64,000 bases of DNA, taken from Cordylochernes scorpioides (lineage: Eukaryota; Arthropoda; Arachnida; Pseudoscorpiones; Chernetidae). The stretch lies in the NCBI GenBank assembly GCA_030710605.1, contig CP092886.1, positions 52,602,394 to 52,666,393 of the forward strand. The letters are read 5' to 3'. The translations under genes were made by a program, and so were the position numbers. This document shows positions 1-64,000 of the stretch, one piece after another; positions within the stretch are counted from its first letter, which is position 1; every line of letters starts with the position of its first letter. Under the pieces are notes generated by a model. That model did no database searches, had not been told where the DNA came from, and saw only the letters and a program-made list of their open reading frames with translations.

Positions 1-319
1 ATTTGCACACAAGTGGTGTATTTACAATACATGCTCACTTTGAAGAGAGAAACTCAACTGACGTTATTATTCTCTCCTCTCTCACTAATAAAACGTCAAA
101 AGTTGTCAATTGTTTATTGAAATAATCAAATTGGCCCTTAGAATCCTTTAGTCTTGCTCTTCAAATCAGGCAGAAATTGGAAATAGTTTTTGGATCGAGT
201 TGAAACAGCGCTATATTGGAAATATATTACAATATTAAATATAGGGACATTGGGAAATAAAGAGGAATTTGAGTCATATCAATATATGATTGTTGAAACT
301 ATTTTGCGCGAAATTTCCT

Positions 320-720
320 TTAAAAATAATAGAATTCCTACTATGAAAATCAGAAACTATTTTAGACACGCGTTAGATTCTTTTTGAAATTAAACAATTT
401 CTACTGCCCTTACTGCAATGGAAAAATTAGTGGGAGGGCCTGGCTCATTAGTGGTCAACCCTCCCAGCGGTTTCGCCAGTTTAATCTACCCTACCGCTGT
501 TATTTTGCATTTTTTCGATCTTCCTTTTATAGTGATACTGTTGTTAGGCTCTTAGAATGGATACTTTAGATGAATAATGGACAAAAACCTTGAGGAGAGA
601 CAGTAGAACCATTAATTTTTCCATATTGCAGTAAGGGCAGTAAAAATTGTTTAATTTTAAAAAGAATCTTACGCGTCTAAAATAGTTTCTAATTTTCATA
701 AAAGATGGAGCGCTAGTGCA
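320..720. repeat. Foldback copy of dispersed repeat family A
   Basis: A forward arm (about 340-430) is matched by an inverted arm (about 612-710); both contain ACTGCCCTTACTGCAAT or its complement, next to a run reading about AAATTAAACAATTT. Between the arms lies the family body, with GGGAGGGCCTGGCTCATTAG and a GGTTTCGCCAGTTTAATCTA stretch. The same body recurs at 4.1, 17.3 and 20.2 kb, and the arm alone at 35.1 and 62.1 kb. The outer end reads GCACTAGCGCTCCATCTTTT on the minus strand. I do not recognise the family; it looks like a non-autonomous DNA element. Short open frames inside it are chance. Confidence 0.7.
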
Positions 721-2394
721 TTGTAATACAATTCCTACTGTTTAAATTGTAATAAAAATATTGCAATGGCTGGCTCATAAATCGAAAGGCCTCTCAGTGG
801 GTAAAGGGAGGGGAGTTATTCGTCAAATATAGCGTATTACTTGCTAAAGAAAAGTTGACTATATCAATAAAATAATAGTCGAAATTGTCTATACATAATT
901 GATATTTATTAATATTATATGATAAATATTTCCAGTTTTCCTAATGATTGGGTAAATATAGTAACAAGCATCTATTTTCATTTTAATGAATCTATATATT
1001 TTTGTTAGAATAAAATTCTTAAGAAATATATGATTTTACAAAAATATTAATATATAACGCAAGTGTTTATGAATTTTGAATTAAAATATGAAAATAAGAG
1101 GATATATATATAAGTAAAATGTAAATTGTGTTAGAATTGTGTCATAAAAATAGATTTTGAAAAAGAGTTTGCCTAATTAGGTAGATAAGCGTATTTTAAA
1201 GCTAACTTCCTCTCTAATTGGTAGTTAAATTAGTTTTTTACTTTGCTCTCTCCACATATAACTCACTCTCTCCTATGTTAGCTAGCTAGAAAGAAACCCA
1301 GAATGGTTGCAGCCGAGGCGATGATCAATTTTTAAGCCCTCGCTGCCTGCCGGCATATCTCCTCGAAGGCAAAGCAAGCGTGAAGCTGCAGCTTTCCAGA
1401 TAACGCCGTCCCGGATTTCTGTGATTGGAAGGCTTGTCCAGAGCGGCTTGGAGGAAGATTGTATTTACATCTGTTTCATCTGACTACTTTCCGATTAATG
1501 GAGGAGTTATTCACTTGAAATTACCATAACCACATGTGCATTTAACAAATGAATTATTGTTTATCTTATAATTCAGATTTAAATTAAGGCGCTAAATATA
1601 TATATTCATTTATAATAACAACGTTCTAAATTAATTTTCAATCTTTAAATCTAGAAATGTTATAATAAATGTTGTTTTGAAATACGAGTGAGTTAGGAAG
1701 TGTAGGTTCAGAGAATAGAAAATTTGATAAATTAAGTAAGGTATGACGATGTTCTAATTATGAGAATGATTAGGCTCTTCTATGTGTAATATACAGAAAA
1801 AAAACAACATTCTTCAAAATAATAATAAAATTCTCCATCACATTTTAATATAGAGTGTCTCAGTTCTCACAAAGGTTTATAATTATAATATTCGAGAAAT
1901 TATGATATCAACCTTTACTAAATAAAAATTTATATAAGCCATGATAGGCTAATAGTCGAAGCTCACCTTTCATGAAAATTGGATTCGAAACTTCATTTTA
2001 GGAGTCGAAAACGCAATTTAGTGTATTCCAGTGGATATACGTCAGTATATTTACAGACGTTACAGAGAACCTTTTCTGGGTGACATGATTTAATAAATAA
2101 CTTATCGAATCAATTTTTTTTCACATAATATACAACCATTCCAAAAGAGACAAGTTATATTAATTGTTTTGGGCCATCTCCCAGGGGTAATTCTACCTCG
2201 CGCTTGTACTTCCTCAGGTAGAGTTGAATGACACTGGTCTAGACGTTACCTACATCGTCCATGTGACACAATGGCCTTCATTTGCCAGATTCTACTGGCA
2301 GAAATAGAACAAGGATGCATCAAGACTGGGAATAATAAAGAAAGCATGCTAGAGATTCTCTATGATCCAATATTTGTTAAATAAGATATTAAAT
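721..2394. other. Intergenic, no gene seen
   Basis: AT-rich sequence without a usable open frame. A short GC-richer patch at about 1,290-1,450 (CCTGCCGGCATATCTCCTCG and flanks) stands out in composition and could be an old exon or repeat remnant, but no protein or RNA is recognisable in it. Confidence 0.5.
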
Positions 2395-3000
2395 ATACGA
2401 AAATGTTACAATGGCTATAATGCTGCGATAAGGAAGGCTACAGTAGTGGAACCACCGCTCTAACATACTAAAGTAAATATCTGATGGCGAAGACTTGACT
2501 TAGAAAACTTGGAAAGGAAAGCAAAATGTGAACTTGATTGAATAAGACTGTGTGAAGTCATTGCAAATACCGAAAGGAAACAAAACAGTATTGTGTACCA
2601 TAGTTGGCACAAAGTCGGGATGAGATATCGAGGAAATGATCACAACTTTGTAATATAGACTGAAACTGTAACAATGGTATAATTAAGGGATGAAGAAGGC
2701 AACAGTAGTGAAACGACCGCTCTAACAAACTAGAGTAAATATCTGATGGCGAGGTCTAGACTGTATAAGGCTATGTGAAGTCATTGAAAATACCGAAAGG
2801 AAACAAAACAGTGGTATTGTGTACCATAGTTGGTATAAAGTCGGGATGAGATGTCGATGAACTGATCACAAATATGTAATATAGAATGAAACTGTAACAA
2901 TGGTTACAATTCAGCGAAGAGGAAGGCAACAATGATGAAACCACCGCTTTAGAATTCTCAAGTAAACGTCTGATGATGAATTCTAGACTTATCTAAAATG
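2395..3000. repeat. Degenerate tandem repeat, about 2.5 units
   Basis: Three related blocks begin near 2,399, 2,667 and 2,887, each with a TGTAACAATGG-like start followed by AAGGCAACAGTAGTG-like and CCACCGCTCTAAC-like stretches, then AATATCTGATGGCGA. Spacing is about 268 then 220 bp, and the third unit is partial. The first two units also share AAATACCGAAAGGAAACAAA and GTACCATAGTTGG. No coding potential is visible. Confidence 0.75.
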
Positions 3001-4120
3001 GACAGTAAAAAAGGTTGACATAGATGATCATCACCAATAAAGAGAGATCGTACTCATCAAATAAACTATTTAAATAATCCCAATCTAAACTCATTTCTGT
3101 ATTTCATTCACGAAACGATGTTCCAGAATATTCCAAGTGCAAAGGTATAACTTATTTTGATGAGTAAACATGTATTTGAGCACGTGAAGACTACGCACCT
3201 AAAAATCCTAGAAGCATGATTATCATGAGCTATACCATATTATTTAGGATGAGAAAAATCTTTTAAAAAGTGTAATATATAATTTCCAGGAATAGGGATG
3301 ATTCCCGTATAATATGAAAAATCCTGAAATATTTTCAGGAACCATTTATCAATACGTGGAAAAGTATCATACAGAATTTCAGGCTTCTCCGAATTTATAA
3401 GCTCAGGCATATCCAAACATTTTCTATCTTCAGTATAGGCGTCTTGGAAAACAGAAATTCTGCGTGATATTCTGCTTTAAATGAGACGAAGACAGCTTCT
3501 AAATAATTTTAATTTTTGAATCTGGCAGTAAAGAAAATGCTCTGTCACTATCGAGAATTTTTGGATGGGTTGCACGAATTAAAGCTGTTGAACAAGCGTA
3601 AAGGACGATCTACATTCCTATAAATGCACTCAATTTTAAGTGGTCGATCAGAGAGAACCCAATGATAATATTTCAAAAGACTTTGATATTTCTTTTTTGC
3701 AGATTCCTGGTTTGAAACTGCGGTAGTGATTCCTTACAGACTTGAGTCAATATCGTGAAAAGGTTACATTTGGACAAGTCAAATATTAAGGAAACGTCTG
3801 AAGAGCAAAGACACAGCAAACAAACATTCATTTTCAAATTATATATTAGTGTACAAAATATACGATGTAACTTGGTCAAATAACTAGACAATACACTTTT
3901 TAGACAGCCTCGTTTTAATCTGGAAGTGATTTTGAGTAATTTAAATATTAAATCGGTGTTATGATTTTGTTCGGCAAAAATATTATCGGAATTCTCGGTA
4001 AAAATTTTCAGAGAGAATGTGGACATAAGCGCTATGAGAACAGTGGGAATATATATAAATACACATAGAGATTCGCTATTCCGCAAACAATTAATGTATG
4101 AGCCAGTTGGTCACAATGGG
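3001..4120. other. Intergenic, no gene seen
   Basis: Nothing recognisable. A 137-codon open frame on the minus strand (3,673-4,086) has no motif and AT-driven composition, so I do not call it a gene. Confidence 0.5.
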
Positions 4121-4295
4121 ATACGCGCGCCATCTATATATGAAAATTGAAACTATTTATAGAATGATTTTTATTTTTTCAGCGTTTACGAATAAAACAA
4201 CTTCCTACTGTCCTTATTCCGGTGAAGAACTATACTGGGAGGACCTGGCACATCAGTAGTGGATCCTATCAGCGGTTTCACCAGCATTTAATTTT
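4121..4295 (+). repeat. Family A repeat copy
   Basis: Starts GCGCGCCATCTATATATGAA and continues into a diverged ACTGTCCTTATTCCGGTGAA and GGGAGGACCTGGCACATCAG body ending near GCGGTTTCACCAGCATTTAA. It aligns by eye with the copies at 320 and 17,306 but is the most diverged of the three. Confidence 0.65.
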
Positions 4296-4787
4296 ATTGA
4301 GAATAAAAAGGGACAATGTTCACTTATTCAATGTTAACATGAAAAATTCTCAAGGCTGCAGTGTACATATATGAACGGGATTTTCAATAATGGAAGTCAA
4401 GCGAACCAGCGAACTTGCACGTTTCCAACCAACCTTAAGACGTAAAATTGTCTACCACATTCAAGCGTAAACGAAAATTAGGTGTAATACACCGTAACCC
4501 ACAGATTTACGTGTTTCAATAGCCAATCAGGAGCGCTCACGACTGTAAACAAAGGAATATCGAAACCTATATTCAGAAACATCCTGCCATCTTCATATAC
4601 GAAATATATTAAAGTAAGTTTGTAAATAATGTTTTATAATTTGTTATGATGAAATACATTGGTTAATTTCCTCTTGAGATTTTTACCCTACATTCAGATA
4701 TAGTCTCCACGAATAAAATATTTTTCAAAATACAACTGTTTCGGTCTAGTGTCGGTATTCTGCGCTTCATACCAATTGTATATATAT
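4296..4787. other. Intergenic, no gene seen
   Basis: AT-rich sequence leading up to the TA target site of the long-TIR element. No gene or RNA recognised. Confidence 0.45.
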
Positions 4788-5275
4788 ACAGGGTGATCCA
4801 AAAGTCCCGCACTATTTTAAAAATTAATAACTCCGCGAATTTTCGCGCTAGAGCAATGCGGTAAACACCATTGTGTTCAGGATGCAATGGGATTTTTATG
4901 GCAAATAATGAAAAATTCGAAATTGATTTTAGTTACAATTTTATTCGCCAGATGGCGCACTACCGAAATCAGAGATTCAGCGGCCAAATTGTTTGATAAA
5001 TTGAAAAATATAACTGATCGACACGTATTTTTCCTTTTTGAATACCAGGAAAGAACCCTAATAACATCAAATAACAAATTAATAAAACACCTCTTCGCCA
5101 AAAGTATGAAGAATTGGTTAACAATTTTTAAATACAATCAGAGATATGTAAAATAGGTAAATGCAAATTAAAACATGTAGCAAAAAAAAAATTGATATTT
5201 TAGATACGGTTTGTGTTTCCAAAGATAATAAATTTCTAATATTTTTTAAATTCAACTCTCTCTCAGTATCGATTA
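4788..5275 (+). repeat. Left terminal inverted repeat
   Basis: About 490 bp matching 15,520-16,003 in reverse complement with few differences. Shared landmarks are GGGTGATCCAAAAGTCCCGC, CGCCAGATGGCGCACTACCG and ACTGATCGACACGTATTTTT. Both copies keep a similar open frame of about 90 codons (4,887-5,156 here), with RWRTT and YQERTLITSNNK segments. I do not recognise it as a protein, and the high identity of the two ends is enough to explain its conservation. Confidence 0.8.
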
Positions 5276-6170
5276 TATTTATTTTAATTCATTTGAAAAA
5301 TATGTATCTATCTCTGATAATTTATTTTACTCTGGAATGCCGTTGTTTTTGTCGTGTCCAATAAAGAGCCTCAGATGTATCCATGCATCTCCATCAGAGC
5401 AGCAGCAATGTCCACTATCTTGGGTGTGTAAAGCTGCTGCTCTGGGTCTATGTCAAATTCCTGCAAGGCTGCGGCCATTGCTGGCTATGAGAATATGTGG
5501 GTAGGTGTAAGTTCCACACCAGGACAATTGTTGCATGCCCTATAGGTTATTGTGCCATCTGGATGTATTGTCATTCCTCTATAGTGTTTTGTTCTAAGTC
5601 TTGTTATAGTTTTTGTTATTTTTCTCTCAGTGTTTATTTCGCATTTTGTTTTTTTTTTTTTCTTATTTTTGTTCAATTATATTGTATTTTTCCAAAGCAT
5701 CAGCGTCAAATAATGGCATTTGTTCTTTCCTTTGGCTCAACTTTCTGGCTTCCTTTGCCAATTCAGATGCCATTTCATTACCCCCGAACCCAGCATGGGC
5801 AGGGATCCATTGTAGAATGCAGTTATTCTCCAATGGTTCCAGTTGGGTAAGTAACGAGTGTATTTTCCGTGTGATTTTAGTATTGCCCTTCTGAATTGCT
5901 TCTAGAGCGGATATGGAGTCGCTGTATATTAAATTTCCTTCTGATTGATGCAGGGATGGTTGGTTAAGGCATACATCAAGGTCTTTCCAGATAGCCGTCA
6001 GTTCACAAGTGAAGTTTGACGATATCTGTCCTGCTCCTTCTTTGATTTTGATGTGCGTTCCATCTTGCAGTATTATGTTAATTCCGGCCCCTCCATAACT
6101 CAGGGTAAGGTCTGAAGATCCATCTGTATATGCTGTTAAAGGGGGTGGCCTAGCATTTTTAATCAAGAAT
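5276..6170 (-). pseudogene. LINE fragment: RNase H and C-terminal Cys motif
   Basis: Reading the minus strand from 6,166, an RNase H domain opens with TAYTDGSSDLTLSYGG, then an FTCELTAIW stretch (the catalytic Glu), IYSDSISALEAI (catalytic Asp) and WIPAHAGFGGNEMAS. After a frame change near 5,670 comes the Cys-rich tail RLRTKHYRGMTIHPDG ... CNNCPG ... HIFSCPA, typical of the C-terminus of jockey-type arthropod LINEs. The endonuclease and reverse transcriptase are absent, as expected for a 5'-truncated copy. The 3' end lies near 5,320, inside the left side of the long-TIR element. Dead copy. Confidence 0.85.
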
Positions 6171-6174
6171 TTGT

Positions 6175-9110
6175 ACTATGAGGACATAGCCGTTAATATT
6201 TCAAACCTATTAGACCTCGAAGCCCAAGATATCAAAGTCTACCTCAATCAAAACAAAGCCATCAACATATACAATACACTTATTGACGATGGAACAATGG
6301 CTCAATTTCTTACAGACAACTCTTATTGTAGGTGACCTTAATGCCAAACATCAACTATGGGGATGTTCCACGCCAAACCCAAGAGGCAAAATACTTTCAA
6401 ACATATTTGACGACAATGTCATCATGTGCTTAAATGATGGGAATCCTACCCATCATTCATACAGCTATAATACTGCACAAGCCCTTGATATAAGTTTTTA
6501 CTATCCTGATATTTTCCACAAATGCAAATAGCAAATATTAAAAGTATTGTAAGTGATCATTTGCCTAATTTGATAGTATTTAGCACCAAGACCAAAACCA
6601 GCTCAATTAAGAAAAATTCTGGAACTTCAAAAAGGCTAATTGGATATCTTTCGAAAACACCATTATTAAAGCAGCCACAGTTTCAATACCAAGAGGTAAT
6701 ATTAAGAAATGGATTCCAAATTATACACACCAGGCAAAAAATATTCAAACACTTATAACTAAAAGAAATGAACTACAAAAAAGAGCACCCAAAACCAAAC
6801 AAATTGTAGAACTGAACTGAACATTGTGAATGCAAAAATAAAAAGATTATACGTAAATTTGAAAAGGGAAAAATGGAAACAAACTTGTGAAAACCTGAAC
6901 CCAAGAAACCCAAATACAAAACTTTGGAATTTGGCAAAACAAATTGACAGATCCCAGTCACAAACTAATGACAAAATTGCTGCCAATCTTTTAGGTAATT
7001 CATATCAAATAAGTAGTAAAATCAAGGTTGAAACAAAAGCCCGAAGGATTATTCATGACTGTAAAAATGTCACCAGCACTGATAATATTTTCCATGAAAA
7101 AAATCAATATGAAAGAGCTAGCTTATGCATTAGAAAACACTGATCTAAACAAGACTCCTGGGCCAGATGGAATCCATGGCCGAATGATATCAAACTTGGG
7201 CAAAATTGCAAAGAAAGACTTCTTAATATTTTCAATAACTCCTGGAAAACTGGAAAATTGCCTCAAGACTGTAAAATGCAACAATAATTCCCATTTTAAA
7301 ACTTGACAAATCTGCCGATGACCCAAAAAACTACCGACCTATCTCCCTCACAAGTATTTGCTGAAAATTAATGGAAAAAATTATACTCAGACGACTCACC
7401 TACCACCCCGACACAAGAAATCTCTTACCAGAAGAACAATATGGATTTAGGAAAGGACATGGGACAATAGACCAACTCTTATTTTTCACACAAAAGGTAA
7501 AAGATGCACAAAACAGAAAACCAACTAACCACACAATAGCTGCTTTTTAGACCTTACACAAGCTTTTGATAAGGTATGGAAAAACAAGTTAATTACAAAA
7601 TTATACAAACATTTCAAAATTGATGGAAAAGCTATCACTTGGATAAATGATTCCCTTAAAAATAGATACATCAGAGTTAAATATAATGGCACTCTATCTA
7701 AAACCTTCAAATTGTATCAAGGATTACCACAAGGATCAGTCCTTAGCCCAAATCTCTTCACCCTATTTATTGCAGGCATAGAAGAAACATTTTCAAATAA
7801 AACCAATATTGGACTTTTCGCTGATGACATTATTCTATGGAGCAGCAACACTAACTGGAAAAAAGCTGAAAGAGATTTGAACAACACTCTTCTCCACCTA
7901 GAAAAATTTGCAAATAAACATAAATTAAAATTTAACCCCCAAAAATTTGAAACCTGTCTTTTTACTATCGATAAGAAACTATACAAAATAAGACCAAATA
8001 TTATTCTGAAAGAACAACAATTACAATATAATAAACATCCTAAATATCTCGGCTACACCCTGGATCCAGACATTAACTCCAGTAAACATATTGAAGGAGT
8101 TGTTAGAAAAGGAAGAGACCGACTAAAAATCTTGAAATGTATTTCAGGAAGAGTGGGGAGCTGAAGCAACAACACTAAAATTGAATTACACATCTCTAAT
8201 GAGACCTATCTTGGAATATGGATATCAAATCTATGGTACAGCATCTGAAACAAATCTAAAATCACTGGAATGGATACAACTAAATGCAGCTAGAATTATT
8301 ACAGGTCTTCGAAATACCTGCCCTAATAATATTGTACTTTACGAGGCAGACATTATGCCCTTGAAGGATAGAAGAAGCTACAATCTGCCAAAATATATAA
8401 ACAAAATCAAGAGTTATGAAAACAAACACAGAACTTTCAATTACATACTTAATTGGGAATCCAATATAAGACTCAAAAAAGAAGGCCCTCTCCACCTGGC
8501 CTAAAGAAATTGATTTTTAAAATATAAAGTGTAAAAATATTATTTAGCAGAAAAAATATCTCCATGCGAATCACTAACAAAATGTTATTTTTAATGCCAC
8601 TTTAAATGAACCCACCAACAAACAATACCAAAATCCAGAATACTTAAAACAATTATCATTAGAAATAATTAATAAAATTCCTAAAAATGTAATAACTATC
8701 TATACCGATGGTAGCAGAGACGAGTTGGGACACACTGACAGTGACTCTCTCATTAAAACCATAAATGGCAATGAGAAAATAAACAGAAGAAACCCAGATT
8801 TTTGCTCAGTCCTCAGATCCGAACTTATAGCCATCTATGAAGCCTTAAAATCCATCAGAAACACTAAACATCACGATATATGGATTCTTACTGATAGTAG
8901 AAGTGCCATACAACACTTGAGTCACACAGGGGATCTTAGAGACAAAGTAAGCAGGAACATAATTGGTTATCTCCAAAAACTCTCAATACCTCAAAAATTC
9001 ACCTTCAATGGATACCCTTACATGTTAGCATTGAGGGCAATGAAGCTGCCGATGCGCTAGCGAAAAAAGGCACAAAAGAACTATTGCTATAGAACATAGG
9101 ATCCCACCTA
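6175..9110 (+). pseudogene. LINE: endonuclease, reverse transcriptase, RNase H
   Basis: Domains run in normal LINE order on the plus strand. Endonuclease (EEP fold): LIVGDLNAKHQLWGC near 6,310 and SDHLPNLIVF near 6,550. Reverse transcriptase: KTPGPDGIHGRMI near 7,155, NYRPISLT near 7,330, YGFRKGHGTIDQLLFF near 7,440, AFDKVW near 7,560, QGLPQGSVLSPNLFTL near 7,715 and the active-site FADDIILWSS near 7,818. Thumb region: LMRPILEYGYQIYG near 8,200. RNase H: IYTDGS near 8,702 and ILTDSRSAIQHL near 8,886. At least six frameshifts or stops break it. A jockey or I-like clade is most likely. It lies opposite to the LINE fragments on both sides. Confidence 0.88.
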
Positions 9111-9129
9111 AGCACAGTTGGTATACCCT

Positions 9130-11592
9130 AGAAGCTGATGGCCACCCAGACCTTTAGGTCCACAATCCGGCATGCGAAGCATGCCCTTCGCTGCTATTCT
9201 GTTCACTCATAAGCCAAGTAACGGTATCCAAGCTAGAGCTTGGACATTGTACCTGGAAACACCACCTCCCAGACAACGTGTCTGGAAGGATTTCTATACC
9301 GGAGGCCTTTAAACACAGCAAAAGAGGAAAGGGGAGGCGGCCCCCGGTCGACTCTGTTCACTCACAGTTGAGGAAAAGCTCAGATGCCACGTTGTAGGCT
9401 TTCTCAAGAAGCTTGCTGTGGTTTCTCAGCAGCTTACTCTCGATCGCGCCCCTCGCCGTCCTTCTCTCTTCCTGCACACCCACTACCCTTGGACAATCCA
9501 AGACGTAGTGGCGTGCATCCACATCCCTTTCTTCATAGACGCAATCAGGGTTTCTCTTAATCTTAAATCTGTGGAGACTTGGGGAAGAGCCCATGTCCCG
9601 AACTACCCTAATGAATTTGTGGGACATTACCTTACAGAGGTACTTGGGTGTTGTTACCCAATTGAATACCTCTTTCCCTTCACACTTTTCCTCCATCTGT
9701 CCAACCATAAGTCCTGGACGTGCCCCCTGATCCTCCTATAAACTTCTTTCTTGGTCACTGGGGTCCTAAGTGATCTACCTCTAAAGCATCCTGCCTTAGC
9801 GAGCCTGTCTGCGAACTCATTACCTTCGATGAGGCTGTGTCCCCTAACCCTCCGGAGCCCGCGTTATCATCTCCAGCTCCTGGATTATTTGATGCGCGAG
9901 TTGCCCTTTCACCAGATTGATGGCGACGAGGGCCGACATACAATCTGAATAGAGGCGGTCCAGGCTGAAGTTCTTCTCGGCACACACTCTGAGGGCTACC
10001 CTGATCGCAACCAGCTCGGCTGAAAAGACCAATTCTTCCACTCTGAGTGTTAAGCTTTCTTGGAAGATCAGCTCTCCATTAGTGAAAATCACTACTCCAG
10101 CTTCAGTATTGGTTCCAGACTTACTACCATCAGTGAAAACCTCCGTGTCAATCCCTGTCGGCCCTCCAGGACTCCAATTCCACTTTGGCAACCACTGCGG
10201 AGGCTTCCTTGGGTCCCTCTTCCATTCCAGGGCACTCGATTTAAGTCCCAGGGCATCTTCCCTGTTCTCCCAGATCTTCTGTCTGATGGTCTCCTCCTCT
10301 AGTTTCAATCCCAGGGGAATAAGCCCAGCGAGGACCAAAAAGGCCTCACTGCTGGTAGTGCGATATCCCCCTGTGATTCTGAGTGCCGCTGTCCTCTGCA
10401 CGCTCTCTAGAGTTTTTGCCACCTTCTGATCCCTGTTATAGCAGGATTGGCTCGACACAGGAGAGGCAGAGGTTCCTAAAAATAGCACCCTCCTTCTTCC
10501 CCCCCCCTATTGAGAGCCAACCAGGACAGGCCTGCACAACGCCTCCCTGCCTCTCGTCACCATCTCCTCCGCCTGGTATTGCCAACCCATCTTGTCATCA
10601 ATGACCACCCCCAGGATGGTCATCCTATTGACCAACGCTACCCTCCGTCCTTTCATCCGGATAGCCGGCTTGTGCTCTCATTTGGTCCCTTTCCTTTTAG
10701 TTTTTATGTCCCTAGGCTTAAAGCTGAGGGCTTTAGTTTTGGAGACATTGAACTTAAGGCCAGAGTCATGGGCCCAGTTCGAGAGGATTTGGAGAGAAGC
10801 TTCAACACACTTCTCAGCCTTCGCTCTCGAAGCAGCCTCAATGATGAGGAACTGGTCGTCAGCATAGAGAACCAGCCAGGCTCCCTCAGGTAGCTCCTCC
10901 TGGAAAACGGTGTTTACTAGGATATTCCACATAATAGGTCCGCAGCAAGAGCCCTGGGGGCAACCCCTAGCACAGTTTCTTTCCAACTTCCTCCCACCAA
11001 AACTGAAACTAATCCGTCTATCCCTCAGGAAGTCACGAACCAAGCTGCACAAATTATCAGGACAACCCATGTCCATCAAATTTCATCAGCTTTTTCCAGC
11101 TCATGGAGTTGAACGCGCCATCAATGTCCAGGGCCACGAGAATAACCCAAGCACCCTTATTTAAGCCCATCTCAACCCCCTCTAACACCTCGTTCAGAGC
11201 CGTGGTTGTGGAGTTCCCTTCCCTAAAACCATGTTGGAAAGAGGAAAGGAGCTCATTACTCTCTAGCCAGTGCTTCAGTCTCTGAGTAGTAGGCTATCCA
11301 GGACCATACCTAGACACACTAGTAAAGAAAGCGGACGAAAATCATTAGGAGAATTACCCTTTCTACCATACTTTTCGAGAAGCACTACTCGGGCAACCTT
11401 TCATGCCTCAGGAAAAGTACCAGTGTCCAGGCACCTTTTGAAAAATCTGGAAAGAAGTGATGGGTGCATTCTTAACAGGGCTTTCACGACCGTGTTATCG
11501 ATCCCTTCGGGACCAGGAGATATCCTTTTCCCGAACTTGAAAGCCGTCAGTTTCACCTCAGTTTCAACTTCGTTTCCGAAGTGCCGATCCAA
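9130..11592 (-). pseudogene. R1-like LINE fragment
   Basis: Minus strand, with markedly higher GC than its surroundings. Reverse transcriptase motifs in order: KRISPGPEGIDNTVVKAL near 11,510; a GFREGNSTTTALN stretch near 11,220; ALDIDGAFNSMSW near 11,120; RGCPQGSCCGPIMWN near 10,960; and LVLYADDQFLIIEA near 10,870. Downstream are a thumb region and an RNase H with VFTDGSKSGTNTEAGVVIF near 10,130. The tail has a Cys-rich CVYEERDVDARHYVLDCPR segment near 9,510. The YADDQ active-site form and the CPQGS block resemble R1-clade elements. Its 5' end stops at 11,592 against another LINE, and several frameshifts are present. The copy is non-functional but well enough preserved to classify. Confidence 0.88.
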
Positions 11593-11929
11593 GTTGTTTT
11601 TATTTTATCTTCTGCTTTCGAGCGAGTAGGTCTAGAACACATTCTCTCTGAATTTTCTCATTGTTGGTGGATGAAACAGCACCAGTGATTATTTTGGCCG
11701 CTTTTGCTTGAACACGGTCTAGTCTTACTTTTAGTGATGAGCTTGAGGGATCCCAGACCGGTGTTGCATATTCCATTATCGGCCTTATTAAGGTGATATA
11801 TGTTGTTCTGAGAATTCTGGGTTTTTCTCCCCAATTTGTTCCACATAGCCATCTCAGAATGTTTAGTTTTCTGGTAGCTCTATTTGAGGTGCTAATTATG
11901 TGTTTTGAAAATTCCAATTTCTCATCAAT

Positions 11930-12595
11930 GACAGTTAAAATAATTTTATTGACATCTTGTCAATACATACAAAGTGCACAGTCTGCACTATTAAAAAAAT
12001 ATATAATATGCATTATATACATGTGATATCTTGGGACCTCTGGGACCAGTGTTACCTGATGCTATACGAACCTCGATGTCAACTCTACCGTGCAGTCGTG
12101 GTGGAAGGCGACACAGCTGGGCCAAAACGTCTGAACGTCAAGAAGGAATGGGACGAGGAGATTTCTGGCAGGAAAGGGTTTACCTTTTATCGGAGCGTCC
12201 GGTGGACAGGGACTGGAACGAAGACTAACTAAGACTGACTAACTGAGGATCGGGGCCTCCTTTTATAGCTGAGCTGGGTCCGAACAGGTCACTGCTCTTT
12301 TCTGACGTAAACAGGGGGGGGGGGGGAGTTTTATTATCCAGGAGGGCCACGACTTCGTAAAAGTTGGACTGGGTTTGCTAGGCCTTCTCTCCTATTTTCA
12401 CCTAAGCCTGATTAGTTTTAACCTTAATTTTCTCCTGTTAGTCTCAATTCCTTCTATCTGTACAGTTGCCATACTTTATTATATTCTTAAGCGGTACAGA
12501 TTGATGTTAGTTGAGGCTTTTTATATGCAGTAAATAAGAAGTTATATACATTTACGTGGTGGAACATGTGGTAGTAGATATCTGGACTATTCACA
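11930..12595 (-). mobile_element. Probable solo LTR inside the LINE
   Basis: This stretch separates two parts of one LINE. On the minus strand it begins TGTTGTGAATAGTCCAGATA, carries a TATA box and initiator-like site mid-way, and ends close to an AATAAA signal at about 11,945. That order (U3, TATA, initiator, polyadenylation signal, U5) is what an LTR shows. A run of about 13 G lies at 12,314-12,326. I could not find a clean target duplication, so the exact right end and the superfamily (BEL/Pao or Gypsy) are open. Confidence 0.5.
12229..12271 (-). promoter_or_regulatory. TATA box and initiator of the solo LTR
   Basis: On the minus strand GCTATAAAAGGAGG (about 12,258-12,271) is followed roughly 25-30 bp downstream by TCAGTTAGTCAG, a good match to the arthropod TCAGT initiator. 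Spacing fits an RNA polymerase II core promoter. Confidence 0.5.
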
Positions 12596-14365
12596 ACAAT
12601 TCCATGGTCTTAAATCATCACATACACTATGTACAATGAATATGGCGTCTCTGCCAGCGCTTCAGAGTTTGGTGGAGAATCGCCAGTGGGTCTCCAGGGA
12701 CACCACGCATTTTGCGATCTACGATGAATACCTAGATCGCGTACTTCGCCGCTTAGGAGATGGTGATGGAGCGGTTCTCGAGACCAACTGGAAAGATCCA
12801 GGACTGCAGTATCACACGTTCTTTCTTCCTTGGAAAATTCTCCATTGACCCAAACCTTTAACCTTCTTCCCCTTAAGAAGTCTGCAATCCAGGTTAAGGT
12901 TTCTCCTCTTACTCCGATGTTGTGCAGCTTTTCACGTAATTTCTCCTCCACACTCGATCAAAAGCTGAGGTCATATCAAGGAATATAGCCGTGGTCTTCT
13001 TTGGCAGTTTTTCCTGGAAAGAATCTATTATTGATTGACAGAAGTAGAACAGTTGATCAGCCGTACAGTGCTGGGATCTATAGTCAGTTTGGTAGAAGTT
13101 TATTTTAGAATTGTTAGTGAGCCAGACTATGAGCCTAGAGTGGATAATTCGTTCTGTTATTTCACAAAGTATGCTGGTGAGAGCAATTGGCCGATAGTTC
13201 TTGGATTCCTTGGCATCTTTGTTTGGTTTCAGTATTGGCACAGTAATTGATATCTTCCAATTCTTTGGTAGTTCATCAGTTTACCATGAAATGTTCAGTA
13301 TTCGTAGGAGTTGTTTATTAGCTTTGTCTTCAAAGTGTTTAATCATTTGACCAAAGATTAGATTATCTCTTGGTGACCTCTTAGATTTTTTTATTGATGA
13401 GTTTAGCTCATTCAGTGTGAAGTCTCTCGAGAAAATATCTTGTTGATGGAAGTTTCTTGCTTGTTTAACTAACTGGTTTATATTATTTTTAGAGTCCTGT
13501 CTTCAATCGTATATTTGAGTATGGAAGTGCTTGAAAGATATTCAGCAATTATGTTAGTCATCTGTTTGTTCTCGTTCTCGCTGTTCTATTCATATCGGTT
13601 AGAGTATTGGAGGATTGGTGTTGGTTTTGATTCTTTTCTAACACTCTAATCATATTCCAGTGTTGGCTGTCCTTTCTTGGATCCATTTTCTCGCAGAACT
13701 CTGCCATTCTTCTCTTGTTTGCATATCCAAATTTTTTGTTCTATTTTGTGACTAATTTCAATGTGTTACTTTCTCTTTTCTTCTGTTTTATTCTTTTAAA
13801 GAAGTTCATTGATATTGTCTCTCTCTGCAATCATTGCCTCGATGTTGTAGTCCTTCCAGTAAGGTATCCACAGGTCTAACGTCTCCTTCTAGGTATCGAT
13901 GCTTTTGCAGCTTTTGATATATTCGAAGTTTTTGTCAAGCGTTCTGTAATTCAATTTTTCGTTGCACAGTTCTTCAAGCTTTTCTGTGAATTTTTTTCAA
14001 GTCGGCTTTCCTAAAGTTTCATGTTCATTTTTTCTGTTGGACATTCTCAATTTTGAAGTTTAGGGTTGTTAAAATTGGTCTGTGGTCACTGATTAAACTT
14101 CTCAGGATTTTCCATTGTGTTGTGGGTGCGATGTTGAAATGTATCGCTGTGATGTCTATTGCGGATTCTGTGCCTGTCGACTTGGATAGATAGGTGTTCT
14201 CTCCCTTATTTAATGGTGTAAGGTCGAGGTCGGTTAGCATGTCCTCAACCTGTTGACCTTTGTTATCCCGGACAGGTGATCCCAAGTTGAACTTTTGGCG
14301 TTAAAATCGCCGAGTATGATTGTGATATCCGAAGAGGCTTCACTTAATGTCTCTATTGTGTGTAC

Positions 14366-15095
14366 CCATACAAAATTCAAAGATTTCACGAGCTGAAAGT
14401 TGGCGATTTTGAGATGCGTCAAGAATTCGCTGCATGGGTTTTCCGGAGAATTGATATTGATGAAAACTGGCTGTCGAATGTTCTGTGGACAGATGATGCT
14501 CACTTTTCTCTAAACGGAGAATCTAACATTAAAAACAGCCGCTTTTGGGCAACAGAAAACCCTAGGAATTTTACAGAAATGCCACTTTATGAGCCTAGAG
14601 TTACAGTTTTGTGTGGGTTCACTTCTTCTTTTATTATTGGGCCATTTTTCTTTGAAAAATCAATGGAAGAACTTTTAAAACCGTTTTTGTAACTGGTGAA
14701 CGTTATGTTCATATGGGGTATTCCCATATTGCAGGGAAAAATCACTAAGCGAAATAACATTCATGAAAGTTGGAGGACCTCCTCATATCTCCCGCGGTGC
14801 CAAACAATTGCTGAACAATACGTTTGTTGAAAATCGTGTGATAAGTCGCCACTTTATATACCAGTGGCCTCCAAGATCACCAGACTTGACGCCTTGCGAT
14901 TTTTGTTTATGGGGGTACATTAAATTGTGTGTTTATCGATGCTGGCCTACCACATTGGCCATGTTAAAGGCTTCTATCAGATGGCACGTTTTATCAATTT
15001 CAACAGATATTTTATTTAATGCTGTCCATTCTGTCATTTATCGTCTGCAGGCGGTGATTGAGAATGAAGGGTGCCACATTGAGCAAGGACTGTGA
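14366..15095 (+). pseudogene. DDE transposase C-terminal half (Tc1/mariner superfamily)
   Basis: Two frames joined by a break near 14,700-14,760. The first holds the first catalytic Asp in VLWTDDAHFSLNG, then FWATENPRN, EPRVTVLCGF and IIGPFFFE. The second holds the region of the second Asp, degraded to VGGPPHISRGAKQLL (relatives have a QDGAPPH-type block), and the third catalytic site in WPPRSPDLTPCDFCLWGYIK. This composition is that of the widespread arthropod elements with GGGTGNNCCAAAAGTCCCGC-type ends, which matches the inverted repeats surrounding it. Catalytically dead: the second Asp is gone, one frameshift is present and the N-terminal DNA-binding half is missing. Confidence 0.82.
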
Positions 15096-15519
15096 CCTAA
15101 TACAAGAGAGAAGGCAGTTACCTCATGTGTTATATAAGCTGCCATGTATTATATTATCTACCAATATTTTCCAGCTCTTTGTGTTGGGATATGGGGATAA
15201 TAAATGCTGTCCTCACATCTTGACTCTTTTTTTTTTGTGAAAAGTAATATTTTGTTTGTCATTTGCTCACATATTATTTCGTGCAAACCAGTGTTATAAC
15301 TTCTCGAATAACACTGGTACACACAATTTTTCCCCTTATGTTTAGTTTTTCGCCTTTCGCTCATTAGAAGAAATAGCATAAGGAATATTTTCTGTACACC
15401 AATAACTTCAGAAATTTTGTGCAAAAAATAATACAAAATGATTTTACTACCACGTTTTTCAACGCAAAAGGTCGATTTAAAGAATATTTTTATTTGAGGG
15501 GACACATTTTTTAAATTGG
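15096..15519. other. Transposon 3' region, no gene seen
   Basis: Lies between the transposase stop and the right terminal inverted repeat. AT-rich, with short poly-T tracts. The minus-strand open frame here shows no motif. Confidence 0.5.
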
Positions 15520-16003
15520 GTACAGTATGAGAGAGAGTTAATTAAAAATATTAGAAATTTATTATCTTCGGAAAAACAAACCGTATCTAAAATATTATTT
15601 TTTTTTTGCTACATGTTTTAATTTGCATTTACCTATTTTACATATCTCTGATTGTATTTGAAAATTGTTAACCAATTCTTTATACTTTTGGCGAAGTGGT
15701 GTTTTATTAATTTGTTATTTGATGTTATTAGGGTTCTTTCCTGGTATTCAAAAAGGAAAAATACGTGTCGATCAGTTATATTTTTCAATTTATCAAACAA
15801 TTTGGCCGCTGAATCTCTGATTTTGGTAGTGCGCCATCTGGCGAATAAAATTGTAACTAAAATCAATTTCGAAATTTTCATTATTTGCCATAAAAGAATC
15901 CCATTGCATCCTGAACACAATGGTGTTTACCGCATTGCTCTAGCGCAAATATTCGCGGAGTTATTAATTTTTAAAATAGTGCGGGACTTTTGGATCACCC
16001 TGT
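15520..16003 (-). repeat. Right terminal inverted repeat
   Basis: Reverse complement of 4,788-5,275 with scattered substitutions, ending in GGACTTTTGGATCACCCTGT and followed by TA. Confidence 0.8.
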
Positions 16004-16013
16004 ATTTAAATAA

Positions 16014-16345
16014 AAAGGCATATATTGGATCAAAATATTATTTATTTTACCAATATTTCAGTTGGCTGAACGCAAACCTTTATCAAGATATTATAACATT
16101 TTAATGTGTGTCAACAATTCAGGGCCACATAACGTCAATAGAATTAAGTTTTGAAAATAATTTTGCTTATTTTAAACTTAATTATTTTGACGTTATGTGG
16201 CGCTGAGTTTGCTGTTGACACACATTAAAATGTTATAATAACCATGATAAAGGTTGGGGTTCAGTCAACTGAAATATTGGTAAAAAAATATATTTTAATT
16301 CCAATATGCCTTTTTATTCAAAGATTTATTTATAGATTGCTCTAT
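16014..16345. repeat. Foldback element with nested arms (family B)
   Basis: Outer arms ACCAATATTTCAGTTGGCTG (about 16,049) and its complement (about 16,262-16,281); inner arms TTATAACATTTTAATGTGTG (about 16,091) and complement (about 16,214-16,238); innermost CCACATAACGTCAA and TTGACGTTATGTGG. It begins AAAAAGGCATATATTGG and ends in the complement followed by a TTTATAGATTGCTCTATTTT tail. A shorter derivative sits at 31,262 and related ends at 38.66 and 54.47 kb. Non-coding, MITE-like. Confidence 0.8.
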
Positions 16346-17305
16346 TTTCAAATATATATATAGGCATAATTTTGAAGATTCTAATTTTGATATATTAGTA
16401 GATTTTAAATATATATGGAGGGAGAGAGAGATAGAAAATATATTTATTCATATTTTTTCAATATTATAATATATATAAATGAGAGGACCTATGTGTGATT
16501 AGGTAAAACAACGATATTTTATATATTTCATATTATTGATATTGCCACGTGGAAAATTAGGGAAGACCAACTTCGGGATGAGACAGCAATTTATTTCAGG
16601 CAAGAACAAACAATGAGTGATAAACAAAAGATAAGCAAAAGAGGAAAGTTTACAGAGTATAGCAAAATATAAACATAAAAAATAGCTCTGATAATAAAAT
16701 AATAAAAACTTTGTTACAATATGTTATAAATTAAAATGACATATGATGTTTTCAATATCAGGTTGGCCTAGTTACAAAGTATATATATTTCTATATTCTC
16801 TCGAGTTTTTCAAAGAGGAACCACCAAAGTAATGATAAAAAGAAAGAGAAGCAACCTATCAAAAAAGACATTTATATAAATCTTTAAACATTTCATAAAC
16901 TTATTTCACAACTTGTGCGCGAAATAATCAAAGAAACTCTCAATCGTAGAGGATTAATGGAAAAAGTAATTTCATCAGCTCAATTCGAGAAGCACTTTAT
17001 GATTTTCTTTCAGACGGCCTTGGAGTGGTTTCTTTATTTGACCTAACAATTTAATCTGTAATAAAAGGGCTTGGAGAATTTAAAGGTTTTAAAACTTCCT
17101 ACTAGCTCTTCACAACGGTATAGGAAATTTTGTTTAAGTGTTACTTACTAGCTGTGTTCGAATTTGTTAACCTTTCCTTTTAAAATATTTTCAAAATTGA
17201 TTGATCACGTTTTAATAGAATATATCATAATTTAGGGTAATAATTATAAATTGAGTGTATATATATGCATTAAATTGAAAGGGATTTTAAAACAAAATAA
17301 TATTA
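16346..17305. other. Intergenic, no gene seen
   Basis: AT-rich with TA and GA microsatellite stretches; no gene recognised. Confidence 0.5.
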
Positions 17306-17525
17306 TGATGCATTAGCGCGCCATCTGTTATGAAAATTCGAAACTATTATAGACGAGTATAATTCCTTTGGAAATTAAACAATTTCTACTGCCCTTACTG
17401 CAATGAAAAAATTAATGGGAGGGCCTTGCTCATCAGTGGTGAAACCTCTCTACGGTTTCGCCAGTTTAATCTACCATACCGTTGTTATATTGCATTTTTC
17501 GATCTTCCTTTTATAGTGATAAAAT
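17306..17525 (+). repeat. Family A repeat copy
   Basis: Starts ATGCATTAGCGCGCCATCTG, followed by GAAAATTCGAAACTATTATA, ACTGCCCTTACTGCAATGAA, ATGGGAGGGCCTTGCTCATC and a GGTTTCGCCAGTTTAATCTA segment. It is the most complete single-orientation copy in the window. Confidence 0.75.
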
Positions 17526-18091
17526 AATATTATATTGTAAAAATTTGAGATATATATTTTGATAGATAATTCAGAATATTGTCTATCTCTCTGACCAATA
17601 TATTTTACGATTTCCAGGTAAGAATTGGATTTCATTTTGGAAATATAAACATTCATATTTTAAGGTTATCAACAAAGTGATGAAATTGTAATATATTTAT
17701 TGGAATGAAATGTAAGAGCTTCTTAAACATATAATGAGTCATCTATCGTAAATATAAACTGCTATTCAAAAAGAACAATATTCGGTAAATATTTTGTGAG
17801 AATAAAACATTCCAGTTAAGCGCTTGCATTTTTCTAATGCATTTTAACACTCGAAATATTAATATATAAAATGTATTATCCATTATATATTGTTTTTTAA
17901 TATAAAAAAATATTATAGATTATATAATCGTTTGTATAAAATAATAAAAACACGAAATGGTGAGTCGAAAGTTTTCTTTAAAAATAAATATTTGTTTCAC
18001 GATATCGTGCTTCCTATTATAAATAGGTATAATTCGATGACCATATCTATTTACCCGAATATCTTATCTGTGTATCTGGAAATCGTCGGGA
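17526..18091. other. Intergenic up to gap
   Basis: AT-rich; the open frame running into the gap has no recognisable motif. Confidence 0.45.
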
Positions 18092-18191
18092 NNNNNNNNN
18101 NNNNNNNNNNNNNNNNNNNNNNNNNNNNNNNNNNNNNNNNNNNNNNNNNNNNNNNNNNNNNNNNNNNNNNNNNNNNNNNNNNNNNNNNNNN
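18092..18191. other. Assembly gap (100 N)
   Basis: Exactly 100 N, the usual placeholder for a scaffold gap of unknown size. It abuts a tandem repeat, which probably caused the break. Confidence 0.98.
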
Positions 18192-19885
18192 ACTTACGTG
18201 TTTCTTGTAAGTTCTCTGGGGAGTTAGGTGCGCTTTCGTGTTTCTTTTAAGTTCTCTGGCCAGTGAGGTGTGCTTTCGAGTTTCTTGTAAGTTCTCTGGT
18301 GTGTTAAGTCCACTTTCGGTTTCTTGTAAGTTCTCTGGTGAGTTAGGTTCACTTTCGTGTTTCTTGTAAGTTCTCTGGTTAGTTAGGTGTGCTTTCGAGT
18401 TTCTTGTAAGTTCTCTGGCGAGTTAGGTGTGCTTTTGGTTTCTTGTAAGTTCTCTGGCGAGTTAGGTGTGCCTTCAAGTTTCTTGTAAGTTTTCTAGCGA
18501 GTTAGGCGTGCTTTCGAGTTTTTTGTAAGTTCTCTGGCGAGTTAGGCGTGCTTTCGAGTTTCTTGTAAGTTCTCTGGCGCATTAGGTGCGCTTTCGAGTT
18601 TCTTGTAAGTTCTTTGGTGAGTTAGGTGCGCCTTCGAGTTTCTTGTAAGTTCTCTCACGAGTTAGGCGTGCTTTCGAGTTTCTTGTAAGTTCTCTGCCGA
18701 GTTCGGTGTGCTTTCGAGTTTCTTATAGGTTCTCTGGTGAGTTAGGTGTGCTTTCGAGTTTCTTGTAGGTTCTCTGGTGAGTTAAGTTCAGTCTCGGTTT
18801 CTTGTTAGTTCTCTGGCCAGTGAGGTGTGCTTCCGAGTTTCTTGTAAGTTCTCTGCCGAGTTAGGTGTGCTTTCGGTTTCTTGTAAGTTCTCTGGCGAGT
18901 TAGGTGTGCCTTCAAGTTTCTTGTAAGTTCTCTAGCGAGTTAGGCGTGCTTTCGAGTTTTTGTAAGTTCTCTGGCGAGTTAGGCGTGCTCTAGAGTTTCT
19001 TGTAAGTTCTCTGGCGAGTTAGGCGTGCTTTCGAGTTTCTTGTAAGTTTTTTGGCGAATTAGGTGCGCTTTCGAGTTTCTTGTAAGTTCTCTGGTGAGTT
19101 AGGTGTGCCTTCGAGTTTCTTGTAAGTTCTCTCACGAGTTAGGCGTGCTTTCGAGTTTCTTGTAAGTTCTCTGGTGAGTTAGGTGTTCCTTCGAGTTTCT
19201 TGTAAGTTCTCTGCCGAGTTCGGTGTGCTTTCGAGTTTCTTGTAAGTTCTCTGGTGAGTTAAGTTCACTCTCGGTTTCTTGTTAGTTCTCTGGCCAGTGA
19301 GGTGTGCTTCCGAGTTTCTTGTAAGTTCACTGGTAAGTTAAGTCCACTTTCGGTTTCTTGTAAGTTCTCTATGAGTTAGGTTAACTTTCGTGTTTCTCGT
19401 AAGTGTTATAGTGAGTTAGGCGTGCTTTTGAGTTTCTTGTAAGTTCTCTGGTGAGGATAGGTTCACTTTCGTGTTTCTTGTAAGTTTTCTAGTTAGTTAG
19501 GTGTGCTTTCGAGTTTCTTGTAAGTTCTCTCTCGAGTTAGGTGTGCTTCCGAGTTTCTTGTAAGTTCTCTGGTGAGTTAGGTCCACTTTCGGTTTTTTGT
19601 AAGTGCTCTGGTGAGTTAGGTCCACTTTCGTGTTTCTCGTAAGTTCTCTGGCGAGTTAGGCGTGCTTTAGAGTTTCTTGTAAGTTCTCTGGCGGGTTAGG
19701 TGTGCCTTCGAGTTTCTTCTAATTTCTCTGGTGAGTTAGGTGTGCTTTCGAGTTTCCTGTAAGTTCACTGGTGAGTTAGGTTCACTTTCGTGTTTCTTTT
19801 AAGTGTTCTAGTGAGTTAGGTCCACTTTCGTGTTTCTTTCAAATGCTTTGGCTAGTTAGGTCCATTTTTGGCTTTCTTGTAGGGA
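18192..19885. repeat. 40-bp minisatellite, about 42 units
   Basis: Consensus unit GAGTTAGGTGTGCTTTCGAG followed by TTTCTTGTAAGTTCTCTGGC. Units vary from 38 to 41 bp, and variants interleave: GGTCCACTTTCG, GGCGTGCTTTCG, GGTTCACTTTCG and a GGCCAGTGAGG form. Units decay toward the right end (19,800-19,885), while the left end is cut by the gap, so the true array is longer. Every unit contains GTAAGT, a 5' splice-site-like hexamer, on the plus strand. Confidence 0.95.
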
Positions 19886-20224
19886 CGGATAATAATTATT
19901 TTCTTCTCCAGCTTTCTAGTAATAGATCTGGTGGCTTTATTCTAGTGTGACAGTGGTGAGTAATCCATGGTCAATTTTCTGTATTGAACTGTGCCGAAAT
20001 TGTATCATCTAAAGTTGTATTATAAAGGTTCTAACTATTTGGTTCTATAATTTCAGCTTTATTCTAAATTATGTGGCATGAAAAGACGATAGAAAATTTT
20101 ATTAAAGCTCAAAAATAAATCTTTCATTTACACTTGGTGAGTATAAGGTCCGCATATAAACTTTTCTAAAAAGAATTATCGGTGTAAAATTGTAGTCGTA
20201 AAATGTAAACCCTTTACTGCGCGC
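19886..20224. other. Intergenic, no gene seen
   Basis: AT-rich, nothing recognised. Confidence 0.45.
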
Positions 20225-20400
20225 GTTTCTTTAAAAAAATAATAAAAAATAAAAAATTAACTGCCATTACTGCAATGATAAAAAAATAATTAGCCTAGCT
20301 CTCTCTTCAGTGGTGAACTCTTCTAGCGGGTAGGCTAGTTGAATCTATCATAACGCTCTAATATTGCATTTGGCCTTTTGCATTTATATCCGGTCTGATA
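20225..20400 (+). repeat. Diverged family A fragment
   Basis: Retains ACTGCCATTACTGCAATGAT, TTCAGTGGTGAACTCTTCTA and AATATTGCATT landmarks of the family. Confidence 0.5.
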
Positions 20401-20479
20401 ATCAACTCTTGTCATTTGTATTTTGAGCGAAATAATGACCTAATCCTGAGGAAATAAAGCTAGAAATACATGCATAATT

Positions 20480-20611
20480 CATTACTCTTCACAATTCATC
20501 CTTTCATACCTCATCCCGAAGGTTAGAAATAATCGTTATTTCTCCTTAAAATAAATTTTGATTTTTCTTGAAAAGAAACACATGCAGTGTAATTTTCAAA
20601 TGTCGTTTTAC
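20480..20611 (+). mobile_element. tRNA-Thr-like SINE, body only
   Basis: Matches the 3' body of the complete copy that follows: CATTACTCTTCACAATTC at the start and AAATGTCGTTTTAC at the end. It lacks the tRNA head. The two lie in direct order, so this is a truncated neighbour or the remains of a tandem. Confidence 0.7.
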
Positions 20612-20639
20612 AATCACAGGTCGCGTTATATTATATTGT

Positions 20640-20907
20640 ATTATAAATTACTTTATGTATTATTTACGAACGGAAAAATATGTCCAGTATAGCCTAGTGG
20701 ACATGGCATCTTCCCGGTAAGCGGAACACTGTGGGTTCGATTCCCATCCCTGGATACTTTTATTTTTCCCTTTATCATTACTCTTCACAATTCTTTCTTT
20801 CATACCTCATCTCTAAGGTTATAAATAATCGTTATTTCCCTTTAAAATAAATTTTGATTTTTCTTGAAAAGAAACACATGCGGTGTAATTTTCAAATGTC
20901 GTTTTAC
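20640..20907 (+). mobile_element. tRNA-Thr-like SINE, full copy
   Basis: A tRNA-like head (20,683-20,755) is followed by a body with CATTACTCTTCACAATTCTT, GAAACACATGCGGTGTAATT and the terminal GTCGTTTTAC. The same architecture occurs at 50,199-50,476, where target duplications define the ends. There is no poly(A) tail; the end is GTTTTAC. The head is preceded by CGAACGGAAAAATA in both copies, so the element extends upstream of the tRNA part. Confidence 0.72.
20683..20755 (+). tRNA. tRNA-Thr(GGT)-like SINE head
   Basis: Cloverleaf-like: acceptor TCCAG with CTGGA (only 5 of 7 pairs), D arm GCC/GGC, anticodon loop with CCGGTAA-like sequence (GGT anticodon, C instead of U at position 33), and T arm GTGGG-TTCGATT-CCCAT with an intact B box GGTTCGATTCC. 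The anticodon stem is poorly paired. I regard it as a SINE head, not a working tRNA gene. Confidence 0.55.
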
Positions 20908-22160
20908 GATTTCAACTGTAATATAAAAAATAATCACTCCTCAAAAGCTAATATTTGACTCTTGAAAGAGTTTCTTTCATCCATACGTCACGTGAAAGCT
21001 CTTACCAACGTGTCTGTCTGGCCCCAGTTTAATTTATTTGTTTATTGACGACTCCAAAGACATAGACAACCTATTGTTTTGTATGGCGATACACATGTTT
21101 ACAAACCATATAGAATTTACAATAATTGATGTACACACTAAATTGTTTGTTATATTTACTGTAACGTGGGGAAATAATAAAATACAAAGTTAGGAATTAC
21201 TAGTCATGTATTAGGATCAAGGAACACCACCGCAATCAAATAAAAGTGCACAGAACGAACGATAACAATAGGCCTAATTATATACTAGAAAAGCTAATAA
21301 CACAGGTGTACAAAAAAAAACTTTTTTTTTTTTGCCGGAGAAAACCTGATCTTAATTCTAATGTAACTTTTCATGCTGAATTCAAAAATGAAATCAGAAG
21401 TTATCCATCAACCATAGTTCTTGCAGGGTAACCAATTTTTCTATAAATTGGTATATACAGTAATAATGCGCGCAGAAAATGTTACGTAAGCATTTTTAAA
21501 GTAAAAATCATTACATTAGCTAGCACTTTATTTTTGACAAGAATAGTTGATATGTGGGGCCAAAAGCTTTATTTTATTTGTTATTAATTAAATTTTGGTC
21601 TTTAAGAATCATAAATATTAATTTAAATAACAAATTATTGATTTTTTAATTAGATATATTTATTTTGCTTTCAACACAAAAATAACGACAAGCTCTGGAA
21701 TGCTATTTTCTGAATAACAGTTTTAATATATATATTGAAATTGAACCTAACGATTTGTTTAATATATTTGCATCAGTAGTGACAGGTAAATTTGAAGTGA
21801 TCAGTTTATTCTTCTATATCGATTTGCTTTTATAAATCGTGTGCACTAGACTTTGTCAATATGCCGAGGCGTTGCATTAATATTCCTGATATTTTCTGTT
21901 ACATTTGTGGGTAATTAACTTTCAAAGTTCAAAGGCGAAACTTTACATAGCTCATCAAAAAGTGCTATCAACTTTATTTTGGCTGTAAAGTCGGTGGAGA
22001 CGCCGGTTATGTAAATTTATATTTTTGCTTATTAAGACAGAAGATTTGCATATTTGTAAATATAATTCTGTATATAAGGATGTGAAAGTTTAATAAAAGT
22101 TTGTCAGTAACAATCGGGTGTTGGTGAATTATTAGTGTCATCAGGGTAGCCTTTCTGGTG
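20908..22160. other. Intergenic, no gene seen
   Basis: AT-rich sequence. A 61-codon frame at 21,246 has no motif. No RNA gene or repeat recognised. Confidence 0.5.
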
Positions 22161-22162
22161 CT

Positions 22163-23724
22163 GTGGGCACTTTTAAGGAAGCAAATAGGCTTCAATACGG
22201 TTGGAGACAAGAAGAAGTCTGGCAAGAAGATACAGTCAAGCTCTGCCACAACTATTTAGATAAGGCCAGACATATCCAGGATGCGGCGAGCTTTCCGAGC
22301 CTCGTAAGTGAGGCAGTGATCGCATCCGAAACAGTCAGTGACCATGATAAGATTTGGGCTCTTCATCATTGTTGTGAAATTTGTGCTCGACCTCCTACAG
22401 GGTGGATTAAAGGTGAACGTCATATACCTTTTGCGGTTCCAATGATATGGAGGAAAGACCATTTTTCAGACTTATTTTTGTTTGACAAAGACTACAGGTA
22501 TTACATCCAAATCAAGACATACAGTTGAATATTCAGATTTGCCTTCTGCTAGGAGACCGGTTCCTCATAGTGATATTTTACCTGTGCCACAACCTCCTGA
22601 AAATGTAATATTTAGTGACGATGATTCAGATAGACGAGAGCAACAGGCGGAAGACACAAATTTTGAAGCAGATGCTTCATCTGAACCTCATTTGTTAACC
22701 CAAGGAGATTTGAACGACCTCGTACATGATTTAGATTATCCAAAAAACAGAGTGAACTTTAAGGCTCTAGGTTAAAAGGCTGGAATCTGCTGCATAAAGG
22801 CACAAAAGTATGCTTTTTTCGCAAGCGTCAAGATTAATTAAAGACTTCGTTTCACAAAAAATGATTTAGTATATTGCAATGATGTTTTTAGGCTAATGGA
22901 AGCGCTTGGTCATGGCCATGATACAGAAGAGTGGCGTTTATATTCGTTTATTCTTCAAATATTAGTTTGAAATCTGTTTTTCTTCACGGAAATAAGTTCC
23001 CATCAGTGCCAATAGCACATGCATCCAACATTAAAGAGACTTACGAAAACATGAAACTGATTTTGAAAAAGATAGAATATGAAAGATACGGTTGAGAAAT
23101 ATACAGCGATTTGAAAGTCATTGTTCTCTTGCGTGGATTACAGCTTGGATATACAAAATGTTGTTGTTTTATGTGTGAGTGGGATAGCAGAGATAGGGAA
23201 AGGCATTACATCAAAAAAAGCTGGCCAAACCATGAAATCTTTACTCCAGGACATATAAATATTGCAAATCCTCCCTTGATCAAATCAGAAAATATTTACT
23301 TACCACCATTACATATTAAACTGGGATTAATGAAGAATTTTGTCAAGGCAATGGATCGAAATACTAGTGGATTTGCCTACCTAAAACAAAAATGTTCTAG
23401 CATTAGTGATGATAAAATTAAAGAAGGCATTTTCGTTGGACCTCAGATTCGAGAATTGCTGCAGGATGAAAATCTTCAAAATAGATTGAATGAAGTTGAA
23501 GCAGCAGCATGGAATTCCTTTAGAAACGTTTGCAAGAACTTCTCAGGAAGTGTCAAGGTTGAAAATTACCGAGACATAGTTAATGATCTGTTGCTTTCCT
23601 ACAAGGCACTGAGATGTAACATGTCTCTCAAGATCCTTTTCCTGAATTCACATCTGGATTTCTTTCCAGGCAATCTTGGTGCAGTTAGCGATGAGCATGG
23701 TGAGAGGTTTATGATTAGATTTTG
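22163..23724 (+). pseudogene. Frameshifted member of a multicopy arthropod protein family
   Basis: Three reading frames in order appear to be one broken gene. Part 1 (22,163-22,478) has a CCEICARPPTGWIKGERH block and PFAVPMIWRK. Part 2 (22,482-22,775) has CLTKTTGITSKSRHT-like sequence just before it, then DLPSARRPVPHSD, an acidic linker, and EPHLLTQGDLNDLVHDL. The piece between 22,780 and 23,110 is broken by stops but still reads as RLMEALGHGHDTEEWRLY. Part 3 (23,111-23,724) has GLQLGYTKCCCFMCEWDSR, LPPLHIKLGLMKNFVKAMD, EGIFVGPQIRELLQD and NSHLDFFPGNLGAVSDEHGE. I recall such proteins as numerous uncharacterised copies in arthropod genomes, which suggests they belong to a transposon, but I cannot name it. 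At least three lesions make this copy non-functional. Confidence 0.75.
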
Positions 23725-23725
23725 A

Positions 23726-26095
23726 GTTCAGCATGAAAAGTTACACCAGAAACACCAACAGGTTCTTTTGGGCAAACATGTTGTTGACCAGTGTAATCTT
23801 TGTGTGGGTAAAATAAAATATTCAATGCTTCTATATATATTAATAGAAATTTTAATAAATAAAAAATAATATCTATTGGCACATAACGTTAAAGCGGAAA
23901 GATTAAGGTGAAATATTTCTTTCATACTGTGATAAGTCATTACAAGGTTTCGAACATAGCCCTTCTAAAACCGGTACTTCGAGTATATCAAATCTGCATA
24001 TATCAAGGTATACAAGTAAATATAACTTAACTATGGCCTCTTCAGGAACATCATCTGATAAACCAATGGAGCTATATTCTATATACACCTTCTGAAGAAC
24101 AGACAGGGGGGTCCAAAAGATGGTAATGAATGTTTACTAAATTAAAGAAATGCTTTCTCCTCAGTCTACTCGTTTCATAAATTAATAGAAAATGCGCCAT
24201 CTTTTCTGATTGAAACTGATTATAAAGCACATTTATAAACCGCTAGGAGAGATTCCCACTAATGAATTAAGCTCTCCCATTTGTTTAATTGTAATGAAAT
24301 GATTAAAAGTAATTTTGAATCATGAAAGAAAAATTGGTGTTGTAAATTTTTAAAATTGAAAAATAAAGACATTTGTGCATATACAAAGGTTTTTAAAAGT
24401 TAAACAGTAGATTCTTTATTTTATTTAGAAATTTTGGTTCAACTAGAATTCTCTCCCAACGCCCCCACCTATGTTCCTCTACAAGTTTTATTTGCCCTAG
24501 TCGCCCGCCACTTCAAAGTCCCTCTAATCCTCTAATTCGGCCAATGTGGCGGAAACCTCAACTCGAGATTAGGCCTTTCCAGGAAGTCAAGAAGCTAGCC
24601 AAATGCTCCATCCGTTAAGCCTAATGATCCATGTGTGTGTGGTTTAGGCCCTCCAAGCTTTAAATTCTTTATACCGTTTACTTTTCTATATAACTTATAA
24701 GTAGTAAACTACGGAAAGTTAAAATAACTTACAAAACCTTTATTTTAATTGTTGATAAAATTACTTTTTTAATTCTTTTTTTTCTCCTATATACACATAT
24801 ATTAAGTATATAAGAATGTGTTCTTCTTTCTCTCCTGCCTATTTACGTTTAGCTAGGCATAGTGACAGTCTTCTTGCCTTGGAATACAAAATTACTTACG
24901 TACTTCAACCATTCCGCCAAATGCCTTTCTCACCATTATGAAGTTGCATAGCGGATTCAAAAAAGAATGTGATGATGAAATTAACAGCGTTATTTGATAT
25001 TATTTATATCGTGGCCAATATGTGAGACATACGCAAATGAATCCAGTTTAAACAGTATTCAGGTTTACACATAATAAATGACAAAATAAAACGGTTTGTG
25101 AGTGTGTGAAAAGGGTTTTCTTTTATTAATAAGAAAGAGTGTGGTGCGGTTATTCCTCATAAGGCCAATGGATCCATAAAGCGTAAAATCTATTTAAAAG
25201 AATGTGATTTTAATATCTATAAGTTACTCTCTATCTATCTTTTATGGTATAAATATAATATATTATAAATGGTTTCCCCAATATATTAGTGTGGGAAACT
25301 ATACGATGACAGTAGAGTGTGAAGTCACGGGAAGAGAACGATAAGAAACGCTTCAATATTTTGCGTGAGTTATCCTTAAACAGGAGCCATGCCAATCTCT
25401 GGATCGTTTCAATTCCAGTATATATACCTGAGAATAAGCGAGACAAATGGAACTCTTCAATAATTTGGATGCCATACATGCGAGGGAGTCATGCTATTTT
25501 TTTTTGTTTCGTTCAATTTTAGTATATGTATCGCCGAACAATGAGAGCGATCAAGTTGCGCTTAGTACACGAAACGACCCTAAAACTTGATGGTTTATAG
25601 CACCTAAAAACCTCTTTGATTGTTTTAAAGGAAGCGTGTGTCTCGTCATTTCAATATATATACGTATTTAAATATTGATAATCAAATATATTTATTGACT
25701 CAATTACAGCAAAAATGTTTAAACATTGTTAAAGTAGATTTAATATAATTCCATTCATAAAGAGAGAGAGAAAGTGCGATAATAAATTATGGCTCGATAA
25801 ATATGTATTTCCCTAAAGTATGATTTGTTGTAACAAGGCCCATGGACATCCATCATGCCATTTACAGCCAATTACGTCAGCCACAAAATCTAATAAAATA
25901 GAGAAGTAGTCACAAAAAGTTTGGAACTGATTAATCACGGGAGAGAGAGAGAGAGAAAAAAAGAACGGTTTACATGTTTAATGAAGCCATTTATAAAGTT
26001 AATTAGAAACGTTTAAGTCTCGAATGGCGCAGCCGGGAAGCATACTAATATCCCTCCCAGCTTTTGTCCTCACACCTAGTTAATATTCAGCCATT
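23726..26095. other. Intergenic, no gene seen
   Basis: Mostly AT-rich. A GC-richer stretch at about 24,450-24,660 (TCGCCCGCCACTTCAAAGTC and flanks) has no coding signal that I can read. TA, GA and poly-T microsatellites are scattered through it. Frames at 25,231 and 25,319 overlap on opposite strands and show no motif. Confidence 0.5.
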
Positions 26096-26097
26096 CT

Positions 26098-29000
26098 TTG
26101 TACCGTCATAGACCGGTCACGCGACTGTGGCACTTGTACCACTATCCCTGTTATACCAACCTTACTAAATATACAATGCAATGGAGTCGACACCAACCTT
26201 TCACGTTCGTCCGACTAAATCCTTTCCGACCATCGACCTGCTCACATCCATCGCTCCATAGCCCGGTCACGCGACTGTCGCACATGTACCACTATCCCAG
26301 TTATACAAACCTTACTAAATATACAATGCAATGGAGTCGACACCAACCTTTCACGTTCGTCCGACTAAATCCTTTCCGACCATCGACCTGCTCACATCCA
26401 TCGCTCCATAGCCCGGTCACGCGACTGTCGCACTTGTACCACTATCCCAGTTATACAAACCTTACTAAATATACAATGCAATGGAGTCGACACCAACTTT
26501 TCCCGTTCGTCCGACTAAATCCTTTCCGACCATTGACCTGCTCACATCCGTCGCTCCATAGCCCGGTCACGCGACTGTCGCACTTGTACCACTATCCCAG
26601 TTATACAAACCTTACTAAATATACAATGCAATGGAGTCGACACCAACCTTTCCCGTTCGTCCGACTAAATCCTTTCCGACCATCGACCTGCTCACATCCA
26701 TCGCTCCATATCCCGGTCACGCGACTGTCGCACTTGTACCACTATCCCAGTTATACAAACCTTACTAAATATACAATGCAATGGAGTCGACACCAACCTT
26801 TCCCGTTCGTCCGACTAAATCCTTTCCGTCCATCGAACTGCTCACATCCATCGCTCCATAGCTCGGTCACGCGACTGTCGCACTTGTACCACTATCCCAG
26901 TTATACAAACCTTACTAAATATACAATGCAGTGGAGTCGACACCAACCTTTCCCGTTCGTCCGACTAAATCCTTTCCGACCATCGACCTGCTCACATCCA
27001 TCGCTCCATAGCCCGGTCACGCGACTGTCGCACATGTACCACTATCCCAGTTATACAAACCTTACTAAATATACAATGCAGTGGAGTCAACACCAACCTT
27101 TCCCGTTCGTCCGACTAAATCCTTTCCGACCATCGACCTGCTCACATCCATCGCTCCATAGCCCGGTCACGCGACTGTCGCACATGTACCACTATCCCAG
27201 TTATACAAACCTTACTAAATATACAATGCAGTGGAGTCGACACCAACCTTTCCCGTTCGTCCGACTAAATCCTTTCCGACCATCGACCTGCTCACATCCA
27301 TCGCTCCATAGCCCGGTCACGCGACTGTCGCACATGTACCACTATCCCAGTTATACAAACCTTACTAAATATACAATGCAGTGGAGTCGACACCAACCTT
27401 TCCCGTTCGTCCGACTAAATCCTTTCCGACCATCGACCTGCTCACATCCATCGCTCCATAGCCCGGTCACGCGACTGTCGCACATGTACCACTATCCCAG
27501 TTATACAAACCTTACTAAATATACAATGCAGTGGAGTCGACACCAACCTTTCCGTTCGTCCGACTAAATCCTTTCCGACCATCGACCTGCTCACATCCAT
27601 CGCTCCATAGCCCGGTCACGCGACTGTCGCACATGTACCACTATCCCAGTTATACAAACCTTACTAAATATACAATGCAGTGGAGTCGACACCAACCTTT
27701 CCCGTTCGTCCGACTAAATCCTTTCCGACCATCGACCTGCTCACATCCATCGCTCCATAGCCCGGTCACGCGACTGTCGCACATGTACCACTATCCCAGT
27801 TATACAAACCTTACTAAATATACAATGCAGTGGAGTCGACACCAACCTTTCCCGTTCGTCCGACTAAATCCTTTCCGACCATCGACCTGCTCACATCCAT
27901 CGCTCCATAGCCCGGTCACGCGACTGTCGCACATGTACCACTATCCCAGTTATACAAACCTTACTAAATATACAATGCAGTGGAGTCGACACCAACCTTT
28001 CCCGTTCGTCCGACTAAATCCTTTCCGACCATCGACCTGCTCACATCCATCGCTCCATAGCCCGGTCACGCGACTGTCGCACATGTACCACTATCCCAGT
28101 TATACAAACCTTACTAAATATACAATGCAGTGGAGTCGACACCAACCTTTCCCGTTCGTCCGACTAAATCCTTTCCGACCATCGACCTGCTCACATCCAT
28201 CGCTCCATAGCCCGGTCACGCGACTGTCGCACATGTACCACTATCCCAGTTATACAAACCTTACTAAATATACAATGCAATGGAGTCGACACCAACCTTT
28301 CCCGTTCGTCCGACTAAATCCTTTCCGACCATCGACCTGCTTACATCCGTCGCTCCATAGCCCGGTCACGCGACTGTCGCACTTGTACCACTATCCCAGT
28401 TATACAAACCTTACTAAATATACAATGCAATGGAGTCGACACCAACCTTTCCCGTTCGTCCGACTAAATCCTTTCCGACCATCGACCTGCTCACATCCAT
28501 CGCTCCATAGCCCGGTTACGCGACTGTCGCACTTGTACCACTATCCCAGTTATACCAACCTTACTAAATATACAATGCAGTGGAGTCGACACCAACCTTT
28601 CCCGTTCGTCCGACTAAATCCTTTCCGACCATCGACCTGCTCACATCCATCGCTCCATAGCCCGGTCACGCGACTGTCGCACATGTACCACTATCCCAGT
28701 TATACAAACCTTACTAAATATACAATGCAGTGGAGTCGACACCAACCTTTCCCGTTCGTCCGACTAAATCCTTTCCGACCATCGACCTGCTCACATCCAT
28801 CGCTCCATAGCCCGGTCACGCGACTGTCGCACATGTACCACTATCCCAGTTATACAAACCTTACTAAATATACAATGCAGTGGAGTCGACACCAACCTTT
28901 CCCGTTCGTCCGACTAAATCCTTTCCGACCATCGACCTGCTCACATCCATCGCTCCATAGCCCGGTCACGCGACTGTCGCACATGTACCACTATCCCAGT

Positions 29001-30775
29001 TATACAAACCTTACTAAATATACAATGCAGTGGAGTCGACACCAACCTTTCCCGTTCGTCCGACTAAATCCTTTCCGACCATCGACCTGCTCACATCCAT
29101 CGCTCCATAGCCCGGTCACGCGACTGTCGCACATGTACCACTATCCCAGTTATACAAACCTTACTAAATATACAATGCAGTGGAGTCGACACCAACCTTT
29201 CCCGTTCGTCCGACTAAATCCTTTCCGACCATCGACCTGCTCACATCCATCGCTCCATAGCCCGGTCACGCGACTGTCGCACATGTACCACTATCCCAGT
29301 TATACAAACCTTACTAAATATACAATGCAATAGAGTCGACACCAACCTTTCCCGTTCGTCCGACTAAATCCTTTCCGACCATCGACCTGCTTACATCCGT
29401 CGCTCCATAGCCCGGTCACGCGACTGTCGCACTTGTACCACTATCCCAGTTATACAAACCTTACTAAATATACAATGCAATGGAGTCGACACCAACCTTT
29501 CCCGTTCGTCCGACTAAATCCTTTCCGACCATCGACCTGCTCACATCCATCGCTCCATAGCCCGGTTACGCGACTGTCGCACTTGTACCACTATCCAGTT
29601 ATACCAACCTTAATAAATATACAAAGCAATGGAGTCGACACCATCCTTTCCCGTTCGTCCGACTAAATCCTTTCCGACCATCGACCTGCTCACATCCATC
29701 GCTCCATAGCCCGGTCACGCGACTGTGGCACTTGTACCACTATCCCAGTTATACCAACCTTACTAAATATACAATGCAGTGGAGTCGACACCAACCTTTC
29801 CCGTTCGTCCGACTAAATCCTTTCCGACCATCGACCTGCTCACATCCATCGCTCCATAGCCCGGTCACGCGACTGTCGCACATGTACCACTATCCCAGTT
29901 ATACAAACCTTACTAAATATACAATGCAGTGGAGTCGACACCAACCTTTCCCGTTCGTCCGACTAAATCCTTTCCGACCATCGACCTGCTCACATCCATC
30001 GCTCCATAGCCCGGTCACGCGACTGTCGCACATGTACCACTATCCCAGTTATACAAACCTTACTAAATATACAATGCAATGGAGTCGACACCAACCTTTC
30101 CCGTTCGTCCGACTAAATCCTTTCCGACCATCGACCTGCTTACATCCGTCGCTCCATAGCCCGGTCACGCGACTGTCGCACTTGTACCACTATCCCAGTT
30201 ATACAAACCTTACTAAATATACAATGCAATGGAGTCGACACCAACCTTTCCCGTTCGTCCGACTAAATCCTTTCCGACCATCGACCTGCTCACATCCATC
30301 GCTCCATAGCCCGGTTACGCGACTGTCGCACTTGTACCACTATCCCAGTTATACCAACCTTAATAAATATACAAAGCAATGGAGTCGACACCATCCTTTC
30401 CCGTTCGTCCGACTAAATCCTTTCCGACCATCGACCTGCTCACATCCATCGCTCCATAGCCCGGTCACGCGACTGTGGCACTTGTACCACTATCCCAGTT
30501 ATACCAACCTTACTAAATATACAATGCAATGGAGTTGACACCAACGTTTCACGTTCTTCCGACTAAATCCTTTCCGACCATCGACCTGCTCACATCCATC
30601 GCTCCATAGCCCGGTCACGCGACTGTCGCACATGTACCACTATACCAGTTATACCAACCTTACTAAATATACAATGCAATGGAGTCGACACCAACCTTTC
30701 ACGTTCGTCCCAGTAAATCCTTTCCGACCATCAACCTGCTCACAAATACAATCGCTCTATAATTCGGTCACGTGA
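26098..30775. repeat. 150-bp satellite array, about 31 monomers
   Basis: Monomer landmarks in order: GCCCGGTCACGCGACTGTCG, CACATGTACCACTATCCCAG, TTATACAAACCTTACTAAAT, ATACAATGCAGTGGAGTCGA, CACCAACCTTTCCCGTTCGT, CCGACTAAATCCTTTCCGAC and CATCGACCTGCTCACATCCA. The period is exactly 150 bp over most of the array; single-base losses occur near 27,551 and 29,595. Because 150 is a multiple of 3, frames of 489 and 600 codons stay open, but frameshifts and a stop at 29,331 show they are not maintained. Internal monomers are nearly identical, and the edges (before 26,500 and after 30,540) are diverged, typical of satellite homogenisation. It is far more GC-rich than its flanks. Confidence 0.96.
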
Positions 30776-31261
30776 ATCAGTGCACTCGCACCAACATTCT
30801 AAAACATGCCATGCTAAATTAAATATCACGAAGTTGTCACTGATATATGCCACGTTTTTTGTCTATTGTACCTATCAATTATTTCCTTTCATTCTATATC
30901 TTTAAGCCTGCCACGTGACTTGGGTTATTTGTACCAGTCTCTTTATTTAATGCCATTCTGAATAAAATATCATTAAGTCGTAACCAATATATCTGAAACT
31001 TTGTCTAATTAGTGTTTCTCATCTCACACACATACCCATTTTCAATATTCCACACTAAGCAATTAAAGCAATCGTCTATTCCTAAACCATCAAATATTGT
31101 TTATTATAATTCGGAAAATATATATTGGTTCAACAACATATCAGATTCATTAAGTTTCCGCGATTTTATTTCAAATATTCAGAGTGTTTTATATGGATTT
31201 GGGGCACATCAATGCTGACTAAAAAGGTAAAAAGGAAAATATTTACATAATTAAAATCTTT
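30776..31261. other. Satellite flank, no gene seen
   Basis: About the first 60 bp are still satellite-like, then AT-rich sequence with no recognisable feature. Confidence 0.45.
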
Positions 31262-31400
31262 AAAAAAAGGCATATATTGTATCAAAATATCATTTATTTT
31301 ACCAATATTTCAGTTGGCTGAACGCCAACCTTTATCGAGTATTTTGATATTTTGATCCAATATATGCCTTTTTAATTAAAGATTTATTTATGGATTGCTC
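31262..31400. repeat. Short foldback family B derivative
   Basis: Contains AAAAGGCATATATTG, ACCAATATTTCAGTTGGCTG and, inverted, CAATATATGCCTTTTT followed by TTTATGGATTGCTCTATTTT. The inner arms of the 16-kb copy are missing. Confidence 0.7.
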
Positions 31401-32900
31401 TATTTTTTTTTTCAAAATAATTAAAAGCGTTTATTTTTATATAAGAGGCTACTTAATCTAATATCGTTATATTGAAGTTGAACAATTCTATTGTGTGTAT
31501 TTTTTTTTTCGGATGTCGTTCTAATTAGTTGAACAGGACCGATATATACCTGAGTAATACTTTTGGGCATCACACAAATTAATAAGTGTTATAACCGGTT
31601 CAAAGAAGACCCCACATTATGGATAGCGAGCCAAGTTACGGGCGGTCTTCAACAATCCGAAATGAGCAGGTCATTTCCAAGTGATGCGTCTGTGGTGATG
31701 CGGGACTGTCGTGTGACTATCTGATAAATATCAGAAGAGTTGGAGATCAGTAACCTTTTAACCCATTCCATCTATATATAAGAAGTGAAAATATTCTAGA
31801 GCGCGATATTCTCTTTTTCGAATAGAATCATCTAGTATCATTCCGGAAGGGCGTGGGCCTGAAAGAATTAAGGCTGAATAATTTTATCTTTAAAATCTCG
31901 ATGGAAAACTCAGAAGTTGAAATCGAGGAGTTCACTCCGAGATCGCAGGTGAATCAACTACATGGATGGGGAGTTAATGTTGGAAACTGTTCTCATATTG
32001 CAATAAATTGTGGCTATAGTCAAAAAAACAATTAATCTCCTCTCTCTTAATTCCACATTCTACTAGTTTGAAAACTAGTCAACTCTCCAAAAGAGAAAAC
32101 AAACATAAATGTTCCGTCTATTGAAAATATTATGATCGTTTGGAAATGTATATATATATATTTATTTATGTGTGTGTGTTTGTATGTGTGTGTTGGAAGA
32201 ACCTTTTATTTATCAAAATCCGAATATACATAGGGATGCAGGGAGGTGTCGAAGGGAGTGTCACTAAGATGTCGCCTCTACAGAACGCTGACATTCCTGC
32301 GATAAAAGAACGTGCCGTGAGGAATTTATCGTGAGATAGAAAGAGAGTTCCATTAGCTCCCTGGAGCAGAACCCCGGATGGACCGACCGGCCAATAACAG
32401 TAAGGCTAAAGTGGCCGGTACATCCAAATTTATTTACACGCTGCCGGATAATGGCAAGCCTCTCCTCCCAGAGAATAATTTCCTTTAATTGTCCTTCATT
32501 TATCTTTCCTTCGTTATCTGGCACGCGGAATGTTTACCGGCATGCCATTGGTGCCGTAAATAAACTATCAGGCCTTGGGTACCATCATCTATAGCAGGGA
32601 ATTCAAATAAATGCTACAAAATTTCGACTTTTTAGTCCAATGCGAAGGTGATGTATAATTTTATTGAATATTTGTAGACTTGATTCAAATTAAATCAATA
32701 TACTATTCAAATAGGAAGCATTAGAACGCTCTCTGTATAAATAAATTCGTACTTTTTATAGCGCTAGGTTTCGTAGATCAAACAGACAAACCGCTGAAAT
32801 ATTTCACTTCTGATGAGCCAGGCCCTCTCAATATTTTATCATTGCAGAAAGGCAGGCGAATCTTATTCATATTTGAATCTCATTTCCTTCCTTCCTTCAA
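31401..32900. other. Intergenic, one microsatellite
   Basis: TA then TG microsatellite at about 32,148-32,195. A GC-richer segment at about 32,265-32,580 has an 86-codon minus-strand frame without recognisable motifs. No gene supported. Confidence 0.45.
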
Positions 32901-32909
32901 AGCCTTCCT

Positions 32910-33345
32910 CTACTACAAGGGGGGGCACATTACCTCTCCATACCTCCTGGTCTCTGCCATCCTCTTCATCTCCTCGTAGGTGTGTCGTTCAGCCCATTGT
33001 TTTAGATCGTTTGTGTATTCCTGTCGTCTCTTTCCATTCGATTTCTTCTTCTGGAGCTTTCCCTCCAACACTCTCAGCAGTCTCTCCTGCTAATCCATGC
33101 ATCACATGTCCAGCAGTTTTCGTTGTTTTAGGAACTTTATTAGCTGGTGTTCTGTACCCATTCGATCGAGGACTTGATTATTTGACACCATATCTGTCCA
33201 AGGAAATTTGATAGCTCTTCTGTAAAGGTATGTCTCAAAGACATCTATATTCGTTTGATTGAAGATTTTAGTCATGGCCACGACTCACAGCCATATGTTA
33301 GTATAGGCCAGATTAGTGTCTTTCTCAGTCTTTGTTTCATCATAA
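32910..33345 (-). pseudogene. LINE 3' end fragment (RT C-terminus)
   Basis: On the minus strand a LTYGCESW stretch near 33,325 is followed by FETYLYRRAIKFPWTDMVSN near 33,240, QVLDRMGTEHQLIKFLKQRK and, after stops, EGKLQKKKSNGKRRQEYTND and LKQWAERHTYEEMKRMAE. This is the C-terminal signature of a widespread LINE group in which an LLYGCETW-type block is followed by LYRR.LKIPWTD. The clade (RTE or CR1-like) is uncertain. Frameshifted and 5'-truncated. Confidence 0.75.
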
Positions 33346-33604
33346 TATTGGTAGTGCCCCTTAATATATATTTGTTGTTCCAAAAAGCTTGTTTCGCTAT
33401 TGCAAATTGGCATTTGATTTCCGTGTCTACCAACAGCTGTTATTGCTGTACCTAATTATTGTATACCTAATATATGTATGACGATGTTTGTTTGATGGCC
33501 AGTTCATTTGCCAAAATATCTGAATCTCATTTAAATGAAATATATTTTGGTTCAAATCAATATTTACTTAGAAAAATGTATTTGGCCAAGAATATTAAAT
33601 AAGA
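33346..33604. other. Flank of the left palindrome arm
   Basis: AT-rich, no feature recognised. Whether the inverted repeat continues here cannot be tested, because its partner would lie beyond the window. Confidence 0.5.
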
Positions 33605-33889
33605 ATAATATGTATTTTAATTTATATTTCTATAAATGTTCATCTTATATCTTGTTTATTTGTAGTTATATCAATAATGTGTTTTCAATAATTCCAAATA
33701 TATATATTGAGTTTTTATTGATTTATTATCTATATATGTATATTTCTGGTGCTAAAAATACACTCTATTAACCTGGTTCCTCAACTTGTGACTTTTCAGA
33801 AATGTTTTATGAAGTTTATTGTGGAATAGTTGCCATAGTATTTGAACCGTTTCCAAATACACAGGATTTAGGTCGCGTAAATGAAAATA

Positions 33890-34150
33890 GGTGAATAGCG
33901 GTTCTTTTTCAGTAATTTAGCCCCATGTCTACACATAGATAAAAGTAGATCGACATTGCATATTTACAGTCTGTCCGAGCCCCATTTGATTGCTTGCACT
34001 CACTTGTACAATAAATGAAGGCATTGAAGCAATCAAAATCTTTAAAAAGAAGTCTTCAATGCGGGATTCTACCCCAATACTGGTTTTGGCAGTATCTACC
34101 ATTATATATTCTGATGGCCGACGTGATGGTGTTAAGTCAAATTCGAACAC
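33890..34150 (-). mobile_element. tRNA-headed SINE (family 1), diverged
   Basis: On the minus strand: ACGTCGGCCATCAGAATATA (head), a decayed B box near TAGAATCCCGCATTGAAGAC, then TGGGGCTCGGACAGACTGTA and TGTGTAGACATGGGGCTAAA. These align with the family 1 copy at 47,245-47,558. Present at the same place in the right arm (63,105-63,385), so it predates the arm split. Confidence 0.7.
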
Positions 34151-34159
34151 TCAATAGGC

Positions 34160-34802
34160 CAACATAGTATTTATCACTGAAATCGATATCATTTTGAAAA
34201 TTGATTTGAAATTAGACCTGGTCGACCCGTGCACCATTAGAAACCAGGTGAATGTCGAACCAATCAGAAAGCCTTTTGAGAGAAAAACCTATAATATGAC
34301 AATTGTCGGTTTTTAAACCTATAATGACAATTTGGTAGGTAAACACCCTTTTAGAGAAATCGTGCGAGTTGGTGCGATCAATATTAGAGATGATTTAACT
34401 ATGATTCGAATAGCAGCTCTAAGAAAGAGAGAGAGAAAACTTCTCCCTAATTATTAACTTTTAAAGCAATTAATGGCTAGGCTTTCAATTTGGTAAATAT
34501 TTCGGAAAGCTATCAAAATAACTTAGACATACTGAGACAAATAATCACAGGTGATGAGACATGGGTTTGCGCAAATGACCCGGAGACAAAACATCAGTCA
34601 AGTGAATGAATTGAAGAAGGACAACGAAATTAAAAAGAACAAAACAAAAATCTAAACTTTGTTAATTATTTTTTCTATTTTGAATTCCTCGTTATAAGAT
34701 TCTCCATAATATCCCAGGCAGTGTAATTGGATATTATTCGACGAGAGATTAAGTTGAAGGATTGGACTCAGAGTCCTGATATTTAAGGGAAAATGAATCC
34801 TC
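34160..34802. other. Arm sequence with a mariner relic
   Basis: Short transposase relic at 34,540-34,608 (plus strand): IITGDETWVCANDPETKHQS, the first catalytic Asp region of a mariner, ending in a stop. The mirrored relic is at about 62,640-62,720. Nothing else recognised; includes a GA-rich run near 34,420. Confidence 0.6.
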
Positions 34803-35015
34803 TTACAGGATAAAGCTCGACCTTACAAGGTCCTTTCGGTTTCGTAATATTTGTGAACAACGGAACTTCCGAACTTCGTCAACCTTCTTTTCCCCTGAAA
34901 CCTCTCCCCTGACATTTTCAGTTCCCTCAGATATAATTTTCTTGAAAGGTATAGAAAGATTCATTATGTATGCGCAATTATAGTTTCGCGGAAGATTCTC
35001 TGATATACATTTCAT
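34803..35015 (-). other. 70-codon open frame shared by both arms, doubtful
   Basis: Mirrored by 62,245-62,457. The two predicted peptides differ at residues 2 and 31-32 only (K/E, G/R, T/S): all visible differences change the amino acid. No domain, signal peptide or membrane segment is recognised. I treat it as a chance frame kept by arm identity. Confidence 0.3.
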
Positions 35016-35107
35016 AAAACCAATTTGCTCTATGTTTTATTGTGTAGCGCATGGATCATACTCTGAAGAATACTAGTTGTTACATTCGTACCTAAGATGA
35101 TATACTT

Positions 35108-35205
35108 TTCCATTTTTCCATTGCAGTAAGGGCATTGGAAATTGTTTAATTTCAAAAAGAATCTTACGCGTCTATAATATAGTTTCGAATTTTCAATACT
35201 TATTT
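35108..35205 (-). repeat. Family A arm fragment
   Basis: Contains CCATTGCAGTAAGGGCATTG and AATCTTACGCGTCTATAATA, the complement of the family A arm. Mirrored at 62,055-62,150. Confidence 0.7.
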
Positions 35206-35589
35206 TAAGTCAATAAACATGGCTTTTGTAATACTGTCCTCAACAATGAGATGAAATGCTACAAATATCTACTGTACTTGGTGATTTACAATTTATTCGA
35301 TGAATAGTACTGGATCTTGTTGGAAGTGATGATTGCACATTTCGTATGGAATTCAAAATAGATTTTCTCTCAGATGCTTTAAAACTATCTTCTCCATCTT
35401 GATTTAATAGTTAAAACATATAACAAGCCTCTACAAGTCTTAAGTTATAATTGGTATCATTAACTAATTTACCAATTAATATTTTGTGTGTGTTTTCCCA
35501 ATTATGATTGCCTCATTAATTGAGTGTGATTTTTTACATTAAATTTTGTTTAGTTTTAATGGCCTTCGCCAAAAGTAACTTTTTAAAAA
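35206..35589. other. Arm sequence, no gene seen
   Basis: AT-rich, nothing recognised; mirrored at about 61,690-62,050. Confidence 0.45.
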
Positions 35590-35825
35590 TACAAAATAAT
35601 TTTCTCACAATGAGTTTATTTTTATCTTAAAATGCTACCTTTCAGGCGATAATCGCTCTTCAACGGGCTTGATATTAAACATAGAATGTATCTTAAAATT
35701 ACAGTGTAAGATATAGTCGATATATTTATTGAGCCCGTTGAAAAGCGATTATCGTTTGAAAGCTAACATTTCATAATAAAAAGAAACTCATTGTGAGAAA
35801 ATATTTTTATGTATTTAAACATTTT
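35590..35825. repeat. Foldback element (family C)
   Basis: Arms: TTTTCTCACAATGAGTTT, CTTTCAGGCGATAATCGCTC and TTCAACGGGCTTGAT on the left; ATTGAGCCCGTTGAA, AGCGATTATCGTTTGAAAG and AAACTCATTGTGAGAAAAT on the right. Mirrored at 61,450-61,665. No coding content; probable MITE. Confidence 0.75.
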
Positions 35826-36564
35826 TCACAAATTTAACATGAAAAGAGAAAAGTAACAATATATATGAAGTAAATTTGAGAATAAAAATAATGATTTCAT
35901 TTTTATATATTATAAAATAGAGAATAATAAAACTTTAAAATGAATTAGCAAAAGTACAAATTTTGATTTTTTCCTACAATTCAGAAATGGAAAACAGTTT
36001 TCCTCTGATTGTTTCGTCTTTAAGATGGACAATGTTCAATGTCTTTCTCCTAGTTAAGCCATAAGACGAATACTATTCTTTCGTTACATGGAATTATCAA
36101 CAAGGTTAGTCCTTCCATCGATAAAATATTTGTTTCGAAATCATGCTTAATGTCTCTCAAAAGACGATTTTTCAACTCCTCACTACCACGAGCGTTTAAA
36201 ATATACGATAATTTGTTTACTTGAAATGTTGTCTAGTTTACAAAATATTATTTCAAACAAATATTGTACTCAACGCCACGCGACACATAGTTCATTCATC
36301 TTCAAAATTATCTCTAACAATAAAATATTAATATATATATATAGTATATTTTAAACTGTATAAATTGACACTTTTAGTATGTCACATATCTTCCAATTAG
36401 TTAGAACCGAAGCCTTAAAAGATCCTACCTTCTATTAAAATGTACACTGTTTCTATTTTCTACCACCCCCATATTTTTATATATGCTATATCTTTATTAA
36501 TAATACCTATAAACCCCTATTTGTATGTAAAACTAAAAATGTTAACGTCAAAATAAAGATCCAA
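35826..36564. other. Arm sequence, no gene seen
   Basis: AT-rich, mirrored at about 60,705-61,440. No gene or repeat recognised. Confidence 0.45.
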
Positions 36565-36840
36565 AGAGTGTTCTGTCAGCTGGTGGCAGGTACAGAGGGG
36601 AGGAAAAAGGCCCACGCCCAGCCCATCGACAGGCGGCTCCTGTCTCTCAGACGCTCTCTCTCCATGTCTCGGTGATAAGCATCCAAGAGTGTGTCATGGC
36701 CTCTACCTCTGTCCCGTGGGCTGTCCCCGATCACTCTTGGTGCTAACATCCAGCCCTGCCTCTGCTTCTTGTTGTCCGCGTGTGGGAAGAACATCAACAC
36801 TCGCCTCACGTACACGACTGCCAAATTATCCATTCGTCAG
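36565..36840. other. GC-rich segment, unknown
   Basis: Sharp island of about 50-55% GC with CAGCTGGTGGCAGGTACAGA, TCTCTCCATGTCTCGGTGAT and TCGTCAGAACATTAGC at its right edge. The right-arm copy (60,330-60,690) carries about 95 bp more, between CATGGGCTGGGCG and CGATGG. Open frames on both strands are interrupted differently in the two arms, so a protein is unlikely. It could be an old non-autonomous element. Confidence 0.5.
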
Positions 36841-37006
36841 AACATTAGCAAAAATATTACATATATATACTCTAAGTTTATTTTAATTCTATTAAATGAT
36901 TGCATGTGTTTTTATAAAAAGTCCATGTTTATAAATTAAAATTGTAAATGTCTAAATAAAAAAGAAAGTGTCTAATTAAAAATTAAAAACCATATATATA
37001 TATATA

Positions 37007-38330
37007 CGAGGTGTGTTAAAAAAGTATCGAGACTTTTGAATTTTCGCGGGTTACGTATATTCGAATTTCGATCTTTTTGTGGCTTTATGTTGATACTCAT
37101 GTCTCTCACTTATGCCGACAAGCTCGGCCATTTTGAATGTTCACTTAATTGTTGACAGATGCTTTGCTTGCAGGTGTTTTGGATCGTCTTCGATTTTTAC
37201 CTATTAAAAAAAATGGATCAAAGAACCTGTATCAAATTTTGTGTGAAAAACGAAATTAAGTGCGCGGATGCATTCCGAATGTTGACTGTGGCATACGGAG
37301 AAGCTACCTTGGACCGAAGCAACGTTTATCGGTGGTACAAAATGTTCTCAGCAGGCCGAGAAGATGTGAACGACGAAGAGCGTGCCGGACGCCCGAGCAC
37401 TTCAACAACAGACGAAAAAATTAATGAAGTGGAGAAAATGATATTGGCCAATCGTCGAATCACCGTTAGAGAAGATGCTGAGGACCTAAACATATCGATT
37501 GGCTCGTGCCATTCGATTTTTATCAATGATTTGGGCATGAGACGGGTCGCCGCGAAATTCGTACCAAAATTGCTCAATTGCGACCAAAAACAGCATCGCA
37601 TGAACATTGCTAATGAGATGTTGGACTCTGTCCGCGACGACCCAAATTTGCTCCAGAGGGTCATAACTAGTGACGAAGCGTGGGTTTATGGTTATGACGT
37701 GGAAACCGAAGCTCAATCATCTCAATGGAAGCTGCCGCACTAACCAAGACCGAAAAAAGCGCGCCAAGTTCGATCGAATGTTAAGGTTTTGCTGACAGTT
37801 TTCTTCGATTGCAGGGGCGTGGTGCATCATGAGTTCTTGCCACAGGGTAGAACGGTCAATAAGGAATATTACCTGCAAGTTATGCGCAATTTGCGCGAAG
37901 CAATCCGCCAGAAACGCCCGGATTTGTGGAAGAACAAAAATTGGCTTTTGCACCACGATAACGCCCCTGCTCACACATCGTTGCTTGTGCGCGACTTTTT
38001 GGCCAAAAACAACACACTAATGATGCCGCAGTCACCGTATTTTCCAGATCTGGCCCCCTGTGACTTTTTCTTGTTCCCTAAACTGAAGAGGCCCATAAAA
38101 GGACGACGTTACGCTACGCTTGACGAGATAAAGACGGCATCGAAGGAGGAGCTGAAAAATATTTTTTTTTAAATGATTTTTTGAAGTGCTTCGAAGATTG
38201 GAAAAACCGTTGGCACAAGTGTATAATATCTCATGGGGATTACTTTGAAAGGGACAAAATAGGTATTCATGAATAAATAAATAATTTTTGAAAAAACACA
38301 AAAGTCGTGATACTTTTTGAACACACCTCG
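37007..38330 (+). mobile_element. Mariner element 1 (left arm only)
   Basis: Terminal inverted repeats CGAGGTGTGTTAAAAAAGTA at 37,007 and its near-complement TACTTTTTGAACACACCTCG ending at 38,330, flanked by TA within a TA microsatellite. Length is 1,324 bp, normal for mariner. Absent from the right arm, where the equivalent TA tract holds the Ty3/Gypsy element instead. Confidence 0.93.
37213..38245 (+). pseudogene. Mariner transposase, two lesions
   Basis: The start MDQRTCIKFCVKNEIKC is chosen because the HTH region of mariner transposases begins this way; the upstream in-frame ATG at 37,159 is in the 5' leader. The N-terminal paired HTH ends near a GRPSTSTTDEKI linker. Catalytic sites: the first Asp in VITSDEAWVYGYD (relatives have TGDE), the second in LLHHDNAPAHTSLLV, and the third in YFPDLAPCDFFLF; the second and third are separated by 34 residues (D34D). 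Lesion 1 is a stop at 37,741-37,743 after WKLPH, where one substitution turned a sense codon into TAA; the frame then continues to 38,172. Lesion 2 is a length change in the T run near 38,160. Recent but inactive. Confidence 0.92.
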
Positions 38331-38732
38331 TATATATATACACAAGTATATACTCATAAGTATATACTCATACATAAGTATATACTCTAAGTTTATTTTA
38401 CTTCTATTAAATGGTTTAAGAGACCTTTGTTTAAAATGAAATTAAATATAAGGTCGTTGCATATAAATATCATTGCGGCGTTTTTTTCCACGATTTTTAA
38501 AATGAAGTTAGTGTCATGTTCAAAATATTCAAAGGAAATATTCTATTCGTACTTAATCCTTTAGAGATGGATTTACCACAAAGTTTTGCAGAGGAGAATA
38601 GTAAAGAAAGTAAAAGTTATTTGCATATTGATATATGATAATAAATATATATGTAATGCAAATAATATATGCCTTTTTACTATATAATGATTTAAGTATG
38701 GATTGCTCTATTTTCAGAAGATAATATATATA
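38331..38732. other. Arm sequence with family B end
   Basis: TA-rich microsatellite, then sequence mirrored at 54,565-54,840. At about 38,667-38,725 TATGCCTTTTTACTATATAA and TATGGATTGCTCTATTTT are the end of a family B element; the right arm has a different version at 54,465-54,560. Confidence 0.5.
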
Positions 38733-39113
38733 TATGTGAAAAAATGCACGATAAGTAGATGCCTTTTTCTTAATTTATGCACCTTATCCCAGTACAATAT
38801 TACATTTGTACTATTTTTCACATTTTGTAGCGTTCTCACGCAATTCTGGCCTTAACTACCCGTTTCATGATTTTTCGGGATGCCTTAATGACCAATTTTT
38901 TGGTCGTTGAGGTACAGCTTGCACCACGCTGATGAGGGCCAACAGCCCGAAACGCGTCCGTGGTTAGCTTTTCTTGATTAATCAAGAATGGGTATTTGGC
39001 CAATTCTTGAATAATTAAAAATCAACGAGAATAGTTGATATTTATTCCGATAGATGGCGCAAGCCATCAGCAACTTTCAGTTGCACGATAAATAGATGCC
39101 TTTTTCTTAATAT
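38733..39113 (+). mobile_element. Retrozyme-like hammerhead repeat (left arm only)
   Basis: Begins near TGTGAAAAAATGCACGATAA and ends TGCACGATAAATAGATGCCT plus TTTTCTTAAT. The first and last 30 bp (38,745-38,774 and 39,082-39,111) are direct repeats with one difference, 337 bp apart: the piece is slightly more than one unit of a tandem or circular template. It carries a full type I hammerhead, a TTGATTAATCAAGAA palindrome and AGATGGCGCAAGCCATC. No protein is encoded. Size, terminal direct repeat and ribozyme type match the metazoan retrozymes described by Cervera and de la Pena, thought to be mobilised by Penelope-like reverse transcriptases. The right arm lacks it. Confidence 0.75.
38924..38963 (+). 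ncRNA. Type I hammerhead ribozyme
   Basis: All conserved positions are present. Stem I CCACG (38,924-38,928) pairs with CGTGG (38,959-38,963). The core CTGATGA (38,929-38,935) is followed by stem II GGGC/GCCC with loop CAACA (38,936-38,948), GAAA (38,949-38,952), and a minimal stem III ending in GTC (38,956-38,958), with predicted cleavage after 38,958. Outer stem I may extend through AGCT (38,916-38,919) with AGCT (38,966-38,969), leaving the internal loop typical of natural hammerheads. Stem III in one monomer is only two pairs, but ACGCGT is self-complementary, so two tandem copies could pair it and cleave as a dimer. Confidence 0.88.
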
Positions 39114-39719
39114 ATATATATACAAGAACCTAATTAAGAAATTAAACCCGGATTTGCAAAAAAAGTCCACAAGAAAAAAGATACAAATAATCAAAAGAAA
39201 ATCACTAGTATTAACATATGAAAAATGGATAAATAAGCCGTCATTAAGAGAGAGATATTTTGTTGCTAAAATTATCGAACCAAACAACAACAATCCTCTT
39301 TTTATATAATGAAAATACGGCAAAGTAACAATTAGCCATCGCTCAAGTTGAAACCGGTCATTATAAAACGCGCAGACGACGGAAAAGTTTAACCATCAAA
39401 TTCTGTACGACCAGACACTTTTGGCGACCATGGAAGAGGAACCGTGAGAGTTTGGCAAGAAGTATTTTGGCCGAAGACTTCACACTTTAGACCATTCGAC
39501 CATCTTATAACATATTAAAAACTCGACAGCAGAGAATGTTGACTTTTCTGTAATCTGTTGAATAAATCTGTATTAAATATTTAACAACCCATTACTCCGA
39601 GGGTAGAAAAAATATATAATGATAACTTTGTATTATTTAGCGAATAGTTTATATTGTTACATCACAGGTTTGAGATGTGTTTTTTAATATACGAGGAGTA
39701 ACAAAACAACTCACACATT
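39114..39719. other. Arm sequence, no gene seen
   Basis: Mirrored at about 53,830-54,415. AT-rich; the minus-strand frame at 39,042-39,323 also exists in the right arm but has no motif beyond hydrophobic, AT-driven composition. Confidence 0.45.
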
Positions 39720-40225
39720 TGCATAAACAACAGCGCTTGGATATCTGCCAAAAACATCGCTCTGAACTTAACATCTTAAACAGACACGGGTGACGAAACA
39801 TGGATTACGACTCGGAGAGTGAGCGTGGGAGTATGGAATGGAAAAATCCAAATATGCCCTGCAAAAAAAATAGTTCAAAAGCCAATCATCCATAGGAAAA
39901 CTAATGCTTACAGTTTTATTTTGGACTCGCAAAGCGTAGTAGTGGAACATTAACAGGAATGGTGCACAACAACAAACAGCGAGCATTACAGTGAGATGCT
40001 TATTAACAGGTTCAAACCTGAAATTCGAAGCTAACGCCAAGAACTGCTTCCAAAACGTGTTGTGTTGTTGTACGACAATGCCTGTCTACATACTGCTTCC
40101 CACACCGTTGAAACACTCAGAAATTCAACTTTGAAAAGGTACTGGCTCTTAGTCTGTATAGTCCTGACCTTGCCCCTTAGGATTTCCACTTGTTTGGTCT
40201 ACTCAAAGAGGCATTATTACAAGTA
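39720..40225 (+). pseudogene. Mariner-type transposase relic
   Basis: Scattered but ordered motifs on the plus strand: TGDETWIT near 39,790, HRKTNAYSFILD near 39,890, a VVLYDNACLHTA-like block near 40,065 and LYSPDLAP with HLFGLLKEAL near 40,160-40,210. Many stops. The mirrored relic (53,325-53,830, minus) proves it predates the arms' separation. Opposite-strand open frames here are shadows. Confidence 0.78.
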
Positions 40226-40966
40226 TCTTTAAAGTAAAGAAAAAATTGCGCTACAAGTTTTAAAATAAAACTACAAGTTTTATTTTAAAAAAATATCTTT
40301 AAGTAAAAAAGTTTTAAAAAAGCACAAATTCACCTCCTCCTTTATTTTTTAAAATTTGTCTGAAAACACCGAATTAATCCGATCTTCTCTCAACGATAAA
40401 CTTTACTCTAAGCTGTTGGAATTTAAATTGATCATTTTTGAAAAAAAATTAATAAAAAAAGTAATATTATTAATTAAAATACCTGTACAGGTCGGATGTA
40501 GTTTTAAGTACTACATTATATGTAGTAGATAATGATGTCTAGCAAATTGTCACAGATGTACTCACGCTATATGTGATAATTGCGTATTCTTAATGATCCC
40601 CTAAATTACATTTAAAGTAATTTTAATTGGTCTAATGAGACGTGTAGCGAAATCCATTACCCCCGCATTAAAATAACCATCAAACCTTATTTACGCAGTG
40701 TGTCGTAAATGAGGAATGAAAAAGGCAATAAATTACATTTCTATAAAAATAGCATTGTTAAGATTTTGATAAAATAAATTGTTGAGTTGGGTTTTGAACA
40801 AAAAAATTGTGTGTTTGTCTAAGAATATAATATATTATAAATAACACAATATATTAACTATTGCTCGGTATTTAATTTACCTACATGAAAGAATATAAAA
40901 ACATATATATATATATATATATGAAAAAACAATAGAAAAAATAATAGATAAGTGGGTCAGGTGTTG
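40226..40966. other. Arm sequence, no gene seen
   Basis: AT-rich, mirrored at about 52,660-53,210; TA microsatellite near 40,905-40,922. Confidence 0.45.
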
Positions 40967-41089
40967 ATATTTAAAATAAAGAAGGCATCTCCTGACCACA
41001 AGCACATGTGCTTTTTAGATGGCGATCGCTCTGCCATCTAAAAAGCACATGTGCTTGTGGTCAGGAGATGCCTTCTTTATTTTAAATAT
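40967..41089. repeat. Perfect 57-bp hairpin
   Basis: Arms 40,967-41,023 and 41,033-41,089 are exact reverse complements (outer end ATATTTAAAATAAAGAAGGC, inner end TTTTTAGATGGC) around the 9-nt loop GATCGCTCT. The sequence is an inverted doubling of the end of the hammerhead-repeat family (compare GCTCTGCCATCTAAAAAGCA at 47,667). It directly abuts the TA target of mariner element 2. Confidence 0.95.
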
Positions 41090-41090
41090 A

Positions 41091-42378
41091 TTAGGAGTAC
41101 AAATTAGTTTTGAGGGTTTTTTTTTTATAAATTCGAAGCTTTATTCAGAGAAATCAGTACAATATATTTCATTCAAAGTATTATCCATCTTTAGCTACGA
41201 CTTTTTCCCATCTTTCAGGCAGCATACGGATTCCGTGTCGAAAAAATTCCTCGTCTTTTGAGGCGATCCAAACATTGACCCAATATTTCGCCTCTTCGTA
41301 AGAAGTGAAGTGCTGCTCGGCCAGGCCATGTGTCATCGAACGGAATATGTGGTAGTCTGAAGGAGCAATGTCTGGTGAATACAGCGGGTGGGGTAGGACA
41401 TCCCATTGAAGCGCTTCCAAAGTCTCCTTGACAACTTTTGCAACATGTGGCCGAGCGATGTCGTGCTGATAGATCACCTTGTCATGTCTTTTGGCATATA
41501 GTGGGCGTTTAATCTTCAATGCTCGGCTTAATCGCATCAATTGTTGTTGGTAACCTTTTCCAGTGATGGTTTCGTTAGGCTGAAGTAGCTCATAGTAGAT
41601 CACTCCGAGCTGATCCCACCAGATGCACAGCATTAGCTTCTTGCCATGAATATTCGGTTTGGCCGTTGAAGTTGATGCATGACCGGGCTTAACCGACGAT
41701 TTTCTGCGCTTTGGGTTGTCGTAGTGAATCCACTTTTCGTCCCCCGTCACGATTCGATGCAAAAAACCCTTCCGATTTTGTCTTTTGAGCAGTAGTTCGC
41801 ACGTGCAAATACGGCGCTCGATGTTTCCTGGCTTGAGTTCATATGGAACCCAATTTCCTTGTTTTTCCACCATACCCATGACCTTGAGACGGTTCGAAAT
41901 CGCTTGTTGAGTCACTCCCAAGGTTTCAGCGAGCTCCTCTTGAGTTTGGCTTGAATCTTCGTCCAATAAAGCCTCCAACTCAGCGCCTTCGAACTTTATT
42001 GGCCTCCCTCCGCGTTCTTTGTCTCTGGTGTCAAAATCGCCACTTTTGAAACGCCGAAACCAGTACTCACATGATTTTATTGATAGAGCATGTTTACCAT
42101 ATCCCTCACACAGCAATCGATGTCCATCAGTTTCACTTTTCTTCAAATTAAAACAAAAAAGCAGCGCTTCCCGCAAATTGTGTTTTGTTGGCAAAAAGGT
42201 TGACATGGTTAGAGCAGCAAAAAAAAAGGTTCCTTACACTTGAGTGAAAAGACTTCTTCTGATTTTTTTGGGGAAATGATGAAGCCTTAACATGAAACCT
42301 TACAAGGTCCGATGCTATTTATATAATATTTGTTGTGGCTTCTTTTGCAAATCCCTCAAAACTTATTTCTACTCTCAA
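41091..42378 (-). mobile_element. Mariner element 2 (left arm only)
   Basis: Ends TTAGGAGTACAAATTAGTTT at 41,091 and, inverted, TTGAGAGTAGAAATAAGTTT at 42,378, both followed inward by TGAGGG and flanked outside by TA. Length 1,288 bp. Missing from the right arm, where 52,228-52,645 holds an unrelated insertion. Confidence 0.9.
41181..42206 (-). CDS. Mariner transposase, near-intact
   Basis: 341 codons against about 345 in the family. The N-terminal paired HTH region starts MSTFLPTKHNLREALLFCFN, with an RGGRPIKFEGAEL linker and a second HTH around QEELAETLGVTQQAISNRLK. Catalytic sites: TGDEKWIHYDNPKRRKS (first Asp), IYQHDIARPHVAKVV (second) and LYSPDIAPSDYHIF (third), with 34 residues between the last two. 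Two oddities: HDN, usual in relatives, reads HDI here, and the frame ends four codons early at TAA where relatives continue into a Q-Y-F-E terminus (one substitution). Without frameshifts it is the best-preserved transposase in the window. A mauritiana or vertumnana-like subfamily is my guess. Confidence 0.9.
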   Translation of the reverse strand: MSTFLPTKHNLREALLFCFNLKKSETDGHRLLCEGYGKHALSIKSCEYWFRRFKSGDFDTRDKERGGRPIKFEGAELEALLDEDSSQTQEELAETLGVTQQAISNRLKVMGMVEKQGNWVPYELKPGNIERRICTCELLLKRQNRKGFLHRIVTGDEKWIHYDNPKRRKSSVKPGHASTSTAKPNIHGKKLMLCIWWDQLGVIYYELLQPNETITGKGYQQQLMRLSRALKIKRPLYAKRHDKVIYQHDIARPHVAKVVKETLEALQWDVLPHPLYSPDIAPSDYHIFRSMTHGLAEQHFTSYEEAKYWVNVWIASKDEEFFRHGIRMLPERWEKVVAKDG

Positions 42379-42794
42379 TATATGTATAGTGGCACCTCTT
42401 GCCATCCGCGATTTTATGAAATATAACATTTTTTTATTGATAAAAGAGAGGGGTTTTATGCTTGATTTGTTCAAAAAATAAAAATATATAATGTCAGTTC
42501 AGTTAGCTATTTTCTAACAACAAATTTAGAAGAAGTTTACTGACACGATATTAACAATTCAAAATCATTTTCCAAGTATTCATTACAATTCTTCACCTCT
42601 ATTTTATTTATAAAATATAATTTTCCCTATTTTATTTCTATATTAACACTTTTAATTGTTTAATTAGCTAAATTAAGCACTAAAATTATACTAATGGTAA
42701 TAAAAAATGTTAATTGTTCAATTTGCGCTAATCAAATTTTAAAATATTTATCAAATATCTATTAAATTCGTCTATTTTATATGACACAATATAT
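42379..42794. other. Arm sequence, no gene seen
   Basis: AT-rich, mirrored at about 51,805-52,215. Confidence 0.45.
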
Positions 42795-43030
42795 ATATAT
42801 ATATATGAAAATAGCACAAAATTGAATTTTTTACTTGGATCAGGTGGATAAATTAAGGACAAAAAGGCATTTCCTGATCTTCAACTAAAGGGTGCTGATG
42901 GCTTGAGCCATATATCGAAATAAATACCAATTAATCATTGATTTTTAAATATTCCAGATTTGGCCAAATACCGTGGTAATAACCAAATACCTTGATTGGT
43001 CAAAAACGTACTTTTTCATGAAGAGTCTCT
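42795..43030 (-). mobile_element. Hammerhead-repeat fragment without ribozyme core
   Basis: On the minus strand: TTGACCAATCAAGGTATTTG, TATTTGGCCAAATCTGGAAT, GCTCAAGCCATCAGCACCCT, GATCAGGAAATGCCTTTTTG and ATTTATCCACCTGATCCAAG, all shared with the family around 38.7-39.1 kb. The catalytic core is absent. Mirrored at 51,585-51,800. Confidence 0.65.
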
Positions 43031-43759
43031 TGTTTAGGAATAATTGTTCTTTGGTTCTGATAGGAAGAAGGAATGGCCTGCTATATGATAATGTATTAAT
43101 GAAACAACTGTCTTGATTGTCGATATTTGTTCATGTTCTATTATTCTTAAGTTTTAATTTCTGCTAGTGTGTGTTTCAGCTATATATTTGCTTTATTATT
43201 TTATTAACAGTTGCAAACAAGGCACGCTATATCCGATCTGGAAAATTGCGCGTGAAATTATTTACAATAATTCATATTGTAGTAGAGTAGGTAACAGAAT
43301 TATCAAAAAGAAAATAAACAATTAAGAAAGAGAGCATTTATTAAACAAATAAGCAACAACATGAGAAGAGAGAAGAAATATATTTGCTTTGGAATACCTT
43401 CATTCTATGGAGTATATGACATGCTTAATAATAATAGGATAATTACTTCTATTGTTTTTGTTATATTCTTTGAATAGCAATAGTGAAACCAGATGTACGC
43501 GCGCATGCCTTAACAATAACTACAGATTATTAGGTAATCCTTGCTCTCATCGCTATATATCCTAGAATTCTATATTTATTCATTTGTTCCTTTAATTTAT
43601 ATATATTTTGAAAATTTTCCCATTTGCTTCTAATAATAAAAAAAATGAAAACAAAAATTTTATATATTCATAGCATTTTTGTGAAATTAAGTGAAATACA
43701 TGATAGCATTAAATTATATCAACTCCTGTTGCTGGCGATTTATTGTATCATGATTTATC
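43031..43759. other. Arm sequence, no gene seen
   Basis: AT-rich, mirrored at about 50,860-51,580. No gene recognised. Confidence 0.45.
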
Positions 43760-43982
43760 TTTAAGAAAAAGGCATCGACTGACCGTGTAATTAAAAGTTG
43801 GTGATGGCTTGTGCTATCTATCGGAATAAAATATATAAATATCGGCCAAATACCATTCTTGATTGATCAAGAAAAGCTTAACCACGTACGCGTTTCATTT
43901 GCACGATCAGGAGATGTATTTTTCTTAATTTAACCACCTGATCCCAGTATAATTTCACTTTTGTGTTTTTTTCACATATATA
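43760..43982 (-). mobile_element. Truncated hammerhead-repeat fragment
   Basis: The minus strand has only the 3' ribozyme part: GAAACGCGTACGTGG (43,882-43,896), i.e. GAAA, stem III ACGCGT, a GTA cleavage triplet and stem I CGTGG, then TTTTCTTGATCAATCAAGAA. CTGANGA and stem II are lost. At 43,897-43,982 a second piece, in plus orientation (GCACGATCAGGAGATG and ACCACCTGATCCCAGT), is joined to it. Confidence 0.65.
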
Positions 43983-44330
43983 TGTGATATGATCCTGTCG
44001 ACTCTTCTGTGATATGATCCTGTCGACTTTCAATGTGGCACTATAGTGATAATAATGTGGTGAGTGAGAAATAAGGAAACAACAAGTTTGGAAGATGGAA
44101 CCTGGAAGCCATCCGAGAAAGAGGGAGGTAGCGAGAGGGCTGTCCGCTGAACGAATGCCTGTGTGGCCACCCGCGACTACCAAAATAGTCCCCCCAGGTG
44201 TTGACGGGCGGGGCCCCTTTTACCGCCCCTTTGGAATGTGATGTCTAAAGTGTCTCGCTTTAGCTGCCCATCTCTCTCTCGTTGGCTGTAGGTTTGTTTT
44301 ATTAATCCTGGAAGAGCATATATTATGACA
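43983..44330 (+). repeat. 5' LTR
   Basis: Starts TGTGATATGATCCTGTCGAC (unit repeated twice), contains CTACCAAAATAGTCCCCCCA and GGGCGGGGCCCCTTTTACCG, and ends TATTATGACA. The next bases, TATGGCCCCCGTTGAAG, would hold the primer-binding site; I could not match them to a tRNA. Confidence 0.85.
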
Positions 44331-46471
44331 TATGGCCCCCGTTGAAGAAGGCTGAACATGGTTTGAGTATACTTAAAGCTGGAGAAGCCAGGAATAGAGA
44401 AAATAATTTTACAGTTGAAATTAGTTAAGGTAATGGTGACATAGTTTTATGTAAATAAAATATTGTATAGTACACAAGTAAATATTATTTACAAGCAGTT
44501 TTACAAAACCGGAGAGTTTGACATTTAAGGAAATCTTTGAAAATATCAAGGTTATAAAAGGCTATATACAACAAAATCTAATGTACTATATGGGAAATGA
44601 TATTGAGGAGTGTGAACAAGGAGAAGGGGAGTCACAAACACATGATGAAATTCTGGAGATCATTAAGGTTGGGGAACTCTACACTTTAAGCTATTTTTCA
44701 GGCGGACATGGCAAGGGGAAACTTGTCATGGGCTTTCTATGCTATAAGTGTAGAGTACGAGAAATGAGATTGAGGTTGGCAATTGTGTGAGCTCAGGACT
44801 GAGGTAAATATAAAACTACATAGAATGTTAGAACCTCGGCGAACAGAGCGAGGGGAAACTTGCCCTGGGCCATCTACCTTATCTATGTAGTTACTTGTGT
44901 AGCTAGTCCGAGGGGAAAAGTCCCGTGTGTAGGTGAGGAAGTCGAATGGACTTATATTTAATTTGTGGAAAGTATGCGCGCACAGTGCCAAAAATTGGGA
45001 CGAGGACTGCGTTGTCCGTTACAAGTGACAAGCTGCTCGGACACGAGGTGTTTGAACCGTCGTGGGAGCTTGTGCAAGGCGATAATTTCGCGGTGGGTTG
45101 AAAGTAAGACCCATGTCTGCGCGAAATGATGACGGACCGGACAGATTCAGCGACGATGTTTAACGTACCTCCGTGGGAAATATCGAAGGTAGGCTATATC
45201 GTGCTGGTTTGGACAATGGACAAACATAGATTTGAAGACAGGGTCCGTGTGGCGAACGTGTGGCGCGAGAAGAAGAAGCGAACTGTGTCGCTCGATGCAG
45301 ATTGTTCAAGTGCGAACAAAAAGTAGTTGATAAACATCTAGTAGTTAGTCAATCTGCATCCTGTGACGAACACGCCATTGGCTAGATGGTGTGGGTCGGT
45401 GGATATGCTAGAGATGAACTACGGAATATATTATCATAAATGAAGGGCGATGGTTAGGATTTTGAAATGACAATATAGAAGTTCGATAATTGATTAACCA
45501 ATAATTCTCTATAAAGGTCCTGAGCTGGTATAAGGTTGACAAGGTTGTAAGAATGAGTGGGACATTAAGGGGAAGATAGATAAGAGTCACCAAGGGTTGG
45601 TTGTAAGCAAGGCTCACGTGGTGGTTGGAATTATTCGACGCCTGAATTACAGGGTGAATTTTGAATCGATTAGGGAAAGAAATTATTTTTCGTGAGCCGT
45701 GCTTACAAGTAGGAGAGGTCATATACAAATAGGAATACAAAAGTTTAGGTGCTGGAGGCAAACTTTTATAAATAAATTGATTATGAAAAATCTATTGTTA
45801 ATAGTAAAAATCGTAGAGCATTAATAGGTTGAATTCCTTTTTTTTTAAGTTACGTTAAAATGGAAATTATTTAATTAAAATGACGATTGTTAAATTCTAC
45901 TGGTAAGGTAACTAATTAAATGAGTTACAAATATCTAGATAATTGATATGGAGAATAAAATCATTGTTAATAGGCGTGGAGAGAATAAATGGAGCTAATT
46001 ATGTAAATATTGGGACAATTTACAAGGAATGACTTATTTAAAGAGTGAATGGTAGGAGTTAAAACAATTACACTCACGAGTTATGTTGGTTTAGGGCGCA
46101 GGTAAGTTCATTGAGCTTCGGGAGAGTTCTGTCTGTGACACTGTGCGTACCAGTGTTGTACATCACAGTAGCGGCAGGGATACGGCGGAGTCTTGTCCAT
46201 GATGGAGGAAGGTGTCCTGCCCTGGCACGGTGGTCGTTCTTGGGTAGATCTAGTGCTGGAAGAAGTGAATGGCAGCTCCATCTCCGTCGTAGGCGAATAC
46301 TTCTTCAGGGTAACGGTTCAAAAGTTGGCGAGGAAGGGGTTGAGGGCTCGAAGAGGAGTGGTTACAGTTGAGTTGGGTTTGGTCGATCATCGTGGCTTGG
46401 CTCCTTGTTTCTTCATACTCCGGTATATGAGGGATTCGCTTCCCGGCCAGGTCTTATCCTGTCGACTCTTC
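44331..46471 (+). other. Internal region of the LTR element, no pol
   Basis: About 2.1 kb of moderately GC-rich sequence. A 90-codon frame at 44,518-44,790 is the longest on the sense strand; a 117-codon frame on the antisense strand (45,408-45,761) is probably chance. No zinc knuckle, DTG or YXDD is seen. Confidence 0.6.
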
Positions 46472-46819
46472 TATGATATGATCCTGTCGACTCTTCTGTG
46501 ATATGATCCTGTCGACTTTCATTGTGGCACTATAGTGATAATAATGTGGTGAGTGAGAAATAAGGAAACAACAAGTTTGGAAGATGGAACCTGGAAGCCA
46601 TCCGAGAGAGAGGGAGGTAGCGAGAGGGCTGTCCGCTGAACGAATGCCTGTGTGGCCACCCGCGACTACCAAAATAGTCCCCCCAGGTGTTGACGGGCGG
46701 GGCCCCTTTTACCGCCCCTTTGGAATGTGATGTCTAAAGTGTCTCGCTTTAGCTGCCCATCTCTCTCTCGTTGGCTGTAGGTTTGTTTTATTAATCCTGG
46801 AAGAGCATATATTATGACA
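46472..46819 (+). repeat. 3' LTR
   Basis: 348 bp matching the 5' LTR with a few substitutions. An extra partial CTTATCCTGTCGACTCTTC unit sits just upstream. Confidence 0.85.
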
Positions 46820-47099
46820 TATATATATTTTTTTCCTGTAGAAGAGGTTAGGTGCCCGAAAGCTAGAGATTTTTGTGAATTGCATTTCCAAAAATAAACT
46901 TATCCCTGAAAGGTTGATATTTTCATCCTGATATTTCTACAAGGGATTATTTTATTGACAAATGTTTAGAGATTAAAATGTATATATTTAGGACACATAG
47001 CTAGCGCTTTGAACTATTTTCAACAAAATAATACCTAATCCTTGAAACTATCATTTTTATCTTTTATAATTTTCTATTTGTGTTAACTCGTGTGTCTAT
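46820..47099. other. Arm sequence with an empty SINE site
   Basis: Mirrored at 50,150-50,695 except for the SINE found only in the right arm. The unoccupied target AACTATCATTTTT is at 47,046-47,058. Confidence 0.7.
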
Positions 47100-47208
47100 T
47101 CATGTATTAAGCATATTTACGCAAGTTTGGCCTTAAACACCCATTTCTTGGTTTATCAAGAAGCCTCTGAGACCAAATATCTTTTTGGTCGCAGTGGTAC
47201 AGCCTGTT

Positions 47209-47244
47209 CCACGCTGACGAGCGCCAACAGCGCGAAACGCGTTC
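47209..47244 (+). ncRNA. Hammerhead ribozyme, 5' part, interrupted
   Basis: CCACG (stem I), CTGACGA (core, N = C), GCGC-CAACA-GCGC (stem II and loop), GAAA, then CGCGTT with a GTT cleavage triplet. The 3' stem I strand CGTGG belongs after the SINE at 47,568-47,572. The stem II sequence differs from the 38.9-kb copy but still pairs, which is compensatory change supporting a real RNA fold. Confidence 0.8.
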
Positions 47245-47558
47245 TTTTTTTTTTTTAATTTTCCCTAGTACACGTGGGATTGGCCATGATAATCATAGTG
47301 GGTAGTTAGCGACTGCTTTTACTGTAAGCGCACCACATGTCTACACATGTGAAAAGCAGTTCGACTTTGCACTTACAAATGTGCCAGAACCCCGTTTGGT
47401 TACTTGCAGTCGCTGGTGGGGTTGGACTTTTGCAAGAATCGGGGGCCATTGTGGCATTATTTTTAAATCAGAAAAAAGTGTCCAATGCGGGAATCGAACC
47501 CGGGTCGTAATGGTCGAAAACCAAAAGGTTTAACCAACCTTCCACCGACCCCTTCTTA
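47245..47558 (-). mobile_element. tRNA-headed SINE (family 1)
   Basis: On the minus strand the head GGTTGGTTAAACC and exact B box GGTTCGATTCC (in CCGGGTTCGATTCCCGC) are followed by a body with ATTGGACACTTTTTTCTG and TGTAGACATGTGGTGCGC, and a poly(A) tail (poly-T at 47,245-47,256). The target duplication AAACGCGTTC lies at 47,235-47,244 and 47,559-47,568. The tRNA part does not fold as a complete cloverleaf, so it is not a functional tRNA. Confidence 0.9.
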
Positions 47559-47725
47559 AAACGCGTTCGTGGATGGCTTTTCTTGATTTATCAAGAAAAT
47601 AGGTTGGCAAAATATCAGGGAACATGCTGAATCAATGTTTAGTTGATTTCTGTTCCACTAGATGGCGCTCTGCCATCTAAAAAGCACGTGCGCTCCTGGT
47701 CGGGATATGCCTTTATTATTTTAAA

Positions 47726-48890
47726 TAATTTTATATTGAGTAAACCAAACTAAATATATTATATATATGAATGTTTCACAAAGTTAGTTAATTACATAAG
47801 TATAAAAAACACATTGTTGGCGAAACACTCATTATTAATATAGAAATATCGCAAAATCAACTTCATAAATATATATTACCTTATATATTCTCAGTGTATA
47901 TATTATTGGTGCGCTTCTGGAGTCTTTTGTTTACATGTCACATTTTAACTTACTGTCTACATCTTATGGATTTAATTGTAATCTTTAACAACTTAATTTT
48001 ATTAACTTTCATGTATAATTATTTTTACATAATTTTGTTTTGTATAATTATTTTTCATAATTTTTGTATCGTTGAATTTGCATACTTTTGTTTCCTGTTT
48101 TTTTTTTATTATTTTAGACAATAATCTTTAGTTAAAAAGTGTTAAAAAGGCTTCTCGGATGTTTTCTCCCAGTACATCAGATCACAAGCGCAACAATATA
48201 CGAAAGGTATTTGTGAAATGTATTAAGACAACAAACGAGAATAGAATTGTGAAATAATAGAGTTTCCTTTAAAAAGAAAGAAAGTAATCAAATCTCTAAA
48301 TAAAAACTATTTTTTCCAAGATATCTATAACTAGCTCGATAGAAATATGAAACTATAATTAATTAAAGAGATTGGAATAACGGAGTAAATTTTCTTTATC
48401 GTATAAGGAGGAGGGAATTCGTTGTAGAATCCTTTCTGAAACAATTGGAGGGATTTATTGAAAGTTGTTCGTTTATTTAATAAACGCCAAGGTATAAAAT
48501 CAATCTTCCTTCTTTATTAGCTCATTTTTTTGCTTTCACTCTCTATAGCAGTTTTATCAAAGATATATATATAATATTAAGAAAAGGCAATGTTACATTT
48601 GTACTATTTTTTCATATATAATATATATAACAATCTTCTATTAAATATTGTTTTCACATATGTTATCTTATTTCCATTTATTTTCAATATATAATATTAC
48701 TTGAAAAGTTTCTCAATAGTTTCAGTAAACAATTGAATAAACCTACTTAGAAATATGCTATATACTTTGCTATTTTAAATATATATTATAGTTTTGTTAA
48801 CACAATAACTTCTTTTTTTTGGCACTATTACATCTAGTAATACCGTTTTCATGTAAAATTTGAATTTTAACGAAGCCTTTTCACGTGTTC
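47726..48890. other. Inner arm and spacer, no gene seen
   Basis: 47,726-48,310 is mirrored at 48,991-49,600. 48,311-48,890 has no partner and ends at the gap. Short frames such as 47,894-48,124 (mirrored 49,185-49,412) are hydrophobic, AT-driven and differ by an indel between arms, so I do not call them genes. Confidence 0.55.
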
Positions 48891-48990
48891 NNNNNNNNNN
48901 NNNNNNNNNNNNNNNNNNNNNNNNNNNNNNNNNNNNNNNNNNNNNNNNNNNNNNNNNNNNNNNNNNNNNNNNNNNNNNNNNNNNNNNNNN
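48891..48990. other. Assembly gap (100 N) at the palindrome centre
   Basis: Exactly 100 N. The right arm begins on its first base after the gap, matching left-arm position 48,310, so the right-hand contig starts within duplicated sequence. Confidence 0.98.
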
Positions 48991-49768
48991 AATAGTTTTT
49001 ATTTAGAGATTTGATTACTTTCTCTCTTTTTAAAAGAAACTCTATTATTTCTCAATTCTATTCTCGTTTGTTGTCTTAATACATTTCACAAATACCTTTC
49101 GTATATTGTTGCGCTAGTGATCTGATGTACTGGGAGAAAACATCCGAGAAGCCTTTTTAACACTTTCTAACTAAAGATTATTGTCTAGAATAATAAAAAA
49201 CAAGAAACAAAAGTATACAAATTCAACGATACAAAAATTATGAAAATAATTATACAAAACAAAATTATGTAAAAATAATTATACATGAAAGTTAATAAAA
49301 ATAAATAAATTGTTGAAGTTACAATTAAATCCATAAGATGTAGACAGTAAGTTAAAATGTGACATGTAAACAAAAGACTCCAGAGAGAGAAGCGCACCAA
49401 TAATATATACACTGAGAATATATAAGGTAATATATATTTATGAAGTTGATTTTGCCAAATTTCTATATTAATAATGAGTGTTTTGCCAACAATGTGTTTT
49501 TTATACTTATGTAATTAACTAACTTTGTGAAACATTCATATATATAATATATTTAGTTTGGTTTACTTAGTTTGAGTCAAAAATGACTCAATAGAAAATT
49601 ATTTGAAATAATAAAGGCATATCCCGACCAGGAGCGCACGTGCTTTTTAGATGGCAGAGCGCCATCTAGTGGAACAGAAATCAACTAAACATTGATTTAG
49701 CATGTTCCCTGATATTTTGCCAACCTATTTCCTTGATAAATCAAGAAAAGCCATCCACGAACGCGTTT

Positions 49769-49999
49769 TAAGAAGGGGTCGGTGGAAGGTTGGTTAAACC
49801 TTCTGGTTTTCGACCATTACGACGCGGGTTCGATTCCCGCATTGGACACCTTTTTCTGATTTAAAAAACAATGCTCCAATGGCCCCCAATTCTTGCAAAG
49901 ACATGTGGTGCGCTTACAGTAAAAGCAGTCGCTAACTACCCACTATGATTATCATGGCCAATCCCACGTGTACTAGGGAAAATTAAAAAAAAAAAAAAC
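49769..49999 (+). mobile_element. SINE family 1 copy with internal deletion
   Basis: Same insertion as 47,245-47,558, seen from the other arm: target duplication GAACGCGTTT at 49,759-49,768 and 50,000-50,009. About 83 bp are missing between CTTGCAAA and GACATGTGG near 49,900, so it is 231 bp instead of 314. The B box is intact. Confidence 0.88.
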
Positions 50000-50035
50000 G
50001 AACGCGTTTCGCGCTGTTGGCGCTCGTCAGCGTGG
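50000..50035 (-). ncRNA. Hammerhead ribozyme, 5' part, right-arm copy
   Basis: The minus strand reads CCACG, CTGACGA, GCGC-CAACA-GCGC, GAAACGCGTTC, as in the left arm. It is interrupted by the same SINE; the distal stem I strand CGTGG lies at 49,754-49,758. Confidence 0.78.
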
Positions 50036-50198
50036 AGCAGACTGTACCACTGCGACCAAAAATATATTTGGTCTCAGAGGCTTCTTGATAAACCAAGAAA
50101 TGGGTGTTTAAAGCCAAACTTGCGTAAATATGCTTAACACATGAATAGACACATGAGTTAACACAAATAGAAAATTATACAAGATAAAAATGATAGTT

Positions 50199-50476
50199 GT
50201 AAAACGAAAATTGCAATTATACCGCGAATGTTTCTTTTATACAAAAATCGAAATTTATTTTCAAAGAGAAATAGCGACTATTTCTAACTTTAAGGATGAA
50301 GTATGATAGGATGAATTGTGAAGAGTAATGGCGAACGGAAAAATAAAAGTGTCCAGGGGCGGGAATCGAACCCACAACCTTCTGCTTACCGGGCAGGTGC
50401 CATGTCCACTAGGCTACCCTGGACGTATTCTTCCGTTCGTAAATGATATTTTAAATATATATAATAAATATTTTTA
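50199..50476 (-). mobile_element. tRNA-Thr-like SINE (right arm only)
   Basis: Flanked by AAAAATGATAGTT at 50,186-50,198 and 50,477-50,489. The left arm has a single copy of this target and no element. On the minus strand: an AT-rich leader, CGAACGGAAGAATAC, the tRNA-like head, CACTTTTATTTTTCCGTTCG, CATTACTCTTCACAATTCAT and a GTTTTAC terminus without poly(A). Full length is 278 bp. It is related to the 20.5-20.9 kb copies. Confidence 0.9.
50351..50424 (-). tRNA. tRNA-Thr(GGT)-like SINE head, well folded
   Basis: A 73-nt cloverleaf: acceptor TCCAGGG with CCCTGGA (7 of 7), D arm GCC/GGC, anticodon stem CTGC/GCAG with loop CCGGTAA (anticodon GGT; C at 33), and T arm GTGGG-TTCGATT-CCCGC with B box GGTTCGATTCC. 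It lies inside a mobile SINE. A working tRNA-Thr cannot be excluded on fold alone, but C33 and the context argue against it. Confidence 0.6.
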
Positions 50477-50699
50477 AAAAATGATAGTTTTCAAGGATTA
50501 GTTATTATTTTGTTGAAAATAGTTCAAAGCGCTAGCTATGTGTCAAAAATATATACATTTTAATCACTAAACATTTGTCAATAAAATAATCCCTTGTAGA
50601 AATATCAGGATGAAAATATCAGCCTTCCAGGGATAAGTTTATTTTTGGAAATGCAATTCACAAAAATCTCTAGCTTTCGGACACCTAACCTCTTCTACA

Positions 50700-50840
50700 G
50701 GAACCGCGTACGTGGTTATGATTTTCTTGATTAATCAAGAATGGTATTTGGCCGATATTTATATATTTTATTCCGATAGATGGCGCAAGCCATCACCAAC
50801 TTTCAATTACACGGTCAGGAGATGCCTTTTTCTTGAAGAG
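50700..50840 (+). mobile_element. Truncated hammerhead-repeat fragment, right arm
   Basis: GCGTACGTGGTTATGATTTT, TCTTGATTAATCAAGAATGG, AGATGGCGCAAGCCATCACC and CGGTCAGGAGATGCCTTTTT. Only the ribozyme 3' end (GCGTACGTGG) remains. Partner of 43,760-43,892. Confidence 0.65.
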
Positions 50841-51584
50841 GAATCATGATACAATAATCGCCATTAACAGGAGTTGATATAATGAAATACATGTATTTCA
50901 CTTAATTTCACAAAAATGCTATAAATATATAGAATTTTCATTTTCATTTTTTTTATTTAAATATTAGAAGCAAATGGGCAAATTTCAAAATAGATTTCAA
51001 AAAGGTAACAAATGAATAAATATAGGATTCTAGGATATAGCTATGAGAGCAAGTAATACCTAATAAGCTGTAGTTATTGTTAAGGCATGCGCGCGTACAT
51101 CTGGTTTCACTATTGCTATTCAAAGAATATAACAAAAACAATAGAAGTAATTATCCTATTATTATTAAGAATGTCATATACTCCATAGAATGAAAGTATT
51201 CCAAAGCAAATATATTTCTTCTATCTGCTCATTTTGTTGCTTATTTGTTTAACGTACGTGTTTATTCAATGCTCTTTTTCTTAATTGTTTATTTTCTTTT
51301 TGATAATTATGTTACCTACTCTACTACAATATGAATTATTGTAAATAATTTCACGCGCAATTTTCCAGATCGGATATAGCATGTCTTGTTTGCAACTGTT
51401 AATGAAATAATAAAGCAAATATATAGCTGAAACTAGCAGAAATTAAAACTTAGAATAATAGAACATGAACAAATATCGACAATCAAGACAGTTGTTTCAT
51501 TAATACATTATCATATAGCAGGCCATTCCTTCTTCCTCTCAGAACCAAAGAACAATTATTCCTAAACAAGAGACTCATCATAAA

Positions 51585-51800
51585 AAAGTACGTTTCTTGA
51601 CCAATCAAAGTATTTGGTTATTACCACGGTATTTGGCCAAATCTGGAATATTTAAAAATCAATGATTAATTGGTATTTATTTCGATAGATGGCGCAAGCC
51701 ATCAGCACTCTTTAGTTGAAGATCAGGAAATGCCTTTTTTTCCTTAATTTATCCACCTGATCCAAGTAAAAATTCAATTTTGTACTATTTTCATATATAT
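51585..51800 (+). mobile_element. Hammerhead-repeat fragment, right arm
   Basis: Partner of 42,795-43,030: TATTTGGCCAAATCTGGAAT, AGATGGCGCAAGCCATCAGC, GATCAGGAAATGCCTTTTTT and ATTTATCCACCTGATCCAAG. No ribozyme core. Confidence 0.65.
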
Positions 51801-52227
51801 ATATATATATATTGTGTCATATAAAATAGACGAATTTTAATAGATATTTGAGAAATATTTTAAAATTTGATTAGCTTAAATTGAACAATTAACATTTTTT
51901 TATGACCATTAGTATAATTTTAGTGCTTAATTTAGCTAATTAAACAATTAAAAGTGTTAATATAGAAATAAAATAGGGAAAATTATATTTTATAAATAAA
52001 ATAGAGGTGAAGAATTGTAATGAATACTTTGAAAATGATTTTGAATTGTTAATATCGTGTCAGTAAACTTCTTCTAAATTTGTTGTTAGAAAATAGCTAA
52101 CTGAACTGACATTATATATTTTTATTTTTTTTTGAACAAATCAAGCATAAAACCCCTCTCTTTTATCAATATAAAAAAATGTTATATTTCATAAAATCGC
52201 GGATGGCAAGAGGTGCCACTATATATA

Positions 52228-52645
52228 TACTAGCCGAATGACCCGGGCAACGCCCGTGTTTTACCCGATTGAATGTTTTTATTCAAATACTATTTGTTAC
52301 AATTATAAATTGGCGCCTTAAATAAATACATATATTAGTTAATAACTATAGCCTATGTGCTTTATCTGTCTATGTACTGTTGGCTTCCGTAGGCGTCTCA
52401 TACTGGGAAAAGGAAAGAGAGGATTCCATTTAGTTATTGACTAATATATGCATTTATTTAAGGAACGACCCGCTCCCACACAATGGTTACAAAAACGAAA
52501 AAGCGAGTGGGGGGGGCATGATAGGGCAAAGGTGGCGTGATCGTAGCCGACCAATAGGAGGGCGCCATTCCAAAAAAAAAGCAAACGGTGACAGAGATGA
52601 CTGATGAAGAATGACGCTCGTAACTGTATATAGAATATATATGTT
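52228..52645. mobile_element. Unidentified insertion (right arm only)
   Basis: Starts CTAGCCGAATGACCCGGGCA and ends near CTCGTAACTGTATATAGA within a TA tract; absent from the left arm. It contains inverted segments CCTTAAATAAATACATATAT (about 52,317) and ATATATGCATTTATTTAAGG (about 52,444). GC-richer than its flanks, no protein. I cannot assign a family. Confidence 0.6.
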
Positions 52646-53324
52646 TTTATATTCTTTCATATAGGTAAATTAAATACCGAGCAATAGTTAATATATTGTG
52701 TTATTTATAATATATTATATTCTTACACAAACACACAATTTTTTTGTTCAAAACCCAACTCAACAATTTATTTTATCAAAATCTTAACAATGCTATTTTT
52801 ATAGAAATGTAATTTATTGCCTTTTTCATTCCTCATTTACGACACACTGCGTAAATAAGGTTTGATGGTTATTTTAATGCGGGGGTAATGGATTTCGCTA
52901 CACGTCTCATTAGACCAATTAAAATTACTTTAAATGTAATTTAGGGGATCATTAAGAATACGCAATTATCACATATAGCGTGAGTACATCTGTGACAATT
53001 TGCTAGACATCATTATCTACTACATATAATGTAGTACTTAAAACTACATCCGACCTGTACAGGTATTTTAATTAATAATATTACTTTTTTTATTGATTTT
53101 TATTTTTCAAAAATGATCAATTTAAATTCCAACAGCTTAGAGTAAAGTTTATCGTTGAGAGAAGATCGGATTAATTCGGTGTTTTCAGACAAATTTTAAA
53201 AATAAAGGAGGAGGTGAATTTGTGCTTTTTTAAAAACTTGTTTTTCTTAAAGATACTTGTGATATATACATATCTATTTTTTTCTATTGTTTATTTCATA
53301 TATATATCCGAAATAGATCTACGG

Positions 53325-53830
53325 CCATTTAATGCCTCTTTGAGTAGACCAAACAAGTGGAAATCCTAAGGGGCAAGGTCAGGACTATACAGACTAAGAG
53401 CCAGTACCTTTTCAAAGTTGAGTTTCTGTGTGTTTCAACGGTGTGGGCTGCAGTATGTAGACAGGCATTGTCGTACAACAACACAACACGTTTTGGCAGC
53501 AGTTCTTGGCGTTAGCTTCGAATTTCAGGTTTGAACCTGTCAGTAAGCATCTCACTGTAATGCTCGCTGTTTGCTGTTGTGCACCATTTCTGTTAATGTT
53601 TCACTACTACGCTTTGCGAGTCCAAAATAAAACTGTAAGCATTAGTTTTCCTATGGATGATTGGCTTTTGAACTATTTATTTGGATGTTTCCATTCCATA
53701 CTCCCACTCTCACTCTACGAGTCGTAATCCATGTTTCGTCACCCGTGTCTGTTTAAGATGTTAAGTTCAGAGCGATGTTTTTGGCAGATATCCAAGCGCT
53801 GTTGTTTATGCAAATGTGTGAGTTGTTTAG
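53325..53830 (-). pseudogene. Mariner-type transposase relic, right arm
   Basis: Mirror copy of 39,720-40,225 with the same decayed motif order on the minus strand. The plus-strand frame at 53,506-53,727 is an antisense shadow. Confidence 0.75.
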
Positions 53831-54464
53831 TTACTCCTCGTATATTAAAAAACGCATCTCAAACCTGTGATGTAACAATATAAACTATTTCGCTAAATAA
53901 TACAAAGTTATCATTATATTTTTTTTCTACCCTCGGAGTAATGGGTTGTTAAATATTTAATACAGATTTATTCAACAGATTACAGAAAAGTCAACATTCT
54001 CTGCTCTCGAGTTTTTAATATGTTGTAAGATGGTCGAATGGTCTAAATTGTGAAGTCTTCGGCCAAAATACTTCTTGCCAAACTTTCATGGTTCCTCTTC
54101 CATGGTCGCCAAAAGTGTCCGGTCGTACAGAATTTGATGGTTAAACTTTTCCGTCGTCTGCGCGGTTTATAATGACCGGTTTCAACTTGAGCGATGGCTA
54201 ATTGTTACTTTGCCGTATTTTCATTATAAAAAAAGGATTATTGTTGTTTAGTTGGAGAATTTTAGCAACAAAATATCTCTCTCTTAATGACGGCTTATAT
54301 ATCCATTTTTCATATGTTAATACTAGTGATTTTCTTTTGATTATTTGTATCTTTTTTCTTGTGGACACACTTTTGCAAATCCGGGTTTAATTTCTTAATT
54401 AGGTTTTTGTATATATATATATATATATATATATTGTTCTGAAACTAGAGCAACCCATACTTAA

Positions 54465-54560
54465 ATCATTAGATAGTAAAAAGGCATATATAGGATTGAA
54501 TAAAATATTAGCAAATAAATATTTTATTCAAACCAATATATGCCTTTTTACTATCTAGTA
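54465..54560. repeat. Foldback family B short copy
   Basis: TAGTAAAAAGGCATATATAG and, inverted, ATATGCCTTTTTACTATCTA around a 40-bp centre; preceded by AGAGCAACCCATACTTAAAT, the family tail. Confidence 0.65.
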
Positions 54561-54865
54561 TAATTATATACATTATATATATATTTATTATCATATATCA
54601 ATATTCAAATAACTTTCACTTTATTTACTATTCTCCTTTGCAAAACTTCGTGGTAAATCCATCTCTAAAAGATTATGTGTGAATATAGTATTTTCTCTTT
54701 GAATATTTTGAACATAACACTAATTTCATTTTAAAAATCGTGGAAAAACGCCGCAATGGTATTTATATACACCGACCTTATATTTAATTTCAAATTTTAA
54801 ACTAGGTATCTGCAACAATTTAATAGAAGTGAAATAAAGTTAGAGTATATAAATATATATATATA

Positions 54866-55213
54866 TATTATATAATCTAAAATACAAATATATTTTTTTT
54901 TTTTAAACATATATTTTATTTTTTCATTCATTGACTGTTCTGCATTTTTTACCATATATTCAAAACATACCATTTTTTTATTATTATTTTTTGTTGTAAA
55001 TATGTATATTTAACCCTACCTATCTTTTATTCACGATTATAGAATTCATTATATAAATTCTATATTCCCGTGATATAAATAATTTTATGTATATTTTTAC
55101 TTCAAGAGATTCAAAATAAAAATCTGCTTGAAAGGTAAATAATTATCTTTACTTTTCCACGACTGCACCTCTTTTCAACAATCAAACACACAAAATATTT
55201 CTAATCTATAATA
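54866..55213 (+). repeat. 5' LTR of Ty3/Gypsy element
   Basis: Starts TATTATATAATCTAAAATAC and ends TTTCTAATCTATAATA, giving short inverted ends TATTATA/TATAATA instead of the usual TG/CA. Downstream, TAAGCCGACAGGATTTACC would contain the primer-binding site; no tRNA match recognised. Confidence 0.9.
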
Positions 55214-55254
55214 TAAGCCGACAGGATTTACCTAGTAATAATTGATTTTCAAAA

Positions 55255-55962
55255 ATGCCTCCGAAAATAGAAAAGCCAACTGAGCAACAATCTTCTACAA
55301 ATAATTTTGATTTACCAAAATATGATGGACAAAGTTTTGATATAACTTCATGGTTAAAGTTCTTTAACAAAAAATGCCAACAAAACCATTTTGATGAAGA
55401 CTATAAGCTAAAGAATATTTCAAATTATCTTGATGGAGAAGCTTTTAATTTTTATATAGAACAATTACAAGATATAGATAATTGGGGGGAACTAGAACAA
55501 AAAGTCCTTTCATATTTTACAGTTAAAGATTCTAATCTATTTAGTAAATTCTTAAATTTAAAATATAATGATAAAGATGATCTTGATATTTATTTTAAAG
55601 AAAAATCTTCATTAGCAAAAAAAATTAATTTAGATACACCCCTATTATTAGAAGCTCTTACAGATGGGATGGCAAATTACCTAAAGAAATATTTAATTGC
55701 AGCAAGAGTTAAGGAAACCTCAGATTGGATTAAAATAACCACTCAATTAAAATTCTCTACCAATCAAGAAAAACGGGAACCACAATGTAAATATAACTCA
55801 GATAATCAGCAACCATCCACAAGTAATGATAATAGGCAGAATTTTCAAACTAGATCATATTACCCAGCAAGGTCAAGGTTTAATCCCAAGTCTACAATCC
55901 CAGCCACCTCCAAGGTCATCTCCAAGATCAACCACAGCTCATCACCAGGAAGCATCCAGTAG
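55255..55962 (+). CDS. Ty3/Gypsy Gag-like protein
   Basis: 235 codons starting MPPKIEKPTEQQ, 42 bp after the LTR. The predicted protein holds a capsid-type segment with YDGQSFDITSWLKFFNKK (residues about 23-40), DYKLKNISNYLDGEAFNFYI (about 49-68), and a basic, Asn/Ser-rich tail. No zinc knuckle occurs in this frame; a CX2C...HX4C motif (CKIC ... HFHRDC) sits in the overlapping pol frame just downstream. Gag would coat the RNA and form the particle in the cytoplasm. The frame overlaps pol (55,826-55,962) in a +1 relation, so either frameshifting or a single indel separates them. Confidence 0.85.
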   Translation: MPPKIEKPTEQQSSTNNFDLPKYDGQSFDITSWLKFFNKKCQQNHFDEDYKLKNISNYLDGEAFNFYIEQLQDIDNWGELEQKVLSYFTVKDSNLFSKFLNLKYNDKDDLDIYFKEKSSLAKKINLDTPLLLEALTDGMANYLKKYLIAARVKETSDWIKITTQLKFSTNQEKREPQCKYNSDNQQPSTSNDNRQNFQTRSYYPARSRFNPKSTIPATSKVISKINHSSSPGSIQ

Positions 55963-58900
55963 AACAATCAATTTACCACCCTACCCCTGCAAAATCTGCT
56001 CTTCCCATCAACTGCCCAATCAATACCATTTCCACAGAGATTGTCCACTCAACAAACATGAAAAAGAACTGCCAACTAACACCCATTCAGAACCTCTAAA
56101 CCCAGGTAGAACTTTATTATTATTCTCTGTACTCATAAACTATGTATCACTGCCTTGTGTACTTGATACTGCATCATCTATCTCCATCATGCCCTTAAAA
56201 TATTTAAATCACATTCATTACAAAATATTAGATAATTCCCCAAATGAAAGAATAGGTCAGGTAGAAGGATTTAGCTACCCATTATGCAAAATATTGGTTA
56301 GACTTACTTTAGGAAAAATCCCTAAATATCAAGAATTCTTTGTTTGCAATAGTTCAATAGAATACCTTATCCAAGGCTTGCCAACTTTCTATAAATTTAG
56401 TTTACAAATTGATTTTTCAAAAAGCCTACTTTTTCAAAATTATAATTTTTTATACTCTTTTAATCCTAGAACTGATAACCATAATTCCTTTGTGACCACC
56501 CTATGTATTCCCGACCCATATTATATTAAAAATTCATCTCTTTTAAATATTGACCCATTAAGTAATTTTAATTATTTTAATATACCAAATACAAATGTTA
56601 AACATATAGTTCATAATTCAAATCCCATTATTGATTCTAACTCATATCACAGTATGCAAATTCCATGCCCTATTGTCAATTATAACTCATATTTAGACTT
56701 TAGTAACTTAGATATTAACCCAAATTTCTCAATTCAAACAATTTCAGATATTTTGCATAAATATAAGAATGTTTTCTCTAAACACAATTTTGATATAGGA
56801 TGCATAAGAACTAACCCAATTTGCATATCTCTTTTAGATAATATTCCCATAGCACAAAAGCCATATAGGACATCTTTTTACAATAATGCTGAAATACAAA
56901 AACAAATAACTGAATTATTAAAGTATGATATTATTAGACCCTCATCTAGCCCCTATAGTTCTCCAGCATTATTAGTGAATAAGAAATCTGATACCCCAAA
57001 TCACCCCACAAGACTCTGTATAGATTATAGGAAACTTAATCAAAAAACAGTTCCAGAACATACACCAATTCCACTTATAGAACAAATTATAGATAGGTTA
57101 TCACAGTCAAAAATATATACTATTCTAGATGTTAAAAATGCATATTGGCATATACCCATAGATGAAAAAGATAAATATAAAACTTCATTTGTAACACAAT
57201 TAGGTTGTTATGAATGGAATAAACTTCCATATGGTTTAAAAAATGCACCCTCACAATTTGAAAGAATTATGAAATCAATTTTCACTAAACATAACATACA
57301 GTATGCTTTAAATTATTTTGATGATATTATTATACACTCCAAAACTTATGAAGAACACATTAAACATTTAGAAGACATATTAAACATATTTGAACAAGAA
57401 AATATAAAACTCAATCTCAATAAATGTAAATTTTTACAAAAAGAAATAAAATTTTTAGGATACACAATTAACTCAGGAAAATATACACCCAATAACACAA
57501 ATATTGAAGCAATATTAAAATTAAATAGACCATACAATATTAAAACATTACAAAGATTTTAGGTACAATTAATATATATAATAAATTTATTCCCCATTAT
57601 GCACAAATTCGGGCACCATTAAATGAACTTTTGTTAAAAAATGCTGCTTGGTTATGGAGTACAAAACATGAACAAGCATTCCAAACTCTTTAAAATGCAC
57701 TCATTTCAAAACCTGTACTTTATATTTATGACCCATCAAAACCATGCCATGTGGGTTTTTTACATTTTTGATCCATTTTAAAGGCAAGTGATCTGTGTGC
57801 AATGTAAAGTGTATATTATGTAAATATGTATGAAATCTTTGTACTGAATTAATTATTGCTAATGTTTCTATTTCTGAAGCAGTATAATTCTGCTCATATG
57901 GGTGAAGTTTTCTTGAATAATAAGCTATGGGGTGTAAAATGCCTTGTTCATCAGGTTGTTTCAGGACTCCTGCTACTCCTAGACCCGAGGCTAGATGGTC
58001 TTAGATGGTCTTTAATCCTGTCAAGAGCACCAGTATCATTTTACTTAACATATAATGAGTTAAAAGAACATCAAACAACAGAACAAATTAGCAATAGTAA
58101 ATTTAAAATACAAAATGATATCTTTATAATTAATAGAAAGGGTTTTAAAAGAGCTTATGTACCACAAACACTAAGACACAAATAATTAAACAAAGTACAT
58201 ACAAAACATGGACATATTGGAACAACTCAAATGACTAAAATAATTTCTCCATACTATTATTGGCCACATATGACTAGGGATATTGCTATAATTACACAAA
58301 GCATTGTGAAACTTGCCAGTTAAATAAATCTAGGGATAACAGAATTGTTTATGGACCACTACAACAGATGCCAATAGCTACACACCCAAATCATATTTTT
58401 TTTTAGACACAATGGGAGGCTTGCATAATTATGGGACAGTAGATTCCTTTGGACCTTTCCTACAAAATCTGTATCCACTGATTCATATATAACTTGTTTA
58501 AAAAATTTATTCCAAATTAACAAACCTGAAATATTAATAACTGACAGAAATGCAGCTTTTCTTAGCAATAAATTTAAACAATTTTTAGGAAAAAATAATG
58601 TTAAGCATCTACTCACCAGTGCCCATCACCCAGAAACAAATGCAAAAGTAGAAAGATTAAATTCCACTATCATAAATAGGTTAAGATGTGAATATAATCA
58701 TAATTTAAAGATCCCTTGGACAAAATATATTCCTAATATTACTGAAAGTTATAATGATACAGTACATACCATAACAGGCTTTACACCTAGGTTCTTATAC
58801 TATGGAATACAACCACAGTATATAGAACATGACACAGAAACACATACACCAATAGAAAAGGCAAGAAACTTAGCCATTGAAAGAACCATAAAATCCCATG

Positions 58901-59326
58901 AACACAGCAAACAACTTTATGATATTTTAAACACCCAGAACCCATTTTTAAAGAAAGAGATCAGGTAATAGTAAAAACCTTTATTTATCCAAAGACAGGT
59001 AAATTAACACAAAGATATATAGGCCCATTTAAAATTTTAAAACAACTTTCTCCAGTCACATATGAAATAAATAAACCCAATTTACCTCAAAGAAAACAAA
59101 CAGAAATTATACACTCAAATAAACTTAAATTATTTTACCCAGAATCAGACTTTTTATTTCAAAATAGCACTAATTTAGAAAATGACTTAATAGTAAACCA
59201 AAATTCTAACACAAAGTTAATAGATATTGATGATAAACCATATTTTTTACAGGAAGGCCATATTTTGGATATGGACAATGGAGAACAAATATCAACCCCT
59301 ATTCTTTTGCCTACACACATAACTTA
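55826..59326 (+). pseudogene. Ty3/Gypsy Pol, broken and partly inverted
   Basis: Open to 57,562. Protease: LPCVLDTASSISIMPLKY (DTA instead of DTG or DSG). Reverse transcriptase: KYDIIRPSSSPYSSPALLV, TRLCIDYRKLNQKTVP, YTILDVKNAYWHIPI, WNKLPYGLKNAPSQFER, and the active site ALNYFDDIIIHS. A one-base loss near 57,560 shifts the frame after LQRF. 57,757-57,997 is inverted (separate feature). Integrase follows: an HTKHGH region (58,200), a CETC pair (58,308), a DTMGG segment (58,407), ITDRNAAFLSNKF (58,541), and HPETNAKVERLNST (58,628), then a YIGPFKIL C-terminal module (59,020). Stops and shifts at about 57,690, 58,185 and 58,300 and near 58,965 add to the damage. No chromodomain seen. Confidence 0.92.
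57757..57997 (-). pseudogene. In-place inversion of the RNase H segment
   Basis: Only this stretch reads as Gypsy RNase H on the minus strand: SGLGVAGVLKQPDEQGILHP, YYSRKLHPYEQNYTASEIET and FTLHTDHLPLKWIKNVKN. Left and right of it pol reads on the plus strand (KPCHVGF before, LRWSLILSRAP after), so the segment was flipped where it lay. The right junction shows a short duplicated AGATGGTCTTAGATGG, and about 20-30 codons between the RWSLIL block and SRAP are missing compared with relatives. Confidence 0.88.
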
Positions 59327-59800
59327 ATGTTACTTCAAATATCTCTTTATAATCATTTAATTACTCATCCAATATATTGAAAAATACGTTTATATATTAT
59401 TTACATGCATTTAAATGTTTATATTTTAGGAAAAACTCATTTTAAATTATATTTGTGTAAAAATAAACATTTCTACTGCCATTTAATATTTTGAAATACA
59501 GCAGGCATAATGACATAATTATTCATATTTTAAATACCTTTTTTGGCTTCATATAAATTTTTATATTAATCTATCATTATTATTTCTTATATATAGTTTT
59601 ATTTTAATTTCATATTTATATAAATTATTTATAAACAAACTTTCTTTTGTTTTTTTTGAAAAAATATGGACATTGATTTTTATTGTTTAATTGGTAATTA
59701 TTTTATAGACATTTTGATTGCGTTTATTTAATTATTTTTGTAATAGCCATTTTTATTTTCAAATTTTAACTTTTTTAAAATCTTTTTCACAGGGGGGAAA
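59327..59800 (+). other. 3' untranslated region and polypurine tract
   Basis: AT-rich sequence after the last pol stop, ending in the polypurine tract AGGGGGGAAA at 59,791-59,800, which primes plus-strand DNA next to the 3' LTR. Confidence 0.75.
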
Positions 59801-60153
59801 TATTATATAATCTAAAATACAAATATATATATATATATTTTTTAAAACATATATTTTATTTTTTCATTCATTGACTGTTCTGCATTTTTGACCATATATT
59901 CAAAACATACCATTTTTTTATTATTATTTTTTGTTGTAAATATGTATATTTAACCCTACCTATCTTTTATTCACGATTATAGAATTCATTATATAAATTC
60001 TATATTCCTGTGATATAAATAATTTTATGTATATTTTTACTTCAAGAGATTCAAAATAAAAATCTGCTTGAAAGGTAAATAATTATCTTTACTTTTCCAC
60101 GACTGCACCTCTTTTCAACAATAAAACACACAAAAAATTTCTAATCTATAATA
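59801..60153 (+). repeat. 3' LTR of Ty3/Gypsy element
   Basis: 353 bp, nearly identical to the 5' LTR; differences include a TA-microsatellite length change and a few substitutions (for example TTCCCG/TTCCTG). Such similarity means a recent insertion, although the coding region is heavily damaged. Confidence 0.9.
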
Positions 60154-60329
60154 TATATATATATATATATGTGTTTTAATTTTTAAGTAGACACTTTCTT
60201 TTTTATTTAGACATTTACAATTTTAATTTAGACACATGGACTTTTTATAGAAACATATATGTAAAAACATTTAATAGAATTAAAATAAACTTAGAGTATA
60301 TATATGTAATATTGTTGCTAATGTGCTGA

Positions 60330-60705
60330 CGAATGGATAATCTGGCAGTCGTGTACGTGAGACGAGTGTTGATGTTCTTCTCACACGCGGACATCAAGAA
60401 GCAGAGGCAGGGCTAGATGTTAGCACCGAGAGTGATCGGGGACAGCCCACGGAACAGAGGTAGAGGCCATGACACAAACTTGGATGCTTATCACCGAGAC
60501 ATGGAGAGAGAGCGTCTGAGAGACAGGAGCCGCCTGTCGATGGCCACCCTCTAGAACATCTGCTGACCCCCTGCCAAAACCTGTCCTGTTTACATGGGTC
60601 GTCTATAAAGAGTCCCTGGGGGCCCCACATGGGCTGGGCGTTGGCCTTTTTCCTCCCCTCTGTCCCTGCCACCAGCTGACAGAACACTCTTTGGATCTTT
60701 ATTTT
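60330..60705. other. GC-rich segment, right-arm copy
   Basis: Partner of 36,565-36,840, with about 95 extra bp (CTCTAGAACATCTGCTGACC through GGGGGCCCCACATGGGCTGG). Since a CATGGG/GATGG microhomology sits at the junction, the left copy looks deleted. A 97-codon minus frame has no counterpart in the left arm. Confidence 0.55.
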
Positions 60706-61449
60706 GACGTCAACAATTTAAGTTTTACATAAAAATAGGGGTTTATAGGTATTATTAATAAAGATATAGCATATATAAAAAATATGGGGGTGGTAGCAAA
60801 TAGAAACAGTGTACATTTTAATAGAAGGTAGGATATTTTAAGGCATCGGTTCTAACTAATTGGAAGATATGTGACATATACTAAAAGTGTCATTTTATAC
60901 AGTTTAAAATATATACTATATATATATATTTATATTTTATTGATAAGAGATCATTTTGAAGATGAATGAACTATGTGTCGCGTGGCGTTAAAGTACAATA
61001 TTTGTTTGAAATAATATTTTGTAAACTAAACAACATTTCCAGTAAACAAATTATCGTATATTTTAAATGCTCGTGGTAGTGAGGAGTTGAAAACTCGTCT
61101 TTTGAGAGACATTAAGCATGATTTCGAAACAAATATTTTATCAATGGAAGGACTAACCTTGTTGATAATTCCATGCAACGAAAGAATATTATTCGTCTTA
61201 TGGCTTAACTAGGAGAAAGACATTGAACATTTTCCATCTTAAAGACGAAACAATCAGAGGAAAACTGTTTTCCATTTCTGAATTGTAGGAAAAAATCAAA
61301 ATTTGTACTTTTGCTAATTCATTTTAAAGTTTTATTATTCTCTATTTTGTGATATATAAAAATGAAATCATTATTTTTATTCTCAAATTTACTTCATTAA
61401 TATAGTTACTTTTCTCTTTTCATGTTAAATTTGTGAAAAATGTTTAAAT

Positions 61450-61665
61450 ACATAAAAATATTTTCTCACAATGAGTTTCTTCTTATTATGAAATGTTAGC
61501 TTTCAAACGACAATCGCTTTTCAACGGGCTCAATAAATATATCGACTATATCTTACACTGTAATTTTAAGATAAATTCGATATTTATCATCAAGCCCGTT
61601 GAAGAGCGATTATCGCCTGAAAGGTAGCATTTTAAGATAAAAATAAACTCATTGTGAGAAAATTA
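61450..61665. repeat. Foldback family C, right-arm copy
   Basis: Same arms as 35,590-35,825 (TCACAATGAGTTT and complement; CAACGGGCTCAAT and ATCAAGCCCGTTG). Confidence 0.72.
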
Positions 61666-62054
61666 TTTTGTATTTTTAAAAAGTTACTTTTGGCGAAGAC
61701 CATTAAAACTAAACAAAATTTAATGTAAAAAATCACACTCAATTAATGAGGCAATCATAATTGGGAAAACACGCACAAAATATTAATAGGTAAATTAGTT
61801 AATGATACTAATTATAACTTAAGACTTGTAGAGGCTTGTTATATGTTTTAAATATTAAATCAAGATGGAGAATATAGTTTTAAAGCATCTGAGAGAAAAT
61901 CTATTTTGAATTCCATACCAAATGTGCAATCATCACTTCCAACAAGATCCAGTACTATTAATCGAATAAATTGTAAATCACCAAGTACAGTAGACATTTG
62001 TAGCATTTCATCTCATTGTTGAGGACAGTATTACAAAAGCCATGTTTATTGACT

Positions 62055-62150
62055 TAAAATAAGTATTGAAAATTCGAAACTATTATAGACGCGTAAGATT
62101 CTTTTTGAAATTAAACAATTTCTAATGCCCTTACTGCAATGGAAAAATGG
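62055..62150 (+). repeat. Family A arm fragment, right-arm copy
   Basis: GAAAATTCGAAACTATTATA, GACGCGTAAGATTCTTTTTG, AATGCCCTTACTGCAATGG. Partner of 35,108-35,205. Confidence 0.7.
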
Positions 62151-62244
62151 AAAAGTATATCATCTTAGGTACGAATGTAACAACTAGTATTCTTCAGAGT
62201 ATGATCCATGCGCTACACAATAAAACATAGAGCAAATTGATTTT

Positions 62245-62457
62245 ATGGAATGTATATCAGAGAATCTTCCGCGAAACTATAATTGCGCATACATAATGAA
62301 TCTTTCTATACCTTTCAAGAAAATTATATCTGAGAGAAGTGAAAATGTCAGGGGAGAGGTTTCAGGGGAAAAGAAGGTTGACGAAGTTCGGAAGTTCCGT
62401 TGTTCACAAATATTACGAAACCGAAAGGACCTTGTAAGGTCGAGCTTTATTCTGTAA
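62245..62457 (+). other. 70-codon open frame, right-arm copy, doubtful
   Basis: Partner of 34,803-35,015. No domain recognised; see that entry for why I doubt it codes. Confidence 0.3.
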
Positions 62458-62629
62458 GAGGATTCATTTTTCCTTATAAATCAGGACTTTGATTCCAATC
62501 CTTTAACTTAATCTCTCGTCGAATAATATCCAATTACACTGCCTGGGATATTATGGAGAATCTTATAACGAGGAATTCAAAATAGAAAAAATAATTAACA
62601 AAGTTTAGATTTTTGTTTTGTTCTTTTTA

Positions 62630-62725
62630 ATTTCGTGGTCCTCCTTCAATTAATTCACTTGACTGACGTTTTGTCTCCGGGTCATTTGCGCAAACCCATG
62701 TCTCATCACCTGTGATTATTTGTCT
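62630..62725 (-). pseudogene. Mariner relic, right-arm copy
   Basis: The minus strand retains the TGDETWVCANDPETK block seen at 34,540-34,608. No other transposase motif nearby. Confidence 0.6.
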
Positions 62726-63104
62726 CAGTATGTCTAAGTTATTTTGATAGCTTTCCGAAATATTTACCAAATTGAAAGCCTAGCCATTAATTACTTTAAA
62801 AGTTAATAATTAGGGATAACTTTTCTCTCTCTCTCTCAGAGCTGATACTTGAATCATATTTAAATCTTCTCTAATATTGATCGCACCAACCCGTATGATT
62901 TCTATAAAAAGGTGTTTACCTACCTATAATTGTCATTTTAGGTTTAAAAACCGACAATTGTCATTATAGATTTTTCTCTTAAAAGGCTTTCTGATTGGTT
63001 CGACATTCACCTGGTTTCTAATGGTGCACGGTCGACCAGGTTGAATTTCAAATCAATTTTCAAAATGAAATTGATTTCAGTGAGAACTACTATGGTGGCT
63101 TATT

Positions 63105-63385
63105 GAGTGATCGAATTTGACTTAACACCATCACGTCGGCCACAAGAATATCTAATGGTAGGTACTGTCAGTACTCGGGGTCGAATCCCGCATTAAAGAC
63201 TTCTTTCTGAAGATTTTAATTGCTTCAATGCCTTCATTTATTGTACAAGTGAGTGCAAGTAATCAAATGGGGCTCGGACAGACTGTAAATTCCCAATGTC
63301 GATCTACTTTTATCTACGTGTAGACATGGGGCTAAATTACTGAAAAAGAGCCGCTATTCACCCATCTTCATTTTCGTTACCTATA
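63105..63385 (+). mobile_element. SINE family 1, diverged, right-arm copy
   Basis: Head near ACGTCGGCCACAAGAATATC, B-box region GGTCGAATCCCGCATTAAAG, body with TGGGGCTCGGACAGACTGTA and CGTGTAGACATGGGGCTAAA. Partner of 33,890-34,150. Confidence 0.7.
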
Positions 63386-63548
63386 TCATGTGTATTTGGA
63401 AACTATTCAAATACTATGGTAACTCAATAACAATAAACTTCATAAAACATTTCTGCAAAGTCACAAGTTGACGCACCAGGTTAAGTATATTTTTACAGCC
63501 AGAAATATACATATATAGATAATAAATCAATAAAAATCAATATATATA

Positions 63549-63892
63549 TGTTATAGACCAGAAATTTTTGTGTGTTTGATTGTTGAAAAGAGGTGCAGTC
63601 GTGGAAAAATAAAAATAATTATTTACCTTTCAAGCAGATTTTTATTTTGAATCTCTTGAAGTAAAAATATACATAAATTATTTATATCACAGGAATATAG
63701 AATTTATATAATGAATTCTATAATCGTGGATAAAAGATAGGTAGGGTTAAATATACATATTTACAACAACAATAATTAAAAGTGATATTTTTTTGAATAT
63801 ATGGTCAAAAATGCAGAACAGTCAATGAATGAAAAAATAAAATATATGTTTTAAAAAAAAAATAAAATATTTGTATTTTAGATTATATAATA
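63549..63892 (-). mobile_element. Solo LTR of the Ty3/Gypsy family (right arm only)
   Basis: Reverse complement of the 54,866-55,213 LTR: TTTGATTGTTGAAAAGAGGT near 63,575, ATTCTATAATCGTGGATAAA near 63,715 and GTATTTTAGATTATATAATA at the outer end. It lies in TA-rich sequence. The left arm is continuous across this point (near 33,695), so the LTR arrived after the arms separated, followed by LTR-LTR recombination or partial insertion. Confidence 0.9.
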
Positions 63893-64000
63893 TATATATA
63901 TATTTAAAATTATTAAAAACACATTAATGTGATATAACTACAAATAAACATAATCTGATAAATGTCATTTATAGAAATAGAAATTTAAAAAATATATTAT

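What the first reader, a model, noticed from the sequence alone, without database searches (positions are those of the whole stretch)
38733..39113. Retrozyme-like element with a complete type I hammerhead ribozyme
Every conserved hammerhead position is present in a short non-coding repeat whose ends are 337-bp spaced direct repeats. That combination (about 300-400 bp unit, type I, minimal self-complementary stem III ACGCGT, terminal repeat) is the published description of metazoan retrozymes, known to give circular RNAs. The copy is present in one arm only, implying recent movement. The sequence of this family in this genome may be undescribed.
Basis: partly seen in the sequence, partly recalled or inferred. 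Interest (0 to 1): 0.9.

Follow-up and report, generated by a model that had tools for sequence, protein, structure and literature searches.

The report
Hammerhead retrozyme with Penelope-style insertion ends
A short non-coding repeat in an animal-like genome carries a well-formed self-cutting RNA, and the ways its copies begin and end look like the work of a Penelope-type jumping gene, which bears on the open question of what moves these elements.

Summary
About 38,735-39,111 is a 337-nt non-coding unit plus a 34-nt repeat of its start, with a complete type I hammerhead at 38,916-38,969 (cleavage 38,958/38,959), absent from the mirror arm. One (D) carries the same hammerhead, split by an insert. 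Against left-arm D, all 9 differences in 60 nt are neutral to the fold: three compensatory pairs plus loop 1, N7, H17. The sense circle folds far better than shuffles (z = -7.8). 'Retrozyme-like' is well supported. What is new lies in the ends: resolved copies stop at one of two sites 49 nt apart, the first in the loop of a covarying stem; four begin with inverted sequence ending at the other site; 12 of 16 ends lie beside TA repeats. This resembles the published Penelope-like signature (optional 30-40-bp tail, internal initiation, both strands extended, AT-rich targets). Best reading: a non-autonomous retrozyme copied from circular or tandem RNA by a Penelope-type enzyme. No GIY-YIG domain appeared in 20 of 32 ORFs scanned, no genome was held, and cleavage is untested. 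This single-hammerhead copy cannot free a circle alone.

The parts
38735..39111 (+). Element A: about 10 nt of inverted end (TGTGAAAAAA, 38735-38744), then 337-nt unit plus 34-nt repeat of the unit's start
   Evidence: edges set by comparison with the empty right-arm site, ambiguous by several bases in TA repeats
38916..38969 (+). Type I hammerhead ribozyme; predicted cleavage 38958/38959; stem II 38936-38939/38945-38948; ACGCGT stem III 38952-38957
   Evidence: (Rfam HH9 26.5 bits, E 3.4e-4)
38745..38778 (+). Left copy of the 34-nt direct repeat
39082..39115 (+). Right copy of the 34-nt direct repeat; reaches End1 (about 39110) and runs into the TA flank
38750..38788 (+). Covarying stem-loop (stem 38750-38756/38782-38788; innermost pair mismatched in A); End1 (about 38773) lies in its loop
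38812..38823 (+). End2 site (TATTTTTCACAT): the second point at which copies stop
39053..39068 (+). GATGGC/GCCATC hairpin about 40 nt before End1; no compensatory change; one of 8 aligned rows (E) does not fit, and C left and B left have a broken or changed pair or loop
40918..41110 (.). Relative E: inverted segment ending at rc(End2) joined to sense segment ending at End1; not found at the aligned right-arm site
42802..42972 (-). Relative B, left arm: runs through End1 to End2 and TA repeats
51628..51799 (+). Relative B, right-arm counterpart
43741..43978 (.). Relative C, left arm: rc(End2) inverted segment joined to sense segment from just upstream of the cleavage site to End1
50701..50845 (+). 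Relative C, right arm (no inverted segment)
47119..47744 (+). Relative D, left arm: second hammerhead, split at 47245-47558 by an insert with AAACGCGTTC on both sides (47235-47244, 47559-47568)
49590..50125 (-). Relative D, right-arm counterpart, same insert
48570..48616 (+). Miniature relative: rc(End1) joined directly to End2 sequence, in TA repeats (weak: profile E = 0.78; blastn 24 nt at 95.8%)

Best explanation
The feature is a non-autonomous, non-coding retroelement of the metazoan retrozyme kind. Tandem source copies elsewhere would be transcribed; the type I hammerheads cut the RNA once per 337-nt unit, probably working as pairs because stem III (ACGCGU) is too short to form alone; and the unit is ligated into a circle (all inferred). 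A Penelope-type reverse transcriptase-endonuclease then cuts TA-rich DNA and starts reverse transcription inside the RNA, at End1 in the loop of a conserved stem-loop or at End2 49 nt further on, from both cut strands (inferred from the footprints). This gives inserts with a short tail, a partial second turn of the unit, and inverted opening segments (these are seen in the sequence). The present copy is a dead-end product with one hammerhead.
For: Hammerhead complete. All 9 differences between A and left-arm D in 60 nt are neutral: 6 form 3 compensatory pairs, the others are loop 1, N7 and H17; 73 of 200,000 random 9-substitution sets kept all pairs and core. 3 of 16 pairs change on both sides; 15 of 500 shuffles reach this, slid versions 0. 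Sense circle -104.2 kcal/mol against -66.3 +/- 4.9 for 200 shuffles, none as low. Insert longer than one unit, as a circular or tandem template would give. Stem GATCAGG/CCTGATC predicted de novo with 2 covarying pairs and End1 in its loop (18 of 500 shuffles reach this). End1-End2 49 nt; cleavage to End1 152, to End2 201 nt. A, left-arm C and E pair rc(End2) with End1; the weak miniature copy pairs rc(End1) with End2. 12 of 16 hand-set ends lie beside TATATA against 7.2% of random positions. Empty right-arm site. PLE signature to match: PMC11167929 (text parts 1-2 of 4 read) and PMC3846280 (12 of 26 passages seen).
Against: No GIY-YIG domain in the 20 of 32 ORFs (120 aa or more) scanned; their reverse-transcriptase hits (RVT_1) were not typed, so they neither show nor exclude a PLE. 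No genome was held to search. The End1-End2 spacing (49 nt) exceeds the 30-40 bp quoted for PLE tails. Ends were set by eye; 4 of 16 are not beside TA repeats, among them the right end of C in both arms. Arm pairs are not independent copies. The left ends of B and D and the right end of D are not resolved. Target-site duplications cannot be read in TA repeats. No tandem array of the unit lies in the window. The minimum-energy fold of A's isolated 60 nt is not the hammerhead, though stems I and II are kept. No RNA data; cleavage untested.
Confidence: 0.62

Rival explanations
1. It is a solo pseudo-LTR of a Penelope-like element: the same machinery, but the unit is a piece of an autonomous element and not an independent retrozyme.
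For: PLE pseudo-LTRs carry type I hammerheads upstream of internal initiation sites, tails and inverted copies (PMC11167929, PMC3846280). The order hammerhead, start site 1, start site 2 is the same. The very short stem III is also a PLE trait (PMC7761336, passages). Right-arm C is open in one frame over 140 nt from the cleavage region to End1, and left-arm C has a single stop in that frame.
Against: In the anole PLE the region after the hammerhead is the start of the ORF; in A no frame stays open from hammerhead to End2, nor in either arm of B or D over the stretches translated. The open frame of C is unremarkable: 1,416 of 5,000 random 140-nt stretches of the window are open in at least one of three frames. 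Some indels between relatives are of 1 nt. PLE hammerheads are described as lacking helix III or loop-loop contacts, whereas A and D have an internal loop in stem I, though contacts were not tested. The copy runs past one full unit.
Confidence: 0.2
2. A retrozyme moved by a LINE, with inverted opening segments from ordinary twin priming.
For: Inverted 5' segments also arise in LINE insertions (recalled); PMC7229834 names LINEs or PLEs as candidates.
Against: No poly-A or constant 3' tail in the copies seen; two alternative internal stop sites used on both strands; AT-rich targets and tail fit PLEs better.
Confidence: 0.12
3. A MITE-like DNA transposon with imperfect terminal inverted repeats at a TA target; the hammerhead is chance.
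For: Ends of A form a 25-nt, 80% inverted pair and lie in TA repeats.
Against: Copies do not share ends, A has direct repeats from a partial second turn, and the hammerhead shows three compensatory changes.
Confidence: 0.04

Closest known systems
Metazoan non-LTR retrozymes (Cervera and de la Pena 2020, PMC7229834)
   Same: Non-coding unit of 170-400 nt, low G+C (39% here), type I hammerhead, strongly self-paired circle
   Different: Published copies are described as tandem units; these are dispersed, 1.1 units or less, with a tail and inverted opening segments
Axolotl retrozyme hammerhead (HHR_Amex1, described in PMC7229834)
   Same: Stem III with one pair and a palindromic tetraloop, expected to need a dimer
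   Different: The sequences were not compared; the window looks invertebrate (mariner, other reverse transcriptase and integrase genes; inference)
Penelope-like elements, e.g. Poseidon of Anolis (PMC11167929) and Adineta Penelope (PMC3846280)
   Same: Hammerhead (Poseidon) upstream of two internal initiation sites, optional tail, inverted segments, AT-rich targets, short stem III
   Different: No ORF found in the unit; internal loop in stem I; 49-nt instead of 30-40-nt tail
Rfam Hammerhead_HH9 (RF02275)
   Same: Best Rfam match, positions 1-77 of 77
   Different: 26.5 bits against a gathering score of 52

Membership tests
Metazoan non-LTR retrozyme | Complete type I hammerhead core and stems | tested here: met
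   Rfam score below gathering
Metazoan non-LTR retrozyme | Non-coding unit of about 170-400 nt with low G+C | tested here: met
   337 nt, 39% G+C; longest stop-free stretch in the circular reading 57 codons sense, 61 antisense
Metazoan non-LTR retrozyme | Tandem arrangement of full units | tested here: not met
   Only 1.1 units in A; no tandem array of the unit in the window. Other genomic copies not available, so this lowers the claim for this copy, not for the family
Metazoan non-LTR retrozyme | Multicopy, mobile | tested here: met
   Relatives at several places in the window and an empty site in the other arm
Metazoan non-LTR retrozyme | Target-site duplication longer than 4 bp, when present | tested here: inconclusive
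   TA repeats on both sides hide it
Metazoan non-LTR retrozyme | Self-cleavage and circular RNA in vivo | not testable with these tools
   No RNA data
PLE-type insertion signature | Two internal 3' stop sites separated by a 30-40-bp tail, one in a stem-loop | tested here: inconclusive
   Two sites and a covarying stem are seen, but 49 nt apart and with ends set by eye on few copies
PLE-type insertion signature | Inverted segments with the tail at one end only | tested here: met
   A (about 10 nt), C left arm, E and the weak miniature copy
PLE-type insertion signature | AT-rich targets | tested here: met
   12 of 16 hand-set ends beside TATATA (9 of 11 without the second repeat family); 7.2% of random positions
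Solo pseudo-LTR of a PLE | Start of a PLE ORF after the hammerhead | tested here: not met
   No frame open in A, B or D; C right arm has one open frame, no more than chance gives
Solo pseudo-LTR of a PLE | Presence of a PLE RT/GIY-YIG partner | tested here: inconclusive
   No GIY-YIG in 20 of 32 ORFs of 120 aa or more; RVT_1 hits not typed; no genome held

The most novel reading that the evidence does not exclude
These copies are direct insertion-footprint evidence that a Penelope-type enzyme moves an animal retrozyme, and the retrozyme RNA carries its own docking module for it: a covarying stem-loop with start site 1 in its loop and start site 2 49 nt on, 152 and 201 nt after the hammerhead cut. 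The retrozyme would then be a circular-RNA parasite mimicking, or derived from, the 5' region of a PLE.
Probability: 0.5. Interest if true: 0.75.

Novelty: new variant of a known kind. Interest (0 to 1): 0.56.

Why it matters
What moves the animal retrozymes is unsettled: the 2020 paper names LINEs or PLEs and calls PLEs a strong candidate because both carry type I hammerheads, occur in tandem and live in the same genomes (PMC7229834, discussion read). Insertion ends are a sharper kind of evidence, since PLE initiation at two internal sites has been measured in vitro (PMC11167929). If the ends seen here hold genome-wide, the question can be settled by counting ends in public assemblies and by giving a purified PLE protein a retrozyme RNA. 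The parts of papers that I saw do not describe such ends for retrozymes. This rests on the searches in an open-licence library that lacks two main papers on PLE hammerheads, and no supplements were seen, so it is not a claim of absence from print.

Tried and rejected
Genome search: no genome held for the window. DNA patterns of the hammerhead core: 0 in viral contigs and 0 in genome contigs; a looser pattern gave 1 viral and 37 prokaryote stretches, about what chance gives for 18 fixed bases in such collections (my estimate, no call). I read 111 bases of L001 and none of the 37. Two module patterns gave 0 in viral contigs.

Considered and rejected: chance hammerhead (compensatory changes); tandem satellite; MITE (ends not constant); the notion that D was truncated at the cleavage site: it is an insert with a 10-bp duplication. 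The insert looks tRNA-derived by eye only; neither ARAGORN nor the Rfam scan calls a tRNA there. I also dropped the idea that B and C begin exactly at the cleavage site; the alignments there are too poor.

A second repeat family (about 16,005-16,362, 31,246-31,410, 38,664-38,716, 54,419-54,496) shows a similar plan by eye and is kept out of the main argument, except that 5 of the 16 ends counted come from it (3 of those 5 are beside TATATA; without them 9 of 11). The alignment A2 used 5 copies of the End1-End2 module, A3 used 8 rows of the region before End1; no row was dropped after aligning.

Full report
Observation. The stretch about 38,735-39,111 holds a 337-nt unit followed by a 34-nt repeat of its own start (34 nt, 94% identical, spacing 337). 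A complete type I hammerhead lies at 38,916-38,969, with predicted cleavage at 38,958/38,959. Rfam's best model is HH9, 26.5 bits, E = 3.4e-4 for 901 bases, below its gathering score of 52. The gathering-threshold scan of the window listed 3 matches (two tRNA, one U6) and no hammerhead. The bare core pattern occurs at 6 places; with stem rules only this site remains, and 2 of 200 shuffled windows held one. Motif evidence alone is thus good but not overwhelming.

Family. The window contains relatives in both arms of an inverted repeat. A profile from five copies of the End1-End2 module gave 14 hits at E up to 5: five seeds, four further pieces with E below 0.01 (E's sense half, C in both arms, A's right end), three weak pieces (D in both arms, the miniature copy, E 0.3-0.78) and two hits I take as chance (E 0.89 and 2.3). 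The reversed window gave none. Copy D carries a second hammerhead, split by an insert flanked by AAACGCGTTC. The insert looks tRNA-derived by eye; ARAGORN and Rfam call nothing there. After joining the flanks, A and left-arm D differ at 9 of 60 positions. Six form three compensatory pairs (two in stem I, one in stem II), and three fall at loop 1, N7 and H17, which the fold does not fix (recalled rules). Right-arm D also differs from A at 9 positions, one of them turning a C-G pair into U-G. In 73 of 200,000 random sets of nine substitutions pairs and core both survived; in 1,244 the pairs did, core regardless. The pair count gives 100% of cells paired and 3 pairs changed on both sides (15 of 500 shuffles reach that; slid controls 0). 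The two arms of D share one insertion event, so this is one independent comparison.

RNA. The sense strand of the unit, folded as a circle, reaches -104.2 kcal/mol against -66.3 +/- 4.9 for 200 shuffles (z = -7.8, none as low); the antisense strand gives -88.9, z = -4.2. This suits the 'highly self-paired' circles of published retrozymes (PMC7229834: abstract, text parts 2-3 of 6, discussion and passages read). The minimum-energy fold of A's isolated 60 nt keeps stems I and II but pairs core bases with the stem III region (-18.8 against -17.6 for the hammerhead with stem III open), which I count against easy cleavage by a single copy. Stem III, ACGCGU, equals one sure pair with a palindromic CGCG loop, the feature that the 2020 paper links to dimeric cleavage in axolotl.

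Ends. Laid side by side, the resolved copies stop at two places: End1 (GATGCCTTTTTCTTAA or close; A, C, E) and End2 (CTATTTTTTCA or close; B). At the other side A opens with about 10 nt of inverted End2, C (left arm) and E with long inverted segments ending at End2, and the miniature copy with inverted End1 while it stops at End2. So in these four copies one terminus uses End1 and the other End2. The left ends of B and D and the right end of D are unresolved. Sixteen ends, set by eye, were checked for TATATA nearby: 12 have it, against 7.2% of random positions; without the second repeat family 9 of 11, counting both arms of B and C. The right end of C lacks it in both arms. End1 lies in the loop of a 7-bp stem that RNAalifold finds unaided, with two pairs changed on both sides in five sequences (18 of 500 shuffles reach the same). 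In A its innermost pair is a mismatch. A second hairpin (GATGGC/GCCATC) before End1 is found in the alignment, with broken cells in some rows and no compensatory change.

Comparison. In the anole PLE, reverse transcription starts at two internal sites, most often in a stem-loop; the interval is the 30-40-bp 'tail'; both target strands are cut and extended; cuts favour AT-rich DNA; a hammerhead lies upstream (PMC11167929, parts 1-2 of 4 read). In that paper hammerhead mutants did not affect insertion in vitro, so the ribozyme need not act in the insertion step. In Adineta the tail is optionally present on one of two inverted pseudo-LTRs (PMC3846280, 12 of 26 passages seen). The copies here show a similar plan with a 49-nt interval. 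The unit does not look like a PLE ORF start: in A no frame is open from hammerhead to End2, nor in either arm of B or D over the stretches translated; right-arm C is open in one frame over 140 nt, left-arm C has one stop in that frame, and 1,416 of 5,000 random 140-nt stretches of the window are likewise open. PLE hammerheads are described as lacking helix III or loop-loop contacts (PMC7761336, passages): the short stem III here is shared with them, the internal loop in stem I is not.

Mechanism. Seen in the sequence: the ribozyme and its compensatory changes, the partial second turn, the two end sites, inverted segments, and the empty site in the other arm. Inferred: transcription from tandem sources, cleavage, circularisation, and PLE-type reverse transcription. 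A partial second turn suggests a circular or tandem template. This copy has one hammerhead and cannot free a circle by itself.

Limits. No whole genome was held, so copy number, a PLE partner and tandem sources are unknown. 20 of 32 ORFs of 120 aa or more were scanned with Pfam and gave reverse transcriptase, RNase H, integrase and mariner-type domains but no GIY-YIG domain; the reverse transcriptases were not typed. The two arms (93-97% identical in most stretches, 87% in one) meet near a 100-N gap and may be alleles. That the organism is an invertebrate animal is my inference from the mobile elements.

Verdict. The hammerhead sequence is real and the element is retrozyme-like. Its insertion ends point to a Penelope-type enzyme, a published suspicion for which such ends would be direct evidence.

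Noticed in passing
48891-48990: A 100-N gap sits close to where the two inverted arms meet; the arms (93-97% identical in most stretches) may be allelic contigs joined head to head, not a genomic palindrome.
   Followed up: partly
16005-16362, 31246-31410, 38664-38716, 54419-54496: A second AT-rich repeat family with ATATGCCTTTTT and CTATTTTTTTTCA-like ends and, at two places, inverted halves; its plan resembles the retrozyme copies and may use the same machinery.
   Followed up: partly
43985-46822: An insertion flanked by 349-bp direct repeats (99.4%), in the left arm only, whose one ORF of 120 aa or more has no Pfam hit: perhaps a non-autonomous LTR element beside retrozyme relative C.
   Followed up: partly
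47245-47558 and the right-arm counterpart: A SINE-like insert (tRNA-like by eye only) with an oligo-T end and a 10-bp duplication sits in the hammerhead of copy D in both arms.
   Followed up: partly
26107-30744: About 31 copies of a 150-bp tandem repeat, 97% matches, with stop-free stretches of 325, 495 and 604 codons.
   Followed up: no
18193-19861: About 42 copies of a 40-bp tandem repeat (also reported with a 477-bp period) beside a 100-N gap.
   Followed up: no
20683-20755 and 50349-50424: Two tRNA-like sequences on related repeats (82% alike); Rfam matches both, ARAGORN calls only the second (Thr), so they may be SINE parts.
   Followed up: no
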